DNA from: a virus
Strand: one strand, 5' to 3'
IMG/VR virus record: IMGVR_UViG_3300046804_003910
Span: 1-57,042 of that record
DNA: 57,042 bases
Part shown: positions 1 through 57,042 of the stretch, one piece after another
How the letters are laid out: each line of letters opens with the position of its first letter
How positions within the stretch are numbered: the first letter of the stretch is position 1
Made by a program: the position numbers and the translations under genes
Notes under the pieces: model-generated
Database searches by the model: none
Told to the model about the DNA's origin: nothing
The model's input: only the letters and a program-made list of their open reading frames with translations

Positions 1-13
1 TAGTGTACGGATG

Positions 14-343
14 TCACCCCTCTGCGAAGGGGGAGACTTCCTCACCGCAGGCGAGGATCGCCGCGTACTGTTCGGCCAGAGCCGCCTTGCGTTCGGGCGA
101 ACCCGGCTTGCCAACCTTCACGATCATCAGATCGTCACCCCCCTTGTAGCGGGGATCGGCCTTTTCGGCCTTGGTCTTGCCAGCACGACGGAGAGCCTTG
201 CGATTGAACTTCAGCACCTTCTCACTACGGATCGGGCCGTACACACCATCGGCCAGGGTCGGCTGGTGGCGGATTGCGATGCCGAGAAAGCACATGCGAG
301 CCTGTCGCTTTGCATCTTCGATGATTTGGAACTTGGTGGCCAT
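14..343 (-). CDS. Small basic protein of unknown function (109 aa)
   Basis: An open frame of 109 codons starting at the ATG at 343, which is preceded by AGAGGAAAA at good spacing. A longer in-frame extension upstream to 442 would run through the promoter at 374-401, so the shorter start is preferred. The protein is rich in Lys/Arg and Ala (AKRQAR, FNRKALRRAGKTKAEKADPRYKGG) and has no signal peptide or membrane segment. I recognise no family. It is the last of nine small minus-strand genes that each have their own promoter. Its G+C-rich third positions match the rest of the left arm and differ from the A+T-rich structural genes on the right. Existence is well supported; function is unknown. 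Confidence 0.75.
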   Translation of the reverse strand: MATKFQIIEDAKRQARMCFLGIAIRHQPTLADGVYGPIRSEKVLKFNRKALRRAGKTKAEKADPRYKGGDDLMIVKVGKPGSPERKAALAEQYAAILACGEEVSPFAEG

Positions 344-373
344 TGTCGTTTTCCTCTTGGTGATGATGAATGG

Positions 374-401
374 ATTATACAGGCCATAAATGCAAATGCA
401 A
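374..401 (-). promoter_or_regulatory. Sigma70-type promoter for the gene at 14-343
   Basis: On the minus strand, -10 TATAAT (374-379) is preceded by TTGCAT (396-401) with a 16-bp spacer. The -10 is perfect and the -35 is only partial. The site lies about 30 bp upstream of the ATG at 343. Confidence 0.6.
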
Positions 402-506
402 TCGCAAAATCCGGATTTTTCTGTCAAGAAACTTTGACACAAAAGCCTAGCATTTTATGCTACTTTGGCACAGCGTTTGCTTATATGTCGTAAGTTGTTG
501 CCTCAT

Positions 507-552
507 AAGACTTTACATCAAACGCCGCCGCCACCGCTCGACGTAAAGTCTT
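507..552. repeat. Long conserved hairpin, copy A
   Basis: AAGACTTTACATC (507-519) pairs with GACGTAAAGTCTT (540-552) around a G+C-rich loop. The same stem recurs at 1495, 1919, 2507 and 3246. The copy sits between the stop of the 566-781 gene and the promoter of the 14-343 gene, where a terminator or insulator would be expected. No strong U-run follows on the minus strand, so the terminator role is an inference. Confidence 0.65.
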
Positions 553-565
553 GCGGCTATTGGGT

Positions 566-781
566 TTACGTTGCGTGAATGAAAACCTTATCACTCGTGG
601 TCTTATTCGTGATGGTCACAATCCAGTTACGACCACTACCATCCTCACGCATGATACCATTCACAAGGCCGGCATAAACCCTACCCTTCGGGTCGATCAC
701 GCTAGTATACTTGCCAGCAATCATGGATGCGAAGATAGTATTGAGGCTGTTCTGTCGATTAGCGTAGGCGGTTCCGAACAT
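566..781 (-). CDS. Hypothetical protein (71 aa)
   Basis: The ATG at 781 has AAGGAAAAG just upstream and a near-perfect promoter 30 bp further (TTGACA-17-TATATT). The protein (MFGTAYANRQ... to ...KVFIHAT) is predicted to be soluble. The segment KYTSVIDPKGRVYAGLVNG followed by RNWIVTITN looks like a short beta-rich fold of the small barrel type, but I cannot assign it to a family. It is one of the individually transcribed left-arm genes and is followed by the long hairpin at 507-552. Role unknown; small early phage proteins that modify host functions are a common class, but nothing in the sequence shows that here. Confidence 0.75.
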   Translation of the reverse strand: MFGTAYANRQNSLNTIFASMIAGKYTSVIDPKGRVYAGLVNGIMREDGSGRNWIVTITNKTTSDKVFIHAT

Positions 782-810
782 TTTCTTTTCCTTGTGGTGA
801 TGATGAATGA

Positions 811-839
811 AATATATCAGAATCTTTTTACCTTGTCAA
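811..839 (-). promoter_or_regulatory. Sigma70-type promoter for the gene at 566-781
   Basis: On the minus strand, TTGACA (834-839), a 17-bp spacer and TATATT (811-816). This is a near-consensus housekeeping promoter with the gene's start about 30 bp downstream. Confidence 0.8.
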
Positions 840-840
840 C

Positions 841-855
841 CCCTCTATCGAAGGG
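841..855 (-). terminator. Short hairpin overlapping the stop of the 845-1066 gene
   Basis: CCCT (841-844) can pair with AGGG (852-855). The stem includes the TAG stop of the upstream gene and abuts the -35 of the next promoter. Equivalent short hairpins occur at 2223 and 2911. It has no U-tract, so it is a weak terminator candidate. Confidence 0.35.
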
Positions 856-1066
856 TAATCAAACCATTGAAGTGCGAGAAGGTAAGGGTAAGAGTCTTTC
901 CAGGGTACTTCTGGTCGATATACGCTTGGGCGGTACTCTTACGATTATCCGTAGCGGCAACGTGCTGCACAACGCTACCACTCTCGTCCATAACCTTCCA
1001 CACCTTTTTCTGTACGATCTTAGGAAGGCTACCGATGAAGTCGTTGATATGAGTTGCTTTTTCCAT
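845..1066 (-). CDS. Hypothetical protein (73 aa)
   Basis: The start is taken at 1066 (MEKATHINDF) because AGAGAAAG lies just upstream and a promoter (TTGACC-17-TAGACT) lies at 1092-1120. A longer frame to 1192 would cross that promoter and the end of the neighbouring gene. The protein starts with a probable helix (DFIGSLPKIVQKKVWKVMDESG) and ends beta-rich (KTLTLTFSHFNGLITLR). No signal peptide, membrane segment or known motif is visible. It is one of the separately transcribed small left-arm genes and its function is not recognisable. Confidence 0.7.
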   Translation of the reverse strand: MEKATHINDFIGSLPKIVQKKVWKVMDESGSVVQHVAATDNRKSTAQAYIDQKYPGKTLTLTFSHFNGLITLR

Positions 1067-1091
1067 TGTCTTTCTCTCTTTCTTTCTTTCT

Positions 1092-1120
1092 AGTCTATCA
1101 TCGGTTTTCAGGTAGGTCAA
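1092..1120 (-). promoter_or_regulatory. Sigma70-type promoter for the gene at 845-1066
   Basis: On the minus strand, TTGACC (1115-1120), a 17-bp spacer and TAGACT (1092-1097), 26 bp before the ATG. The -10 is weaker than in its neighbours. Confidence 0.65.
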
Positions 1121-1137
1121 TACTGTACAAAAGTTTC

Positions 1138-1383
1138 TCAGTAGTAGCCGCAATTCTGAGACAATCCGCGAATTTGTGGCGAGATTTTCCACAGCGGAGG
1201 AAGCACGTTGCTTTCGTGAATCCGCCAGAGTTTCTGGCCGTCGCTTTCGACCACGCTCACTTCTACCAGAATATAGTTGCCCATACTCGACTTCTCGTGA
1301 CCACGCACAGTACCAAGTCGCGTACCGATCTCGCAGTTCCGACGAAACCGAACACTATCACCGATATTGAAAGTGTTTTCCAT
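1138..1383 (-). CDS. Small SH3/KOW-like barrel protein, putative (81 aa)
   Basis: The ATG at 1383 is preceded by AGGAGAG. The N-terminal half (FNIGDSVRFRRNCEIGTRLGTVRGH..., then NYILVEVSVVESDGQKLWRIHESNVLPP) has the 'hG-D-V--G-V' layout of small SH3-like or KOW-like barrels found in many short phage and bacterial proteins. This reading comes from pattern only and could be wrong. The neighbour at 2238-2399 has the same layout. The gene is driven by one of three nearly identical promoter cassettes (1418-1445 with an inverted repeat at 1457-1474). The reaction or partner is unknown. Confidence 0.7.
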   Translation of the reverse strand: MENTFNIGDSVRFRRNCEIGTRLGTVRGHEKSSMGNYILVEVSVVESDGQKLWRIHESNVLPPLWKISPQIRGLSQNCGYY

Positions 1384-1417
1384 CGCTGTCTCTCCTGGGG
1401 TTACTTCTTATATCGAC

Positions 1418-1445
1418 ATTATACCATGGTATGCTTGAGCGTCAA
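1418..1445 (-). promoter_or_regulatory. Cassette promoter for the gene at 1138-1383
   Basis: On the minus strand, TTGACG (1440-1445), a 16-bp spacer and TATAAT (1418-1423), followed by the conserved GTCGATATAA. The same 16-base block TATAATGTCGATATAA is at the promoters at 2430 and 3168. Confidence 0.8.
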
Positions 1446-1456
1446 GCAAAAAGTTT

Positions 1457-1474
1457 CCTTAAAACATCGTAAGG
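1457..1474. promoter_or_regulatory. Inverted repeat CCTTA-N8-TAAGG, copy 1 (candidate operator)
   Basis: The arms CCTTA and TAAGG flank AAACATCG, about 12-29 bp upstream of the -35 of the cassette promoter. The same arms, spacing and position occur at 2469-2486 and 3207-3224, each upstream of the same type of promoter. It could be a binding site for a regulator or a structural remnant. Confidence 0.5.
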
Positions 1475-1494
1475 TTCGTAAGTTGTTGATATAT

Positions 1495-1540
1495 AAGAGT
1501 TTACGTCAAACGCGGGCGCCCCGGCTCGACGTAAAGTCTT
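1495..1540. repeat. Long conserved hairpin, copy B
   Basis: AAGAGTTTACGTC (1495-1507) pairs with GACGTAAAGTCTT (1528-1540), with one or two mismatches. Inside the loop CGGG-CGC-CCCG can form a second stem. It follows the stop of the 1559-1807 gene and precedes the next promoter cassette. It is almost identical to copies C and D. Confidence 0.7.
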
Positions 1541-1558
1541 TAGCCTTAAGGAGTTGCG

Positions 1559-1807
1559 TCAAACCCCCTCGAAATAGTGGTCGGGGCTCGGCGGCTGACC
1601 GAGGTGATCGTTCCACTCTCCCCAAGTCTTACACTTGACCATCGTGCCGGGATGCGCCCACGGCAGGGGTGACGGCGAGTGTCGGACGATTGGGTGATCG
1701 GTCGAAATCGAATCACGGCGACCTTCCTTCCACTCGGTGAAGATGGCGACCGCTTCAGCGGTCAGAGTGCGGATACCGGCGGTGGTGGTCACGGTGATGG
1801 CGTTCAT
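1559..1807 (-). CDS. Hypothetical protein (about 82 aa)
   Basis: The frame is open from an ATG at 1843, but the promoter's -10 (TAGAAT, 1844-1849) directly abuts that ATG, so transcription would begin inside it. The later starts at 1813 or 1807 (MTMNAI... or MNAITVTT...) are therefore preferred, and AAGGG lies 7 nt before the 1807 start. The protein has a Thr-rich N-terminus, then LTAEAVAIFTEWKEGRRDSISTDHPI, and a Pro/Trp-rich C-terminus with WGEWNDH. I recognise no family. It is flanked by long hairpins on both sides, so it is probably transcribed alone. Confidence 0.65.
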   Translation of the reverse strand: MNAITVTTTAGIRTLTAEAVAIFTEWKEGRRDSISTDHPIVRHSPSPLPWAHPGTMVKCKTWGEWNDHLGQPPSPDHYFEGV

Positions 1808-1843
1808 GGTCATGCCCTTGGCGTTGGTGGTTGTGATAAGCAT

Positions 1844-1872
1844 ATTCTACAAAGTATTATCGGCATTGTCAA
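1844..1872 (-). promoter_or_regulatory. Sigma70-type promoter for the gene at 1559-1807
   Basis: On the minus strand, TTGACA (1867-1872), a 17-bp spacer and TAGAAT (1844-1849). The first in-frame ATG follows the -10 immediately, so this promoter decides the start codon of the gene. Confidence 0.75.
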
Positions 1873-1918
1873 GTGGCTTTCTTGAAAAAATCTTTTTTGC
1901 TGTAACTTGTTGTGGCGT

Positions 1919-1964
1919 AAGAGTTTACGTCAAACGCGGGCGCCCCGGCTCGACGTAAAGTCTT
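1919..1964. repeat. Long conserved hairpin, copy C
   Basis: AAGAGTTTACGTC pairs with GACGTAAAGTCTT (1952-1964). Stem and G+C-rich loop are identical to copy B. It lies between the stop of the 1983-2165 gene and the promoter at 1844-1872. The flanking CCTTA-N8-TAAGG repeat is absent here. Confidence 0.7.
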
Positions 1965-1982
1965 TAGCCGTAAGGGTTTAGA

Positions 1983-2165
1983 TCAGGCCACAGCATCCAT
2001 CGCAGCCATCTTTTCCACAGCCCCACGATAGAGGGGGTAGAACTCGTCCAGTGGACAGTTGTTCACGACGAGGGAGCCGTCGATGTAGAGGCAGTACGTA
2101 TTCGGCACTTCGACCGAAACGGTCCAGACGAGCGGGCGAGGATCGTTGATGTTCTTCGGGTTCAT
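1983..2165 (-). CDS. Hypothetical protein (60 aa)
   Basis: The start is placed at 2165 (MNPKNINDPR) because AAGAAAGAGAGAA lies upstream and a TTGACA-17-TAAGAT promoter follows at 2191-2219. The longer frame to 2219 would include the promoter itself. The product has a short beta-rich core (LVWTVSVEVPNTYCLYIDGS, then VVNNCPLDEFYPLYRG) and a helical tail (AVEKMAAMDAVA). No known motif is seen. It is typical in size and setting for the left-arm genes. Confidence 0.7.
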   Translation of the reverse strand: MNPKNINDPRPLVWTVSVEVPNTYCLYIDGSLVVNNCPLDEFYPLYRGAVEKMAAMDAVA

Positions 2166-2190
2166 TCTGTTCTCTCTTTCTTGTGATGGT

Positions 2191-2219
2191 ATCTTATCAA
2201 GCCTTTTGTGGTTTGTCAA
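2191..2219 (-). promoter_or_regulatory. Sigma70-type promoter for the gene at 1983-2165
   Basis: On the minus strand, TTGACA (2214-2219), a 17-bp spacer and TAAGAT (2191-2196), 25 bp before the ATG. Confidence 0.75.
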
Positions 2220-2222
2220 TCC

Positions 2223-2232
2223 CCCTTAAGGG
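2223..2232 (-). terminator. Short palindromic hairpin after the 2238-2399 gene
   Basis: CCCTTAAGGG lies between the stop codon at 2238 and the next -35. It takes the same position as the short hairpins at 841 and 2911. As drawn it has no loop and no U-tract, so a terminator role is tentative. Confidence 0.3.
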
Positions 2233-2237
2233 TGAGC

Positions 2238-2399
2238 CTAGTTGCTCATCCACGATGCTACGGTGGAGAGATCATCGGCCATTTCGACCGTCGATCCATC
2301 AACCAGACGAACAGTCCATACGTTGCCCTCATCAAAGTGCCAGCACACGATCACGCCAGAAACACCGCCAACCACAACCTTGTCACCAATCTCGAACAT
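2238..2399 (-). CDS. Small SH3/KOW-like protein (53 aa)
   Basis: This 53-codon gene has ATG at 2399, GAGGAGA about 7 nt upstream and stop TAG at 2238. It is too short for most gene-length cut-offs but has a textbook ribosome site and its own cassette promoter. The protein runs MFEIGDKVVVGGVSGVI, then CWHFDEGNVWTVRLVDGSTV and EMADDLSTVASWMSN. The pattern 'IGD-VVVGG-SG-I' followed by 'VRLVDGS' is typical of small SH3-like barrels (YodC/DUF2158-type). I infer that fold and cannot name a ligand. Codon use matches its neighbours. Confidence 0.75.
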   Translation of the reverse strand: MFEIGDKVVVGGVSGVIVCWHFDEGNVWTVRLVDGSTVEMADDLSTVASWMSN

Positions 2400-2429
2400 C
2401 TTGCGTTCTCCTCTTTCTCTTATATCGAC

Positions 2430-2457
2430 ATTATACCATATCCATCTTGAGTGTCAA
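2430..2457 (-). promoter_or_regulatory. Cassette promoter for the gene at 2238-2399
   Basis: On the minus strand, TTGACA (2452-2457), a 16-bp spacer and TATAAT (2430-2435), continuing as GTCGATATAA. It is nearly identical to the promoters at 1418 and 3168. Confidence 0.85.
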
Positions 2458-2468
2458 CAAAAAAGTTT

Positions 2469-2486
2469 CCTTACAATACCGTAAGG
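2469..2486. promoter_or_regulatory. Inverted repeat CCTTA-N8-TAAGG, copy 2 (candidate operator)
   Basis: CCTTA-CAATACCG-TAAGG, 12-29 bp upstream of the -35 at 2452-2457. The arms are conserved among all three copies while the centre varies. Confidence 0.5.
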
Positions 2487-2506
2487 TTCGCAAACCATTG
2501 TGGGAT

Positions 2507-2552
2507 AAGAGTTTACGAAAAACGCGGGCGCCCCGGCTCGACGTAAAGTCTT
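2507..2552. repeat. Long conserved hairpin, copy D
   Basis: AAGAGTTTACG (2507-2517) pairs with CGTAAAGTCTT, with the right arm ending at 2552. The G+C-rich loop is the same as in B and C. The last two pairs of the left arm are lost (GAAA in place of GTCA). It follows the HU gene. Confidence 0.65.
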
Positions 2553-2571
2553 TAGCACTAAGGGTTTAGGT

Positions 2572-2856
2572 TCAACCGATCCTTTCGGCCATAACCTTTC
2601 CAGCCTTGAACCGCACCACCCGACGCTCTCCGATCATCACGGTTTCACCCGTGCGTGGATTGCGAGCCTTGCGAGGAGCGGTCACCTTCACGGTGAACAC
2701 GCCGAAGTTTCGCAGTTCGATCCGGCCGGTCGTGGCGAGAGTTTCGATCATGCTATCAAGCGTAGCCTGCACGATCTCGCGGGCCTGATCGCCCGTTACG
2801 CCAACCTTCTCCGCGATCCCCTCAACCATGCTTCGCTTCGTTCCAACCATTTTCAT
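2572..2856 (-). CDS. HU/IHF-family DNA-binding protein (94 aa)
   Basis: The protein has the full HU/IHF layout and length (about 90 aa): a helical dimer domain (SMVEGIAEKVGVTGDQAREIVQATLDSMIETL), the LRNFGVF turn (residues 48-54), and the DNA-binding beta arm with the signature ARNPRTGE (64-71), then VVRFKAGKVMAERIG. HU-type proteins bind and bend DNA as dimers. In a phage they may help genome condensation, replication or promoter control. The start may be 2856 or the second ATG at 2850; GGAG lies 3-4 nt before the first and 9 nt before the second, which favours the second. It has its own promoter at 2879-2907 and is followed by the long hairpin D. Confidence 0.93.
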   Translation of the reverse strand: MKMVGTKRSMVEGIAEKVGVTGDQAREIVQATLDSMIETLATTGRIELRNFGVFTVKVTAPRKARNPRTGETVMIGERRVVRFKAGKVMAERIG

Positions 2857-2878
2857 CGTCTCCAGTGGTGATGTCGCT

Positions 2879-2907
2879 ATTCTACCGAAAGTTTTTCAGC
2901 CTGTCAA
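2879..2907 (-). promoter_or_regulatory. Sigma70-type promoter for the HU gene
   Basis: On the minus strand, TTGACA (2902-2907), a 17-bp spacer and TAGAAT (2879-2884), about 23-29 bp before the start codons. Confidence 0.8.
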
Positions 2908-2910
2908 TCC

Positions 2911-2922
2911 CCCCTATCGGGG
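2911..2922 (-). terminator. Short C4/G4 hairpin after the 2924-3139 gene
   Basis: CCCC (2911-2914) pairs with GGGG (2919-2922) around TATC, fitted exactly between the stop at 2924 and the HU promoter's -35. No U-run follows, so it may act as a pause or insulator rather than a full terminator. Confidence 0.4.
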
Positions 2923-2923
2923 A

Positions 2924-3139
2924 TCATGAAACCCCCATCCAAGCCGCGTTCTCGACGCAGTAATCGTAGAACATATCGTTCAGCACAGCCTCGAAGTTGT
3001 TTTCCGTAAGCCTGCGACGATCACCCGTGAAATCACACTCCGCGAACAACCTACCATCGGGCGTATGCACCAACACCACATGATACGTCTCGCTACCCCA
3101 AATAGCCTTGAGAACGTTATTCACTTTGTTCGTATCCAT
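2924..3139 (-). CDS. Hypothetical protein (71 aa)
   Basis: The ATG at 3139 is preceded by AAAAGGAGAAAGAG and a cassette promoter. The product (MDTNKVNNVLKAIWGSETYHVVLVHTPDGRLFAECDFTGD..., ending DYCVENAAWMGVS) mixes a short beta sheet and a helix. It has no signal peptide, membrane segment or known motif. It is acidic at the C-terminus and has two cysteines. It is the first transcribed gene of the left arm, immediately downstream of hairpin E. Function is unknown. Confidence 0.75.
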   Translation of the reverse strand: MDTNKVNNVLKAIWGSETYHVVLVHTPDGRLFAECDFTGDRRRLTENNFEAVLNDMFYDYCVENAAWMGVS

Positions 3140-3167
3140 CTCTTTCTCCTTTTCTCTTTATATCGAC

Positions 3168-3195
3168 ATTATACCATTCATTCTTAAACTTTCAA
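3168..3195 (-). promoter_or_regulatory. Cassette promoter for the gene at 2924-3139
   Basis: On the minus strand, TTGAAA (3190-3195), a 16-bp spacer and TATAAT (3168-3173), followed by GTCGATATAA. This is the third copy of the cassette. Confidence 0.8.
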
Positions 3196-3206
3196 GAGAA
3201 AAACTG

Positions 3207-3224
3207 CCTTAAAACTTCGTAAGG
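3207..3224. promoter_or_regulatory. Inverted repeat CCTTA-N8-TAAGG, copy 3 (candidate operator)
   Basis: CCTTA-AAACTTCG-TAAGG upstream of the -35 at 3190-3195, in the same relative place as copies 1 and 2. Confidence 0.5.
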
Positions 3225-3245
3225 TTCCGTAAGTCCTTATTCTAC

Positions 3246-3291
3246 AAGACTTTGGCACAGATCGTGCGGATCAAACTCGTCGTAAAGTCTT
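3246..3291. repeat. Long hairpin, divergent copy E
   Basis: AAGACTTT (3246-3253) pairs with AAAGTCTT (3284-3291). The loop is different from B-D but contains its own inner stem, GCAC-AGATC-GTGC. A stem kept while the loop has changed suggests that the structure is what matters. Confidence 0.55.
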
Positions 3292-3456
3292 ACGCCACAA
3301 CACTTTACATCAAGAGGGGGTTTTTTCGTTTCCTACAAGGGCTGGCGTCCATGACAAAACCTCGCCGGTGGTCTAAACATAATAAGGACCATCCAATATA
3401 ATTGGCCAGTTTTCCCCTATATATTTCTCATTCTAAAATAATTCTTAATATTGACA
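3292..3456. other. Gene-free stretch with a partial copy of the neighbouring gene's 3' part
   Basis: Together with the promoter elements above, 3140-3456 holds no gene. At about 3402-3422 the block AATTGGCCAGTTTTCCCC-TATA is a near copy of 3535-3555 inside the next minus-strand gene, where it encodes IWGNWPIV. It therefore looks like a leftover of a small duplication downstream of that gene. No tRNA or clear terminator was seen. A G5T6 tract at 3314-3326 has no obvious stem. Confidence 0.45.
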
Positions 3457-3753
3457 CTAGTAACCATAAGAATATCTGACACCACGATTCCAGCATCCAT
3501 TATGAGAATTCCAAAAACGTGGTCGTTCATTTACAATTGGCCAGTTTCCCCATATAACATTATTATTCTGCACCACTATTGGTTGTTGTACCACAGGAAC
3601 ATACTGAACACTAATTACTGGTTGCACAGGATAGTAAACTACCACAGGATATTGTACCACTACGGGTTGTGGCTGATAATATACAACAGCCCCAACATCT
3701 TGAGCACAACAACATCCACACATTACCATAAATAAAAATAAACTTTTGATCAT
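3457..3753 (-). CDS. Secreted Tyr/Val/Pro/Gln-rich protein (98 aa)
   Basis: The ATG at 3753 is preceded by AAGGAG at good spacing. The N-terminus MIKSLFLFMVMCGCCCAQD is a clear export signal. Cleavage could follow CCCA (signal peptidase I), or MCGC could act as a weak lipobox; I cannot choose. The mature part is a low-complexity run of V/Y/P/Q repeats (VVYYQPQPVVVQYPVVVYYPVQPV, then VQYVPVVQQPIVVQ) and a Trp/Asn-rich tail (WGNWPIV, RFWNSHNGCWNRG). Such repeats occur in cell-surface proteins of several bacterial groups. It lies between a terminator at 3776-3810 and the left arm, and its base composition is A+T-rich. It may alter the host surface, but this is a guess. Confidence 0.7.
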   Translation of the reverse strand: MIKSLFLFMVMCGCCCAQDVGAVVYYQPQPVVVQYPVVVYYPVQPVISVQYVPVVQQPIVVQNNNVIWGNWPIVNERPRFWNSHNGCWNRGVRYSYGY

Positions 3754-3775
3754 TTTAATATCTCCTTAAATAAAA

Positions 3776-3810
3776 ATGGCCACGACTAACATTATATTAA
3801 TCGTGACCAT
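3776..3810 (-). terminator. Rho-independent terminator after the AT-hook gene
   Basis: On the minus strand ATGGTCACGA pairs over 10 positions with TCGTGGCCAT, with one G-T pair. A TTTTTATTT tract follows at 3768-3776. It separates the AT-hook gene from the secreted-protein gene, so the latter needs its own promoter or read-through. Confidence 0.75.
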
Positions 3811-3841
3811 GTTATTGTAATATTACTTTTTTTAGTAAATA

Positions 3842-4075
3842 TCAACTAATAGCAGATTCAATATTAGCCGAATTCCCCACTGGTTTCACCTTTCGTGGAC
3901 GACCCCTACTCTTCTTAAGAGCAAGCTTTCGTCTTTGACGTCTCACCATTGCTGTACTAATATTTTGTCCTGTCATTTTACTCAGAGCAACCCCTAAACT
4001 TTCATCACATAATAGTGTATGGTTTTGTTGAATATAATCAAGTTCGCTCTGAGACCATTTTTTATAATTAGCCAT
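3842..4075 (-). CDS. Small DNA-binding protein with HTH-like core and AT-hook (77 aa)
   Basis: The ATG at 4075 follows GAGGTG. Residues 5-50 (YKKWSQSELDYIQQNHTLLCDESLGVALSKMTGQNISTAMVRRQRRKLALKK) read as a short helical SANT/HTH-like DNA-binding domain of the 'W-x-E/D-D-x-I' kind seen in phage regulators. It is followed by RGRPRKVK (residues 57-64), a classic AT-hook that binds the minor groove of A+T-rich DNA. The N-terminus of the 4916-5728 protein (LSLDEEKYIRDNYASTSLQQIADHLNR) has a similar layout. Its divergent position next to the structural-operon promoter makes it a good candidate regulator of the switch to late expression. Membership in a named family cannot be confirmed. Confidence 0.8.
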   Translation of the reverse strand: MANYKKWSQSELDYIQQNHTLLCDESLGVALSKMTGQNISTAMVRRQRRKLALKKSRGRPRKVKPVGNSANIESAIS

Positions 4076-4093
4076 TTTTCACCTCGTTTATTA

Positions 4094-4124
4094 TTGACAA
4101 ATCCTTCCTGCAACATACTATAAT
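4094..4124 (+). promoter_or_regulatory. Promoter into the structural operon
   Basis: TTGACA (4094-4099) and TATAAT (4119-4124) are perfect hexamers, but the spacer is 19 bp, longer than the optimum. Transcription would start around 4131, 26 bp before the first gene at 4157. The long spacer may mean it needs an activator; the divergent AT-hook protein is a natural candidate. Confidence 0.6.
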
Positions 4125-4156
4125 AGGTGTTGACAAGTTTCTAGCAAGGAATTTTT

Positions 4157-4315
4157 ATGATCAATTTAAATACTTTTAATCCAGACTCTATTGTTGATTC
4201 CGTCTTATCCATTAAAGCTTCAGGATCAATCAATGATGAAGCTATTAATGATTTGCTATTAGAGAACGGAAAAACCATAGCAGAATTACTACATGACCAA
4301 AGCGAAACAGAATAA
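4157..4315 (+). CDS. Small acidic leader protein (52 aa)
   Basis: ATG at 4157 with AAGGA 6 nt upstream; stop TAA at 4313-4315. The protein runs MINLNTFNPDSIVDSVLSIK, then ASGSINDEAINDLL and LENGKTIAELLHDQSETE, is predicted to be mostly helical, and is acidic. It overlaps the next gene by 23 bp in another frame, as expected for translationally coupled phage genes. It is the first gene of the structural operon, directly downstream of the 4094-4124 promoter. I recognise no family. Confidence 0.6.
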   Translation: MINLNTFNPDSIVDSVLSIKASGSINDEAINDLLLENGKTIAELLHDQSETE

Positions 4316-4952
4316 TACAAATACTGATTTACCAAATGGTGTGACCACAGAAGAATTCTTACTAGTTTTAGAAAATATAACCAAAAGACTAGCTAATAAA
4401 TTCAGATTCGCATATCATACCACAGAAGATATGAAACAACAAGCAGCAATTTTTGCTCTTGAAGGATTGCAAAATTATGACAAAAAAAGGCCCCTAGAAA
4501 ACTTTCTTTGGACCCACGTTAGAAATCGACTATTTAATTACAAACGCAATAACTATCAAAGGCCCGATAAACCCTGCTTCAGTTGTCCTTTCTTTGATCA
4601 ACATTGCAAAGTTAGCATTAATCAGTGTGAGCAGTATTCTAACAAACAAGATTGTGAACTATATGCTAGTTGGTCCAAGCGCAACGAAGCCAAAAAGAAT
4701 ATTATTCAGCCAGGATATTTAGAAAATACTAATCATTTGTGTCCATCAAGCAAAGATAATTTATTAGAAAACAAAGAATTAATTAATCTATTAGATCAAT
4801 ATATTCATAGTGACTATAGAGAAATTTATCTAAAATTAAAACACGGATATAAAATTAATAAGGTTGATATGAAAAAATTAAAAAATCATATTCTTAAATT
4901 AGCGGAGGAAAACAATTGGACAGCAACATTCCAAAAAAACGAGGACAACTAA
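4293..4952 (+). CDS. Sigma-factor-like protein with cysteine cluster (219 aa)
   Basis: Residues about 25-85 (EEFLLVLENITKRLANKFRF, then TTEDMKQQAAIFALEGLQNYD, RPLENFLWTHVRNRLFNYKR) match the layout of sigma-70 region 2: a helix, 'DL-Q' equivalent, then 'F-PF--W-R-N---' . This is also how phage late sigma factors such as T4 gp55 read. Next comes a Cys-rich segment (C-x2-C-x5-C, then C-x12-C) that probably binds zinc and is not part of ordinary sigma factors. The C-terminus is Lys-rich and helical. If real, it would direct host RNA polymerase to late promoters of this phage. An alternative is a DNA-binding protein of the packaging module. It overlaps both neighbours. Confidence 0.6.
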   Translation: MTKAKQNNTNTDLPNGVTTEEFLLVLENITKRLANKFRFAYHTTEDMKQQAAIFALEGLQNYDKKRPLENFLWTHVRNRLFNYKRNNYQRPDKPCFSCPFFDQHCKVSINQCEQYSNKQDCELYASWSKRNEAKKNIIQPGYLENTNHLCPSSKDNLLENKELINLLDQYIHSDYREIYLKLKHGYKINKVDMKKLKNHILKLAEENNWTATFQKNEDN

Positions 4953-5728
4953 GTCTGGACGAAGAAAAATATATTCGTGACAACTACGCCTCAACTTCTC
5001 TGCAACAAATTGCTGATCATCTTAATCGCAATATTGCTCCAATAGAGCGATATGTTAATGAAAATCAATTATCTGTTATAACCAGCAACGTTGACAACCA
5101 GATACTAAAACAGAAATTGCACACCAAAACGTTTTGGCCAGAAATTACACGACAATTTGATGTTGAAACGGGCGAACTAGAATACTTTGAAAGCACATGG
5201 ATAGGACTTATTAAGCAGTTTCGTGAGGATGTTTTACCGGCCGAAGAACTTCAAATCAAACAATTTATCACTATTGATATTCTTATTAATCGAAGCATGA
5301 AAGAAAGAAAGCGCCATATTGCCGAAACTGATAAACTTCAAAAACTAGTAGATAAAGAATATGAGAAGCCTGAGGACCAAAGAGACATACCGAAATTGGC
5401 CAATCTAGAAACTCAATTAAGTTTTGCTCGAAACAGCATCGCCAATTATACTAATGAATATACCAAACTTTTAAATGAGCAACAAAAAATTAGTAAAGAT
5501 CTTAAGGCTACTCGTGAACAGCGTATTAAAAGAATAGAAGATGGAAAAAGCAGTTGGACAGGATTAATACGAATGCTAGAAGACGAAGAAGTACGAGAAA
5601 AAGAAGGTCGCGAAATGGAAATTCTCAGTATGGCCACCAACAAGGTTAAACAAAAACTTTATGACTATCATAACTATCAGGACGGAGTTATCGATAAACC
5701 ATTCCTAAATTCAGAAAGCGTAAATTAA
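4916..5728 (+). CDS. Probable terminase small subunit (270 aa)
   Basis: The N-terminus (LSLDEEKYIRDNYASTSLQQIADHLNRNIAPIERYVNEN, residues 12-50) is a helix-turn-helix of the kind that recognises packaging sites. The rest is a long Lys/Glu-rich coiled coil (residues about 110-240). This 'HTH plus coiled-coil oligomerisation' layout fits small terminases. The gene begins inside the sigma-like gene and ends 1 nt before the dehydratase start, so it is in the operon that leads to the large terminase at 7464. The identification is from layout and position, not from a recognised signature. Another DNA-binding role is possible. Confidence 0.6.
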   Translation: MDSNIPKKRGQLSLDEEKYIRDNYASTSLQQIADHLNRNIAPIERYVNENQLSVITSNVDNQILKQKLHTKTFWPEITRQFDVETGELEYFESTWIGLIKQFREDVLPAEELQIKQFITIDILINRSMKERKRHIAETDKLQKLVDKEYEKPEDQRDIPKLANLETQLSFARNSIANYTNEYTKLLNEQQKISKDLKATREQRIKRIEDGKSSWTGLIRMLEDEEVREKEGREMEILSMATNKVKQKLYDYHNYQDGVIDKPFLNSESVN

Positions 5729-5729
5729 T

Positions 5730-6725
5730 ATGACAAAGATCGCAGCAATTACGGGCATAACAGGACAGGACGGAAGCTATCTTGCCGAGAATCTTTTAAA
5801 CAGAGGATACGGCGTGGTAGGATTATATCGTCGTAGTAGTAGTTCTAATTTTACTAGAATAAAACATATACTAAAACATCCTCGATTATTACTAGAAGAA
5901 TTTGATTTAACAGACCCTAGTGATTGTACTGACGTTATAACAAAACATCACCCAAATGAGTTCTACAATCTCGCTGCTCAAAGTCATGTTGCTACCAGCT
6001 TCAAACAGCCAACAACAACATTTGAGATTAATTCTGTTGGAGTAACAAATTTATTAGAAAATATCAGAAAGTTTAGTCAAACCACACGATTTTATCAAGC
6101 CAGCACCAGCGAAATGTTTGGCTGTAACTATACTGAAAAGGATGGAAAAAAGTACCAAAATGAAGAAACCACCTTATTGCCCCAAAGTCCTTACGCAGTA
6201 TCTAAGTTAGCTAGTCATCGCATGGTACAAATATATCGCGAAGCATACGGATTATATGCTTGTAGCGGCATACTATTTAACCACGAAAGTCCACGACGCG
6301 GTGAAAACTTTGTAACGCGCAAAATTACTCGGTATATTGGACGCTTGGTAAATAATAAGCTAGAACCTGATGAAAAACTCAAATTAGGTAATATTAAAGC
6401 GGTACGAGATTGGGGTCATGCTAAAGATTATGTAGAAGCTATGAGACGAATGTTGGCGGGCGGAATCGCTGATGATTTTGTTATTAGTACCGGTCACTCA
6501 TATACTGTGGAGCAATTTTTAGTAGCAGCTTTTGGTTTAATTGATAAAAATTATCAAGACTATTTTGAGATTGATCCTGCTCTTTATCGACCAGCAGAAG
6601 TAGAATATTTACACGGTGATTGCTCTAAAGCTCAACGAGTATTAAAGTGGCAACCTCAAATAGCTTTCGAAGATCTTGTTAAAGATATGGTAACCTCAGA
6701 TATTCAATTGTTCCAAAATGATTAG
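5730..6725 (+). CDS. gmd: GDP-mannose 4,6-dehydratase
   Basis: A full-length (331 aa) extended short-chain dehydrogenase. The NAD(P)-binding motif GITGQDG is at residues 9-15. ASTSEMFG (124-131) and SPYAVSK (153-159) supply the catalytic Thr/Ser, Glu128, Tyr155 and Lys159 of the GMD family; FNHESPRRGENFVTRK is also highly typical. The enzyme converts GDP-D-mannose to GDP-4-keto-6-deoxymannose, the precursor of GDP-fucose and related deoxysugars. Placed within the packaging operon, it probably acts on host sugar nucleotides during infection, for surface glycan change or glycosylation of virion proteins. No partner epimerase or reductase gene is in this window. Catalytic residues are all intact. 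Confidence 0.95.
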   Translation: MTKIAAITGITGQDGSYLAENLLNRGYGVVGLYRRSSSSNFTRIKHILKHPRLLLEEFDLTDPSDCTDVITKHHPNEFYNLAAQSHVATSFKQPTTTFEINSVGVTNLLENIRKFSQTTRFYQASTSEMFGCNYTEKDGKKYQNEETTLLPQSPYAVSKLASHRMVQIYREAYGLYACSGILFNHESPRRGENFVTRKITRYIGRLVNNKLEPDEKLKLGNIKAVRDWGHAKDYVEAMRRMLAGGIADDFVISTGHSYTVEQFLVAAFGLIDKNYQDYFEIDPALYRPAEVEYLHGDCSKAQRVLKWQPQIAFEDLVKDMVTSDIQLFQND

Positions 6726-6993
6726 AAATTTCGATGATCCTGAATATAAAAAGTGGAGAAAAAAAGTTTACGCAAGAGATAACCATAAGTGTCAATGGCC
6801 AGGATGCTCTAATAAGAAAAAACTTAATGCACATCATATAAGACGCTGGGCAGATTGTCCGGGCTTACGATTTGAAATAGATAATGGAATAACACTATGT
6901 AAAGATCACCATAAAATGATTACTGGTGTAGAAACTTATTATGAGGCCGTTTTTTACAATATCATAAAGCAAAATAAAAAACATGACAAATAA
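6718..6993 (+). CDS. HNH endonuclease (91 aa)
   Basis: A compact HNH nuclease: RDNHKCQWPGC (Cys25, Cys30) and LNAHHIRRWADCP (His39, His40), then DNGITLCKDHHK (Asn56, Cys61, His64, His65). The Cys pairs would bind a structural zinc, and the His/Asn residues form the beta-beta-alpha metal site. Small HNH proteins beside terminase genes are known to assist DNA packaging in several siphoviruses. The start overlaps the dehydratase stop and the end overlaps the next nuclease gene, so all are co-expressed. A free-standing homing nuclease is the alternative reading. Confidence 0.9.
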   Translation: MIRNFDDPEYKKWRKKVYARDNHKCQWPGCSNKKKLNAHHIRRWADCPGLRFEIDNGITLCKDHHKMITGVETYYEAVFYNIIKQNKKHDK

Positions 6994-7471
6994 TAATACT
7001 TATAATAATTTTACAATAATAGTAGACACACGAGAACAACAACCGTGGACCTTTGATAATTATGCCAAGGCTCACAAGAAGCTGGATACTGGAGATTATA
7101 GCATAGAAGGCTTAGAGCATATATTAACCATCGAAAGAAAAAAGAGTTCTAGTGAATTTGCAACGAACATTGTTGAGAGTCGATTCAAAGATGTTGTGAT
7201 GCGTTTGAGTCAATTTAAATATTCATTTTTATTATTAGAATTTGATGTAGAAGACTTATTAATATATCCTATCGGAAGCACTGTTCCTAAAAGGATGTGG
7301 GATAAAGTTAAAATTACTCCTTCATTCTTAATCAAACACATTATTGAACTACAACTAAATCATAACATAAAAGTTATGTTTTGTGGTAATGCGGCAAATG
7401 CAGAAAAGATAGCTGAATTCATTTTTAAAAAAATACATTACATAGAAATGGTAAAAAAACAAGATGAATGA
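6983..7471 (+). CDS. ERCC4-type (XPF/Mus81-like) nuclease (162 aa)
   Basis: Contains the whole ERCC4 nuclease core: VDTREQQPW (Asp15, Arg17, Glu18), GDYSI (Gly37, Asp38) and ERKK (Glu51-Arg52-Lys53-Lys54), followed by SRFKDVVMRLSQF, which is the expected helix. ERCC4 nucleases cut branched DNA such as flaps and junctions. A single-domain version without helicase or (HhH)2 region suggests a debranching role on replicated phage DNA before packaging. The gene lies between the HNH nuclease and large terminase genes and overlaps both. The stretch after the ERK motif has SSSEF where many members have a DFxxS pattern; activity is probable but unproven. Confidence 0.88.
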   Translation: MTNNNTYNNFTIIVDTREQQPWTFDNYAKAHKKLDTGDYSIEGLEHILTIERKKSSSEFATNIVESRFKDVVMRLSQFKYSFLLLEFDVEDLLIYPIGSTVPKRMWDKVKITPSFLIKHIIELQLNHNIKVMFCGNAANAEKIAEFIFKKIHYIEMVKKQDE

Positions 7472-9488
7472 TCTAAGCAATAAAATATCATTTGATGATG
7501 CTTGGTTAGATCTGGGCGATATTAGTAAAATTAACATAGATAAAAATGTAATGATTCACAGGTCAGAAAGCGATATTGAGCTTCCTGATCTTCATCTAAT
7601 GAAAGTTTTAAAAAATCCTAAGTATATAGGAAGTATGGTAAAGCTTTTATTTAATATTGAATTGCATCCTATACAAATATTAATTTTACAAGAGTTTTGG
7701 ATTCGACCATTTCCTATGTATATTGCTAGTCGTGGTTGGGGTAAATCGTTTCTATTAGCTTTATATTGTGTTATTAAATGCACATTCTGTCCTGGTACTA
7801 AAATAGTCGTAGTAGGTGCTGCATTTCGTCAAAGTAAAATCATCTTTGAATATATGGAAACTATTTGGCGCAATAGTCCCATATTAAGAAGTATCTTTAA
7901 TGGTAATGATGATGGTCCAAGACGAGATGTTGACAGATGTACTATTCGTTTAGGAGACAGTTGGACAATAGCCATTCCTATGGGTGATGGTAGTAAAATC
8001 AGAGGTTTACGCGCGCACATTATAATCGCTGACGAATTTGCATCTATAAGTCCTGATATTTATGAAACAGTAGTATCAGGATTCGCTGCGGTATCAGCAA
8101 GTCCAATACAGAATGTTAAAGAAGAAGCTAAGAAAAAAGCCATGATTGAAGCAGGAATATGGAATGAGGAATTAGAAGTATTAAACACAAAGATGGGCAA
8201 TCAGGCAATTATATCAGGAACAGCAGATTATGATTTTAAACATTTTGCTTCTTACTGGAAAAGATACAAAGCCATTATAGAAAGCAAAGGAGAAAAAAGA
8301 AAACTAGAAGAAATATTTAAGGGCGAAGTTCCAGATAACTTTAATTGGAAAGACTATAGTATTATTCGTATACCGTATGAACTAATACCAAAGGGCTTTA
8401 TGGATGATAAACAGGTGAGTAGAGCTAAAGCAACTATTCATAATGGTATATATAATATGGAGTACGCTGCTTGTTTCGTAAAAGATAGTGAAGGATTTTT
8501 TAGGAGAAGTCTGATAGAGAGCTGCGTAGTTTCTAATAATCAAATTATTATTGATGGAAAACCAATAATGTTTGATGCAGTTATTAAAGGAGACCCCAAT
8601 AAGCAGTATGTATACGGGATCGATCCTGCTAGTGAACAAGATAATTTTAGTATCGTTATATTAGAAGTAAATCCTACGCATTCTAAAATCGTGTATTGCT
8701 GGACTACTAATAGAGCTAATTTTAAAGAGCGTCAAAAAACCGGGCTTATAACGGAACATGATTTCTATGGATTCTGTGCTCGTAAAATTAGAAATTTGAT
8801 GAAAACTTTTAAGCCAATTAAAATAGGTATGGACGCACAAGGAGGAGGGGTCGCAATTGAGGAATCATTACATGACCCCAACAGGCTAGAAGAAGGAGAA
8901 ATATTAATTTGGCCAACAATAGAGGATAAAGAGAAAGATACCGATGACCAACCAGGACTACACATATTGGAACTTATTCAATTTGCTAAAGCAGAATGGA
9001 CGAGCCAAGCCAACCATGGACTAAGAAAAGACTTAGAAGATAAAACCTTGCTATTTCCTGCTTTTGATAATTTAACTCTAGGATTAGCTATTGAAAGAGA
9101 GGGTAAAGATATATTAGAAATGGATCTTAATCCTCTTTATGACAGCTTAAGTGAATGCATATTAGAAATAGAAGAATTAAAGAATGAATTGACAACCATA
9201 GTAATGACACAAACTAGCCAAGGCCCAAATGCCAGAGACAGATGGGACACCCCTGAAACAAAACTTGGTCAAGGCAAAAAAGGAAGACTAAGAAAAGACC
9301 GCTATAGTTCATTAATAATAGCTAATATGTTAGCAAGACAACTAAATAAAGCATTAAAACCTATTAACTATGATATTATTGGAGAGAATGCTAGGGACTC
9401 AGTTAAGAATAATGGTAATATGTATCGTGGACCAGAATGGTTTATAAATGGAGCTAATGACGATGTATATACGGGAATCTACAGATAA
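7464..9488 (+). CDS. terL: Terminase large subunit (674 aa)
   Basis: The ATPase domain has Walker A SRGWGKS (residues 89-95) and Walker B HIIIADEF with Asp190/Glu191. A coupling-motif-like ISGTADY follows at about 250. The nuclease domain shows YGIDPASEQDNFSIVILE and KIGMDAQGGG, the acidic metal ligands of the RNase H-like terminase nuclease. This motor drives ATP-dependent DNA translocation through the portal and cuts the concatemer. The unusual Trp in the P-loop (GWGKS in place of GxGKT/S) is common in phage terminases. Length is at the longer end for the family, with a Lys-rich C-terminal tail. The portal gene follows directly. Confidence 0.95.
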   Translation: MNDLSNKISFDDAWLDLGDISKINIDKNVMIHRSESDIELPDLHLMKVLKNPKYIGSMVKLLFNIELHPIQILILQEFWIRPFPMYIASRGWGKSFLLALYCVIKCTFCPGTKIVVVGAAFRQSKIIFEYMETIWRNSPILRSIFNGNDDGPRRDVDRCTIRLGDSWTIAIPMGDGSKIRGLRAHIIIADEFASISPDIYETVVSGFAAVSASPIQNVKEEAKKKAMIEAGIWNEELEVLNTKMGNQAIISGTADYDFKHFASYWKRYKAIIESKGEKRKLEEIFKGEVPDNFNWKDYSIIRIPYELIPKGFMDDKQVSRAKATIHNGIYNMEYAACFVKDSEGFFRRSLIESCVVSNNQIIIDGKPIMFDAVIKGDPNKQYVYGIDPASEQDNFSIVILEVNPTHSKIVYCWTTNRANFKERQKTGLITEHDFYGFCARKIRNLMKTFKPIKIGMDAQGGGVAIEESLHDPNRLEEGEILIWPTIEDKEKDTDDQPGLHILELIQFAKAEWTSQANHGLRKDLEDKTLLFPAFDNLTLGLAIEREGKDILEMDLNPLYDSLSECILEIEELKNELTTIVMTQTSQGPNARDRWDTPETKLGQGKKGRLRKDRYSSLIIANMLARQLNKALKPINYDIIGENARDSVKNNGNMYRGPEWFINGANDDVYTGIYR

Positions 9489-9490
9489 AA

Positions 9491-9510
9491 GTGTATAATT
9501 CCTTTATAAT
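9491..9510 (+). promoter_or_regulatory. Candidate late promoter upstream of portal
   Basis: GTGTATAATT followed by TTATAAT in the 70-bp gap between terL and portal. A GTGTA(T/A) start followed by an A+T-rich tract also occurs at 14890, 27413 and 31558 before structural genes. It might be read by the phage's own sigma-like protein; no -35 is visible. Confidence 0.3.
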
Positions 9511-9558
9511 CCCATTGCATTACTATTAAGATATATTCTAGCTAATAAAGAGGCCAAA

Positions 9559-11736
9559 ATGCCAAGAAAAAAGTCCAAAGATGAGGTTATTAATCCTGGA
9601 AATACTGTTCCTCCAGAAGCTTATATAACATGGGGAGATGATTTAGATAGTAAAAGAGAAGCGCTAAAAAGCGCAGGATCATCTTTAGATGAATTTACTT
9701 TGATAGAAAAAGCAACAGCCGCTGGTGGTCGTAGATATAGTTTAGATTTTTCTAGTCTAGATGGACTTACAGGAAGTCGCCCAGGATTAACCAAAGATGA
9801 TTACTATACATTTAGACCTCAAGAGGCTCCTCCTAATGAGATAAAAATGATTCTGCAACGAGCAGAAAGAATTTATCAAAGAGTAGGGTTGGTAAAAAAT
9901 GTTATTGATCTTATGGGAGATTTTGCTAGTCAAGGAATACGATTAGTACACAGAAATAAAAGGATAGAAAGATTTTATAGAAGATGGTTTAAAAAAATAA
10001 ATGGTAAAGATAGGAGCGAAAGATTCCTTAACAATCTATATAAAAGTGGTAATATTGTTATAGACAGAAGAACAGCAAAGATAAGTATAAAAGTTGCAGA
10101 CAAGCTGTATAAAGCTCTTGGTACGGCAGATATGCAATTGAATGATCTTCCAGAAGTAAATGTTGATAAAAGAGAGATTCCATGGAAATATACATTCATA
10201 GATCCTATATGTGTTGAGGTCTCAGCAGGAGCACTCTCTTCATTTTTAAATGACAAAACATATGAATTAATTTTACCAGCAGCATTGCGTAAAGTTATTA
10301 ATAATCCAAAAACAGAAAATGAAAAAAGAGTTATCGATAATTTACCTGCACAAATTATAGAAGCTGCTAAAAATAAAAAACCATACCCTCTTGATCATGA
10401 TAAAACATTAGTATTCCACTACAAAAAAGATGATTGGCAAGCATGGGCATATCCTATGATTTATGCTATCATGGACGATATTACAGTAGTTGAAAAACTT
10501 AAATTAGCTGATATGGCAGCTTTGGATGGTGCTATTAGTAATATTAGAATATTTAAATTAGGAAGTTTAGAACATAAAATTGCTCCTACAAAAGCAGCCA
10601 CATCTAAACTAGCCCAGATTCTTGGAAATAATGTTGGAGGAGGAACTATGGATCTTATATGGGGTCCAGATATTGAATTATTAGAAAGTAATACTAATGT
10701 ACATAATTTTCTAGGAGAAGGAAAATATATTCCACATCTTAATGCTATATATGCCGGATTAGGTATTCCTCCAACCCTAACAGGCACATTTGGTGCAGCA
10801 GGAACAACAAATAATTTTATCAGTTTAAAAACTCTAACACAAAGATTACAATATGGTAGAGATAGATTAATAGAATTTTGGGAAGAAGAAATAGCTATAG
10901 TTCAAAAAGCTATGGGATTTAAGTACCCTGCTAAAATTGAGTTTGATAGAATGGATCTTAGTAATGAAGATAGCGAAAAAGCTTTATTGGTACAGCTTGC
11001 TGATCGTAATCTTATTAGTGATGAACTATTACAAACAAGATTCGGTTTTGATCCTGATATGGAAAAGAGTAGACTAAATAGAGAGAGTAGAGAAAGAGAT
11101 AGTAATAGAATGGTTCAAAAATCTGGTCCGTGGTTTGATCCTGAATTCGAAAACTCACTAAAGAAAATAGCTTTACAAACAGGAATAGTAACTCCCAGTC
11201 AAGTTGGTTTAGAATTAGAAAAAAAGAAAACCAGTGAAAAAAGCGCTTTGGAAATGAAAGTACCATCATCTCCCATTGGGGGAGGCGGTCCAATTCCAGC
11301 AAAAAATCCTACAGGCGTTCCTGGCGAAGGAAGACCAAAACTATCCAAGGATTCAGAAAAGAGAAAAACTAAAACATTTAGTCCAAGAACCGGAGCTAAA
11401 TTATCACTATGGGCAAATTCAGCACAAGATAAAATTAGCGATATAATTAATCCTATCATGTTAGAATTTTTTAATAAAAAGAACATTAGAAGTCTTAGTA
11501 ATATAGAGTTTGAAAAATTAGAAGATATTAAAACAAGTATTTTATTAAGTTTATCTCCTTATGATAACATTAATAATCAATCTATTAGCAATATAAATAT
11601 TAATAACAATACTGTAAGTACTTATTATAATTGGCTAAAATTATTAAAATCTGATTTAGGAAGAGCTTTAACGGTTGAGGAAACAAAACAGGCTAAGGCT
11701 TCTTTTTATAGTATGGTGTATAGCCAAGATGTATAA
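9559..11736 (+). CDS. Portal protein (725 aa)
   Basis: Position directly after terL and length fit a phage portal. Recognisable parts are RVGLVKNVIDLMGDFASQGI (residues 115-135, clip/wing entry), RNKRIERFYRRWF, a core sheet around YPLDHDKTLVFHYKKDDWQAW, and a long helix region (GKYIPHLNAIYAGLGIPPTLTGTFG, then FISLKTLTQRLQYGRDRLIEFWEEEI), which is typical of portal stem and crown. The C-terminal 200 residues are low-complexity and Lys-rich (PIGGGGPIPAKNPTGVP) and may be an extended crown or a scaffold contact. Twelve copies would form the DNA channel at one capsid vertex. GAGG precedes the start. Confidence 0.88.
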   Translation: MPRKKSKDEVINPGNTVPPEAYITWGDDLDSKREALKSAGSSLDEFTLIEKATAAGGRRYSLDFSSLDGLTGSRPGLTKDDYYTFRPQEAPPNEIKMILQRAERIYQRVGLVKNVIDLMGDFASQGIRLVHRNKRIERFYRRWFKKINGKDRSERFLNNLYKSGNIVIDRRTAKISIKVADKLYKALGTADMQLNDLPEVNVDKREIPWKYTFIDPICVEVSAGALSSFLNDKTYELILPAALRKVINNPKTENEKRVIDNLPAQIIEAAKNKKPYPLDHDKTLVFHYKKDDWQAWAYPMIYAIMDDITVVEKLKLADMAALDGAISNIRIFKLGSLEHKIAPTKAATSKLAQILGNNVGGGTMDLIWGPDIELLESNTNVHNFLGEGKYIPHLNAIYAGLGIPPTLTGTFGAAGTTNNFISLKTLTQRLQYGRDRLIEFWEEEIAIVQKAMGFKYPAKIEFDRMDLSNEDSEKALLVQLADRNLISDELLQTRFGFDPDMEKSRLNRESRERDSNRMVQKSGPWFDPEFENSLKKIALQTGIVTPSQVGLELEKKKTSEKSALEMKVPSSPIGGGGPIPAKNPTGVPGEGRPKLSKDSEKRKTKTFSPRTGAKLSLWANSAQDKISDIINPIMLEFFNKKNIRSLSNIEFEKLEDIKTSILLSLSPYDNINNQSISNININNNTVSTYYNWLKLLKSDLGRALTVEETKQAKASFYSMVYSQDV

Positions 11737-11757
11737 ATTCTCGGAGAAATTATAATT

Positions 11758-13293
11758 ATGAAAATTTTTGAACAAGAAAAATTAGATGGCTTACAAGATC
11801 TACTGTCAGCCACCGCCTCAATATCATATGCTAGTGCGGTTTCTCCTTGTGATAAACTAAAAAGTACAAAAAATCTTAAAAGCATAGCGTCATTTAACGA
11901 TGATGATCTATATTATGTTCAATCTATTTTAGTAAGTAGTTCATGGAATAAAAATGATGATATTTTTGACAAAGCAGAAGTTTGGAATGCTCGAAATACT
12001 CCAGAAGACAAACCAACTAATTTAGAGCATGACGAATCACTAATAATAGGACATATTGTATCCAATTGGCCGATTACAGAAGATGGTATATTAATTGATG
12101 AAAATACTCCAATAGAAAATTTACCAGATAAATATCATATTTTAACAGGATCAGTTATCTATAAAGCCTTTTCTAGTCCAGAACTTAGAGAAAGATCAGA
12201 AAAACTAATAGCTGAAATAGAAAATGGCCAAAAATATGTTAGTATGGAATGTTTATTTAAGGGATTTGATTATGGATTATTAAACAAGGCTAATAACGAA
12301 TATAAAATATTAGCTAGAAATAATGAAACAGCATACTTAACAAAATACCTAAGAGCCTACGGCGGATTAGGCGAACACCAAGACTATAAAATTGGCAGAG
12401 TTCTGCGTAATATAACTTTTACAGGCAAGGGATTTGTTGATAAACCAGCAAATGAAGATAGTATTATTTTTTCAAAAAACCTTATTCCTGTAACAAATGA
12501 TAATCCTGAACCTATTATTGCAGCAGAAAAAAATTGCGAAATTGATAAATTAGGTGTATTAAATTTTCAATCCAATAAAGAATCGGAGACTTTAACTATG
12601 AGTTCAGCTAAAACAGAAACAACTATGGAAGACACACAAGCCGAAACAGTATCAGAAGTGAATACTGTTGCTTTGGAGTTAACCTCTAAAGTTGAAGAAT
12701 TAACAGCTTCCAATGAAACATTAAAGAGTGAATTACAGGCTTTAGCAGAAACTAAAGACAATGAAATTAAAACACTCAAAGAAGAAGCAGCTAAGAAAAT
12801 GGAAGATAAAGAAGAAGAAGCTAAAAAAATGAAAGCTGCTATAGAAAATATTCAAAATGAACTTAATGCTGCAAATGAGTTAGTTGCTGCTTATAAGACT
12901 AAAGAAGAAGAAATGATGAAGAAAGAAAAGAAGAACAAACGCATGGCTTCTTTAGTTAGTGCTGGTGTAGATAATGCAACAGCAGAAGCAACAGTTGACA
13001 AATTCGATAGTTTGGATGACGACGCTTTTGATGCTATGACCTCTCTTTTCGCTGGTAAGATGCCACCTTGGCTAGAGAAGAAAAAAGAAGAAGAAGACAA
13101 AACAGAAAAGAAAAAAGCATCAGAAGAAGAATCCAATGTTGAGGCGGATCCATCGGTGCTAGAAACAGCCGAGGTTGAAGCTAATATTAATCTAGCTGTT
13201 GGTAGTAACGATTCAGAATCTGCACTAGAATCTGCCAGAGCAGAACTGGTCGAGTTTGTTTGTAGCAAAATCGGCAAAAAAAATAACAAGTAG
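11758..13293 (+). CDS. Prohead protease fused to scaffold (511 aa)
   Basis: The N-terminal domain (residues 1-240) has the prohead-protease layout: LEHDESLIIGHIVSNWPI supplies the candidate catalytic His (about 100), and YVSMECLFKGFDYG the candidate Ser (about 162); GFVDKPANEDS closes the domain. From residue about 281 onward the protein is an Ala/Glu/Lys-rich coiled coil (EEAAKKMEDKEEEAKKMK), followed by an acidic tail, which is what a scaffolding protein looks like. Protease and scaffold in one chain resemble phages of the lambda and related types. An internal ribosome site and ATG at 12598 could make scaffold alone. The protease would remove scaffold before DNA packaging. Confidence 0.85.
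   Translation: MKIFEQEKLDGLQDLLSATASISYASAVSPCDKLKSTKNLKSIASFNDDDLYYVQSILVSSSWNKNDDIFDKAEVWNARNTPEDKPTNLEHDESLIIGHIVSNWPITEDGILIDENTPIENLPDKYHILTGSVIYKAFSSPELRERSEKLIAEIENGQKYVSMECLFKGFDYGLLNKANNEYKILARNNETAYLTKYLRAYGGLGEHQDYKIGRVLRNITFTGKGFVDKPANEDSIIFSKNLIPVTNDNPEPIIAAEKNCEIDKLGVLNFQSNKESETLTMSSAKTETTMEDTQAETVSEVNTVALELTSKVEELTASNETLKSELQALAETKDNEIKTLKEEAAKKMEDKEEEAKKMKAAIENIQNELNAANELVAAYKTKEEEMMKKEKKNKRMASLVSAGVDNATAEATVDKFDSLDDDAFDAMTSLFAGKMPPWLEKKKEEEDKTEKKKASEEESNVEADPSVLETAEVEANINLAVGSNDSESALESARAELVEFVCSKIGKKNNK
12598..13293 (+). CDS. Internal in-frame start for free scaffold (231 aa)
   Basis: Within the protease-scaffold gene, ATG at 12598 (Met281, MSSAKTETTMEDTQ) is preceded by CGGAG with a 9-nt gap, a good ribosome site in a gene where other Met codons have none. 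The product would be exactly the coiled-coil scaffold without the protease domain, as in lambda, where C (protease) and Nu3 (scaffold) share one frame. The scaffold would then be made in excess, as assembly demands. The coding evidence is clear; use of this start is inferred. Confidence 0.6.
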   Translation: MSSAKTETTMEDTQAETVSEVNTVALELTSKVEELTASNETLKSELQALAETKDNEIKTLKEEAAKKMEDKEEEAKKMKAAIENIQNELNAANELVAAYKTKEEEMMKKEKKNKRMASLVSAGVDNATAEATVDKFDSLDDDAFDAMTSLFAGKMPPWLEKKKEEEDKTEKKKASEEESNVEADPSVLETAEVEANINLAVGSNDSESALESARAELVEFVCSKIGKKNNK

Positions 13294-13319
13294 TACCCAA
13301 TTAATACGGAGAAATTACA

Positions 13320-13781
13320 ATGGCTCTAAAACCAGATCGTATCGAACTTTTAACTGATGTTTCATTCTTCATGAACACAACTGCTGAACGCGGTGGCGTA
13401 GTTAGTGTTGTAACAGCAACAAGTGGAGTTGGCATCTCTATGGATGATGGCAACGCTGTTGTAGCATATGCTGCGACTGTTTCTGGATCAAAACCAGTTG
13501 GCGTATTGCTAAATGATGTTGTTAATCTTGATCTAACAAGACAACACATCAACTGGCACAAAGACGAAACCCAGGTTGGCGGCAAAGTCACTCTGCTTCG
13601 TCAAGGTCAAGTAACAACAAATATGCTAGTTGCGGGCACAACGCCATCTGCTGGTGCTGATGCTTATGTTGGTGCTAGTGGTTATATTGGAACCAGTTCA
13701 ACGAACGCTGTTAAAATTGGTCAATTCCTAAGTGCCAAAGACACCGACGGATACGCTAAAGTATCAGTTAACCTAACCTAA
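13320..13781 (+). CDS. Capsid decoration-like protein (153 aa)
   Basis: ACGGAGA precedes the ATG. The protein is beta-rich and Gly/Val/Thr-rich (FMNTTAERGGVVSVVTATSGVGIS, VGVLLNDVVNLDLT, GGKVTLLRQGQVTTNMLVAGTTPSAGADAYVGASG). The layout 'PVGVLLNDV' and 'GKVTLLRxG' is reminiscent of small head stabilisation or decoration proteins that sit next to the major capsid gene (gpD-type or DUF2190-type). The position between scaffold and capsid genes is where such genes are found. It probably binds the outside of the expanded capsid. The G+C content is higher than in the fibre genes, as for other highly expressed head genes. Confidence 0.7.
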   Translation: MALKPDRIELLTDVSFFMNTTAERGGVVSVVTATSGVGISMDDGNAVVAYAATVSGSKPVGVLLNDVVNLDLTRQHINWHKDETQVGGKVTLLRQGQVTTNMLVAGTTPSAGADAYVGASGYIGTSSTNAVKIGQFLSAKDTDGYAKVSVNLT

Positions 13782-13809
13782 TTCATTTTTCATTAAGGGA
13801 GAAAAACAC

Positions 13810-14829
13810 ATGTCAGCTAAAACCGAAAGATTTCAGCCAACTCCAGAACTAACAGATCTTTTAGTTCGTTCTGGTTCAGCAAATAGGGAGGTTGCTCTTG
13901 CTGCAAACGCTGAGTTTGCCAAAGCTCTTGAGCTTCCTCTTCGTAGAGGCGTATTAAATGGTGATATTCTTGATGGCATTTTTGAGCCAATTCAACTAGC
14001 TCAAAGTGCTACCCCTGAATTTCCCCTAGATTTTCTAGCTCCTGGCACAGAGAAGGACTTTGTTGCCTATACAATTCCTAATCACGGATATATACCAGAG
14101 CGTCATGTTGAAGGCGATTACGTCATGGTTCCAACCTATGACATTGGCGCTTCAATCGACTATCTTTTAAAGTATGCTCGTGATGCTCGTTGGGATGTTG
14201 TTGGTCGTGCTATGGAAGTACTAGAAGCTTCATTCGTTAAAAAGATGAATGACGATGGCTGGCACACGCTATTAGCTGCTGGCGTTGATCGTAACATTGT
14301 TGTTTATGATAGCGATGCCAACAGTAGTCAGTTCACAAAGAGATTAGTTTCTCTTATGAAAACTGTTATGCGTCGTAACGGCGGTGGTAATAGCACATCA
14401 GCTAACAGAGGTCTATTAACAGATCTTTATGTTAGTCCAGAAGCTATGGAAGATATTCGCAACTGGGGTCTTGATCAAGTTGATGAGGTCACACGTAGAG
14501 AAATCTATACCGCTGCTGATGGCGCTATCAACCGCGTCTTTGGTGTTAACCTACATGACGTTGATGAGCTTGGTGTTGGGCAACAATACCAACAATTCTT
14601 TACCTCCAGTACTGGCGGTTTAGGAGCCTCAATGCCCGGTGGAGATACCGAGATTGTTGTTGGACTAGATCTTCGCAAGAGAGATAGTTTCATAATGCCA
14701 ATCCGTCAAGAAGTTCAAATTTTTGAAGATGAGTCACTTCATCGTCAAAAGAGAGCTGGCTTCTATGGTTGGGCAGAATTAGGTTTTGCTGTTCTTGATA
14801 ACCGTAGAGTTCTAATTGGTTCTCTATAA
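13810..14829 (+). CDS. Major capsid protein (339 aa)
   Basis: Strong ribosome site AAGGGAG. The protein starts with a short charged arm, then FEPIQLAQSATPEFPLDFLAPGTEKDFVAYTIPNHGYIPER (E-loop and N-arm region). Helical and sheet parts follow (IGASIDYLLKYARDARWDVVGRAMEVLEASFVKKMNDDGWHTLL = spine helix; TDLYVSPEAMEDIRNWGL; ending GFYGWAELGFAVLDNRRVLIGSL = P-domain end). This matches the HK97-fold capsids of the N4/cyanophage and related long-tailed phages. The order protease-scaffold, decoration, capsid is classical. It has the best codon use in the structural region, and a strong terminator follows. Confidence 0.88.
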   Translation: MSAKTERFQPTPELTDLLVRSGSANREVALAANAEFAKALELPLRRGVLNGDILDGIFEPIQLAQSATPEFPLDFLAPGTEKDFVAYTIPNHGYIPERHVEGDYVMVPTYDIGASIDYLLKYARDARWDVVGRAMEVLEASFVKKMNDDGWHTLLAAGVDRNIVVYDSDANSSQFTKRLVSLMKTVMRRNGGGNSTSANRGLLTDLYVSPEAMEDIRNWGLDQVDEVTRREIYTAADGAINRVFGVNLHDVDELGVGQQYQQFFTSSTGGLGASMPGGDTEIVVGLDLRKRDSFIMPIRQEVQIFEDESLHRQKRAGFYGWAELGFAVLDNRRVLIGSL

Positions 14830-14858
14830 TATTTATTATTATTTTTGACACAACAACT

Positions 14859-14885
14859 AAGGCTGGCTTATGCCAGCCTTTTTTG
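14859..14885 (+). terminator. Rho-independent terminator after the major capsid gene
   Basis: AAGGCTGGC (14859-14867) pairs perfectly with GCCAGCCTT (14872-14880) around TTAT and runs into TTTTTT. This is the strongest terminator in the window and ends the head operon. Confidence 0.95.
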
Positions 14886-14889
14886 TTAG

Positions 14890-14906
14890 GTGTATTAGAT
14901 ATTATA
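14890..14906 (+). promoter_or_regulatory. Candidate late promoter at the start of the fibre island
   Basis: GTGTATTAGATATTATA lies between the capsid terminator and the first fibre-island gene. The elements GTGTAT and TAGATATTATA recur, slightly further apart, at 27413-27436 at the other end of the island. A promoter is needed here because the preceding terminator is strong. Confidence 0.4.
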
Positions 14907-14931
14907 CTTCTTAACACTCAAGGTACTCATT

Positions 14932-15336
14932 ATGGCAGCGAGCAAATACGACTTTGCTATAGAACAAGGTACGTCATTTAAGATGAGCCTAGTATATAAA
15001 GACGCTAATAATAATCCTATTAACTTAACTGATTGGTGTGCTAGATTAACGGCTAAAACTAATACTGGAGCAATGCTGGTTTATACTACAGAAAATACTG
15101 ATTATGATCATTACAAATTTATTATAGACCCAGTAGCTGGTAAATTAACATTAATGTTTCCGGCCCGAACAACAAACGGTTTTACTTTTAATATAGCAAA
15201 ATATGATTTAGAACTACAAAGTCCTGATGATCTATATGACGGAGGAGGTAAATATACTGTACGTTTATTGTATGGAACAATAACAATGGCTAAAAGATTT
15301 AGTCAAGGTACAACATTATTGGATTGTGATATATGA
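14932..15336 (+). CDS. IEQG-type virion accessory domain protein (134 aa)
   Basis: The start YDFAIEQGTSFKMSLVYKD, then NNPINLTDWCARLTAKT, and the end (VRLLYGTITMAKRFSQGTTL) are one compact beta domain. The N-terminal domain of the 27978-28973 protein has the same plan (YNFVIEQGSEFNLQFQYND, NNPVDLSSGY..., LRLSFGNVTIQKRQTV), so the two are paralogues. Proteins of this type are found beside fibre and neck genes of large phages, where their exact role is not settled. It is the first gene of the island after the capsid terminator. The stop overlaps the next start (ATGA). Confidence 0.75.
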   Translation: MAASKYDFAIEQGTSFKMSLVYKDANNNPINLTDWCARLTAKTNTGAMLVYTTENTDYDHYKFIIDPVAGKLTLMFPARTTNGFTFNIAKYDLELQSPDDLYDGGGKYTVRLLYGTITMAKRFSQGTTLLDCDI

Positions 15337-15680
15337 GCGACTTTATTGTAGATATATTAGAACCTGTTAGTAATATTATTAGTATTGAAACTAGCATATT
15401 AAATGAGATAGATACTTTAGAAATTGAATTATTTGATCAATTTAATATTGATATAGTCAATACTGAAAAAATATTATGGAGTGATTTACCAGATAATATA
15501 CCTTTTAGTAAAATTAGTGGAAATATACCAGTTGAAAGAATAGAAGATTTAGATCAATATATTACAGGTTTTTTATCAGATAATGCAACTATTCACGTAG
15601 ACGATATACTTTGGGGTAATAATAATGTAGGACTGAGCGGATATTTAGACCAGTACCATTTTGATTGCGGTCCAGCTTAA
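15333..15680 (+). CDS. Small acidic fibre-associated protein (115 aa)
   Basis: The ATG overlaps the preceding stop. The protein is very acidic and Ile/Leu-rich (SDFIVDILEPVSNIISIETS, ILNEIDTLEIELFDQF). It then has LPDNIPFSKISGNIPVERIEDLDQYITGFLSD, a 'weDLPdnIPfskI-G-vp--ri-dL-' pattern that I associate with linkers in phage tail fibres. It ends LSGYLDQYHFDCGPA. It probably helps assembly or connects fibre subunits, but no known domain can be named. The gene immediately precedes the first large fibre. Confidence 0.6.
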   Translation: MSDFIVDILEPVSNIISIETSILNEIDTLEIELFDQFNIDIVNTEKILWSDLPDNIPFSKISGNIPVERIEDLDQYITGFLSDNATIHVDDILWGNNNVGLSGYLDQYHFDCGPA

Positions 15681-15712
15681 AATTTAATTCACACATATAA
15701 AAGGGCTTAACA

Positions 15713-17929
15713 ATGGCAGACAACAGAAATACCAGAATTCAATTACGAAGAGGCACAGCTGCTCAATGGGCAAATCAAGGCAAAACATTAGCAGTTGGTG
15801 AAATTGGATACGAAGTTGATACTGGTAAATTCAAGATAGGTACTTCTGCACAAGGGGCCTGGGACTCTCTACCATATGCTGGCGGTAGCGCAATATCAGG
15901 AATGAGTGGAGTAGCATTTACGTTTGATAGTAGTACTAATGCTTACTATTTATATAGTTTTATTACTGGACTTGGTCAAGATGGAATTTCATTTAGTACT
16001 GGAAATTTAGCAGAGTATGTTCCAGGTGCGACAGGATCTTACTATAAAATTAGTATCAGTAATAAATTAGAAAATTTTCATGACCTAACAGGTAGCGGCT
16101 TTGTTGTTCAAAGTGGAACAGGAAACTTTTTTGCTAGAAATTTAGCTTCAGGAGACAATATAGTATTAACGAATGCTAATGGAGTTTTTGGCAATCCAAC
16201 AATTGGTCTTAATCCATCGCTAACAGGTATAAGTAGCATAAGTGGCATACCCAATTCTGCATTAAATATATTATCTAATAGTGGTATTTATCTTAATGGT
16301 GGAAATGTATCTGCTGGTAGTAGTGGTGTTAGAGTTAGTGATTTGACTATAGATGGAAATCTTACTATTGGTGCCGGTGGAATAGACATACTATTAGCTG
16401 CAGAAATATTGGCAACCGGTCCAATATCTTATTCTGGTAATCCTATAAGATTCCAGGGAGATGTATACTATGACAATATTCCTAAAGTTGGACCAACAGG
16501 CAACGGTGGAATTAATGCTACTGGAGTCAGTCTAAGCGGACACAAACATACATATACAGATATTACCGATTTCTGCACCGGTGTTACGGGTTGTGTAGAT
16601 ACTCAACTATTAGTATCAACAGGACTTCAAACAACATACTCTTCATCTGCTCCTAGCTTAACATTGTCTTTATCTGGTCAGGCATTAAGATTGCATAATT
16701 TAAGTTCTGACGGTTTTATTGTTCGTAGTGGTGAAAATATTTTAGCTAGAAGTATTACTGCTAGCGGTAGTAATATAGTTATTGGTAGTGGTGATGGAGT
16801 ATTAGGTAGTCCACAAATCGGACTTAATCCCGATATCAGTATAAATACTATTAGTACATCTAGTAATGCTACGGTTGGTGGAAATTTAACTGTTGGTGGA
16901 AATTTAGTAATTGAAGGAACTACTGTTACTCAAAATGTTAGCAATGTTTTAATCGAAGATCCAATACTAAGACTCGGAGCAACTACAGGAATATTAGATG
17001 GTAGTGATCAATGTGATCGAGGTATAGAATTTGTTTATAGACGCTCGGGTACTGTGCCTATTACAGGATTCATGGGATACGATTGGAGTAATGATAGATT
17101 TGATTTCTTAACAAATGTAACAGCTATTACCAGTGCCAACTGTCAGTACAATTCTACAAGCTCCGGAGTACTAGGTGTTGGGGGTATAGTTAGCGTTGGA
17201 GCAATTACTGGAACAAGACTAGTCTCAACAGAAAGCAACAACGCTAATGCTCCAATTATTGTAACATCAACCGGATTGGTACCAAATCTTAATGTTGGTA
17301 TGTTGAATGGTTCGAGCGGATGGTATTATAGACTAGCTTCTAGTATTACTGGAGAAGGCTTACTAAGCTCAGGAGTCCTACCAACACTACACGCTAATCC
17401 TATATCAACGGGTGTTGCATCATCTAGTATAACTAATTTTGTTAGCAATATTCTTGTTGATAGGATAGGTAGAGTTAGTGGAGTAACCACTGGAACTGGT
17501 AAAGTTACTATTGGTACCACAGATGTTAATTTTGGCTCTGCAGTAACTGCTTTTACTGGTATAAGTGGAATAACATCAGTTGTATTTAGCGGATCACTAT
17601 CTGGACTAGCGTCTAGTGGAGATGCAATTAATATATATAGCACCAATGTATCCAACATAAGTGCTGCTGCGATAGTTTTAGTAACAGGACAAGGAGCAGG
17701 AGCAAATAGAACGTTCTCCGATGCCTCATTATATTATGATACTATTAATGATAGATTAGCAATCAATTCTCTTAGTGGATTAATTAATGCGGCTTTTAGT
17801 GGATGGAATATGACTACGGCTCAGGCGCAGGCCACATTACCAACATGGTCATCAACATCTATAAGCGGCTTTGGAACTAGTCCAACATATTACTTACATA
17901 ATTTTATTATAGATGGCGGAACTCCGTAA
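15713..17929 (+). CDS. Tail or head fibre protein (738 aa)
   Basis: Residues 6-52 (IQLRRGTAAQWANQGK, then LAVGEIGYEVDTGKFKIGT) are the small N-terminal fold found at the start of many phage fibre proteins and related to the major tropism determinant N-domain. The rest is a long Ser/Gly/Asn/Thr-rich beta-repeat body (NILSNSGIYLNGGNV..., NATVGGNLTVGGNLVIEGTTV..., VLIEDPILRLG), typical of trimeric fibres. There is no visible endosialidase-type S74 end. It ends GFGTSPTYYLHNFIIDGGTP. Homotrimeric receptor-binding or decorating fibre is the likely role. The same N-domain is on the proteins at 18003 and, more distantly, 55680. Confidence 0.82.
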   Translation: MADNRNTRIQLRRGTAAQWANQGKTLAVGEIGYEVDTGKFKIGTSAQGAWDSLPYAGGSAISGMSGVAFTFDSSTNAYYLYSFITGLGQDGISFSTGNLAEYVPGATGSYYKISISNKLENFHDLTGSGFVVQSGTGNFFARNLASGDNIVLTNANGVFGNPTIGLNPSLTGISSISGIPNSALNILSNSGIYLNGGNVSAGSSGVRVSDLTIDGNLTIGAGGIDILLAAEILATGPISYSGNPIRFQGDVYYDNIPKVGPTGNGGINATGVSLSGHKHTYTDITDFCTGVTGCVDTQLLVSTGLQTTYSSSAPSLTLSLSGQALRLHNLSSDGFIVRSGENILARSITASGSNIVIGSGDGVLGSPQIGLNPDISINTISTSSNATVGGNLTVGGNLVIEGTTVTQNVSNVLIEDPILRLGATTGILDGSDQCDRGIEFVYRRSGTVPITGFMGYDWSNDRFDFLTNVTAITSANCQYNSTSSGVLGVGGIVSVGAITGTRLVSTESNNANAPIIVTSTGLVPNLNVGMLNGSSGWYYRLASSITGEGLLSSGVLPTLHANPISTGVASSSITNFVSNILVDRIGRVSGVTTGTGKVTIGTTDVNFGSAVTAFTGISGITSVVFSGSLSGLASSGDAINIYSTNVSNISAAAIVLVTGQGAGANRTFSDASLYYDTINDRLAINSLSGLINAAFSGWNMTTAQAQATLPTWSSTSISGFGTSPTYYLHNFIIDGGTP

Positions 17930-18002
17930 TCTAGACAATTCTTTTGATACGTTTATAATATAATATGACAATAATACAGGAAAATAGACCAACGGAAACA
18001 CT

Positions 18003-19220
18003 ATGCCAAGAAATAATAATTTAGCATTTAGAAGGGGATCGTCATCAGTTTGGGCAACATCAAATTCTGTATTGGCTAGTGGGGAACCGGGGTTTGCTAT
18101 AGATACTAATATATTTAAAATTGGTGATGGAAGTAAAGAATGGAGCGAACTTCCTGCTATTAATGATAATTTAATTACCATTGTTCGCAACGATACTGGT
18201 AGTACTATAAATAAAATGAGCGTCGTTTATATTAGCGGCGCTCAAGGAGATACTCCAAGAGTAGCTTTAGCTTTGGCTAATGGCGAACCATCTAGCAGTA
18301 AAACATATGGTTTAGTAGTTAATAATATACCCACGGCCGGCACAGGAACAGTAATTGTTGATGGTACACTAAGAAACTTAGATACTAATACGCAATTTTC
18401 TGCTATTAGCGAGGGAACAGCATTATGGCTTAGTCCCACAGTGTCCGGAGGCATAACATCAACAAAACCATATGCCCCAGATCATTCAGTATTCATTGGA
18501 ACATTAATAAGAAAACATTCTCAACAAGGGGTTATTAATGTTAAAATTCAAAATGGATACGAATTAGAAGAACTTCATAATGTAGCAACAACTGGAGTAA
18601 CAAATGGACAATTCCTACAATATAATAGCATTAGTGGACTATGGGTTCCAACTAGTAGCGGAAATTTTACATCATTAAATATTAATAATACAGGCGTTAT
18701 TGTCAGTAGTGGTGGAACATCCGGATACTTAGGCAAATTTACTAATGCATCAAGTTTAAATAACAGTATTATATATCAAAACGGAACTGATGTTGGAATA
18801 GGAACAACTAATCCTGGTTATAAACTCCAAGTTAGTGGAAGTTTCGGTGCTACAACTAAAAGTTTCAGAATAGACCATCCAAATAAACCCAATTGGAGTT
18901 TAGAATATGGAAGCTTGGAAAGTCCATACCATGGAGTAAGATTAACTGGTCGCGACAAGATTGTTAAAGGAGTAGGAATAGTCATCTTACCAAATTATTT
19001 AAAAGATCTAATTCATGATGATATAAATTTAAATATTCAAATTACAAATATTAAACATAGTAAAACTATTTATATTGATAAAATAGACTTACTAAATAAT
19101 CAATTTATTGTTAAGGCTGATCGCTCTAAATCCTTGGGTGACTTACATTTTTTCTGGACCTTAACAGGAGTTCGCAAAGATGTTGAAAACCTAGTTGTTG
19201 AAAAGGAGAATGTGTTATGA
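18003..19220 (+). CDS. Fibre protein with modular middle (405 aa)
   Basis: The N-terminus (LAFRRGSSSVWATSNSVLASGEPGFAIDTNIFKIGDG) is the same attachment domain as in the previous fibre. Residues 60-190 (RNDTGSTINKMSVVYISGAQGD, then YGLVVNNIPTAGTGTVIVDGTL, EGTALWLSPTVSGGITSTKP) form a compact domain frequent in phage fibres. A VGIGTTNPGYKLQVSG motif follows at about 263. The end (FRIDHPNKPNWSLEYGSLESP, YHGVRLTGR, then LPNYLKDLIHDDINLNIQITN) is a C-terminal domain seen in fibres of large environmental phages. It probably binds a receptor or another fibre. The stop overlaps the next start (TTATGAG). Confidence 0.8.
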   Translation: MPRNNNLAFRRGSSSVWATSNSVLASGEPGFAIDTNIFKIGDGSKEWSELPAINDNLITIVRNDTGSTINKMSVVYISGAQGDTPRVALALANGEPSSSKTYGLVVNNIPTAGTGTVIVDGTLRNLDTNTQFSAISEGTALWLSPTVSGGITSTKPYAPDHSVFIGTLIRKHSQQGVINVKIQNGYELEELHNVATTGVTNGQFLQYNSISGLWVPTSSGNFTSLNINNTGVIVSSGGTSGYLGKFTNASSLNNSIIYQNGTDVGIGTTNPGYKLQVSGSFGATTKSFRIDHPNKPNWSLEYGSLESPYHGVRLTGRDKIVKGVGIVILPNYLKDLIHDDINLNIQITNIKHSKTIYIDKIDLLNNQFIVKADRSKSLGDLHFFWTLTGVRKDVENLVVEKENVL

Positions 19221-19777
19221 GTATTATTTTTGGGCAACCTCCATACTTTGATACTAATGACCCATATTTTAATCCTATTGGAGATAGTTATCTCACAGAA
19301 AATACAGAGAATCCTACGCCAATTTCATCAGGAAAAGCAATTTTATACGGATCAACCACAGGAAATACTAGAGTTAAATTTTGTTTAAGAAGATATATAT
19401 ATAGATTTGATAGCATAACTCATACTTTTATTTACTATAAAACATATAAAGGCGTTAGAAATTTTGAACAACCAAATAATGTTACTAATATTACAGAATT
19501 AAATAATAGATCACTGATGCATTCCACGGAAATACTTAATGCTCCAGAACCTACATTTTTAACACAATCTTTATTTCAAGATCTATTTAAATATCCTAAA
19601 AATAATGATTATTTTTTTGTAGAAGGCAGTCATTATAAATTAAGGCCGGATGTTAATAATATTTATGTTCAGACAAAACCCATGTTTTATAAAATATACA
19701 GATATGGTAAAATTACAAGTAATAATGTTGTTATAGTGTATAAAAACAATAATGAAGAAAGGAGACCAAGTAATTAG
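19217..19777 (+). CDS. Hypothetical fibre-associated protein, 5' neighbour of the intron (186 aa)
   Basis: GGAG lies 8 nt before the ATG, which overlaps the preceding stop. The protein begins MSIIFGQPPYFDTNDPYFNP and is rich in Tyr/Phe/Asn and beta-prone (VKFCLRRYIYRFDSITHTFIYYKTYKGVRNF). I recognise no family. The end of the frame (NNNEERRPSN) lies immediately at the group I intron. The last residues may therefore come from intron sequence, and the spliced mRNA could encode a different C-terminus. It could be a fibre chaperone or a small adhesin. Confidence 0.65.
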   Translation: MSIIFGQPPYFDTNDPYFNPIGDSYLTENTENPTPISSGKAILYGSTTGNTRVKFCLRRYIYRFDSITHTFIYYKTYKGVRNFEQPNNVTNITELNNRSLMHSTEILNAPEPTFLTQSLFQDLFKYPKNNDYFFVEGSHYKLRPDVNNIYVQTKPMFYKIYRYGKITSNNVVIVYKNNNEERRPSN

Positions 19778-20053
19778 GCCCATTAGGGGTGAATTCGGTG
19801 AAACCTTAACGTGTAATGACGATGGCAATACCGAGCCAAGCATAGAACCATTTCTATGAAGGTGTAGAGACTACCTGAGACAAAATGGCTTGTCTTAATA
19901 ACAGGCACGAGCGCCCCTACCACAACTGTGGAAGATATAGTCCAAACTATAAGAAATTATAGAATTAAAGCTTAGCGTTTTAGCTAGGGGTCAAAGCTTT
20001 TGCAAAATTAATATGATATAGTGTTACAAAATGAGATAGTCCATACTATAATG
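19778..20053 (+). ncRNA. Group I intron-type ribozyme
   Basis: The catalytic core can be drawn directly. P3: UAGGGGUG (19784-19791) with CGCCCCUA (19912-19919), 8 pairs. P6-region hairpin AUAGA/UCUAU (19842-19857). P7: GACUA (19869-19873) with UAGUC (19938-19942). P8: CCAC/GUGG (19920-19931). J8/7 is AAGAUA (19932-19937), the classic conserved joiner. P9: CUAUAA-GAAA-UUAUAG (19947-19962) has a GNRA loop. Extra stems (such as GACAA/UUGUC near 19880-19895) between P7 and P3 resemble group IA introns. A 3' stem UAUAGU/ACUAUA (20017-20050) ends before G20053, a plausible terminal G. The exact 5' splice site was not found. No homing endonuclease is encoded inside. Confidence 0.85.
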
Positions 20054-20111
20054 CTCTTAAATCCAATTTGAATTATAGTGTATTATTATAATATCACCAT
20101 GGAGCAGATAA
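20054..20111. other. Short spacer after the intron
   Basis: An A+T-rich leader of the next fibre gene containing GGAGCAGATAA just before its ATG, and GTGTATTATTATAATAT (20078-20094) that resembles the other GTGTAT promoter candidates. All three frames close within a few codons, so a spliced 186-aa gene would gain only a short new C-terminus. Confidence 0.35.
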
Positions 20112-22352
20112 ATGGCTAATATCATTATAACACCTAGTAGCGGTATAATAGACTTCTATCCGGAATCAACAAAAGTTGGCAGGATTGATGGGTCGGGAAA
20201 CTTATTTAATATTACCAATCCTTCTGGATATATCGCCCTATCTAGCAGCGGACTGAGCATTAATAAGTCCTCGCCGTTTGCTACCATCCACGCGTATTCT
20301 GCTTCGTCTGGTGCGGCATTATTAAATCTTGAAGGTACTAATGGTTCATTATTTACTGTTATTGATTCGAGTGGAGCTTTAATAAGCGCAAATAATGATG
20401 ATGGATTTCCAGTATTTGAAGTATTTAGAGATGGCAAAATAGTTGCTGGTAGAGTTGGTCAAAATGATTTTGTTCTTACTAGTGGAGGTAAAATTGGAAT
20501 CGGCACATCAACACCATCTAGCACATTACAAATTAGCGGATTAATAACCTCTAATAGTGGAAATTTTACTAACAGTTTAACAGTTAATAACAATACTGTT
20601 TGGCATAGTGGTAATTTTGATAGTAATAATATTGTCAGAACTACTGGCTCTCAAAGTATAAATGGAATTAAATCATTTGATTCTCAACCAGTTTTCAATA
20701 ATGGTATATTGGTTGGAGGATATAGTAGATTTACTATTGCTGGAACAGCGCTTGATTTCTCTATAGACAGAGGCAATCTTAATGAAGGTTTTAGTGGAGA
20801 CATCCTCAAATTTGATGTTGATGATGATAACGGTACTGGATATGCTACTACATTAAAAAGTAATGCTCCTTTACAAAATATTATAGTAAGATTACCAAAC
20901 ACTAGCGGTACGTTAGTCCTAGATAAAGTAAATATAATTGCTGGTAGTGGATTAGCAGGAGGAGGAAATCTTAGTGCTGATAGAACGTTCAATATTGGTC
21001 AGGGTGATGGTGTTACAGTAAGTGCCGACACCATAGCCATTAATAATACTGTAATTAGAACCACTGGGAATCAAACTATTAATGGAAATATAATTGCTAA
21101 TAGTGGAATGTTTAATACCATATACACTACTGGTAGCATTAGTAATGAAACTGGAAGTAGTCAATTATATCTAAATAATCCTAGTGGAAATAGAATTGAT
21201 TTTAATGGTAGTGGTATTGGGCCACCTAATTTTACCACAAATAGAAGTCTTGGTACTAAAATTATTTTATCTCCCAATATCAGTTCAACTCAAACAGAAT
21301 TTGCTCTTGGCATGGAAGCTGGAGCAATGTGGTTTTCTGTTCCTGTAGCAGCATCCAGAGCTTTTAAGTGGTATGCTGGAACAGCAAACATAGCAACATT
21401 ATTTGGAAATGGTACTCTAGATATATATGGTAGTACTAGTCAAATTAATGTTGATAGTCTTAGATTAGATAATAATGTTTTATCTGCAACAACATCTAAT
21501 AGTGATTTAATACTCAGGCCCAATGGTGATGGATCATTACTGGCTGATACAAGCGGTAATGCTAGAGGTATTTATAGTAATGATTTTCAAAGAGTAAGAA
21601 CCTCTATATCTGGCGTGGCTGCTGGAAGCTATAACGTTATATGCGGAGGATCAGATAATCGTACGGCAAATTCTTATAGTACCATTGGCGGAGGACAAAC
21701 TAATATTGCTAGTAATACACTATCTACGGTTTGTGGAGGAGACCTGAATACCGCCGGAGGTAACCGATCCACAGTATGCGGAGGTGGCAGCAATACAGCT
21801 TCGGTACAATCAGCAACGGTAGGTGGAGGATCAAACAATCAGGCCACCGGAACATATTCTACTGTGCCTGGAGGATTTAGAGCCAAGGCCACAAGACATG
21901 GAGAATTAAGTCATGCTGCTGGATTTTTTAATGCTGTTGGAGATGCTCAACATACTATTTTAGTAGCTAGAAGATTAACATCTGATGATACAGAAAGCGC
22001 TTTGACTCTAACTGGTTTAGCTCCAGATCCAGCGACTAACTTATTAATTATTCCGGCTAGAACAACATGGACTTTTACCATACAAATAAGTGCTTATAAC
22101 AATAATGATAATACAGCAGCTGGATGGAATATACGAGGTTGTATAAGACGTAATGCTAATAATGTAACAACTATGGTCGGTTCTAATATTGTCGAATCAT
22201 GGTCAGAATCAACAATGAGTAATTGCGTTGTATCGGTAATAGAAGACAATACTAATGAGGCACTACAAATTAATGTAACTGGACTAACTGGGAAAAATAT
22301 ACGATGGGTTGCTACTGTTGATATTAGTCAAGTTAGTTACGGCGCACCATAA
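20112..22352 (+). CDS. Fibre protein with YadA-like head repeats (746 aa)
   Basis: GGAG lies before the ATG. The N-terminal part has SGKIGIGTSTPSSTLQISGL (about residues 125-145), then beta-repeats. Residues about 500-605 carry YadA-head-type repeats: SYNVICGGSDNRTANS, YSTIGGGQTNIASNTLST, VCGGDLNTAGGNRST, VCGGGSNTASVQSAT, VGGGSNNQATGTYST, VPGGFRAKA. Each repeat packs a turn of a left-handed trimeric beta-roll. The C-terminal domain (SHAAGFFNAVGDAQHTILVARR... through VATVDISQVSY) is a beta-sandwich often found at the tips of phage fibres. It is probably a trimeric receptor-binding fibre. Confidence 0.82.
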   Translation: MANIIITPSSGIIDFYPESTKVGRIDGSGNLFNITNPSGYIALSSSGLSINKSSPFATIHAYSASSGAALLNLEGTNGSLFTVIDSSGALISANNDDGFPVFEVFRDGKIVAGRVGQNDFVLTSGGKIGIGTSTPSSTLQISGLITSNSGNFTNSLTVNNNTVWHSGNFDSNNIVRTTGSQSINGIKSFDSQPVFNNGILVGGYSRFTIAGTALDFSIDRGNLNEGFSGDILKFDVDDDNGTGYATTLKSNAPLQNIIVRLPNTSGTLVLDKVNIIAGSGLAGGGNLSADRTFNIGQGDGVTVSADTIAINNTVIRTTGNQTINGNIIANSGMFNTIYTTGSISNETGSSQLYLNNPSGNRIDFNGSGIGPPNFTTNRSLGTKIILSPNISSTQTEFALGMEAGAMWFSVPVAASRAFKWYAGTANIATLFGNGTLDIYGSTSQINVDSLRLDNNVLSATTSNSDLILRPNGDGSLLADTSGNARGIYSNDFQRVRTSISGVAAGSYNVICGGSDNRTANSYSTIGGGQTNIASNTLSTVCGGDLNTAGGNRSTVCGGGSNTASVQSATVGGGSNNQATGTYSTVPGGFRAKATRHGELSHAAGFFNAVGDAQHTILVARRLTSDDTESALTLTGLAPDPATNLLIIPARTTWTFTIQISAYNNNDNTAAGWNIRGCIRRNANNVTTMVGSNIVESWSESTMSNCVVSVIEDNTNEALQINVTGLTGKNIRWVATVDISQVSYGAP

Positions 22353-22370
22353 TATAGCATAGGAGATATA

Positions 22371-22712
22371 ATGAGCATATTAAATAATAATAATAATCAA
22401 CCACTACCAGCAGAAGTAGCTGCTCAGAAATTGATACAAATCACCAAACATACATACCAAGAAATGGTAAATGCTTTTAATCAAGGAGCAGAAATTTTTT
22501 GGAATAATAGTATGGGCGCTAGTCCGATAGATATTGCTGATAAATTAGACACCAATGCAAAAGAAATTTTTGAACTACATTATAAATTGGGTCAACTATT
22601 ATCTAGTGTAAATAATAATACTATTGCAGATGCTAATAATTTGATCGGAGATTTTATTTTGAATCAAGATGGAACAGTAACAATTATAGAATCAGAACCA
22701 GAAAATCAGTAA
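22371..22712 (+). CDS. Small helical protein in the fibre island (113 aa)
   Basis: AGGAGAT is 6 nt before the ATG. After an Asn-rich start (MSILNNNNNQPLPAE) the protein is helical: VAAQKLIQITKHTYQEMVNA, FNQGAEIFWNN, then DIADKLDTNAKEIFELHYKLGQLLSS. It ends in an acidic tail. This helical layout with an aromatic patch is often seen in small virion accessory proteins, but I recognise no family. It sits between two fibre genes and may be an assembly chaperone or adaptor. Function remains open. Confidence 0.65.
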   Translation: MSILNNNNNQPLPAEVAAQKLIQITKHTYQEMVNAFNQGAEIFWNNSMGASPIDIADKLDTNAKEIFELHYKLGQLLSSVNNNTIADANNLIGDFILNQDGTVTIIESEPENQ

Positions 22713-22722
22713 GAGATAAACT

Positions 22723-23607
22723 ATGCCAATCAATTACGGAAATAATAATGTATCTACTAGCGGTATAATCACTGCTACTAGTGGTAATTTTACTAATTTA
22801 CAAGTTGATAGCAATAATGTTTGGAACTTAGGAAATCTACCAAATGCTGTAAATGGTACTGGAGTCACTAATCACATTGCTTATTGGAATAATAGTAGCG
22901 GTATAGTTGCTGGTAGTGGTCAGTTGTATTGGGATAGTTCTAATAATAGATTAGGAATAGGAACAGTCACCCCATTATCAAAACTGCACGTAGTTGGAGA
23001 TATAACCTGTGATAATATTGTTCCAACAGATCCTGGCTCAACAACTATGAGGGTAGGATCAGCTTCAGCATATGTTGATCTTATAGATAATGTTGGTATA
23101 AAAGGAGCCAATGTTTCTTTAACATATGAAGGAGGGGCTGGTGGAGTAATAAATATTCTTACTGATAATAATATATCAACACTATTTATTAGCGATGATG
23201 CTAATAATAATAATATTGGTATTGGAACAACAAGTCCAAGTAGTAAATTAGATATTAATGGAAATGTTAATATTGATGGCAATCTTACTTTTGATAGCTA
23301 TACCGAAAGTGTAGTAGCTAATGGTAATAGTGGAACTAGCAAAACTCTCAGTTTAACCAGCGGAACAGTTCATACTTGTACACTAACCGGTAATTGTACT
23401 TTTACTATGCCAACAGCAACTGCTGGTAAGAGTTTTAGTATGTTTTTAAATAGTGGTAGCGGTAATTATACTGCAAGTTTCAGCGGAGTAAGATGGGCTG
23501 ATAGTGCCACACCAACAGCAACAATTACTGCTAGTAAGGTTGATATATATAGTTTTATTAGTGATGGAACTTATTGGTACGGAAGTTTCTCTCAAAATTA
23601 TGGTTAA
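22723..23607 (+). CDS. Short fibre protein (294 aa)
   Basis: Contains two copies of the fibre linker motif: NRLGIGTVTPLSKLHVVGD (about residues 82-100) and NIGIGTTSPSSKLDINGN (about 165-182). The C-terminal domain (ANGNSGTSKTLSLTSGTVHTCTL, then GNCTFTMPTATAGKSFSMFLNSGSGNYT, FISDGTYWYGSFSQNYG) is a beta-sandwich found at the ends of phage fibres. The same GIGT--P---L-V-G motif occurs in the 18003 and 20112 fibres. It is likely a short tail or head fibre. Confidence 0.78.
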   Translation: MPINYGNNNVSTSGIITATSGNFTNLQVDSNNVWNLGNLPNAVNGTGVTNHIAYWNNSSGIVAGSGQLYWDSSNNRLGIGTVTPLSKLHVVGDITCDNIVPTDPGSTTMRVGSASAYVDLIDNVGIKGANVSLTYEGGAGGVINILTDNNISTLFISDDANNNNIGIGTTSPSSKLDINGNVNIDGNLTFDSYTESVVANGNSGTSKTLSLTSGTVHTCTLTGNCTFTMPTATAGKSFSMFLNSGSGNYTASFSGVRWADSATPTATITASKVDIYSFISDGTYWYGSFSQNYG

Positions 23608-23612
23608 TAATC

Positions 23613-24611
23613 ATGTTTAGTATAAGACAAAATTTTACACAACGATCATCAAGACTTCCTAAAAAACTAAACCTTTTAGGTATGGATACTATATATAAGG
23701 CTCAACCATATGTGGATGTTGTTGGTAAAAATGAAAACACCATCGGATTAGATGTTATCAACAAGTCCCAACCATTTGTTGCTGCTTATAATAATATGAC
23801 AAAACCATTTCCCTTTACGCCTAGTGGAGCAAATCATATAGATGTGCAAATGTGGCAATATTTGGGAGGATCCGCTAACTCTACAACTATTGCTGCAATG
23901 AATACTTTTTGTAATAGTATAGACAGTGCCGGATTAAGAAAAAAATTTTATAGACTTAATTTATTTTGTGGAAATAATCTAGCTTCCTGTCTAATACCAT
24001 TATATATATCGACTTCTTGGCTATCCTCCAATTATGGATTTTTAACCGATACTAATTATAATTTTGACAGTAATGATTATACAGAAACAGGAACTAGCGG
24101 AGGATTGCTCGGAAATGGAAGTACAAAATATTTAGACACAAAATTAACACTAAATGAAGCTGGTTCTGTAGGACATGTTAGCTGTTACCATAAAGGAGCT
24201 ATGAATACAGCATCTGCTAATGTTCTTATCAGAGGAGGAGATGGAACAAATAGTATAGGACTAGATCAGTCTGCAGGACTAGTCAGAGGTTTTTGGTCAC
24301 CAGCAAATACAGCGTCTTTTTCTACCAATAGTGGTGGTCATTATGTTATAACAAGACGATCACCAACAGATATGGTATTATATACAAATGGATCTACAAC
24401 AAGAGGAGATTCAACAGTTACTACTAGTGTATCTTTTCCAGTGTCTTCATGGAGTATATATGTATTTGCTCTAAATAATGTCGGAACAGCATCGTCTTTG
24501 TGTCCAACAAGAATTCAAGGATATTCTATAGGAGCATCTATGACAGCATCTGAAGTTAGTTCATTTTCTACTATTATGCAAACTTTTCAAACATCATTAG
24601 GTAGGAATTAA
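23613..24611 (+). CDS. Fibre-island protein with ConA-like lectin domain (332 aa)
   Basis: The start is placed at 23613 (MFSIRQNF) rather than an earlier in-frame ATG at 23574, which lies inside the preceding gene. The N-terminal part is unknown (two similar segments, MDTIYKAQPYVDVVGKNENTIGLD and INKSQPFVAAYNN). The C-terminal 170 residues (YLDTKLTLNEAGSVGHVSCY, FWSPANTASFSTNSGGHYVITRR, DMVLYTNGSTTRGDST, SWSIYVFALNN, then ASMTASEVSSFSTIMQTFQTSLG) read as a concanavalin A/LamG-like jelly roll. Such folds bind carbohydrates, so a host glycan-binding adhesin is likely. The end is typical for this fold ('lt--E---fy-i--tfq--lGR'). Confidence 0.72.
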   Translation: MFSIRQNFTQRSSRLPKKLNLLGMDTIYKAQPYVDVVGKNENTIGLDVINKSQPFVAAYNNMTKPFPFTPSGANHIDVQMWQYLGGSANSTTIAAMNTFCNSIDSAGLRKKFYRLNLFCGNNLASCLIPLYISTSWLSSNYGFLTDTNYNFDSNDYTETGTSGGLLGNGSTKYLDTKLTLNEAGSVGHVSCYHKGAMNTASANVLIRGGDGTNSIGLDQSAGLVRGFWSPANTASFSTNSGGHYVITRRSPTDMVLYTNGSTTRGDSTVTTSVSFPVSSWSIYVFALNNVGTASSLCPTRIQGYSIGASMTASEVSSFSTIMQTFQTSLGRN

Positions 24612-24613
24612 TA

Positions 24614-27169
24614 ATGGCAACTCTATACATAGATTATGAAAATGGAAATGATAACTATGCTGGAACTAGTTTCGCATTATTGGCATCTGGATCTGATGGA
24701 GCAATAACAAGTTCAACTTTCAGTTCAGCATCTGCTAGTTTTCCTAATGATGGAAGTTTAATAAATCAATACTTAAGTATATTTAATGGAACCATTTATG
24801 CTGTTTATCAAATTACGGCATGGGTTAGTAGTACAAGTTTGACTATAGCAGCAATTAGTGGCGGAACAGCTTTGGCAAATACTAGTGGTCGCCAATACTA
24901 TGTTGGAGGACGATGGAAAACGATAAATAACGGATCGACTGCTGTAAGAACCATACCAGGAGACACTATTCGTATCATGGGTAGTCCAGCACCAACATTA
25001 GTTGGTAGCGGAACATGGACAGCCGCATCTTATTTTGCTAATAGTAATATTGTTGCCGCAACCAACACCTCGCCAATAGTCGTTACTTGTGCTAGCACCA
25101 TGGCTACTTTGGGCATTGTTAACGGAGATACTGTACAGATTGCCGGGTCTACTGTAAATACTAACTGTAATGGAACTTGGGAAGTAACAAATGTGAGTGG
25201 TAGTACTTGCGCTTTAGTTGGATCATCTGGTAATGGAATTGGTGGGGCGTCTGGCAATTTAAAGAAAAGAACAAACCATATTGTAAAATTAGCGTCAGCA
25301 GTTACTCAAAATGTTGCTAGCTGCGGAAATAGAGGAGAAGGACGAACAGCTTGGACAGCAAGTTCAAACGTTACAGCAACGCTATTAGATACCGACAGTA
25401 AAGAAGGAGATGTTAGTGATAGTATAGCAATAGGAGCATCATTTACAACTGGCAAAGCAGCATACAAAGCAACAGGAACATTAAATCTAAGTGGATATCA
25501 ACAATTAAGTTTTTATATCAAACAAACAGCCGGAACAGTTGCAGTATCGGGAGATATTAGTCTAAGATTATGCTCTGATACTATTGGTGATACTACAGTA
25601 CACACTTTTAATATAGAAAATTTATTAGCACTTAATACATGGATTCCTATAACTATTGATTTGGCTACAAATATGAATAGTAGTATACAAAGTATTGCTT
25701 TATATGTTGATGCGGACAAGGGCGCACAAACTTTTCTTTTAAGTAATATAATTGCTTGTAAAGCAAGGTCTAGTGCCGATAGTTTAAATTTGCAGTCTAT
25801 TATTGGCAAGAATACATCTAATGAGCCATGGTGTCCAATAATGAGTATTAATGGAACCAGAGTTATTTTAGGAGCTAGTGCAGCATATAGTCATGGAACC
25901 ACTTTACCAGGACACAGATACGGATATGATGGAACATCAGAAACTGTAAATACATACAAAAGAGAAACAATAAAAACTGATTTACAAACAACACAAAATG
26001 CTATTTCAACCGGCTTTCAAGAATCTGGCTCTACAGGATCACGAATAACATATGCTGGCGGATGGGATCGAACAAATATGAGTACTCAAAATCTAGAAAC
26101 GTGGTATGATGGAAGAAACGGATTAGGATGGGGTCTATTTAGCGATACCAAAAGCAATATTAATATTGAAAAATTAAGTTTTGTTAGGTTTGATAGAGTA
26201 AGATTGCTTACTTTTCAAAGTTGTAGTATTAGCGATATGAATATTATAGGATGCACAAATTATGGATTAGACTTTGCTAGCGCATCTTCTTCTAATACAT
26301 TAACCAATTTAAATTGTTCTTTTAATGCTGGAAATGCAATATATTGTTCTTTCGGAGATGGTTCTAATTCATTTAGTAATTTAGTTATGGTGGGTAACTT
26401 TACTAATGCGTTTTATGCTATTCAATCATTTTCTAATAATTCTATAACAAATTTTTATTGTAGAAATAATGCAGGAGTAGGGCTTTTAATTGAAAATGGA
26501 GCGAATAATACTTATACTAGTGGAACTATAACCTGGAATAGTACGAATGGATTCAGACATTACGCTGCAATGAATGAGAACTTCATATCATGTACTACAT
26601 CAAATCATGGAAATAATGCTAATAATGGTTTTTATTTATTTGGTGGTGAATATTATTTAAAAAATTGTACTATTAATGAAAGTTCAGAATTTGGTTTTTA
26701 TGGAATGAATAATGGCAAAATGTATTGCACTAATCATGATAATACTTCTGGCAATTATCTAATAAGCGTAGACTATGGAACCATAATACCTCAAACAAGC
26801 GTAAGATATTCTAATAGTGGTTATGCTTGGGCATTATCTCCAACAAATTCTACATGGAGAACATCGTCATATCCTCTGGATCTTAAAATTGCTACTGTAG
26901 CAGTTAGCGCTAATGCTCAAGTAAATGTTAAAGCATGGATGAGAAGAACAAATACTGGTTTAACTTTTAGATTAAGAGTAAAAGGTGGTCAAATTGCCGG
27001 CGTATCTAGTGATGTAACATCTAATATGTCCGCAGCTGCTGACACCTGGGAACAGGTATCTTTAAGTTTCACTCCAACAGAGGCTGGTGTTGTAGAAATA
27101 CTAGCAGAATGTTGGGGCGGAAGTACATATACAGGATATATAGACGAATTAAGTATAATACAAATATGA
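24614..27169 (+). CDS. Parallel beta-helix tailspike-like protein (851 aa)
   Basis: The N-terminus (MATLYIDYENGNDNYAG, then RWKTINNGSTAVRTIPGDTIRIM) is the typical entry of pectate-lyase-like beta-helices. After a jelly-roll insert (about residues 260-385, LNLSGYQQLSFYIKQTAGTV) the core is rich in short Asn/Ser/Gly turns (LTNLNCSFNAGNAIYCSF, SNLVMVGNFTNAFYAIQ, GVGLLIENGANNTYTSGTITWN, FYLFGGEYYLKNC). The C-terminus (LDLKIATVAVSANAQVNVKAW) is a carbohydrate-binding-like sandwich. Tailspikes of this build cut or bind polysaccharides; no catalytic acid pair can be assigned by eye. It may be a depolymerase. Confidence 0.75.
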   Translation: MATLYIDYENGNDNYAGTSFALLASGSDGAITSSTFSSASASFPNDGSLINQYLSIFNGTIYAVYQITAWVSSTSLTIAAISGGTALANTSGRQYYVGGRWKTINNGSTAVRTIPGDTIRIMGSPAPTLVGSGTWTAASYFANSNIVAATNTSPIVVTCASTMATLGIVNGDTVQIAGSTVNTNCNGTWEVTNVSGSTCALVGSSGNGIGGASGNLKKRTNHIVKLASAVTQNVASCGNRGEGRTAWTASSNVTATLLDTDSKEGDVSDSIAIGASFTTGKAAYKATGTLNLSGYQQLSFYIKQTAGTVAVSGDISLRLCSDTIGDTTVHTFNIENLLALNTWIPITIDLATNMNSSIQSIALYVDADKGAQTFLLSNIIACKARSSADSLNLQSIIGKNTSNEPWCPIMSINGTRVILGASAAYSHGTTLPGHRYGYDGTSETVNTYKRETIKTDLQTTQNAISTGFQESGSTGSRITYAGGWDRTNMSTQNLETWYDGRNGLGWGLFSDTKSNINIEKLSFVRFDRVRLLTFQSCSISDMNIIGCTNYGLDFASASSSNTLTNLNCSFNAGNAIYCSFGDGSNSFSNLVMVGNFTNAFYAIQSFSNNSITNFYCRNNAGVGLLIENGANNTYTSGTITWNSTNGFRHYAAMNENFISCTTSNHGNNANNGFYLFGGEYYLKNCTINESSEFGFYGMNNGKMYCTNHDNTSGNYLISVDYGTIIPQTSVRYSNSGYAWALSPTNSTWRTSSYPLDLKIATVAVSANAQVNVKAWMRRTNTGLTFRLRVKGGQIAGVSSDVTSNMSAAADTWEQVSLSFTPTEAGVVEILAECWGGSTYTGYIDELSIIQI

Positions 27170-27179
27170 GGTTTAAATT

Positions 27180-27371
27180 ATGAATTATAAAATTACCGAA
27201 TTGTTTCTTGATCCTGCTGATAAATACAGAGTAAGAGTAGCAGTTGACGAAAACTCAACCCAGTTCTTCAAATTTGATCATTATCCAACCCAAGAAGAAG
27301 TTAACGAACTAGTATCAAACTATTTACAGTCACAAGAATCAATTATCGAGCTACCAGAAACAGGTCAATGA
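27180..27371 (+). CDS. Small protein after the beta-helix gene (63 aa)
   Basis: GAGG lies before the ATG. The protein (MNYKITELFLDPADKYRVRV, then EVNELVSNYLQSQESIIELP) has a short beta hairpin followed by one helix. It is comparable in style to the 79-aa protein at 28999-29238, which also follows a surface protein gene. No family recognised. It is the last gene of the fibre island. Confidence 0.6.
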   Translation: MNYKITELFLDPADKYRVRVAVDENSTQFFKFDHYPTQEEVNELVSNYLQSQESIIELPETGQ

Positions 27372-27412
27372 GTAGTAAATACTGATATTGATAATATCTA
27401 ATACTATAGAGG

Positions 27413-27436
27413 GTGTATAGGATAATAGATATTATA
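27413..27436 (+). promoter_or_regulatory. Candidate late promoter of the neck-tail operon
   Basis: GTGTAT (27413-27418) and TAGATATTATA (27426-27436) are also found together at 14890-14906. No better promoter is seen in the 87-bp gap. Only the shared motif supports it. Confidence 0.4.
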
Positions 27437-27458
27437 TACTTTAATAAAAGGCCGTATT

Positions 27459-27968
27459 ATGTCGTGGCAAATCGAAATACCGTTGATTGTTAGAACATTA
27501 ATTAATGATTTGGGGGATAGTCCTACATATAGTGATGAAAGATTACAACAGGTTATCACTGTAGCGGCTAAATATGTTCAATTTGATGTTGTATTAGACC
27601 ATAAATATGATGTTAATGTAGCAGAAGCAATAATATCTCCTGATCCAACAGATGACGATGATGATATTTTCATTAGTTTGGTTAGCTTAAAAGCTGCTTG
27701 CATTATTGACCAAAGCGCGCTAAGAACCAGAGCCGCGGCAGAAGGGATTAGGGCTGCGCTAGGACCAGCTAGTTTAAGTGTTAATGGTAGTGTAAGTGGA
27801 TTTATAGCTATTCTAGACAAAGGCCCATGCGCATCATATGATGAACTAACTAGCCATTGGGATGTTAAAGAGGCAACGGCTATTCGTGCTATACTCAGTC
27901 CGTTTGTTGGTAATAAATTTGATCCTCGTTCGTTGTTTTCCGACAACAGAGGCAGAGACCTATTTTAA
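27459..27968 (+). CDS. Head-tail adaptor-like protein (169 aa)
   Basis: The protein is helical with an acidic loop (SPDPTDDDDDIF). The part WQIEIPLIVRTLINDLGDSPTYSDERLQQVITVAAKYVQFDV resembles the first helices of head-tail adaptor (connector) proteins of the HK97 gp6/SPP1 gp15 type. The part LRTRAAAEGIRAALGPASLSVNG also fits that group. The location as first gene of the neck-tail block supports this. It would bind under the portal after packaging. Without a structure comparison the call is moderate. Confidence 0.65.
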   Translation: MSWQIEIPLIVRTLINDLGDSPTYSDERLQQVITVAAKYVQFDVVLDHKYDVNVAEAIISPDPTDDDDDIFISLVSLKAACIIDQSALRTRAAAEGIRAALGPASLSVNGSVSGFIAILDKGPCASYDELTSHWDVKEATAIRAILSPFVGNKFDPRSLFSDNRGRDLF

Positions 27969-27977
27969 GGATAAATT

Positions 27978-28973
27978 ATGCCAGCGATTAATTATAATTT
28001 TGTAATTGAACAAGGTTCAGAATTTAATTTACAATTTCAATATAATGATATTGCTAATAATCCTGTAGATTTATCATCTGGATATTGTGTAGTTTTACAA
28101 ATGGTTCCAGCAAGTTTACCTATATCTAGTGGTATTATATTTTCTAGCAAAACTGGGGCGGTATATTCTGTTGATGGTTGGGAGCTGACCGCCAATAACC
28201 AAGGATTAATTAACTTTAAATTAGGATCAACATATACACAAAATTTGAATTTCAATAATGCTGTTTATGATTTAGACATATTGCCAATAAATGATTCTAC
28301 GAATAAAAATTTAAGGCTATCATTTGGAAATGTAACAATACAAAAAAGACAAACTGTATACCCTATATCTGGATTATCTAATGAGTTTTCAGATAATTTT
28401 TTCAATACGACAGGATCTTCGTCAGATAATTATGATCTTTTACCAATTCCTCCAAATGGAGATTTGTGTTCGCCAATTGATTGTTTAAATTTAGATATTT
28501 ATTCCACTATATATCCTGGATCAGGACTATCTATATCAGATGCATCGTTAATAAGCGGTATAATCAATACAACAGATACAAGATTAATTGAAAACGTAGA
28601 ATTAATTATTAGCAACCTTAATCATACAAATCCTCAAGATTTACAACTATTATTGGCGCCTCCTTCAGGAGATAAAATATTGTTATGTGCTAATCAAAAG
28701 ATTAATAATTATACTAACAATTTTAATTTTATGTTCTCTAATAAAGCACCAGCTTTATCTTATTTACATAATATTAATAATGGAGGAATGTGTTCAATAT
28801 ACGACAAAACTAACATAGTTAAATATTCATCAGAAAATTTATTATCTAGTTTTTCTCACTTATTTGGACACTCACTAACAGGGAACTGGACGCTTATAGC
28901 AAGGGACACAGATCCGATAGGATCAGGATATATCGACGGATGGAAATTAATTATCACATATGTTCCAGAATAA
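27978..28973 (+). CDS. IEQG-domain protein fused to proprotein convertase P-domain (331 aa)
   Basis: The N-terminal 130 residues are a paralogue of the 14932-15336 protein (NYNFVIEQGSEFNLQFQYND). The C-terminal part (about 175-330) reads as a P/Homo B domain: SDASLISGIINTTDTRLIENVELIISNLNHTNPQDLQLLLAPPSG, then SFSHLFGHSLTGNWTLIARDTDPIGSGYIDGWKLIITY. The pattern 'v-i-h---dL-i-L-sPsG-' plus 'GnWtL-v-D---g--G-l--w-l-i' is diagnostic. In convertases and bacterial proteases it is a beta-jelly-roll that stabilises or targets the catalytic domain. Here no protease domain is present, so it is probably a surface or adhesion module. Confidence 0.82.
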   Translation: MPAINYNFVIEQGSEFNLQFQYNDIANNPVDLSSGYCVVLQMVPASLPISSGIIFSSKTGAVYSVDGWELTANNQGLINFKLGSTYTQNLNFNNAVYDLDILPINDSTNKNLRLSFGNVTIQKRQTVYPISGLSNEFSDNFFNTTGSSSDNYDLLPIPPNGDLCSPIDCLNLDIYSTIYPGSGLSISDASLISGIINTTDTRLIENVELIISNLNHTNPQDLQLLLAPPSGDKILLCANQKINNYTNNFNFMFSNKAPALSYLHNINNGGMCSIYDKTNIVKYSSENLLSSFSHLFGHSLTGNWTLIARDTDPIGSGYIDGWKLIITYVPE

Positions 28974-28998
28974 ATAAGACTACTACAAAGGAGACTAT

Positions 28999-29238
28999 AT
29001 GAACTTATCTTACACAATAGACCCAAATAATTTTGCTGTTAAAATTTTTGTCAGTGGTCAAGAATTACCTATTGTTTATCAACCCGATTGGCCCAACGCT
29101 ACTCCTTGGAGTAGTGCAACAGAGGCAGAATTATGGGCTCAATTATGTATACAGTCCATAGTTGATGCAGATGCCCCTTATGCGCCACTTGGTCCAGGGC
29201 TACAGGGAGAGCCCAAAAATATACCACAGCCACAGTAG
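28999..29238 (+). CDS. Small virion-associated protein, unknown (79 aa)
   Basis: AAAGGAG precedes the ATG. MNLSYTIDPNNFAVKIFVSG, then QPDWPNATPWSSATEAELWAQLCIQSIVDADAPYAPLG: a short beta start followed by a Trp/Pro-rich helical end. The 'Q-P---G-pW-s--EA--WA----' pattern is widespread in small phage structural proteins, with no known role. The gene lies between the P-domain gene and the neck genes. Confidence 0.6.
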   Translation: MNLSYTIDPNNFAVKIFVSGQELPIVYQPDWPNATPWSSATEAELWAQLCIQSIVDADAPYAPLGPGLQGEPKNIPQPQ

Positions 29239-29243
29239 TACAT

Positions 29244-29456
29244 ATGGACATATTATTAATTAATGCCGAGCCACAATATACTGTAGAATCAAGAATACAG
29301 TCTTTGGATGCTTTATTGATAGATAGTACCAGAAAAGACTTTACTATAATAACAGTTAAAAGAGTTATTATAAGCAATAATAAACAATCATTAAATATAA
29401 AAGAACACATAGACGTACAACGAACCAGATCTAATACTGTGAGTATCAATCTATGA
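29244..29456 (+). CDS. Small hypothetical protein in the neck cluster (70 aa)
   Basis: The ORF has GTACAT before the ATG and no strong ribosome site. It is mostly beta (MDILLINAEPQYTVESRIQSL, DFTIITVKRVIISNNKQSLNIK). The stop overlaps the next start (ATGA), so it is coupled to the zinc-motif gene. No family recognised. Confidence 0.55.
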   Translation: MDILLINAEPQYTVESRIQSLDALLIDSTRKDFTIITVKRVIISNNKQSLNIKEHIDVQRTRSNTVSINL

Positions 29457-29986
29457 ATCCATTCTCACACTTGTTAAATACCGATTTAAAAAACACATAT
29501 AATAATGCTATAGACGCACTATTAGATAGTACAGGATTAGCTGTACCTTGTTTATTTAGGTACGACGGAGCAGCCAACTCTGTATATTGCAATAATTGTA
29601 TATTTGATGTTATCTCACAACTTTCAGCCAATAAGTACAATGAAGCCGGCCCAAATCCTTTTCCCGACAATTCTGTTTGCCCTGTTTGTATGGGAATGGG
29701 CAAGGTTAATTCTGCATTATCTTCTGAAACTATATATTTGGCTTGTATATTTGATAGTAAATACTGGTTAAAAATGTCTTCTCAAATAGTGAATGTTCCA
29801 AATGGGTCGGTACAAACAATTTGTAAAAACTCCTTATTGCCAAAAATAAGAAATGCTAAAGATATTATTATTGATACAACAAACATTGGATCCTATGGTA
29901 ATTATACATATCAAAGAGGATCTGATCCTGAGCCTGTTGGTCTTGGTGATCACAAATATATTATAACTATGTGGACAAGAAAATGA
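29453..29986 (+). CDS. Neck protein with Zn-knuckle (177 aa)
   Basis: Has a CxxC pair (YCNNC at about residues 42-46) and a second, CPVCMGMGK at about 77-86. The latter is the DnaJ-like 'C-x-C-x-G-x-G' knuckle, so the two pairs probably bind one zinc. The remainder is a beta-rich domain (LACIFDSKYWLKMSSQIVNVPNGSVQTIC, ending HKYIITMWTRK). Equivalent proteins with a 'CpvC-G-G' motif are found beside neck genes of large phages and are thought to be head-closure proteins. It starts and ends with ATGA overlaps. Confidence 0.6.
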   Translation: MNPFSHLLNTDLKNTYNNAIDALLDSTGLAVPCLFRYDGAANSVYCNNCIFDVISQLSANKYNEAGPNPFPDNSVCPVCMGMGKVNSALSSETIYLACIFDSKYWLKMSSQIVNVPNGSVQTICKNSLLPKIRNAKDIIIDTTNIGSYGNYTYQRGSDPEPVGLGDHKYIITMWTRK

Positions 29987-30621
29987 AATATTCACTCAAG
30001 CTTTTGGAAACAGATAGACAAGTTTATGATTTAATTTTACAAGAAATACAAAAAGTTATTGCTAAAGCTTTAGACAGATCAATACCAAATATATCTAATG
30101 AACTTAAAAATTTAATTAGTAATGCCCTTCGTAGTCAACCAGAGTATACCTCCTTGATGACAGGAACTTTGAAAGCAGAGTTCGGCTTGCCAGACTCATC
30201 TGTTGTAGATGGCGTTATACAAGCTCTAGTGGATTCATTAGTTATTACAAAACAAACTATTTCAATAAGATCCAGATCTGGAATTTCTGGGGGTTTGACA
30301 ATTAATATGATAAAGTCTGATTTTAGTAATATAATAGATACAGATATGGCAAATGTAATTACAGACAAATACAGTTTGCCATGGCTAAAATGGCTATTAT
30401 TAGAAGGTACATCAGATATAGTTAAAAATTATGAAGTTCTATACGGACCATCAGAATACTCCAGATCAGGATTGGCTGTTATGAAACACTCAGACTCGAA
30501 CTGGTCTGTGCCGCAACAGTTTGCCGGTGTAGAATCGGATAATTGGACAACCAGAGCAATAAATAGTGTAGAAAAAGAGATCTACAACATAATGCAAAAA
30601 AATATAGAGAATTATTTATGA
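29983..30621 (+). CDS. Putative tail-completion protein (212 aa)
   Basis: Start taken at 29983 (MKYSLKLLETDRQ), which overlaps the preceding stop as ATGA; an earlier in-frame ATG at 29971 lies within that gene. The protein has an N-terminal helical part (ILQEIQKVIAKALDRSI) and a mixed core. The end YSLPWLKWLLLEGTSDIVKNYEVLYGPSEYSRSGLAVMK is typical of HK97 gp10-like tail-completion proteins, which join head and tail. The location between neck and tail tube genes agrees. The family is inferred from layout. Confidence 0.55.
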   Translation: MKYSLKLLETDRQVYDLILQEIQKVIAKALDRSIPNISNELKNLISNALRSQPEYTSLMTGTLKAEFGLPDSSVVDGVIQALVDSLVITKQTISIRSRSGISGGLTINMIKSDFSNIIDTDMANVITDKYSLPWLKWLLLEGTSDIVKNYEVLYGPSEYSRSGLAVMKHSDSNWSVPQQFAGVESDNWTTRAINSVEKEIYNIMQKNIENYL

Positions 30622-31553
30622 CTACTTTTCAAAATGTAAGATCTATTACGGAAAAAAATAAAAGTTCTATATTAGAAGATAACTTAAAAAGTTTCTTAGA
30701 CTGGTCCTTTTTACACATTGGTGGATTTATTAATGTAGATATACCCACTAATGGCATAACCGGAGTGGCAGGGTTCCATTCTTTGCAAAAGTCTAATGAT
30801 ACAACTATCAAAGGTAATAAATTGTGGGAAGCCCCCAGAAAGGATTGGGTTTATGAATCTGGCGTTTCTTATAGTGGTTCGATCCCAAACTCATTTTCTG
30901 GATTATATTTAAATGGAGTATTTTTACCATCGCCATCAGGGAGTGGTAATTATACATATTCGGTCAATTATCCATTGGGTCAAATATTATTTGATAATCC
31001 AGTATCATCCAGCAGCAAAGTATCGGCCAGTTATTCATATAGAAATGTACAAATTTATAAAGCTAGTGAAAATTCATGGTGGAAAGAAATACAAAAAGAA
31101 ACGTATAATCCCTCTAATTACAAATTAAATGGTGACTTTAGCATATCATCATCCCACAGAGCGCAACTTCCATGCATAATATTAGAGTTATCTCCAAGGA
31201 TACAATTAAAACCACACTCATTAGGAACTACTGAGAACATATGGGAGCAAGAAGTATTTTTACATGTTTTTGCAGAAACTGGCTATCAACGCAACATATT
31301 AGTAGATATACTATTATCACAAAAAGATAAAGTAATTTGGCTATATAATAGTAATAGTGTTGCCCAAAATGAGAAATATCCATTAAATAAATATGGTAAT
31401 ATTAATACTAATGGCTATAATTATCCTCAATTGGTTGACGCTTTTAGACACAAGTGGTGTACTATTAATAATAGTACTGTTGGAGAAATTAATAATTTAA
31501 GTAATAGTTTATTTAATAGTATAGTTCGTTGGTCAATAGAAATTTTTCCATGA
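30618..31553 (+). CDS. Neck/tail-terminator-region protein (311 aa)
   Basis: Coupled to the previous gene by ATGA. Segments FLDWSFLHIGGFINVDIPTNG, YLNGVFLPSPSGSGNYTYSVNY, and LPCIILELSPRIQLKPHSLG point to a beta-rich structural protein. A 'llDilLsqkDkviwLYnsn' segment lies near the C-terminus. It lies just before the tail tube gene, where tail terminators are found, but it is longer than most terminators. No named family recognised. Confidence 0.55.
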   Translation: MTTFQNVRSITEKNKSSILEDNLKSFLDWSFLHIGGFINVDIPTNGITGVAGFHSLQKSNDTTIKGNKLWEAPRKDWVYESGVSYSGSIPNSFSGLYLNGVFLPSPSGSGNYTYSVNYPLGQILFDNPVSSSSKVSASYSYRNVQIYKASENSWWKEIQKETYNPSNYKLNGDFSISSSHRAQLPCIILELSPRIQLKPHSLGTTENIWEQEVFLHVFAETGYQRNILVDILLSQKDKVIWLYNSNSVAQNEKYPLNKYGNINTNGYNYPQLVDAFRHKWCTINNSTVGEINNLSNSLFNSIVRWSIEIFP

Positions 31554-31557
31554 TTTG

Positions 31558-31580
31558 GTGTAATAACAATCATACTATCA
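31558..31580 (+). promoter_or_regulatory. Weak candidate promoter before the tail tube gene
   Basis: GTGTAATAACAATCATACTAT in the 73-bp gap before the major tail protein. It shares GTGTA with other candidates; the match is weak, but a highly expressed gene follows. Confidence 0.25.
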
Positions 31581-31626
31581 GTACCAAGACAAAACACTCT
31601 TTACAACCTTATATCGGAGAATAACA

Positions 31627-32727
31627 ATGGCAAATAACAGAATTTTTTATGCCACACAGGCTATAGCACTAAAGCCACAGACCGGAGACGGAGCAATTCG
31701 TTCAGGGTGGTATTTTCCTCGCGGAGTTCAGAGTGTTGGTATCACAACCAACTTTGGATTAGAGCAAATTTTCCAACTTGGACAGATCGAACTATATGAC
31801 AATATTGAAGACGTTCCAGAAATTGAAGTAACTTTAAATAAGGTTATTGACGGAACACCTCCATTATATCTTATGGCGATGGGTGGTTCTGATGGTATCA
31901 GTGGAGCCAATGGTAAAGAATTAGTTAATCTAGCAAATAATAGAGTTAATTTCCGTTTAGGTGTTTGGGCAGATACATTACCAGCCGCTACCGGAACTCC
32001 ACAGCAGTATGTAGATTGCAGTGGTATGTATTTGTCAAGTGTTAGTTATACCATTCCTGTGGATGGCAATTCTACAGAAGATATTACTCTAGTAGGAAAT
32101 AACAAAGTATGGAATAGCGGAATATTAGGGGGTGGTATGAGCAGTGCCTTCAGTAGTGCTAATGATGCTGGAACAATGACAGCACCATCTATCGCTAGAC
32201 GCTATAAGTTCAATAAAGCAGGAAGTGTTGTTCCAACCGGAGCTGGTGGAGGTATTCCAGTTCCAGTAGGCCAAACACTACCATATTTACAAAATGTCAC
32301 AGTTAGCACAGACCTTGGTCGTGAAGCTATCTATGAGCTAGGTCGCATGGCTCCTTATCATAGATATGTTACATTCCCAGTAGAAGTAACAAGCGAATTC
32401 GAGATTATTGCTTCTAGTGGAGACGCAGTAAATGCTGCTGACTTCTCTGATTTAACTGCAGATTGCAGTACTGTTTATCGTAATTTACAAGATAAAACTG
32501 TTTTCATCACAGTCTGTGGAAGTGGTGGAGATAGTTCATTAGGTCTTGATCTTGGTAGTAAAAACAAATTAACAAGTGTTAACTATAGTGGCGGAGATAC
32601 TGGTGGTGGAAATGCTACTGTTACATATAGTTATCAGACCTTTAATAAATTAGTGGTTATAGCATCAGGCTCATTTGCTTCTGAGGATTGGGTTGATACA
32701 GATAATGATAGTATAATTGGAGACTAA
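31627..32727 (+). CDS. Major tail tube protein with duplicated tube domain (366 aa)
   Basis: Position just upstream of the tail-assembly and tape-measure genes, the ribosome site TCGGAG and the higher G+C of an abundant protein identify the tail tube subunit. The protein has two similar halves. Residues 35-76 (QSVGITTNFGLEQIFQLGQI, then VPEIEVTLNKVIDG) match residues 222-265 (QNVTVSTDLGREAIYELGRM, then FPVEVTSEFEIIASSG). Such an internal duplication is known in phage T5 pb6, where trimers replace the usual hexamer ring. The same is probable here. It would assemble around the tape measure. Confidence 0.82.
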   Translation: MANNRIFYATQAIALKPQTGDGAIRSGWYFPRGVQSVGITTNFGLEQIFQLGQIELYDNIEDVPEIEVTLNKVIDGTPPLYLMAMGGSDGISGANGKELVNLANNRVNFRLGVWADTLPAATGTPQQYVDCSGMYLSSVSYTIPVDGNSTEDITLVGNNKVWNSGILGGGMSSAFSSANDAGTMTAPSIARRYKFNKAGSVVPTGAGGGIPVPVGQTLPYLQNVTVSTDLGREAIYELGRMAPYHRYVTFPVEVTSEFEIIASSGDAVNAADFSDLTADCSTVYRNLQDKTVFITVCGSGGDSSLGLDLGSKNKLTSVNYSGGDTGGGNATVTYSYQTFNKLVVIASGSFASEDWVDTDNDSIIGD

Positions 32728-32790
32728 TTAAGTTAAAGTTTAAGGTATTGTAAGTAGACACTGGATTTTAGTGATCGGACAAAGGAACTT

Positions 32791-32937
32791 ATGGAAGATT
32801 TATTTATTATAATAGGAAAACTTTATGTTGATATGCATAATATCCAAAAGATATTAGAGCATATGCAGCAACAGATTAAAGATAAAGATTCGGAAATTAT
32901 AAAACTAAAACAGCAAATCAGGAAACAGGATGAATGA
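32791..32937 (+). CDS. Small coiled-coil protein (48 aa)
   Basis: ATG at 32791 follows AAAGGAAC. The sequence (MEDLFIIIGKLYVDMHNIQK, then ILEHMQQQIKDKDSEIIKLK and QQIRKQDE) is a continuous helix with heptad spacing. It overlaps the next gene by 8 bp. It may be a small assembly factor. The gene is short but the ribosome site, overlap and heptads support it. Confidence 0.6.
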   Translation: MEDLFIIIGKLYVDMHNIQKILEHMQQQIKDKDSEIIKLKQQIRKQDE

Positions 32938-33973
32938 TGCCGACTTTGAGCTGTTATTATATAGGATTCTATCAGGAAAAATTAAATTTTATTACAATAA
33001 TGAACAATATGAGCTACGAACTCCAACTGCTGAAATAAGATATGATGCAGAATTACTCTATAATAATATTCTTAATGAAGAAAAATTTGATGAATGGATT
33101 AGATTAGAAAATTTAGATTATATATTGATTAATTTGGGCTTGTGGACTAAGGATACAAACATTATTATCAAAGATATAGAAAAAAAAATTGAAAGATCAA
33201 AAGTAGAGTTATTTTTAAATTGTATACTCATGGATAAAGTTAAAAAAATAAAAAAAGAATTAAATAATTTTAGGAATCAACTAAATACTATTATGAATCA
33301 TAAAAATGAAATGTATTCTAATACTTTGGAAGGTTATGCTTCTAGCATAAAAAATGAATATATTATATGTAAAACATTATTTAAAAACAATAAACCTGTT
33401 TTTCAATACAGTAACCATAATAATCAAACCTCCTATGTACATTTCAATCATATAGTTATGGAAATTAATAAACAAAATATTTCTATAGAACAATATAAAG
33501 CATTAGCAAGACATAATATTTGGAGATCTTATTGGGGATGTAATAAAGAAAATTTATTTAATCAATCTGTTTCTGATTGGACAGAGGATCAAAGAACCCT
33601 TGTTAATATTAGTAGAATGTACGATAATGTTTATAATCATCCAGAATGTCCAGATGATAAAGTTATAGAAGATGACGACATGCTAGATGGCTGGATGATA
33701 TATCAACAAGATCAAGCAAAGAAAAATAAGAAACAAGACCAAATTGATAAACTTAATCCTAAACTAAAAAATGCACAAGAAGTATTTATAACTCCATCTG
33801 GTAAAGAAGATGTTTCTGAGATTATGGGGCTAAATTCTGCTGAAAGCTTGGCAAAGATTAAAAATAGAACTAATATAATTAATAAAAGTGGTAGTGTTAA
33901 TGCTATAAATTTGCCAGATGTTCAATCTGATTTAAGACAACAAATATTAGCAGCCAATAAATCTAAACAATAG
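32930..33973 (+). CDS. Tail-assembly region protein (347 aa)
   Basis: Overlaps the 48-aa gene. The N-terminal half is helical and Lys/Asn-rich. The middle has WRSYWGCNKENLFNQSVSDW, then TEDQRTLVNISRMYDNVYNH, PECPDDKVIEDDDMLDGWMI, a highly characteristic acidic motif block that I associate with tail genes of T4-like and other large environmental phages. The C-terminus is flexible. Its place between tail tube and tape measure fits tail-assembly chaperones or tape-measure chaperones. Exact role unknown. Confidence 0.6.
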   Translation: MNDADFELLLYRILSGKIKFYYNNEQYELRTPTAEIRYDAELLYNNILNEEKFDEWIRLENLDYILINLGLWTKDTNIIIKDIEKKIERSKVELFLNCILMDKVKKIKKELNNFRNQLNTIMNHKNEMYSNTLEGYASSIKNEYIICKTLFKNNKPVFQYSNHNNQTSYVHFNHIVMEINKQNISIEQYKALARHNIWRSYWGCNKENLFNQSVSDWTEDQRTLVNISRMYDNVYNHPECPDDKVIEDDDMLDGWMIYQQDQAKKNKKQDQIDKLNPKLKNAQEVFITPSGKEDVSEIMGLNSAESLAKIKNRTNIINKSGSVNAINLPDVQSDLRQQILAANKSKQ

Positions 33974-33981
33974 GACTTATT

Positions 33982-34278
33982 ATGACAAACGAAGAAAAAG
34001 AACTAGCCGATAAAATATATAAAAGAATACAAACAACTATGATAGGCGCTTTAGCTAGATTTGAAAATACATTTGGTTACCTCTGGGACGAAGATTCTGT
34101 CCAAGGAGATAAGTATGCAGATATGTGGGAATATACTAGAAATAGCATATTAAATAATGGAAATAAACAATCAAGAGGCGCTGTTAATGATATTGGAGAA
34201 ACATTTAACAAACTAAATAATACCATAAATAATAAATACAATTATCAATTTCGTATTAAAAATAACCCAGGAGAGTAA
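33982..34278 (+). CDS. Small helical tail-region protein (98 aa)
   Basis: The gene begins 9 nt after the previous stop. MTNEEKELADKIYKRIQTTM, then IGALARFENTFGYLWDEDS and KYADMWEYTRNSILNNGN: mostly helical, acidic and aromatic. It resembles short assembly partners of tail genes, but no family can be named. It is followed after 2 nt by the 303-aa gene. Confidence 0.6.
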   Translation: MTNEEKELADKIYKRIQTTMIGALARFENTFGYLWDEDSVQGDKYADMWEYTRNSILNNGNKQSRGAVNDIGETFNKLNNTINNKYNYQFRIKNNPGE

Positions 34279-34280
34279 TT

Positions 34281-35192
34281 ATGAAGACTAAAACTTTTAA
34301 GTCAACTATTGACGGCGTTGAAAAAGAATTCCTAGTAAAAACACCATCTTTGAATGATCAGAGAGAGGCTCAAAAGATATATAATCAGGCTTTTACAGAC
34401 GCTATTAAAAGCAAAAGCGTTGTGAGAGCTAAATTAGATGATCTATTAGAAGATCAGGGATTATGGAATGACGAGAAACAGGCCAAGTTCACCACTCTAC
34501 AAAAAGAATTATTAGATGGCGAGAAAAGACTTGCTAAGGGTGGTTTTAGTTTAAACGAGGCCAAAGACCTTGCTATTAAAATGAAGGCCGTACGAGATGA
34601 AATACGAGACCTAATCAGTGTCCGCACATCTCTGGATAATCATAGCGCAGAAGGACAGGCGGATAATGCTAGATTTAACTATTTAGTCAGTGTTTGTGTG
34701 GTGTATAATGATACTAAACAACCATATTTTAACAATATGGAAGACTACCTAAATAGATCAACAGATCCTGTTGGTTTATCAGGAGCTCAAAATTTGGCTA
34801 ACATGCTTTATGGTTTGGATAATGATTACGAAAGTAATTTACCAGAAAACAAATTCTTGAAAAAGTATAAATTTGTTGATGATAAGTTACGTTTAGTTGA
34901 TAAAAAGGGCAGATTAATAGATGTTGAAGGTAGACTAATAGACGAGAGTGGCAGATTTATCGACGAAGAGGGTAATTTTGTTGATAAGTATGGTAATAAG
35001 GTAAATTCCGATGGAGATTACATTGTTGATCCACAGCCTTTCTTGGATGACAGTGGAAATCCAATTGTTTTAGAAGAAGATAAAAAAGATGAACCAAAAG
35101 TTGCAAGCCCAGAAACTGTATCAGAAGTTACATCTGCGCCAGAAGCAGCAGTTGTTGCTGAAAACAAAACTGAACCAGTCGCAACAGCTTAA
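34281..35192 (+). CDS. Tail-assembly chaperone candidate with short repeats (303 aa)
   Basis: N-terminal domain (KTFKSTIDGVEKEFLVKTPSLNDQREAQKIYNQAF) and central helices, then FNYLVSVCVVYNDTKQPYFN. Residues about 200-245 contain a run of short near-repeats of the type (R/F)(L/I)(V/I)D-(K/E)-G: LVDKKGR, LIDVEGR, LIDESGR, FIDEEGN, FVDKYGN. The end is acidic and Ala/Val/Pro-rich. The position directly before the tape measure is that of chaperones that coat it before tube assembly. No frameshift signal was found, so the usual two-product chaperone is not evident. Confidence 0.6.
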   Translation: MKTKTFKSTIDGVEKEFLVKTPSLNDQREAQKIYNQAFTDAIKSKSVVRAKLDDLLEDQGLWNDEKQAKFTTLQKELLDGEKRLAKGGFSLNEAKDLAIKMKAVRDEIRDLISVRTSLDNHSAEGQADNARFNYLVSVCVVYNDTKQPYFNNMEDYLNRSTDPVGLSGAQNLANMLYGLDNDYESNLPENKFLKKYKFVDDKLRLVDKKGRLIDVEGRLIDESGRFIDEEGNFVDKYGNKVNSDGDYIVDPQPFLDDSGNPIVLEEDKKDEPKVASPETVSEVTSAPEAAVVAENKTEPVATA

Positions 35193-35217
35193 TTATTTTA
35201 ATAGTTTCATTTTTTCT

Positions 35218-35263
35218 ATATTCCCAATAATGGAAGATGCTCTGTTATTGGGAATATTTTTTT
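35218..35263 (+). terminator. Rho-independent terminator before the tape measure gene
   Basis: ATATTCCCAATAA (35218-35230) pairs with TTATTGGGAATAT (35245-35257) over 13 bp and is followed by a T-run to 35263. The tape measure gene starts 27 bp later, so its transcription must come from read-through or a promoter inside this stretch, which I cannot see. Confidence 0.9.
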
Positions 35264-35289
35264 ATAATTAATTAGGATAAATAAAAAAT

Positions 35290-38200
35290 ATGGCACAAGG
35301 ATTTAATCTTACGGCCCAGCTTAATTTAGTTGGACCAACAAATGTGAGACAAATAGCATCTCAGATCAGGAGAGATCTTGGTACTGTTGATGCAACTGTA
35401 AACTTTAAATTAGATCCGGCAGCAACAAAAAATGTTACAGCTTTAAATACGGCGCTCAAACAACTAAATACAACACTAAATGCAACTAATACATCTGCAA
35501 CTTCTGCAGCCAATGCTATAAAAAATCTGAGCAGCAGCATTAATTCTGTAAAAGCTAATAACTTGTCCAAACAACTTAATAGTGCAGCAAAAGCCACTAG
35601 CAATCTTAATAAGTCCAACAATAAGATCCAAAGCTCTATTGCTGGTGCTAGTAATGAAATGCAAGAATTCGGCAAGCAAGCTGGACTTGCTGTTAGAAGA
35701 TTTACGGCATTTGCTACTGTCACTAGTGTTATATATGGATTAACAAATAGTATTAATAGAGGAGTTCAAGCATTTATTGATTATGATAAAGAATTGGTTA
35801 GATTACAACAGGTTACAGGTCAGTCTTTAAAAGGTTTATCTTCACTACAATCTGCTATTACAAATTTAGCAACATCTCTAGGAGTAGGATCAAAAGAATT
35901 AACCACAGTTGCTGTTACTTTGGCTCAGGCTGGATTAAGCGCTAAGGATACAGAGAAATCTTTGAAGGCTTTAGCATTAAGTAGTTTAGCTCCATCATTT
36001 GACAATATGAATGAAACGGTCGAAGGTAGTATTGCTTTAATGAGACAGTTCGGAATAGGTGCTGTAGATTTGGAAAAAGCGCTAGGTTCTGTAAATGCTG
36101 TTGCTGCAAAGTTTGCTGTAGAAGCTAGTGATATTATCACAGCTATACAGCGTACCGGTGGTGTGTTTGCAACAGCCAGTAGAGGAGTCAGCGAAGGAAC
36201 AGATGCGTTAAACGAATTTATAGCAGTATTTACTAGCGTAAGAGCAACAACTCGTGAAAGTGCAGAAACTATTGCTACCGGTTTAAGAACTATTTTTACA
36301 AGAATACAACGTGGAGATACTATTGATGCACTGAAAGAATTTGGAGTTAATTTAACAGACGCTCAAGGAAAATTCGTTGGAGCATACAAAGCTGTTGAGT
36401 TATTAAGTAAAGGATTAAATTCTATAGATCCTAGAGATCTAAAATTCTCACAGATAGTTGAAGAACTTGGTGGATTTCGACAAATTGGAAAAGTTATCCC
36501 ATTAATTCAACAGTTCGCCACTGCACAACAAGCCTTAGCAGTAGCCCAACAAGGACAAGGCTCTTTAGCCGAGGACGCTGCTACAGGACAAAAAAGCTTA
36601 GCAAATCAAATATCAAAAGTTAAAGAACAATTTTTTGCCCTATTTAGAGAGATTGGTCAAAGTCAAGGATTCCAAACTTTAGCCAAAGGAGCACTTAATT
36701 TAGCAAGCGCATTAATAAAAATCCTTGATGCTACTAAATCTTTATTACCAGCATTAAGTGTGGTATTAGCTTTTAAAGGATCAAAAGCATTAACGGAATT
36801 TGTTGGTGGTTTGGGCAGAGGTTTTAGAAGAGGTCCTGATAATAAAGCTGGAGCTGGTAAAAACGAACCATTTGCTCGCGGAGGTGTTGTTAAAAAGTTT
36901 GCCAGAGGAGGTGTTGTTCCTGGTAGCGGTAATAGAGATACTGTTCCGGCAATGTTAACCCCAGGAGAGTTTGTTATACGAAAAAAGGCTGTTGAAACTA
37001 TTGGTGCTGATAATCTTCATAATATGAATAAGTATGGAACTGGCGGAAGTATAAGAAAAGGAACATCAAATAGAAGAAGAAAATTTGCCAAGGGTGGTAA
37101 AGCAGCTAAATTAGCTAGCATAGATGGTGACTTTAGGGCGGTTGATGGAGATACATTTGATGCTACGGTGACTCCAACAGGAGATCAGTTCACAGCAAGA
37201 TTTAGAGTTGCTGAATTTGATACGTATGAAGGAAGAGGAAAAGCTAGTTTAGTTTCTGCGGATAAAGCAAAAAAAATAATGTCATTAAATAAAGGTAAAC
37301 CTCCGTTAGAAGAATCTTCTGGAAGATATAAGGTTCCAAAAGACTATAAAGTAACTAAAAATGACACAGCAGCAACGGCGGCACAAGAAGCAAAAAAAGA
37401 ACTACAAAGTAAACTGGATCAATTCGTAGGACCAGAAGCAGCTAAAAAAACAGTTCCTGGCGGAGGCGGTGTTGGTAGATATTTAGCTAAAACTGGATTC
37501 TCTATGCCAGATAGTTTGACAACAGGAAGAAAATGGGATGAAAAAGGAAAAGAACTTCTTAATGTTGGAGGTGTTGTTAAAAAATTTATGGCGGGTGGAA
37601 AAGCTCCAGAAGTTGTATTCGGAACAGGACAAACAAAATTTCCCAAGCGTATAACAAATGCCTATGCTAAAGAACTACAGAAAAAACTAGATTCAGAAAG
37701 AGTAAATAATGCTTTCGATCCTTATCCGACCAATGAAAGAATAACAATCGATCCTGCAGAAGTACAACAAAAATTTCAGGGCGAACCTTTTGATCGTAAA
37801 AGATTTTTAAGCTTATTTAATACTAAAGTTAGTCGCAATGAATTAATAGGTAATCTATCTGATTTTGCTAAGTTCATAGGACTACCGGGAGAGGATTTAA
37901 GTAAAATTTTACCACAAACTATAGATTTTGGCGGAGAATTACAGCGATATGGTAATCGTGGAACATTTAGTAGAGATCCTTTTAGTACTCAAGGATATGA
38001 TACTAAGGGTCTTGAAGCTTATGGCTTTACAGCTGCTGATGAACAAGATTTATTCGGATATCAAAAATTAATAGATGAAAAAACTAAAGAAATCAAAAAA
38101 ATAATAAAAACTCCCATAGAAACATTTGAGGATGGATCATTTAGTTATGATAGTGCGGCTTTTCTTAAGGCTACGAGCGAAAAAGATGAATTAAGTAAAA

Positions 38201-41200
38201 AATTATCCGCAGTTATGGATAAAAGGGCGGTTGCTCGTAAAGCTCTTATGGAACAAAAAAAGAGTATATTAGCATCAACAGGACGCGGGTTTGTTTCATT
38301 AGCCAGTAATGCTTTTGAACGTAATCAACCAAAAAATGTATTATATCATGAATTAACACACCAACTATTTAATTCTTTACGAGCTAAATCAGAAGACAGT
38401 TTTGCCAAATATAAAGAAAGGGTATCTCAATTATTCGGTGGAGATAATGACGATTTAGCAGACGCATTTGATGCGTTGGGTGGAAGTTATAACAGCGCGG
38501 ATGTTGTTTATGGACGCTCTTATAAGAATGGTTTACTTGATACTGTTTTACAAAATTTAAGACAAGGGACTATTAACTCAGGGGGAAGAAGCGCAAATCC
38601 TGAACTATCTAAAGAAGCATACTCTATGTGGGTAGAGTCTGGACAAAAAAAGAATGCTCGCGAATATCGTCCAATAAATCCAAAAATTAATGAGATACTA
38701 TTAAAAGGCGGACAGAGACAAGACACAATAGATAAAGTAGAAGATTATGGTAAAGAAGAATTTTTAACTACACTTATTCAGAATGCTCCTAAATTAGATT
38801 CTAATATGCAAGGAATTTTAGATTCCACTTTAAATGAATTATTAGGAAATGCTGGAATACAAAGACAAACCTACGCTGGCGGCGGCAAGGTTATGAGAAA
38901 CCTAGGATATATTGATTTTGATGTAATTAATGATCCAGCTAATGCTAAAACTGTTGAAAAAGCTATGAAAGAAGCTGGTGTTGATGGACCAAGAAAATAT
39001 ACTGAATATTTAATGGATTTAGCTACTAAGGCCAGAAAAAATACTAGTATTCAAAAATTAACAGCATTATATGGTGTGGCTGGTGCTGGAAAAAGCAGTA
39101 TCGCAATGGGTCGTGGAGCAAACGATATAGGAACATTAAGACAAACTAATCGTTTTCCAATATTAACGCCAGAAGATATATCTAAAGCTTCTGAGGTTAT
39201 GCTATTGAGTAGTACTGTCTCTCAAGATAAATTAGAAGGTATGTTTAAAGAAGCTGATAAAATTTATGGATTATCAACCACAACACAAGAAGAAAAAGAT
39301 AGAGTTCGTAAACAAAGAACAATGAGAGATGTTAGTGGTATAGGTCTATTTGGCAGAGAGGCTGGTAGTACCACAGGCGCTCCAACTGATACCGCAAAAG
39401 AAGAAGCTCTTTTAATGGATAGATTTGGAGATAAAACAACTATTTTGGGACGAGGAGATTCTAATAGACTACGCAGAAAAAAAGGAAATGAATTAGTAGA
39501 AATAACAAAGAAAAAACTAGCCTTTACATGGGGAGGATTTGCTCCAACAACAGCAGGACACGAATCTATTATGGAAGCAGCAAAAGCTGCTGGTATACCT
39601 TATGAAGATTTTATAGCTTTGGTTGGAGCTAATGAAGGTATAGATGCTAAAAGCTATAGAACAGCAGTATTTGATCAAGACTTCAGATTAGCATTAGCAA
39701 AAGCGGGATTTGGATCAAAGGGTGCCTCTGTATTACCAAAAGCTTTCGGAGATATGAGTGTTCCATTAGCTTTTGACATGGGAGAGAAGGGTGGCCGTAG
39801 ACAGATTACACTAGCTGGTGAAGGAAGTATGGCTTTTGTTGCAGATAAAACAGAGCAACAAATGGAGAAATATAAAAAAGCAGGATACGGAGTTACTAAT
39901 CTAGAAAGAACGGGTGGAATTAGTGGAACCCAAGTTAGAGACCTATTACTCAATGGAGATTTAGAAGGTCTTCAGAAAATTGTTTCTCCTGGAGTATTTT
40001 CATTATTAAAAGATAATATTTCTCAATTACAAAACAGAGCTAATGTATTACCAGTATTAATAGAACAAGCAGAAGCTGCATATAAGCAAGAAGTAGCCGC
40101 TATAGACGAGCAACTAGCAGCCACAGGAATAACTCGCGCAAATAATAAAAAAGCAGAGACAGACCCAGAGTATGCCGAGCAATTAAAACTTTATCAGTCT
40201 TTAAAAGAGAAAAAGAAAAAATTAGAAACTAAAAAATCATTTGAGCCGTATCGTCTGCTTAGACAATTGGCAGACAGTGATCCTGCCAAATATGGATTAA
40301 GATTTGATACAGTTTCTTCTGCCGTTTCTGGTCCGTCTTCTGCTATGCAGCAGGCTATTCTAGAAAAGGTGGCAAAACAAACTGCTGTTAAAAAATCTTC
40401 TGGCATATTACCAGCAGAAGGAAGAGAAATCTTGAAACGATTTGGGGCCGACAGATTACCAACAGATCCTATGTTTGGTCCGTTCGCAGGAAAAACAGTA
40501 CGAGATACGGCTGAAGGTGGAAAATTAAAATATTGGAATTCCGCTTTTAGGCCAGAGACAAAAGCAGATAAGCTAGCCTATTATACTGCAACAAGAGACT
40601 ACTTAATAGATAAATTTAACGAATCTCAAGGTTCTCAAAGAGCAACAGCATTAAAAGATACTACAAATGCTGTTTTATCATCAGCACAATTAGGTCTAGT
40701 AGGATTAAATCCACTAGGATACACCGGATTATTAGGTCCAGAAACTTGGAATCTTGGTACAGACCCATCCGGCCAAGAAAGATCAATAGACGCCTCCATA
40801 GTTCAAAGAGGATTACCAAGACAGTATCAAAATGTTATTGATTACCTGAGCGGAGAAACAGAGCAACTAGTCGGCGGGGCTGCTAAATTGCTTGGTATTA
40901 ATCCTAAAAAATTAACTCAAAAACAAAGAGAAACATTAGGTCAAGGTAATATAGAAGGAGCATTATTAGAACAAATTTTTGGATCAGCAGATGCTACCAT
41001 ACTAGATGACGCTTTAAGAACTCGTCCAATAGATTTTCCAAGTGGTATCGGTCCTAAAGCAGCATCAATATTTGGCATTGATCCTGATATTCCAACAGAA
41101 GTTAAAAGAACAATAGATAGCGGTAGTAGGGCTAAGGCTGTTGAAGAATTTCAAAGATATTTTAGACAACAATATGGTATTCCTGATCCAGACAAACAAA

Positions 41201-44200
41201 AAGTTCAAGCCTTAGCTGACGGAGGAGCTGTTAAATTATATCACGGATCCAATACTGGAATAGATGATAATGTTTTAAAGAACTTTAAAGAAAAAGGAGC
41301 ACTGAGCAATATTGCTACAGGATATGGCCAAGGGGCCGGATTCTATTTATATACAGAGAAGAATAAAGCTGAACAACAAGCAAAAATGAGAGTTAATGGT
41401 GGAAGTGGTTTTACCCTTGCTAGCGGCGACAGATCAGGAAAGCCAATGGTCCTTAGTTTTAATGAAGTATTAGATCCTAAAACTTTTGATCTTGATTATG
41501 AATTACAAAAAAAATTAGTAGTACAATGGATTCATGATAATTATGATCTTTTAAAAGATAAATATGCTCCTTCAGAAACTCAAACAGGATTAAAAGATAA
41601 ATTTGATAAAAATCCAGATGCTGGAATGATGTCTGTTGGTATACGAGTTCAAGAAGGATCTCAAACCTTAAAGTCTGAAGATGGAGCAGAGTTTGAGGTA
41701 AAAGGAGGAGCTAGAAAATCTATCTATGCTGGGAGCGAAGGAGATGTTAGAGAAGGAGCTTTGCTTGGACAGCTTATGTCCAGAATACAAGCCGGTGATC
41801 CTGATCTAGTACAACAGTTTGAGAGTGGTTTATTTAAACATCCTCTAGGATTAGCACTAAAATATGTTGGATCAACGCCACTTAAGCCAACCAACATAGA
41901 AACTTTTGCAACAGGAGGGCGAGCAGGAATATCTCCAAAAGATACAGTTCCCGCTCTTTTAACTCCTGGCGAATTTGTTATAAATAAACAAGCAGCACAA
42001 AAAATTGGTTACGGTAAATTAAATCAATTAAATAAAGCAGATAAAGTTAAAGGATATAATAAAGGAGGAGCTGTAGGAGCTGTACAAAGATTAGCATTGG
42101 GGGGATCTGTCGATCCAAATTCAATTATTAGACAACTTGGCGATTGGATAATGGCAACATCCAAAGAGAACCAAATAACAAAATTTGATACTAGACCATC
42201 AAATATTAGCAGATCAACCACGGCCACCTCCAAAGACGTTAATGAGGATTTAGAATCGATTGTTAAAAGTCTTAATGATTTAGGTTATAGTGCCGCGGAA
42301 TCTGCTACATTAATTAAAAAACTTAGAAATACTAGTGAGATTAGTTACAAAGAATTAGAAAAAGCTTTATCTAAAGATATTGCTAATCTAAAAGCCTTAG
42401 GTGCTGGTTTTGATACTATTATTCAAGCTGAAACGGCTCTAGCTAAGATTCGCGAAAAAGGACAATCTCAAGTTGATTTAAAGAAAAATTTAGAAGGAGC
42501 ATTTGGTCAAAGAGGTAATGTATCAGATAAATTATTAGGAGGAAAACTAAATATCGGAGACATCGGAGGAGGTTCCGCAGCGGCACAAACAGCCATAGAA
42601 AGACAAGCAGAATATCTTATAAAGCAACGAACATCTAGTTTAAAATCTGCCGGAAAAGAAGTAGACTTGGCTAAGATAACAGAACAAGCATATGTAAAAG
42701 CGACTTCTAAAGTATCTGGAATAGATAGTAAAGCATTTAAGAGTTATGGAATAAGTGGCAAAGATATTAAAAATTATATAGATGAATCAAAGAAAAATGC
42801 AAAAACTCTTCAAGAATTAGATCAAGCATTATTATCTCAAAAATTAGCAGAATTAAGAAACTCAGCAGCATACTCTGCCGCATCAAGATCAGAAAAAGCA
42901 AGGCTTGAAAAAGATCTAAGAGCAGAAACAAGAAGAGAAATTTCTGTTCGACGATCATTAATTAACGATCTAGCAAAAAGAACAGGATCAAAAGGCGTTG
43001 GCGCTACAGACATGATGGACTTCAATAATAGTCCTATTCTTAAAGCATTAAAATCTATCACATTGCCAGGGGCACTGATGGGAGCTTCTACTGCTGCTGG
43101 ATTAATAGGAGGACAAGGAGCCCTAATAGGCAAAGCAATGTATGGAGCAAAAGATGATGCATCACAACTACAGGCGGCCAAAACAGCCGTAGCTGTAGAA
43201 AATGCAGGAGTAACTATAAGTACAGGATTAGCGACAGCCGCACAAATTATACAAACTGTTCCTGGCAAAGCTGGATTAATAGCAGCAGCAGTTGTTGCAA
43301 TAGGTAGCGCTATTTATGCCGCCGCTGATTGGTTTGGTGATTTTAGCGGAAAGCAACAAGAAGCAGCTATACAAAAACAAAAAGAGTTAATGGCCACCCG
43401 AACAGAGGCCGCTCAAAGAAATCTTGATTTGGCATCTACTAATCTGGATAGAGATCCAAATAATATTGGATTTATTAACGCTTTCACTGATGCGCTAAAT
43501 AATATTAACACTATCAATGCAACAAATGCAGTCATAGATGTTAAGACTGCTGAATTAGACTTTAAGATGAATGCTCCAGTAGATGAAAAAGCATTATGGG
43601 CAGGGTCAGAAAATGTAGACATGGGATTCTTAGGACTAAACAAATTAGGAGATACACTAGGAAGATGGGCTTCTCAATTCTTGCCAGAATGGACAGGCAT
43701 GGGTGCTCCAAAACAAAAATTTGGTGCTCCAGAAATGGCAAAAGTTAGTGCTCAAATAGCTTCGCAGAATCAAGGAGCTGCTAATAAAGCATTACAAACA
43801 GTAACTCAGGCGATGATGGAACAAAATGTTGGGCGAGAATCTATTCTAACAGGAGAGAAATATCAGTCTCAAAGAACAGCTGTTATGATGGGTGATTTAG
43901 ATGGCGTTAAAATGTTTAATGCTATGTTGGTAGAAGCAAAAAACAGAGCAGGAGGAAGGGAACTTAGCGAAGAGGAAGTAATAGCTGTACAAAAAAGAGC
44001 AACAGAAGAATACATTAAAAATGGAAGTGCTGTTCTAGAATCAACTATAAAAAGTGCTGAAGTTGCTAAAGCTATGGAAGAAGCAGATAGGGCTGGTAGG
44101 AAATTAGCTACAAGCTTAAATAAAATGATTGATGCTATAGATCAATCTATTAATAGAATTCAAGCAGAATCTCAGGAACGAGCAAAAGCCAGTAAGCAGA

Positions 44201-47200
44201 TGATCAAAGCAATAGGAGGAGAAGGAGGTCCAGCATCGTATACTAATCGCGCTCGCTCTATTATAGATAATCCTATGGCATATAGTGAAGATGAGTATAA
44301 AGGAGCAATGAAGCAAGTTGGTGATATGGTAGGAGGAGAACAAGGCAGAAATCTTACAGGATTAGTTGGCATCGGCGCAAATATGTCAGATGCTATGTAC
44401 GCTGGTATTGTTAACAAATTAGGGGGCAAAGCTAGCACAAGCAAAGAAGAAGCAGCGAAAGAAGCCATAGCCACAGGAACAGAATACATTAATAATTTGG
44501 ATGTTAGTGATGATGTTAAAAAAGTTTTAATAGAAAAACTAACAGCAAATGTTAATCAAATTGCTGAAAAAATGGGAGAGGCATCATTTGCTAATAATCC
44601 ACAACAAGCTGTTGATCAATTTGCTGCTGCTGTTAGAGATAGTTCTTCTGCGCTTGGAGATAATTTAGAGTCTAAGGCAAAAGAAACAGCAAAAGCACTA
44701 TTAGCTCTAAAAGATAATGCATTAAATGAGTTTGCTCAAGGATTACAAGAAAGCTCAGAATATCTCAGGCAAGCTGCAAGACTTCGTATTAAAGCAGATA
44801 AAATAGCTTATGATGCTAATAATGATCTTAGAGAGATAACAACAGGAGTTGGAGAAAGCTATGGCGAAGCGAAAGGTCAATTAATGAAAGAGGTTGGCTC
44901 TCTGACCGGAGGAGCTACTGATCCGGCTGCAATTGGTAAAATGATCGAGGATGAGGCAGGAAAAAATAGAGCTTTGAACCAAAAATTACAAGATGCTCAA
45001 AATTCAGGAGATGTTGACGCTGCTTCTAAGTTAATAAGAGAAATTCAAGAGAGTAATGATAAATTATATAACTACAATGACGCTCTAGACAAATTAGCAG
45101 ATAGTACAGAACTTTACCAAAAAGCTCTTGATGAAGCTAGAAATATTGCTGGACTACAAGATCAACGTAAAGGATTTATTGAAAAACTATTAACTAATAC
45201 CCCTGAAGAAGCCGACAAGCTAAATCAATCATTTATAAGATTACAAAGAAATTTATCAGGAGGATTTAATAATCCTCAAAATCAAAGAGACGCTCGTAAA
45301 GCATTTAATGAAACATATTTTAAAACAGGAAATGTAAGGGAGGCTGCTAGAGCAGGAAATACTGTCCTAGCTAATCAACGTAAAGAAACACTAGCTCTGC
45401 AACAAGATCCTGGTTTTAGAGCTATGAGAGAATTGAATTTAAGAAACCAAGGCGCTTCTGAAGCTGATATAAAGGCTATGTTTGCCAAAGAAGAAGCAAA
45501 TTTAATGAGGCAAATGGCGGTAGAGAGCGGTTATGCTAATAATCCTGCTATTATGCAAGCTATAAACTCTATTGAAAATCGTAATGTCGATCCTGCATTC
45601 CAAAAAGCATCTCAACAGGTACTAGAAGCTGCAGGATTACGCAAAGCAGCCACAGAAGAACAAGCTCGCGTTAAAGAAACCCAAGCTTTGATTGCTAATG
45701 AAACCGCTACTATAAATCTAACAAATGCAGTTAATAATTTAAGCATTGTCATGCAAGATGCTTTTGCTAGAAATATGAGGGTGGAAGGCGGAAGGATTCC
45801 TGGACCAGCAGGAGGAAAAGTTCCTTTAAATCTGGGAGTTGGAGCGCCTGCTGCTCCTAAATCTAAGGGTGGATTAATTTATGCTGCTGATGGTACATAT
45901 GTTAACTTTGAGCCAAAAGGAACAGATACAATACCAGCAATGTTGTCTAAGGGAGAATATGTTGTTAACGCCAAGTCTACTAAAAAGAATCTTTCTCTTT
46001 TAGAGGCTATTAATGGTGGCAAAGTTAATGGCATGAGTAAAGGAGGAATCGTTTATTTATCAACGGGTGGGGAACCAGTAAAACCGGCATCTCCAAAATT
46101 CAAACCAGACAAAGGACCTAGAAAACCAAATGAAGTTGAAGCAGATACTGTTCCACTATTAGTTATTAAAAATAGAGACTATCCAGGATCTTTGACTCCG
46201 GAAGAGCAAGCAAGAGTAAATAGCTATGTCGGATTTACAAACTTTACATCAAATATGCCAGGACAAGTATGGTATGTAGATCCTAAAACAGGACAACATC
46301 GTGTCAAAGATGCTCCAAAGTCTAGAGATTTATATGGATGGGATTTTCATGATGCGTCTGACCCAGCATGGATCAAGAAGAAAGAAACATTATTTAAACA
46401 AGCAGAAGCCCGAGCAGAGTCACAATTAACGCAATTAACTCTACAAAGAGGATTCATGGGTAAGGGTAGTGGTCCCAACAAAGGCAATAATAGACTCGTA
46501 ACACCAGCAGCAGAACCTCTGAGTAGAATGAGTAATATTATTCCTCAAGAAGACCTCAATAAAATGGCAAGTATTCAAAGAGGAATTAATGACGGAACTT
46601 ATCAACCAACAGTCAAAGATCAAGATTTCTTGGACAGCATGGAGGCCAAAGTTAAAGAACAAATAACTCCTTTTAATACTATGGCTGGTGACTATGGTCA
46701 GACAATGAATTATATTACTGATTTAAGATTAAAAGTAAGCGATATCAGTATTAAAGCGGGCAAAGATGAAAATTCAAAAATTGTTCCTATTAACCTAACA
46801 GATCCTCGTTTAGATTTTGCTAGAGAACGTATTCGTAAATTAAAAGAAGAAGGAAGAGAAAAAGAGATTCCAGCATATATTGATGGCCTAAAGAAAAAAA
46901 TGGGCTATGGAAGAGATATAAATGCTCCATCTAGCGAGATTGATCCTAAATTTAAAGGAGCAAATTCATATTCCGCTTCTTGGAGACAAAATAGATCAGT
47001 ATTATTTGGAAAAGCAGACTACGAGTGGTTGGACAGGGTAAAAGAAGGAGATCCAGAAGCAACAGCTAAGTTTTTAGATCCTCAGAACAATGCTACTGCA
47101 AACATAGGCCCTGCACCAACAGCACCCAAAGTGAGTGATTTTAAAGGGTCTGGTGGAGCGGATGCATATAGAGAGGCTCAAACAAAATATAAAGCAGACT

Positions 47201-50200
47201 TGGCAAGATGGGAAAGTGGGAAAGCTGCTGTTGATAGTAGATCAGGAACTAATAAACCAGGAACAATGAAATATAGCGAAGAAGAATTACAGGCCATGAG
47301 AGAATATTTAAAGTATCATGGCGGTCCATTAACCGAGCATTATCCAAGTAACTATGATACTTATCGCCTAAATAATGATCCATCGGTCTTAGGCAGAAGA
47401 TTATATCTTATGAGTCGCATGACGAGCGGTGGAATGACAGTTAGTGAAAGAAAAGAATGGGAATTATTACGATATAATAATCCAGAAGGTATCAGAAAAT
47501 GGAGAAAAGATATTGAAGAATGGAGACAAACTCCGCAAGCAAAAGCTCTTGATCCAAGAAGTGGAGCAGGAAAAAAATACCCATACTCTATTCCAGATGA
47601 AAGTCAGGCGCAAAAAGAATCTAGACAAAGACAACTAGAAAATAGAGATAGAGCAACAACTAATGGAAACAAATTTACTATCGAAGGCGGTAGATCAACT
47701 CAAAATTCTGCTCCTTTGGTTCTGCCAGAGCCAAAAGAAGGATTTCCTATAACTTTACCGAATATTCCAGAAAATAAAGCACAACAAGAGCAGCCAGAAG
47801 TTAAAACAAATACCGGCATTGTACCTAGTGTTATACCACAAAAACCATTTAGTGGTAAAGTTTGGAGATTAACTACCGTTGGAAATAATGGAGAAATTAC
47901 TACTAGAAATTATAGATCAAAAGAAGCATACTTAAACGCAAAGAAAAAACAAGCAGAAGCCAAGGCCAACGGTGGATTAATATATGCTTCATTAGGTCAG
48001 CACATTGATTTTGCTCCAAAAGGCACGGACACTATTCCTGCTATGTTAACTCCTGGTGAGTTTGTTGTTAATGCTAGGGCAACCAAGGAGAACTTGCCAT
48101 TATTGCATGCTATTAACGATGGCAAAACTAATGGGATGAGTAAAGGAGGAATTGTTTATCTCGCAACAGGAGGAGATCCGTCAAAACCACAAGGACCAAA
48201 ACCACCAGCCACTAAGACAAAATCAAAAGCTCCTACAAAGGCAGATGTACAAAAATTAGAAAGAGCCCGAACAGATGCTCAACAAACATCATGGATGATG
48301 AGTGAGGCTGCTGGAGTAGCACCAGATGAGGTTGTAAATAGATCAGCCGCTAGTTGGACAGAATCACAAGTCGGTTATGGTAAATGGCAAACTATGAGCG
48401 AGCAGCAAAGACAAGAAGAAATAGATAAAAATAAACCAGTATTTCAAAGGAAGTGGGACTCATACAATGCAAGACAAAATGCTGCAATGGAGCAGTCGGC
48501 TAGAGAAGCAGGGTATGAAAATGCTAAAAATGATCCTAATGCTGGTATAGTTGGAGCTAATTTTTTCAATACTGAAAAAACAAGATCAATGACCGAGTTT
48601 GATAAGGCTCAAGCGGATTATGAGAAGGCAAGAGATGCTGCGATAGCCGCACAAGAGCCTATGCCAAATTCTTCTGCTCCTCCAATGATAGGACAATCGG
48701 CCTACCCTAATCAAGCTGCTCGCGACCAAGCAGTACAACAAAAAGCAGAAGAACTGGCTAGAAAAGAAGGAATTACTCATCCTCCAGTAACAACAGGAGA
48801 AGATGGAGAAACTGTAATTGGTGCTGTGCCAAGGTTTGAAGCTTTACCACCTTTACAAAAGGCTTTTATTGCATTACATAAAGATAACGCTAGAAAATCT
48901 AATACTGAAACCAGTGTAACACAAGGAAAAGCAGAAATAGAACATGATATTCAGACAATGAGATCGTATGTTGGTGCTGTCGATGATAAAGGCAATCCTT
49001 TAGTAAAACCAGAGGACGCTGCTAAAGTTAATGCAATATTAGATAAATATGATCCGAACAATCCAACAGCTTATGCTGAAGAGTTAGATCAAGCTTTACA
49101 AAATAATGAACCAGGATCCAGCGGAAGAACATTTAATGATATTCGAACCAAGGCATTAGAGAGAAATTTAGACACTACATATCAAGAAGCTGTTCAGTCT
49201 AAAATACCAGTAGCAGAACAACATATAGCAGGAGATGCTAAAGCAGAAGCAGAAGCACAAAGATTAATGCCTGGACAAACAATGGCCCCAACGACGAAAG
49301 GCGGGAATAATCCAACAACATGGTTATATGAGCCGGCTGGAACTATGAAACCAGTAGATCTAGATCCTAAAACCAAAAAGGCGGCAGAAGAAGCTGCTAA
49401 TACTGTTTTTGCCCAAGCGGAATATGGAGCATCTGGACAACTAAAAGCCAGAACAGACGCTCTGGCAAAAGTAAATAGTCCAGATTTTGATAAACTACCT
49501 AAAGACGAACAAGAAAAAATTCGAAAAGATGCTATAGCAAATCCACCATCGGAGGTAACAAGGGCAGTAGAAAAAGAAATAAAAGAGAATATGGTAAGAG
49601 AATACTCGCAAAAAGAGTACGATAAAGCACGAGCTGCTGGTAAAAGCGAAGAAGAAGCAAATAAGGCAAGAGCAAAAGTAGAGAGAGATTTACAACAAAA
49701 TAATACCGCAACATATTCTGGTTTTGATAGCGAATATAAACTTAGAACACAACCTAGTCATGTATACAAACCAGGAACAGTTGGAGAACAATATAAAAAA
49801 ACCTATGATAATATTTTAAAAAGACAAGTAGATGAAGCTCAACAACAGGTCGCAACTATGGCAGCTCAAGGGGAGAATGCCACCTTTGAATTCCAAGGAC
49901 AACAAATTCCTGTACAAAACTTGTCAACAAAAAACTCAATGGGTCGTGATACTAGTGGAGGAGCATCTAATGCTCGTTTAAGACTAGATAGATATAACAC
50001 ATTAACACAAACTCAAGCAAATTTGGATGCTACTATTAATAAGGCCAGGAGAGATGCTGCTGACGCGGAAAGAGAAATTGGATCACGAACAATCGGCGAA
50101 AAAGTTGGCGAATCACTAGTTGGATTGGGTTCTGAATTACAAGGAAACTTTACTTATCAAAGCGGGGCTGAAAAAGCTAAAGCTAAAGCAGATGCGGCAT

Positions 50201-52095
50201 TAGCAGAAGCAGAAAGACGTAAACAAGAATTATTAATTGGTGGCGGCCGAGGTAATGTAGAAAATGTTGCTAGAAAACCACAGATACAAACAATATTAAC
50301 GCCACAAGAAAACGAGGCAGCAAGACAACAAACTCTTGAAGCGGCTAATGTTGCGGATCAAGCGGCCATAAGTGCTGCTACTATTGGTGTTGGCGTAGCA
50401 ACAGGAGGATCCTCTTTAGCTGTACAGTTGGTGGCAGGAACAGCCACAAGCGCTGCTGGGAATATATATGCTGCAGAAAAGGGTAATATTAGCTATGAAG
50501 AGGCGGGACGAAATGTTGCTTTAGAGGCCCTTGGAACAGTTGCTGGGGTGGCACTAGCTCCTGGGGTAGTCAAAGGAGCACGAGCAGCAGCGGCACCAGT
50601 TGGAGATGCTGCTACAAGCGCCACAAAAAGAGCAGGACAAAGAGCTGCTGATTTTGTATTCCCTCCTAGAACAAGAGATGTTTATGATAGTATTAAACCA
50701 TGGGAGCTTGGACCAGGACCAGACGCACGATTATCATCGCCTCTTGATGTTCCTGGAAGACCGGGTAGAATAGATTTGTATGATGGTAAAGATTTTGTAA
50801 GATCTATACCTCAAACAAGGCCAGATTTTAGTGCAATGCCTTCTACATCTTCCAATAAACCAATGAAATCTGGTAGCAGAGGTAATAAATTAACAAATGC
50901 AGAAATAAAACAAATCAATGCTGAGGCAGCAGCATCGTCCGCAAAACCTATAAATGCTGATTTAGCTCAATCTCAGAGTAAGAGTAAAAAAATTGTACCT
51001 AAAAGAACACCTGATCAAGAACGTGCATTTTCTAAATATAAGGCTGATGCTATGGAGCAAAGGAGACAAAGAGAAAGAAATTTTAGAGATTATGCTTATA
51101 GAGAAGCGGATTACAGTACAGTTAATTACAATTACAATCAAGAGTATGAAGATTATCTAGATTCTCTTGGTTTTTATCAGTGGGAGTATGAATCTGACCT
51201 AATGGACCTATATAAATATAAAAAGAATTTAAAGGCTCCAAAAAGAAACCTTGTGTCTCAACCATCTTCTATTAACGAAATAAGAAAAGCAAAATACGAG
51301 CAATTAAAAAAACGTCGCACTAGAGATATCATAAGAAAAGCCAGAGCGGATAAAACAGCGTCACCCTCGCTTCGAAAAGCCCCAGCAACTCTAGCTCGCG
51401 GAGGAGTAGCATACGCCAGTAATGGAGCGCTAATGTCTGCAAGATCTGGCACAGACACTGTTCCTGCAATGTTAACTCCGGGAGAATTTGTTGTTAATAG
51501 AGAAGCATCACAAAGACATATGCCAATATTAGAAGCTATTAATAGTGGACATTTTAATAGAGGTGGAATAGTTAATTATTTGGCCAATGGAGGCGTAGTT
51601 GCTCCAAAATATTATGCTGAAGGAGGTAATATACCAGCTTCTAGCGCTAAGAATAGTGGTGGTGTATCTAGTAATGTGGCAGAAGTGCAAAATGCTATTA
51701 GCGAACAAATACAAGCACAAATGGGTCAAATGCAATCAATGTATGAGACTGCCGGTGCTATGATGGCAAGCATGAACACCACAACCTCCAACTTGGTTAA
51801 TGGATTAACTACTACGGCCAGTAGTTTACAAACTTATTCTACTAATATTAGTAATATTAGTTTACCAGAAACAATAACATTCCAAGGAAACATAACCTCT
51901 AATCATAATTTTAACGGCGCAGATGCGGCAAACCATGTATTAAAAGATCTAGGCCCAACAATGAAACAACAAACAAATAAACAAATCAAAGGAGCATTTG
52001 ATAAAGTAAATAAAGGAGTTGGTAATTTAGATTCTGGATCTTTGGGCGTTAATACCAATGGAATTATAGGCGGCAGCACCGGTAACACAGCTTAA
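35290..52095 (+). CDS. Tape measure protein, giant, with embedded enzyme-like domains (5,601 aa)
   Basis: Residues about 165-420 (YDKELVRLQQVTGQSLKGLSSLQ through QIVEELGGFRQIGKVIPLIQQFA) are the TP901/PhageMin tape-measure core. The rest holds, in order, SNase-like (609-), HELTH metallopeptidase-like (about 985-1170), P-loop (1262-1269), nucleotidyltransferase-like (1408-1575) and ADP-ribosyltransferase-like (1980-) domains. A coiled-coil half with two hydrophobic stretches (about 2590-2690 and 5018-5105) follows. Five copies of a DT(V/I)PA(M/L)L-x-GE(F/Y)V module divide it (Asp at 550, 2218, 3546, 4247, 5389). A tape measure sets tail length at roughly 1.5 angstrom per residue, so up to about 840 nm. 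The open frame is unbroken for 16.8 kb. Confidence 0.92.
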   Translation: MAQGFNLTAQLNLVGPTNVRQIASQIRRDLGTVDATVNFKLDPAATKNVTALNTALKQLNTTLNATNTSATSAANAIKNLSSSINSVKANNLSKQLNSAAKATSNLNKSNNKIQSSIAGASNEMQEFGKQAGLAVRRFTAFATVTSVIYGLTNSINRGVQAFIDYDKELVRLQQVTGQSLKGLSSLQSAITNLATSLGVGSKELTTVAVTLAQAGLSAKDTEKSLKALALSSLAPSFDNMNETVEGSIALMRQFGIGAVDLEKALGSVNAVAAKFAVEASDIITAIQRTGGVFATASRGVSEGTDALNEFIAVFTSVRATTRESAETIATGLRTIFTRIQRGDTIDALKEFGVNLTDAQGKFVGAYKAVELLSKGLNSIDPRDLKFSQIVEELGGFRQIGKVIPLIQQFATAQQALAVAQQGQGSLAEDAATGQKSLANQISKVKEQFFALFREIGQSQGFQTLAKGALNLASALIKILDATKSLLPALSVVLAFKGSKALTEFVGGLGRGFRRGPDNKAGAGKNEPFARGGVVKKFARGGVVPGSGNRDTVPAMLTPGEFVIRKKAVETIGADNLHNMNKYGTGGSIRKGTSNRRRKFAKGGKAAKLASIDGDFRAVDGDTFDATVTPTGDQFTARFRVAEFDTYEGRGKASLVSADKAKKIMSLNKGKPPLEESSGRYKVPKDYKVTKNDTAATAAQEAKKELQSKLDQFVGPEAAKKTVPGGGGVGRYLAKTGFSMPDSLTTGRKWDEKGKELLNVGGVVKKFMAGGKAPEVVFGTGQTKFPKRITNAYAKELQKKLDSERVNNAFDPYPTNERITIDPAEVQQKFQGEPFDRKRFLSLFNTKVSRNELIGNLSDFAKFIGLPGEDLSKILPQTIDFGGELQRYGNRGTFSRDPFSTQGYDTKGLEAYGFTAADEQDLFGYQKLIDEKTKEIKKIIKTPIETFEDGSFSYDSAAFLKATSEKDELSKKLSAVMDKRAVARKALMEQKKSILASTGRGFVSLASNAFERNQPKNVLYHELTHQLFNSLRAKSEDSFAKYKERVSQLFGGDNDDLADAFDALGGSYNSADVVYGRSYKNGLLDTVLQNLRQGTINSGGRSANPELSKEAYSMWVESGQKKNAREYRPINPKINEILLKGGQRQDTIDKVEDYGKEEFLTTLIQNAPKLDSNMQGILDSTLNELLGNAGIQRQTYAGGGKVMRNLGYIDFDVINDPANAKTVEKAMKEAGVDGPRKYTEYLMDLATKARKNTSIQKLTALYGVAGAGKSSIAMGRGANDIGTLRQTNRFPILTPEDISKASEVMLLSSTVSQDKLEGMFKEADKIYGLSTTTQEEKDRVRKQRTMRDVSGIGLFGREAGSTTGAPTDTAKEEALLMDRFGDKTTILGRGDSNRLRRKKGNELVEITKKKLAFTWGGFAPTTAGHESIMEAAKAAGIPYEDFIALVGANEGIDAKSYRTAVFDQDFRLALAKAGFGSKGASVLPKAFGDMSVPLAFDMGEKGGRRQITLAGEGSMAFVADKTEQQMEKYKKAGYGVTNLERTGGISGTQVRDLLLNGDLEGLQKIVSPGVFSLLKDNISQLQNRANVLPVLIEQAEAAYKQEVAAIDEQLAATGITRANNKKAETDPEYAEQLKLYQSLKEKKKKLETKKSFEPYRLLRQLADSDPAKYGLRFDTVSSAVSGPSSAMQQAILEKVAKQTAVKKSSGILPAEGREILKRFGADRLPTDPMFGPFAGKTVRDTAEGGKLKYWNSAFRPETKADKLAYYTATRDYLIDKFNESQGSQRATALKDTTNAVLSSAQLGLVGLNPLGYTGLLGPETWNLGTDPSGQERSIDASIVQRGLPRQYQNVIDYLSGETEQLVGGAAKLLGINPKKLTQKQRETLGQGNIEGALLEQIFGSADATILDDALRTRPIDFPSGIGPKAASIFGIDPDIPTEVKRTIDSGSRAKAVEEFQRYFRQQYGIPDPDKQKVQALADGGAVKLYHGSNTGIDDNVLKNFKEKGALSNIATGYGQGAGFYLYTEKNKAEQQAKMRVNGGSGFTLASGDRSGKPMVLSFNEVLDPKTFDLDYELQKKLVVQWIHDNYDLLKDKYAPSETQTGLKDKFDKNPDAGMMSVGIRVQEGSQTLKSEDGAEFEVKGGARKSIYAGSEGDVREGALLGQLMSRIQAGDPDLVQQFESGLFKHPLGLALKYVGSTPLKPTNIETFATGGRAGISPKDTVPALLTPGEFVINKQAAQKIGYGKLNQLNKADKVKGYNKGGAVGAVQRLALGGSVDPNSIIRQLGDWIMATSKENQITKFDTRPSNISRSTTATSKDVNEDLESIVKSLNDLGYSAAESATLIKKLRNTSEISYKELEKALSKDIANLKALGAGFDTIIQAETALAKIREKGQSQVDLKKNLEGAFGQRGNVSDKLLGGKLNIGDIGGGSAAAQTAIERQAEYLIKQRTSSLKSAGKEVDLAKITEQAYVKATSKVSGIDSKAFKSYGISGKDIKNYIDESKKNAKTLQELDQALLSQKLAELRNSAAYSAASRSEKARLEKDLRAETRREISVRRSLINDLAKRTGSKGVGATDMMDFNNSPILKALKSITLPGALMGASTAAGLIGGQGALIGKAMYGAKDDASQLQAAKTAVAVENAGVTISTGLATAAQIIQTVPGKAGLIAAAVVAIGSAIYAAADWFGDFSGKQQEAAIQKQKELMATRTEAAQRNLDLASTNLDRDPNNIGFINAFTDALNNINTINATNAVIDVKTAELDFKMNAPVDEKALWAGSENVDMGFLGLNKLGDTLGRWASQFLPEWTGMGAPKQKFGAPEMAKVSAQIASQNQGAANKALQTVTQAMMEQNVGRESILTGEKYQSQRTAVMMGDLDGVKMFNAMLVEAKNRAGGRELSEEEVIAVQKRATEEYIKNGSAVLESTIKSAEVAKAMEEADRAGRKLATSLNKMIDAIDQSINRIQAESQERAKASKQMIKAIGGEGGPASYTNRARSIIDNPMAYSEDEYKGAMKQVGDMVGGEQGRNLTGLVGIGANMSDAMYAGIVNKLGGKASTSKEEAAKEAIATGTEYINNLDVSDDVKKVLIEKLTANVNQIAEKMGEASFANNPQQAVDQFAAAVRDSSSALGDNLESKAKETAKALLALKDNALNEFAQGLQESSEYLRQAARLRIKADKIAYDANNDLREITTGVGESYGEAKGQLMKEVGSLTGGATDPAAIGKMIEDEAGKNRALNQKLQDAQNSGDVDAASKLIREIQESNDKLYNYNDALDKLADSTELYQKALDEARNIAGLQDQRKGFIEKLLTNTPEEADKLNQSFIRLQRNLSGGFNNPQNQRDARKAFNETYFKTGNVREAARAGNTVLANQRKETLALQQDPGFRAMRELNLRNQGASEADIKAMFAKEEANLMRQMAVESGYANNPAIMQAINSIENRNVDPAFQKASQQVLEAAGLRKAATEEQARVKETQALIANETATINLTNAVNNLSIVMQDAFARNMRVEGGRIPGPAGGKVPLNLGVGAPAAPKSKGGLIYAADGTYVNFEPKGTDTIPAMLSKGEYVVNAKSTKKNLSLLEAINGGKVNGMSKGGIVYLSTGGEPVKPASPKFKPDKGPRKPNEVEADTVPLLVIKNRDYPGSLTPEEQARVNSYVGFTNFTSNMPGQVWYVDPKTGQHRVKDAPKSRDLYGWDFHDASDPAWIKKKETLFKQAEARAESQLTQLTLQRGFMGKGSGPNKGNNRLVTPAAEPLSRMSNIIPQEDLNKMASIQRGINDGTYQPTVKDQDFLDSMEAKVKEQITPFNTMAGDYGQTMNYITDLRLKVSDISIKAGKDENSKIVPINLTDPRLDFARERIRKLKEEGREKEIPAYIDGLKKKMGYGRDINAPSSEIDPKFKGANSYSASWRQNRSVLFGKADYEWLDRVKEGDPEATAKFLDPQNNATANIGPAPTAPKVSDFKGSGGADAYREAQTKYKADLARWESGKAAVDSRSGTNKPGTMKYSEEELQAMREYLKYHGGPLTEHYPSNYDTYRLNNDPSVLGRRLYLMSRMTSGGMTVSERKEWELLRYNNPEGIRKWRKDIEEWRQTPQAKALDPRSGAGKKYPYSIPDESQAQKESRQRQLENRDRATTNGNKFTIEGGRSTQNSAPLVLPEPKEGFPITLPNIPENKAQQEQPEVKTNTGIVPSVIPQKPFSGKVWRLTTVGNNGEITTRNYRSKEAYLNAKKKQAEAKANGGLIYASLGQHIDFAPKGTDTIPAMLTPGEFVVNARATKENLPLLHAINDGKTNGMSKGGIVYLATGGDPSKPQGPKPPATKTKSKAPTKADVQKLERARTDAQQTSWMMSEAAGVAPDEVVNRSAASWTESQVGYGKWQTMSEQQRQEEIDKNKPVFQRKWDSYNARQNAAMEQSAREAGYENAKNDPNAGIVGANFFNTEKTRSMTEFDKAQADYEKARDAAIAAQEPMPNSSAPPMIGQSAYPNQAARDQAVQQKAEELARKEGITHPPVTTGEDGETVIGAVPRFEALPPLQKAFIALHKDNARKSNTETSVTQGKAEIEHDIQTMRSYVGAVDDKGNPLVKPEDAAKVNAILDKYDPNNPTAYAEELDQALQNNEPGSSGRTFNDIRTKALERNLDTTYQEAVQSKIPVAEQHIAGDAKAEAEAQRLMPGQTMAPTTKGGNNPTTWLYEPAGTMKPVDLDPKTKKAAEEAANTVFAQAEYGASGQLKARTDALAKVNSPDFDKLPKDEQEKIRKDAIANPPSEVTRAVEKEIKENMVREYSQKEYDKARAAGKSEEEANKARAKVERDLQQNNTATYSGFDSEYKLRTQPSHVYKPGTVGEQYKKTYDNILKRQVDEAQQQVATMAAQGENATFEFQGQQIPVQNLSTKNSMGRDTSGGASNARLRLDRYNTLTQTQANLDATINKARRDAADAEREIGSRTIGEKVGESLVGLGSELQGNFTYQSGAEKAKAKADAALAEAERRKQELLIGGGRGNVENVARKPQIQTILTPQENEAARQQTLEAANVADQAAISAATIGVGVATGGSSLAVQLVAGTATSAAGNIYAAEKGNISYEEAGRNVALEALGTVAGVALAPGVVKGARAAAAPVGDAATSATKRAGQRAADFVFPPRTRDVYDSIKPWELGPGPDARLSSPLDVPGRPGRIDLYDGKDFVRSIPQTRPDFSAMPSTSSNKPMKSGSRGNKLTNAEIKQINAEAAASSAKPINADLAQSQSKSKKIVPKRTPDQERAFSKYKADAMEQRRQRERNFRDYAYREADYSTVNYNYNQEYEDYLDSLGFYQWEYESDLMDLYKYKKNLKAPKRNLVSQPSSINEIRKAKYEQLKKRRTRDIIRKARADKTASPSLRKAPATLARGGVAYASNGALMSARSGTDTVPAMLTPGEFVVNREASQRHMPILEAINSGHFNRGGIVNYLANGGVVAPKYYAEGGNIPASSAKNSGGVSSNVAEVQNAISEQIQAQMGQMQSMYETAGAMMASMNTTTSNLVNGLTTTASSLQTYSTNISNISLPETITFQGNITSNHNFNGADAANHVLKDLGPTMKQQTNKQIKGAFDKVNKGVGNLDSGSLGVNTNGIIGGSTGNTA
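36868..37050 (+). repeat. Tape-measure DTVPA module 1
   Basis: ARGGVVPGSGNRDTVPAMLT and PGEFVIRKKAVETIG, with Asp550 at the DTVPA start. Gly-rich KKFARGG linkers flank it. Confidence 0.85.
37114..37500 (+). other. SNase-like domain within the tape measure
   Basis: VDGDT (618-622) and RFRVAEFDTYEGRG (637-649) match the staphylococcal-nuclease pattern 'viDGDTf---VRl-giD-pE', with Asp619, Asp621, Arg637 or 639, Asp644 and Glu647 as the expected metal and phosphate ligands. A nuclease acting on host or injected DNA, or a relict fold, are both possible. Confidence 0.65.
38242..38799 (+). other. HExxH metallopeptidase-like domain within the tape measure
   Basis: VLYHELTHQLFNSLR has His1020, Glu1021 and His1024 of a zincin. 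KEEFLTTLIQN about 140 residues on is a candidate third-ligand region. Peptidase domains on tail proteins can open host envelope or cleave tail proteins; which applies is unknown. Confidence 0.65.
38950..39480 (+). other. P-loop region within the tape measure
   Basis: LTALYGVAGAGKSSIAMGRG has a Walker A GVAGAGKS at 1262-1269 after a beta-strand and before a helix, as expected for a P-loop NTPase or kinase. The next part has charged helices and DRFGDKTTILGRG. It may work with the following nucleotidyltransferase-like domain. Confidence 0.6.
39511..40014 (+). other. Nucleotidyltransferase-like (HxGH superfamily) domain within the tape measure
   Basis: FTWGGFAPTTAGHESIMEAA (TAGH at 1421-1424, T/HxGH motif) and GGISGTQVRDLLLNGD (ISGTQVR at 1544-1550, the ISSTxxR equivalent) are the two signature motifs of cytidylyl/NMN-adenylyl transferases. 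The first motif has Thr in place of the first His, as in several members. What is adenylylated or cytidylylated is unknown. Confidence 0.7.
41227..41860 (+). other. ADP-ribosyltransferase-like domain within the tape measure
   Basis: KLYHGSNTGIDDNVLKNFKE (His1985 after Tyr1984) and YGQGAGFYLYTEKNKAEQQA (2012-) follow the PARP-type layout 'vyHGt------f' and 'G-G-Y-t----A---a'. The third acidic residue was not identified by eye. Injected ARTs such as T4 Alt modify host RNA polymerase; a similar role here is only a hypothesis. Confidence 0.6.
41902..42069 (+). repeat. Tape-measure DTVPA module 2
   Basis: GGRAGISPKDTVPALLTPGE with Asp2218, then FVINKQAAQKIG and KGGAV. It follows the ART-like region directly. 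Confidence 0.85.
43060..43335 (+). other. Hydrophobic tape-measure segment 1
   Basis: Residues about 2590-2690 include ALMGASTAAGLIGGQGALIG, VTISTGLATAAQIIQTVPG and KAGLIAAAVVAIGSAIYAAA. These are long enough to cross a membrane. Tape measures often hold such stretches and can form the DNA channel through the cell membrane. Confidence 0.6.
45862..46089 (+). repeat. Tape-measure DTIPA module 3
   Basis: GGLIYAADGTYVNFEPKGTD (Asp3546), then TIPAMLSKGEYVVNAKSTKK, LLEAINGGKVNGMSKGGIV. It is closely similar to module 4 over about 70 residues. Confidence 0.85.
47965..48180 (+). repeat. Tape-measure DTIPA module 4
   Basis: GGLIYASLGQHIDFAPKGTD (Asp4247), TIPAMLTPGEFVVNARATKE, LLHAINDGKTNGMSKGGIV. 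Nearly the same as module 3. Confidence 0.85.
50344..50604 (+). other. Hydrophobic tape-measure segment 2
   Basis: Residues about 5019-5105 include AAISAATIGVGVATGGSSLA, VQLVAGTATSAAGNIY and LGTVAGVALAPGVVKGA. It is a second candidate membrane-inserting part, near the C-terminus. Confidence 0.55.
51394..51640 (+). repeat. Tape-measure DTVPA module 5
   Basis: GGVAYASNGALMSARSGTDT (Asp5389), VPAMLTPGEFVVNREASQRH, ILEAINSGHFNRGGIVNYLA, then GGVVAPKYYAEGGN. It lies close to the C-terminus of the tape measure. Confidence 0.85.
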
Positions 52096-52111
52096 TCATA
52101 TAAGGTTAATT

Positions 52112-55100
52112 ATGCAAAATTTACTTAGAATTTTTGACAATATTGCTTTTACTTTTAGTTTGAATGGAGACCATATAAAACCCGGCTCCCCACTGCAAAA
52201 CTATAAACTATTAGACAACAATCACATAGGATACAATATTCCATATATAGCAAGAAATTCTAGTGCTAAAAGTTATGAGACAGGTATTGGTGCGGTAGTT
52301 ATTAAAGACGGAATTATACAAGTAAAAAAAATTAAAGTATTATCATCATCTAATGATAACGCTTCTGTTCAATTTGAAAATGCTAACAATGAATTTTTTG
52401 TATTTGCCAATCAAGAATTTTTTGATAAAGCTATAACAAATGTTATGGTTATTAATTCTGACGCATCTTTAGAACCTATCTCTGCACTTTATCTGATAGA
52501 GTGTGAGAATAATCTAAATATAAAATTACCAGCTGTTGAAGAATGTAATAATACAATATTAGACTTTAAAATAATTAACCCAACTAATTATAGCGTGACC
52601 CTTAGATCATCAGACGATGCTGTTATAACAACTATTACTAATAATGACTATAAAAGATTTGCTGTTTATAATAATAGATGGATAGAGGTGTCTGGATCAT
52701 CAATTAGTTCTATTAAAGCATTATCTGTTAATGATTCTTTTACAGCACTATCTGACCCGGCCGGCGATAATAATTCTTTTCAATACAAGGTAGATAATAC
52801 AACTTTTGCGGGATCAGACATTTATTGGCACACAACTAGTGGACTATTATTCGGCTCAGATTCAGCCAGTTCTGCAAAAAATATTATACCATATACTGGA
52901 AACAATTCTACTTTATTTAATCTTTCTAATGATGCGAGTGATTTTATCATCTATGGAAGCGGAAATCCAAATAGAAACTTTTTCTTTGCTTATGATGGTA
53001 GAATAGGATTAAATATACCAACAGGACTTAGGCCACTAACATTAGTTCATATAATCAATACAGGATGTCAGCAAGGAATAAGATTAGAGAACAGAGTCTC
53101 ATGTGTTCCTGCTAATATTACTCTTTATCATAAACCAGCCACAGATGTTGTATCAGATACTGTCATTTCTCAAATTCATCTGAATTCTAAAAACTCTGAA
53201 GGTAATGAAACATATTATTCTAGGTTACAGGCTAAAGCTACAGAAGTAACAGCAGGAAACGAAAAAGGTGGACTAGAAATTATAGTAGTTTCTGGTTCAT
53301 CATATATAAAAACCATTAATACTAATACAGATTCTACAAGCATTGGATATAATAACCAAAAACTAAATATTTCTAATAACAGTAATATACTATTGTATAA
53401 TACAAATGCAGGACTAAGAATCAGTAGTACCGGAGTGGCAATTAGTGGCTCAACAATAAGTCTGAATGCTGCGGCAATACTTACCACTGGAGTTATCAGT
53501 GCAAAATTACAGTCAGAACAAATTAAATTAACTAATATATCCCCTAATAGCATTTTAACAATAGATAGTGAAGGAATAATATCTGCAGCATCATCGTCTG
53601 TTAATGACAACGGATCAATACAATTGTCAATAGCAGATAACAAATTATTGACAACTACTAATAATGGTAACATTACTGGCATATATAATATTGATGATTA
53701 TTTCTTAACAAATAAAGATATTTCTTGGAATTTTTATCCAAAAGAAACAGGAATAATATGCACAAGAGATATAACATTTGCAAGTCCTGTTAATGCCAAT
53801 GAATTTTCCGTTGGTGATCAAGTGGTTATTGACGTATCAGGAACTAATTATTATAGAACTGTTGATGAATTATCCTTAAATAATAATGAAATAATTGGAA
53901 TCAGAATAAATGAAATTTTATCTATTGGTGGAACTAATGATGTTCAAGTATATTCAATAACTAAGGGCGGATATCTTGAATTATCTAAATATGTTGATGA
54001 CGGAATAACATCAGATGCAACATCTCATATTTTAAGTATCAGACCAAATTTAAATACAACATTTAATACCAACAAGAAAAATACAAATTTTGAAATTTAT
54101 GGATTGAATTCTGATCCAGCATTTAGTGTTAAAGCCAGTGGATCTACTGTGGGTATAAATACTGCTGATGCATATGTGATACCTTCTGGTCGAACCATTA
54201 TTACAGAACAACCGGCAAGTAATATTGCTAATTTAACTGTTGATGGATGGCTTTATGCTAAAAAGATGATGGTTGGAGAAGTAGGCTCATCATCGTCAGC
54301 ATTAATTAGTCCATCATTTATTGAAACTAGTGGATTAAAAACTAAAACATTACAATATGTTAATTTACAACAGATAGATGTTAGTGGTAATATATTATCA
54401 ATTAATAATGGCCCACTATATGTTACATCAGGCGTTAACAATACTCAAAATATACAATCATACTCTAATATAGAATATTCTTCAAATCAAATAAATAATA
54501 AGACGCTAAGTGTATTTAGCAGTGGATTAAGGGCGTATTCTCAGTCTGGAAATCCAGCACTATATGTATATCCAAAAATTAATAATTCTGTTAGTGGAAG
54601 CGCATATAGTGGAGTATTTTTTAACACATTTCTGGACAGAGCCAAATCTACAGCCTCTGGGTGGTCATATGACACCAATGCCAAGATAACAATTAATACG
54701 GATACTCCTTATGTTATTAATTCTTTAGCAACAGGAACATATCTTGTAAATTCGATACTTGTTACAGGGTATGGATATTTATATTCTGATTTGACGGTTA
54801 ATGGAATAACATATAGTTCAGAGATTATTACTAATGACATATATTTAAAACCATCTCCTAGTAGTAATAATACTGGAAAATATATAGCTAATGCATTGTT
54901 AACTATAGATCGTAATGGAAAGATCATATCAAAAATTCCAACAGAAAATTACACTGTTCCTGGCGCCCCGCAAAATCTAAGTTCAACACAAGGAAACGGC
55001 ATTGGTAATGGAGAAATATCATTAATATGGACTGCGCCAGTAAATAATGGTGGAACACCCATATTATCATATATTATTGAATTTTCATTAGATGATGGAG

Positions 55101-55678
55101 ACACTTGGACCAGATTACCTGTTGGGAATTATACTCTAAATAGAGCCTCGTCAAATTCAACCCATTGTTCCATTCTGGGGCTTTCTCCTATTAATGACTA
55201 TCGCTTTAGAGTTGCTGCACAAAATAATATTGGAATAGGATCATTTTCCAATAATTCTGATACACTAACGCCAGAATCATCCGCTCCAAAAGCTCCAAAT
55301 AATTTAACATATACTAGAAATTATAACGAAAATAATACTTCTGATATTAGTTTGAGTTGGTTGGCTAGTGATGCCGGAGGAGCCCCTATAATAGGATATA
55401 CTATACAAGAATCTACAGATAAAGGATTAACATGGCAAGACTACAATAATACATCTAATTTTATAACAGGAACATCAGAAGTGGTATATGCTACTAATTC
55501 AAGTTTAGATTATTATTATAGAATTTCTGCGTGGAATGATTATAATAGCTTAAATAACCAAAGTTCATTTGCGTACATATATGTTTCTGGCACCAATCCT
55601 GGAGCACCATTTGATACAATAGATAACAGTTTATCTAATTGGGACTTTGGTGTTGTATTATTTACGGGAGTATGTTAG
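52112..55678 (+). CDS. Tail-tip protein with fibronectin type III domains (1,188 aa)
   Basis: First gene after the tape measure. The N-terminal 200 residues have a mixed layout that I do not recognise. The middle is fibre-like (FFFAYDGRIGLNIPTGLRPL, then VNEF-like and Ser/Asn-rich repeats). The C-terminus holds two fibronectin type III domains: VPGAPQNLSSTQG, ISLIWTAPVNNGGTPILSYI, NDYRFRVAAQNNIGIGSFS; and APKAPNNLTYTR, ISLSWLASDAGGAPIIGYTI, DYYYRISAWNDY. In siphoviruses such domains are common on central tail-tip fibres and can bind cell-surface sugars. Tail-tip or distal tail role is an inference from position. Confidence 0.75.
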   Translation: MQNLLRIFDNIAFTFSLNGDHIKPGSPLQNYKLLDNNHIGYNIPYIARNSSAKSYETGIGAVVIKDGIIQVKKIKVLSSSNDNASVQFENANNEFFVFANQEFFDKAITNVMVINSDASLEPISALYLIECENNLNIKLPAVEECNNTILDFKIINPTNYSVTLRSSDDAVITTITNNDYKRFAVYNNRWIEVSGSSISSIKALSVNDSFTALSDPAGDNNSFQYKVDNTTFAGSDIYWHTTSGLLFGSDSASSAKNIIPYTGNNSTLFNLSNDASDFIIYGSGNPNRNFFFAYDGRIGLNIPTGLRPLTLVHIINTGCQQGIRLENRVSCVPANITLYHKPATDVVSDTVISQIHLNSKNSEGNETYYSRLQAKATEVTAGNEKGGLEIIVVSGSSYIKTINTNTDSTSIGYNNQKLNISNNSNILLYNTNAGLRISSTGVAISGSTISLNAAAILTTGVISAKLQSEQIKLTNISPNSILTIDSEGIISAASSSVNDNGSIQLSIADNKLLTTTNNGNITGIYNIDDYFLTNKDISWNFYPKETGIICTRDITFASPVNANEFSVGDQVVIDVSGTNYYRTVDELSLNNNEIIGIRINEILSIGGTNDVQVYSITKGGYLELSKYVDDGITSDATSHILSIRPNLNTTFNTNKKNTNFEIYGLNSDPAFSVKASGSTVGINTADAYVIPSGRTIITEQPASNIANLTVDGWLYAKKMMVGEVGSSSSALISPSFIETSGLKTKTLQYVNLQQIDVSGNILSINNGPLYVTSGVNNTQNIQSYSNIEYSSNQINNKTLSVFSSGLRAYSQSGNPALYVYPKINNSVSGSAYSGVFFNTFLDRAKSTASGWSYDTNAKITINTDTPYVINSLATGTYLVNSILVTGYGYLYSDLTVNGITYSSEIITNDIYLKPSPSSNNTGKYIANALLTIDRNGKIISKIPTENYTVPGAPQNLSSTQGNGIGNGEISLIWTAPVNNGGTPILSYIIEFSLDDGDTWTRLPVGNYTLNRASSNSTHCSILGLSPINDYRFRVAAQNNIGIGSFSNNSDTLTPESSAPKAPNNLTYTRNYNENNTSDISLSWLASDAGGAPIIGYTIQESTDKGLTWQDYNNTSNFITGTSEVVYATNSSLDYYYRISAWNDYNSLNNQSSFAYIYVSGTNPGAPFDTIDNSLSNWDFGVVLFTGVC

Positions 55679-55679
55679 T

Positions 55680-56207
55680 ATGAAAATTTTATTAAAAAGA
55701 GACGAAACGAGTCTGGGTTTTCCTGGAGCAGATCAAATTAGTATTGGTGAGTTAGTGATTAATAGTAGAACTGGAAAGTTATATTCTAAATTAACAGATG
55801 GTTCGATTATAGAGTGGTCTGGCAAAGTTGTTTGTCCAAGTAATTATGTGACAGAAATTAAAATTTACTACAAGGCCGCTTTGGTTGACAGTGATAAAAT
55901 TGAAAATTTTTGCGGTAATGGAGAAGTGTTAGAGTTTGAGATTCTTCCTCTTATTTCTGATTTTACAGATTATACTTTTGACTTTGTAGAACTTACGAAT
56001 AACACATCTGGACAAGATATTATTGTTGAACAGCCAGTATACTCAAACTATATCGAGAATAATATTACAAAATCTAAAGCGTCTGTTAGAGTTAATTTAA
56101 CAATTGACGACGTAAAACAATCTACTAGTATTTTTAAATTTTCTGTAATAAGAAATGATATTAGTCAAAAAATAATTGAAAAACTAATAACAATACAGTG
56201 TTTATAA
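55680..56207 (+). CDS. Short tail protein with fibre N-domain (175 aa)
   Basis: Start at 55680 (MKILLKRDETSLGFPG), with GGGAG 9 nt upstream; an earlier in-frame ATG lies within the preceding gene. The N-terminus LLKRDETSLGFPGADQISIGELVINSRTGKLYSKLTDG is the fibre attachment domain that also starts the 15713 and 18003 proteins. The rest is a beta-sandwich (EFEILPLISDFTDYTFDFVE through SIFKFSVIRND). It is probably a tail-tip attachment unit for the protein that follows. Confidence 0.68.
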   Translation: MKILLKRDETSLGFPGADQISIGELVINSRTGKLYSKLTDGSIIEWSGKVVCPSNYVTEIKIYYKAALVDSDKIENFCGNGEVLEFEILPLISDFTDYTFDFVELTNNTSGQDIIVEQPVYSNYIENNITKSKASVRVNLTIDDVKQSTSIFKFSVIRNDISQKIIEKLITIQCL

Positions 56208-56211
56208 AATT

Positions 56212-57042
56212 ATGATAACAGAACTAAGCACAACTACATCAAATCTTGAAAAAGGCATTTTATTAACATTTAATGTGCCAACTTCTTTATTAAGTAAATA
56301 CCAAGAATATATTTGTTATTTTGATTCTCCAATGACAATCCCAGATGGAATAATAAAAACTATAAATTTTGATCCATCGTCATACAGTATTAGTGGAACT
56401 AATACTAGTAGTGCTAGTGTTTTTTTGAAAAGCACACTATCTCATCAAATAAATACAAAAATTTTAATTCGATTTGTTATCAAAGACACAAGCAATATAG
56501 TTGTCCATACAGACTACAAGTTAATTAGATGTTCTACTAGTGCTACTGTCACTATTAATGGTAAAATTTTAGTAGACAGTGGAGGTAATTATGGACCAAA
56601 TGGGGGTAGAATATTTGCAATGTCAACCCTCAATCAACTTGCACCGTCTTTAGTTACGCAAGGAGATATTCTTTCTGGAGGCGGTAGCACTACTACTATA
56701 CCAGACACCTTAATCGTGACCATAGGAACCAATATTGATCCTTTTACTTTTGAGTTGGATGTTGTGCCAAGTTCCAACATAGCACCAGGATCCATAAATG
56801 TTCCAAGACTTAATGATAATGAATATATTGGTCCATTTACTGTAACCAAAGCAACATGCGGAGGAGCAGTATTGCATAGTTATCCTGAGTATACTATATT
56901 AGATCAATATAATAATTGGACATATAAAATTAATAATAAAATATTAGCTAGATTTATTCCTGATGATCCAGATGAAGCTTATGATCTTATTATTATGCTT
57001 CCCTTAAAAGATTTTTCATCTTTAAACGATGCACAACCACAA
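56212..57042 (+). CDS. Partial tail/fibre-type protein running off the window (277+ aa)
   Basis: ATG at 56212 opens a frame with no stop to the end of the window, 277 codons seen. MITELSTTTSNLEKGILLTF and NVPTSLLSKYQEYICYFDSP are followed by beta-rich sequence, VTINGKILVDSGGNYG, NQLAPSLVTQGDILSGGGST, and IPDDPDEAYDLIIMLPLKDF. It resembles the other fibre or tail-tip proteins in Asn/Ser content and style. No ribosome site stands out, so translation may be coupled to the preceding gene. The C-terminus is outside the window. Confidence 0.7.
   Translation, partial: MITELSTTTSNLEKGILLTFNVPTSLLSKYQEYICYFDSPMTIPDGIIKTINFDPSSYSISGTNTSSASVFLKSTLSHQINTKILIRFVIKDTSNIVVHTDYKLIRCSTSATVTINGKILVDSGGNYGPNGGRIFAMSTLNQLAPSLVTQGDILSGGGSTTTIPDTLIVTIGTNIDPFTFELDVVPSSNIAPGSINVPRLNDNEYIGPFTVTKATCGGAVLHSYPEYTILDQYNNWTYKINNKILARFIPDDPDEAYDLIIMLPLKDFSSLNDAQPQ

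Follow-up and report, generated by a model that had tools for sequence, protein, structure and literature searches.

The window analysed here, a 57,042-nucleotide stretch of viral DNA (IMG/VR record IMGVR_UViG_3300046804_003910), raises the question of what several unrelated enzyme-like domains are doing in a phage tape measure. Tape measures occupy the tail tube, are ejected at infection, and are present at few copies per virion. Enzymes in tape measures are already known, and so are multi-enzyme injected phage proteins; the open-access papers searched contained no account of a cassette array that joins both. The answer that is favoured here, with somewhat more confidence than doubt, is that the giant protein of this locus is the tape measure of an uncultured non-contractile-tailed phage and also a carrier of exchangeable effector enzymes that resemble those of polyvalent proteins.

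The preliminary description of this DNA had proposed a single unbroken 16.8-kb frame of 5,601 residues, holding a tape-measure core and an array of enzyme-like domains, and both the frame and the core were verified (Table 1). The frame opens with an ATG that is preceded by an AGGA-like site and has no internal stop over 5,601 codons; read in reverse complement, the region contains 379 stops. Just 5' of the start, a hairpin (TTCCCAATAA...TTATTGGGAA) with a T run (window 35220-35262) looks like an intrinsic terminator. The core is matched above cut-off by two curated models, namely TIGR01760 over aa 149-485 (8e-29, 100.7 bits, cut-off 28.8) and PF10145 (PhageMin_Tail) over aa 189-393 (4e-21, 76.2 bits, cut-off 33.2), as well as by PHROG_28 over aa 50-498 (7e-31), and its mean column identity in 14 relatives is 76%. 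Five copies of a DTVPA/GEFV motif occur along the chain; this motif is common to many PHROG tape-measure families and not restricted to the present gene. Five cargo regions lie between the first and the second module, as had been described, and a Pfam scan of the second bay (aa 3595-5369) returned no domain. A query covering most of module 5 and the C-terminus (51460-52092) found matches in all 30 relative records searched. The independent contig L087 is colinear with aa 280-2275 from end to end at 68% identity, with the identical domain order, and the array in the window is therefore no assembly artefact. Elsewhere in the window, a 1,188-aa protein encoded 3' of the tape measure (52112-55678) carries a fibronectin type III domain (1e-11) and is possibly a tail-tip protein, a nucleotide-sugar epimerase (PHROG_540, 4e-71) is encoded near the terminase gene (5730-6725), and positions 1-3300 have a G+C content of ~0.51 as compared to 0.35 elsewhere, with no Rfam family or tRNA found in them.

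Table 1. Features of the giant tape-measure gene in the window (positions of the window; aa, residues of the encoded protein).
Feature	Position	Strand	Residues and remarks
Tape-measure protein gene, giant	35290..52095	+	5,601 aa
TP901-type tape-measure core	35734..36744	+	aa 149-485; TIGR01760, PF10145, PHROG_28 matches
DTVPA module 1	36877..37101	+	aa 530-604; HMM of modules; same motif in PHROG tape-measure families
SNase-like domain	37093..37599	+	aa 602-770; D619-GD-T, R639, D644, E647, R730
HELTH domain	37615..38874	+	aa 776-1195; HExxH 1020-1024
P-loop kinase domain	38881..39501	+	aa 1198-1404; Walker A 1262-1270
HIGH-superfamily nucleotidyltransferase	39514..40053	+	aa 1409-1588; TxGH 1421-1424, ISGTxxR 1544-1550
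Possible PD-(D/E)XK-like domain	40357..41184	+	aa 1690-1965; NIEGxxLE ... IDFP ... PTEVKRT
ART-like domain, DUF3990-like	41215..41901	+	aa 1976-2204; H in LYHGS, Y in GFYLYT
DTVPA module 2	41893..42105	+	aa 2202-2272; HMM of modules
Helical segment of conserved length, candidate ruler	43177..45771	+	aa 2630-3494; present once in 45/45 full-length proteins
DTVPA module 3	45865..46071	+	aa 3526-3594; HMM of modules
Second variable bay, proline-rich	46072..51396	+	aa 3595-5369
DTVPA module 4	47968-48174	+	aa 4227-4295; inside second bay; HMM of modules
DTVPA module 5	51397..51594	+	aa 5370-5435; HMM of modules
C-terminal segment	51595..52092	+	aa 5436-5601

Scanning IMG/VR with the core returned 113 viral contigs; the 80 highest-ranking ones, at 55-82% identity, were retained. 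Among 50,697 phage records (INPHARED) the best core match was 27% identical, and the cargo matched INPHARED phages in the DTVPA motif only; the comparison thus points to a tape-measure family without a close cultured member in that collection. Core relatives also occur in four MAG contigs, L171 (VFHP01000007.1), L170, L169, and L168, labelled SAR202, Verrucomicrobiales, Chitinophagia, and Alphaproteobacteria, respectively. As these four matches fall in four phyla, MAG binning is not to be trusted as a guide to the host, and the four are probably phage contigs binned by chance. A total of 46 full frames, read by joining neighbouring stretches of one contig (L028 reaches the contig end), range from 2,329 to 7,795 aa, i.e., 3.3-fold, so that the window chain is not the longest of its own family. 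The longest, L055 (IMGVR_UViG_3300010885_064105), contains 11 DTVPA modules, and this protein and the second longest, L013, show EF-hand matches in the second bay (loci L114 and L096; best 6.5e-7).

Length statistics for 45 of these proteins, including the window and with near-duplicates removed, reveal a shared anatomy. The core and the first DTVPA module are present in all 45, followed by a first bay that spans 127-2,351 aa (CV 0.55), in most cases another module, which is often doubled, one helical segment per protein (45 of 45; 673-892 aa, mean 814, CV 0.05), and a C-terminal part or second bay of 134-4,663 aa (CV 0.56), with further modules in most. Besides the core, the helical segment is the sole long part of constant length in the family; in the window its proline content is 1.7%, versus 3.9% in the bay. 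A Pfam tally of 36 bays yielded ADPrib_exo_Tox (best E 2e-15, from four relatives), ART-PolyVal, and SNase, and a regular-expression search of the family bays for VIP2-like ART motifs gave no match. Domains of these three Pfam classes are known from phage proteins that are injected (PMC5512222, PMC9503650).

Single-sequence scans of the window cargo against Pfam, PHROG, and NCBIfam gave almost no matches, and alignments of relatives were required for domain assignment. Of the five enzyme folds that had been named in the preliminary description, four were supported by profile and structure searches, and the fifth, HELTH, has no PDB counterpart; the idea of several enzyme folds loaded on one tape measure was thereby borne out. 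For the SNase-like domain, a profile of 10 sequences matched Staphylococcus thermonuclease in the PDB (9e-4), and DGD, R, D, and E are invariant in these 10 sequences. Equivalents of all five catalytic residues of thermonuclease (D21, R35, D40, E43, and R87) are present in the window, the fifth, an arginine, being R730. In the HELTH domain, H, E, and H of the HExxH motif are invariant in 14 of 14 sequences with identities down to 42%. The same alignment has a GKEEFLTT stretch, most of which is likewise invariant, and E1156/E1157 are candidates for the third ligand. The AlphaFold2 model is mostly helical (pLDDT ~90 over the domain), and a fold search of this model against the PDB gave no match with E below 0.08. 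HELTH is best described as an HExxH domain without an assigned fold: the motif behind the earlier label of metallopeptidase-like holds, whereas the identity as a peptidase is putative. Within the reach of scans limited to sequences sharing short conserved peptides, all 31 HELTH loci and all 22 kinase-nucleotidyltransferase loci found lie inside giant open frames like this tape measure.

The P-loop and nucleotidyltransferase-like regions had been described as two separate domains; both folds are supported, but they count as one enzyme because they are fused in all 21 relatives that were compared. The Walker A lysine of the P-loop domain is invariant, and a Foldseek search with the model of the pair retrieved zeta toxin (6epi, probability 0.99). 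As the Foldseek rows carry no query ranges, this match was placed on the P-loop domain according to the class of fold. The second half shows the (H/T)xGH and ISxTxxR motifs and the nucleotidyltransferase fold of the HIGH superfamily, with S, T, and R of ISGTxxR invariant among relatives, a PF16581 match just below the curated cut-off (3e-5), further PDB matches obtained with its profile, and NadM as a structural match (2qjo, E 2e-4, probability 1.00). The pair is a zeta-toxin-like kinase with a HIGH adenylyltransferase. An identity as NadR was considered and rejected: the domain order is reversed, the kinase is zeta-toxin-like, and the match to the NadR chain has an E value of 0.76. NAD supply is an unlikely purpose of this enzyme, as the few tape-measure copies per virion would provide little of a metabolic NMN adenylyltransferase.

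The ART-like domain, also named earlier, has moderate support. H10 and Y46, which correspond to the strand-1 histidine and the strand-2 tyrosine of the H-Y-E/D class, are invariant in 8 of 8 sequences, and DUF3990 and ART-PolyVal are the best Pfam families, both weak (for ART-PolyVal, E 0.26 with the window and 0.002 with one relative). Its profile matched a DUF3990 protein with P 4e-4 and an hhalign probability of 33%, as against at most 1% for each control (20 versions with shuffled columns and five further profiles); Foldseek gave no confirmation of the ART fold. A further conserved domain, which is absent from the earlier list, covers aa 1690-1965 and has related segments in 52 family proteins. 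A motif taken from a 34-sequence alignment shows an E-D-ExK pattern in the window, consistent with a possible PD-(D/E)XK nuclease; the lysine of ExK is missing in some relatives, PDB sequences gave no match, and the structure model has low confidence. In the bays of L046, L041, and L037, a HAD-phosphatase-like segment with the motifs AIDFDETLA (DFDET), LTARP, and LIDD (IDD) lies ahead of this domain, and none is present in the window.

Domain order differs among relatives, and so does the cargo of pairs with near-identical cores. The cores of L011 and L012 are 96.2% identical, and only L012 has a HELTH cassette: the chains align from residue 1 to ~851 and resume at GGKVERKIG after the cassette, which has a GGK linker at each edge. 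Likewise, the window and L007 align over residues 1-771, the HELTH residues 772-1192 are extra in the window, and the alignment continues from residue 1193, while L004 and L009 (cores 97.5% identical) differ in cargo load. An [FYLI]xxGG linker was found at 46 of 49 domain starts versus 7% of random bay positions, a count that is partly circular as domain edges were picked by eye; the L011/L012 and window/L007 breakpoints are independent of these edges. From these alignments, the cargo is a swappable cassette array common to a large uncultured phage family, with cassettes gained and lost at GG linkers between near-identical cores. If the delivery reading set out below is true, the L011/L012 pair would be one example of a natural cassette swap that shows which tape-measure positions accept cargo.

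In the favoured reading, the N-terminal core and the constant-length helical segment would do the assembly and ruler work, and the bay between them would hold the enzyme cassettes (SNase, HExxH domain, kinase-adenylyltransferase, possible nuclease, and ADP-ribosyltransferase) separated by glycine-pair linkers, at which recombination would bring cassettes in and out. The chain would be threaded in extended form through the tail tube, adding to the length of the tube, and would be ejected at infection, upon which the domains would regain their folds within the envelope or the cytoplasm of the host and, early in infection, act on its proteins or nucleic acids in the manner proposed for polyvalent-protein effectors. 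Among possible uses of the array, delivery together with the DNA has the best support, packaging in the virion and injection being inferred from the identity of the protein as a tape measure. Given the few copies per virion, metabolite supply is a poorer fit than targets among proteins or nucleic acids, and early action on host macromolecules would be the most likely use of the cassettes. Such early action has been proposed for polyvalent proteins (PMC5512222). In mycobacteriophage TM4, the enzyme motif of the tape measure Tmp aids DNA injection into stationary cells (PMC1796659), and tape-measure-related effectors of contractile injection systems (CIS) are loaded and bear diverse functional domains; a proposed adaptation of these effectors is to fit the tube lumen and fold after ejection (PMC13277306). 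The lumen of a tail tube is ~4 nm wide (PMC9022992), which leaves no room for a row of folded domains abreast; the cargo must be extended in the tube, the chain being either unfolded or processed.

No sheath gene (PF04984/PF17482) was found in 15 records, some larger than 200 kb, which as contigs may be fragments; this fits a siphovirus-type, non-contractile tail. At 1.5 angstrom per residue, 5,601 aa predict a tail of ~840 nm, a plausible value provided that the entire chain is threaded. It is reasonable because two known cases agree with it: the tape measure of Thermus phage P23-45 has 5,002 aa for a tail of >800 nm (PMC9022992), and loss of the 114-aa enzyme motif from TM4 Tmp shortens the tails by ~20 nm, as predicted (PMC1796659). 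The constancy of the helical segment would also allow for a shorter tail, the cargo being processed. The protein might be a polyprotein, processed in the course of tail assembly or earlier, with the core and the helical segment as the only ruler and the cassettes at work in the head or in the cell that produces the phage. The constant length of the ~814-aa segment would suit this reading, as would the uniform GG linkers, which could be cut sites, and the HExxH motif of one cassette, given that zincin domains have been proposed to process polyvalent proteins (PMC5512222). However, most relatives that keep other cassettes lack HELTH, which is thus not a general processing enzyme, and the enzyme motif of TM4 is retained in the chain, where it contributes to the length of the tail (PMC1796659). 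Processing of this kind is considered unlikely.

The cassettes are under purifying selection, with dN/dS values against the nearest relatives of 0.05 for ART, 0.08-0.10 for the nucleotidyltransferase, 0.12-0.15 for the P-loop domain, and 0.13-0.15 for HELTH; a purely structural segment would likewise be under purifying selection. The bay could be a length filler, in which captured or duplicated domains are kept for length or foldability and enzyme activity is incidental or lost. The 3.3-fold length variation, the tolerance of tape measures for insertions, and a second bay that is mostly proline-rich sequence without an assigned domain all agree with such a filler; it is nevertheless rather improbable, because divergent sequences all keep the active-site residues, the two-domain kinase-nucleotidyltransferase unit is intact in all 21 cases, and bays go down to 127 aa, i.e., length itself is not conserved. 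Lastly, it is very unlikely that the cassettes serve envelope passage only, like the peptidoglycan hydrolase motifs of mycobacteriophage tape measures: the well-tested tape-measure enzyme does target the cell wall (PMC1796659) and HELTH could be a wall peptidase, but the wall offers no substrate for folds of the adenylyltransferase, P-loop kinase, ART, or SNase type, and the 36 bays tallied with Pfam included no lysozyme, M23, or NlpC/P60 family.

Delivery of effector enzymes by the tape measure thus remains preferred, and a broader proposal can be advanced tentatively, at slightly less than even confidence: this family may use its tape measure as a permanent delivery channel and swap the enzyme load cassette-wise at linkers, as polymorphic toxins do, with changes in tail length as a by-product. 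Tail lengths across the family would run from about 0.35 to >1.1 micrometres at 1.5 angstrom per residue. If true, the tape measure would be a modular protein-delivery chassis, beyond a ruler and membrane channel, and several-fold differences in tail length are predicted between phages with near-identical cores. Siphophage tails would also be linked to polyvalent proteins and to the tape-measure-related effectors of contractile injection systems.

The protein shares with TP901-1/PhageMin_Tail-type tape measures the conserved N-terminal core, the helical segment, TM-like stretches, and the DTVPA/GEFV modules, which are seen in many PHROG tape measures, and differs from them in being several times longer and in having two variable bays and several unrelated enzyme folds. 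As in motif 3 of TM4 Tmp, enzymes are embedded in the tape measure, the TM4 motif being dispensable and counting for tail length; Tmp has one wall hydrolase motif, whereas the window has between four and six enzyme-like domains, with folds of an intracellular type (PMC1796659). The tape measure of P23-45 is of comparable length and has an annotated metallopeptidase domain, whereas the window protein and several relatives are longer, and no multi-enzyme cassette bay was found described for P23-45. Phage NadR and NadM share the HIGH adenylyltransferase fold, and NadR likewise pairs it with a P-loop kinase; in contrast, the kinase of the window is N-terminal and zeta-like, and the pair is embedded in a tape measure (PMC9503650). 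Polyvalent proteins, too, are single phage polypeptides, encoded near virion genes, that combine many catalytic domains of unrelated kinds, with HExxH and ART domains in both cases and one relative of the window matching ART-PolyVal (PMC5512222). Of their signature domains (MPTase-PolyVal, ART-PolyVal, and LPD), ART-PolyVal came up here, weakly with the window (E 0.26) and at 0.002 with that relative. Such proteins are recognised by at least two domains of unrelated biochemistry, and SNase, kinase, adenylyltransferase, and ART are found here in one frame. Their prototypes are the N4 virion RNAP, MuF, and Dar proteins, and the term 'tape measure' is absent from the paper that describes them (PMC5512222), whereas the vehicle here is a tape measure. 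The CIS effectors Sle1 and Tme combine a tape-measure-like scaffold with an exchangeable functional domain and are loaded in the tail tube; they belong to bacterial contractile injection systems and carry this domain at the C-terminus, whereas the present protein is from a phage and carries serial internal cassettes (PMC13277306).
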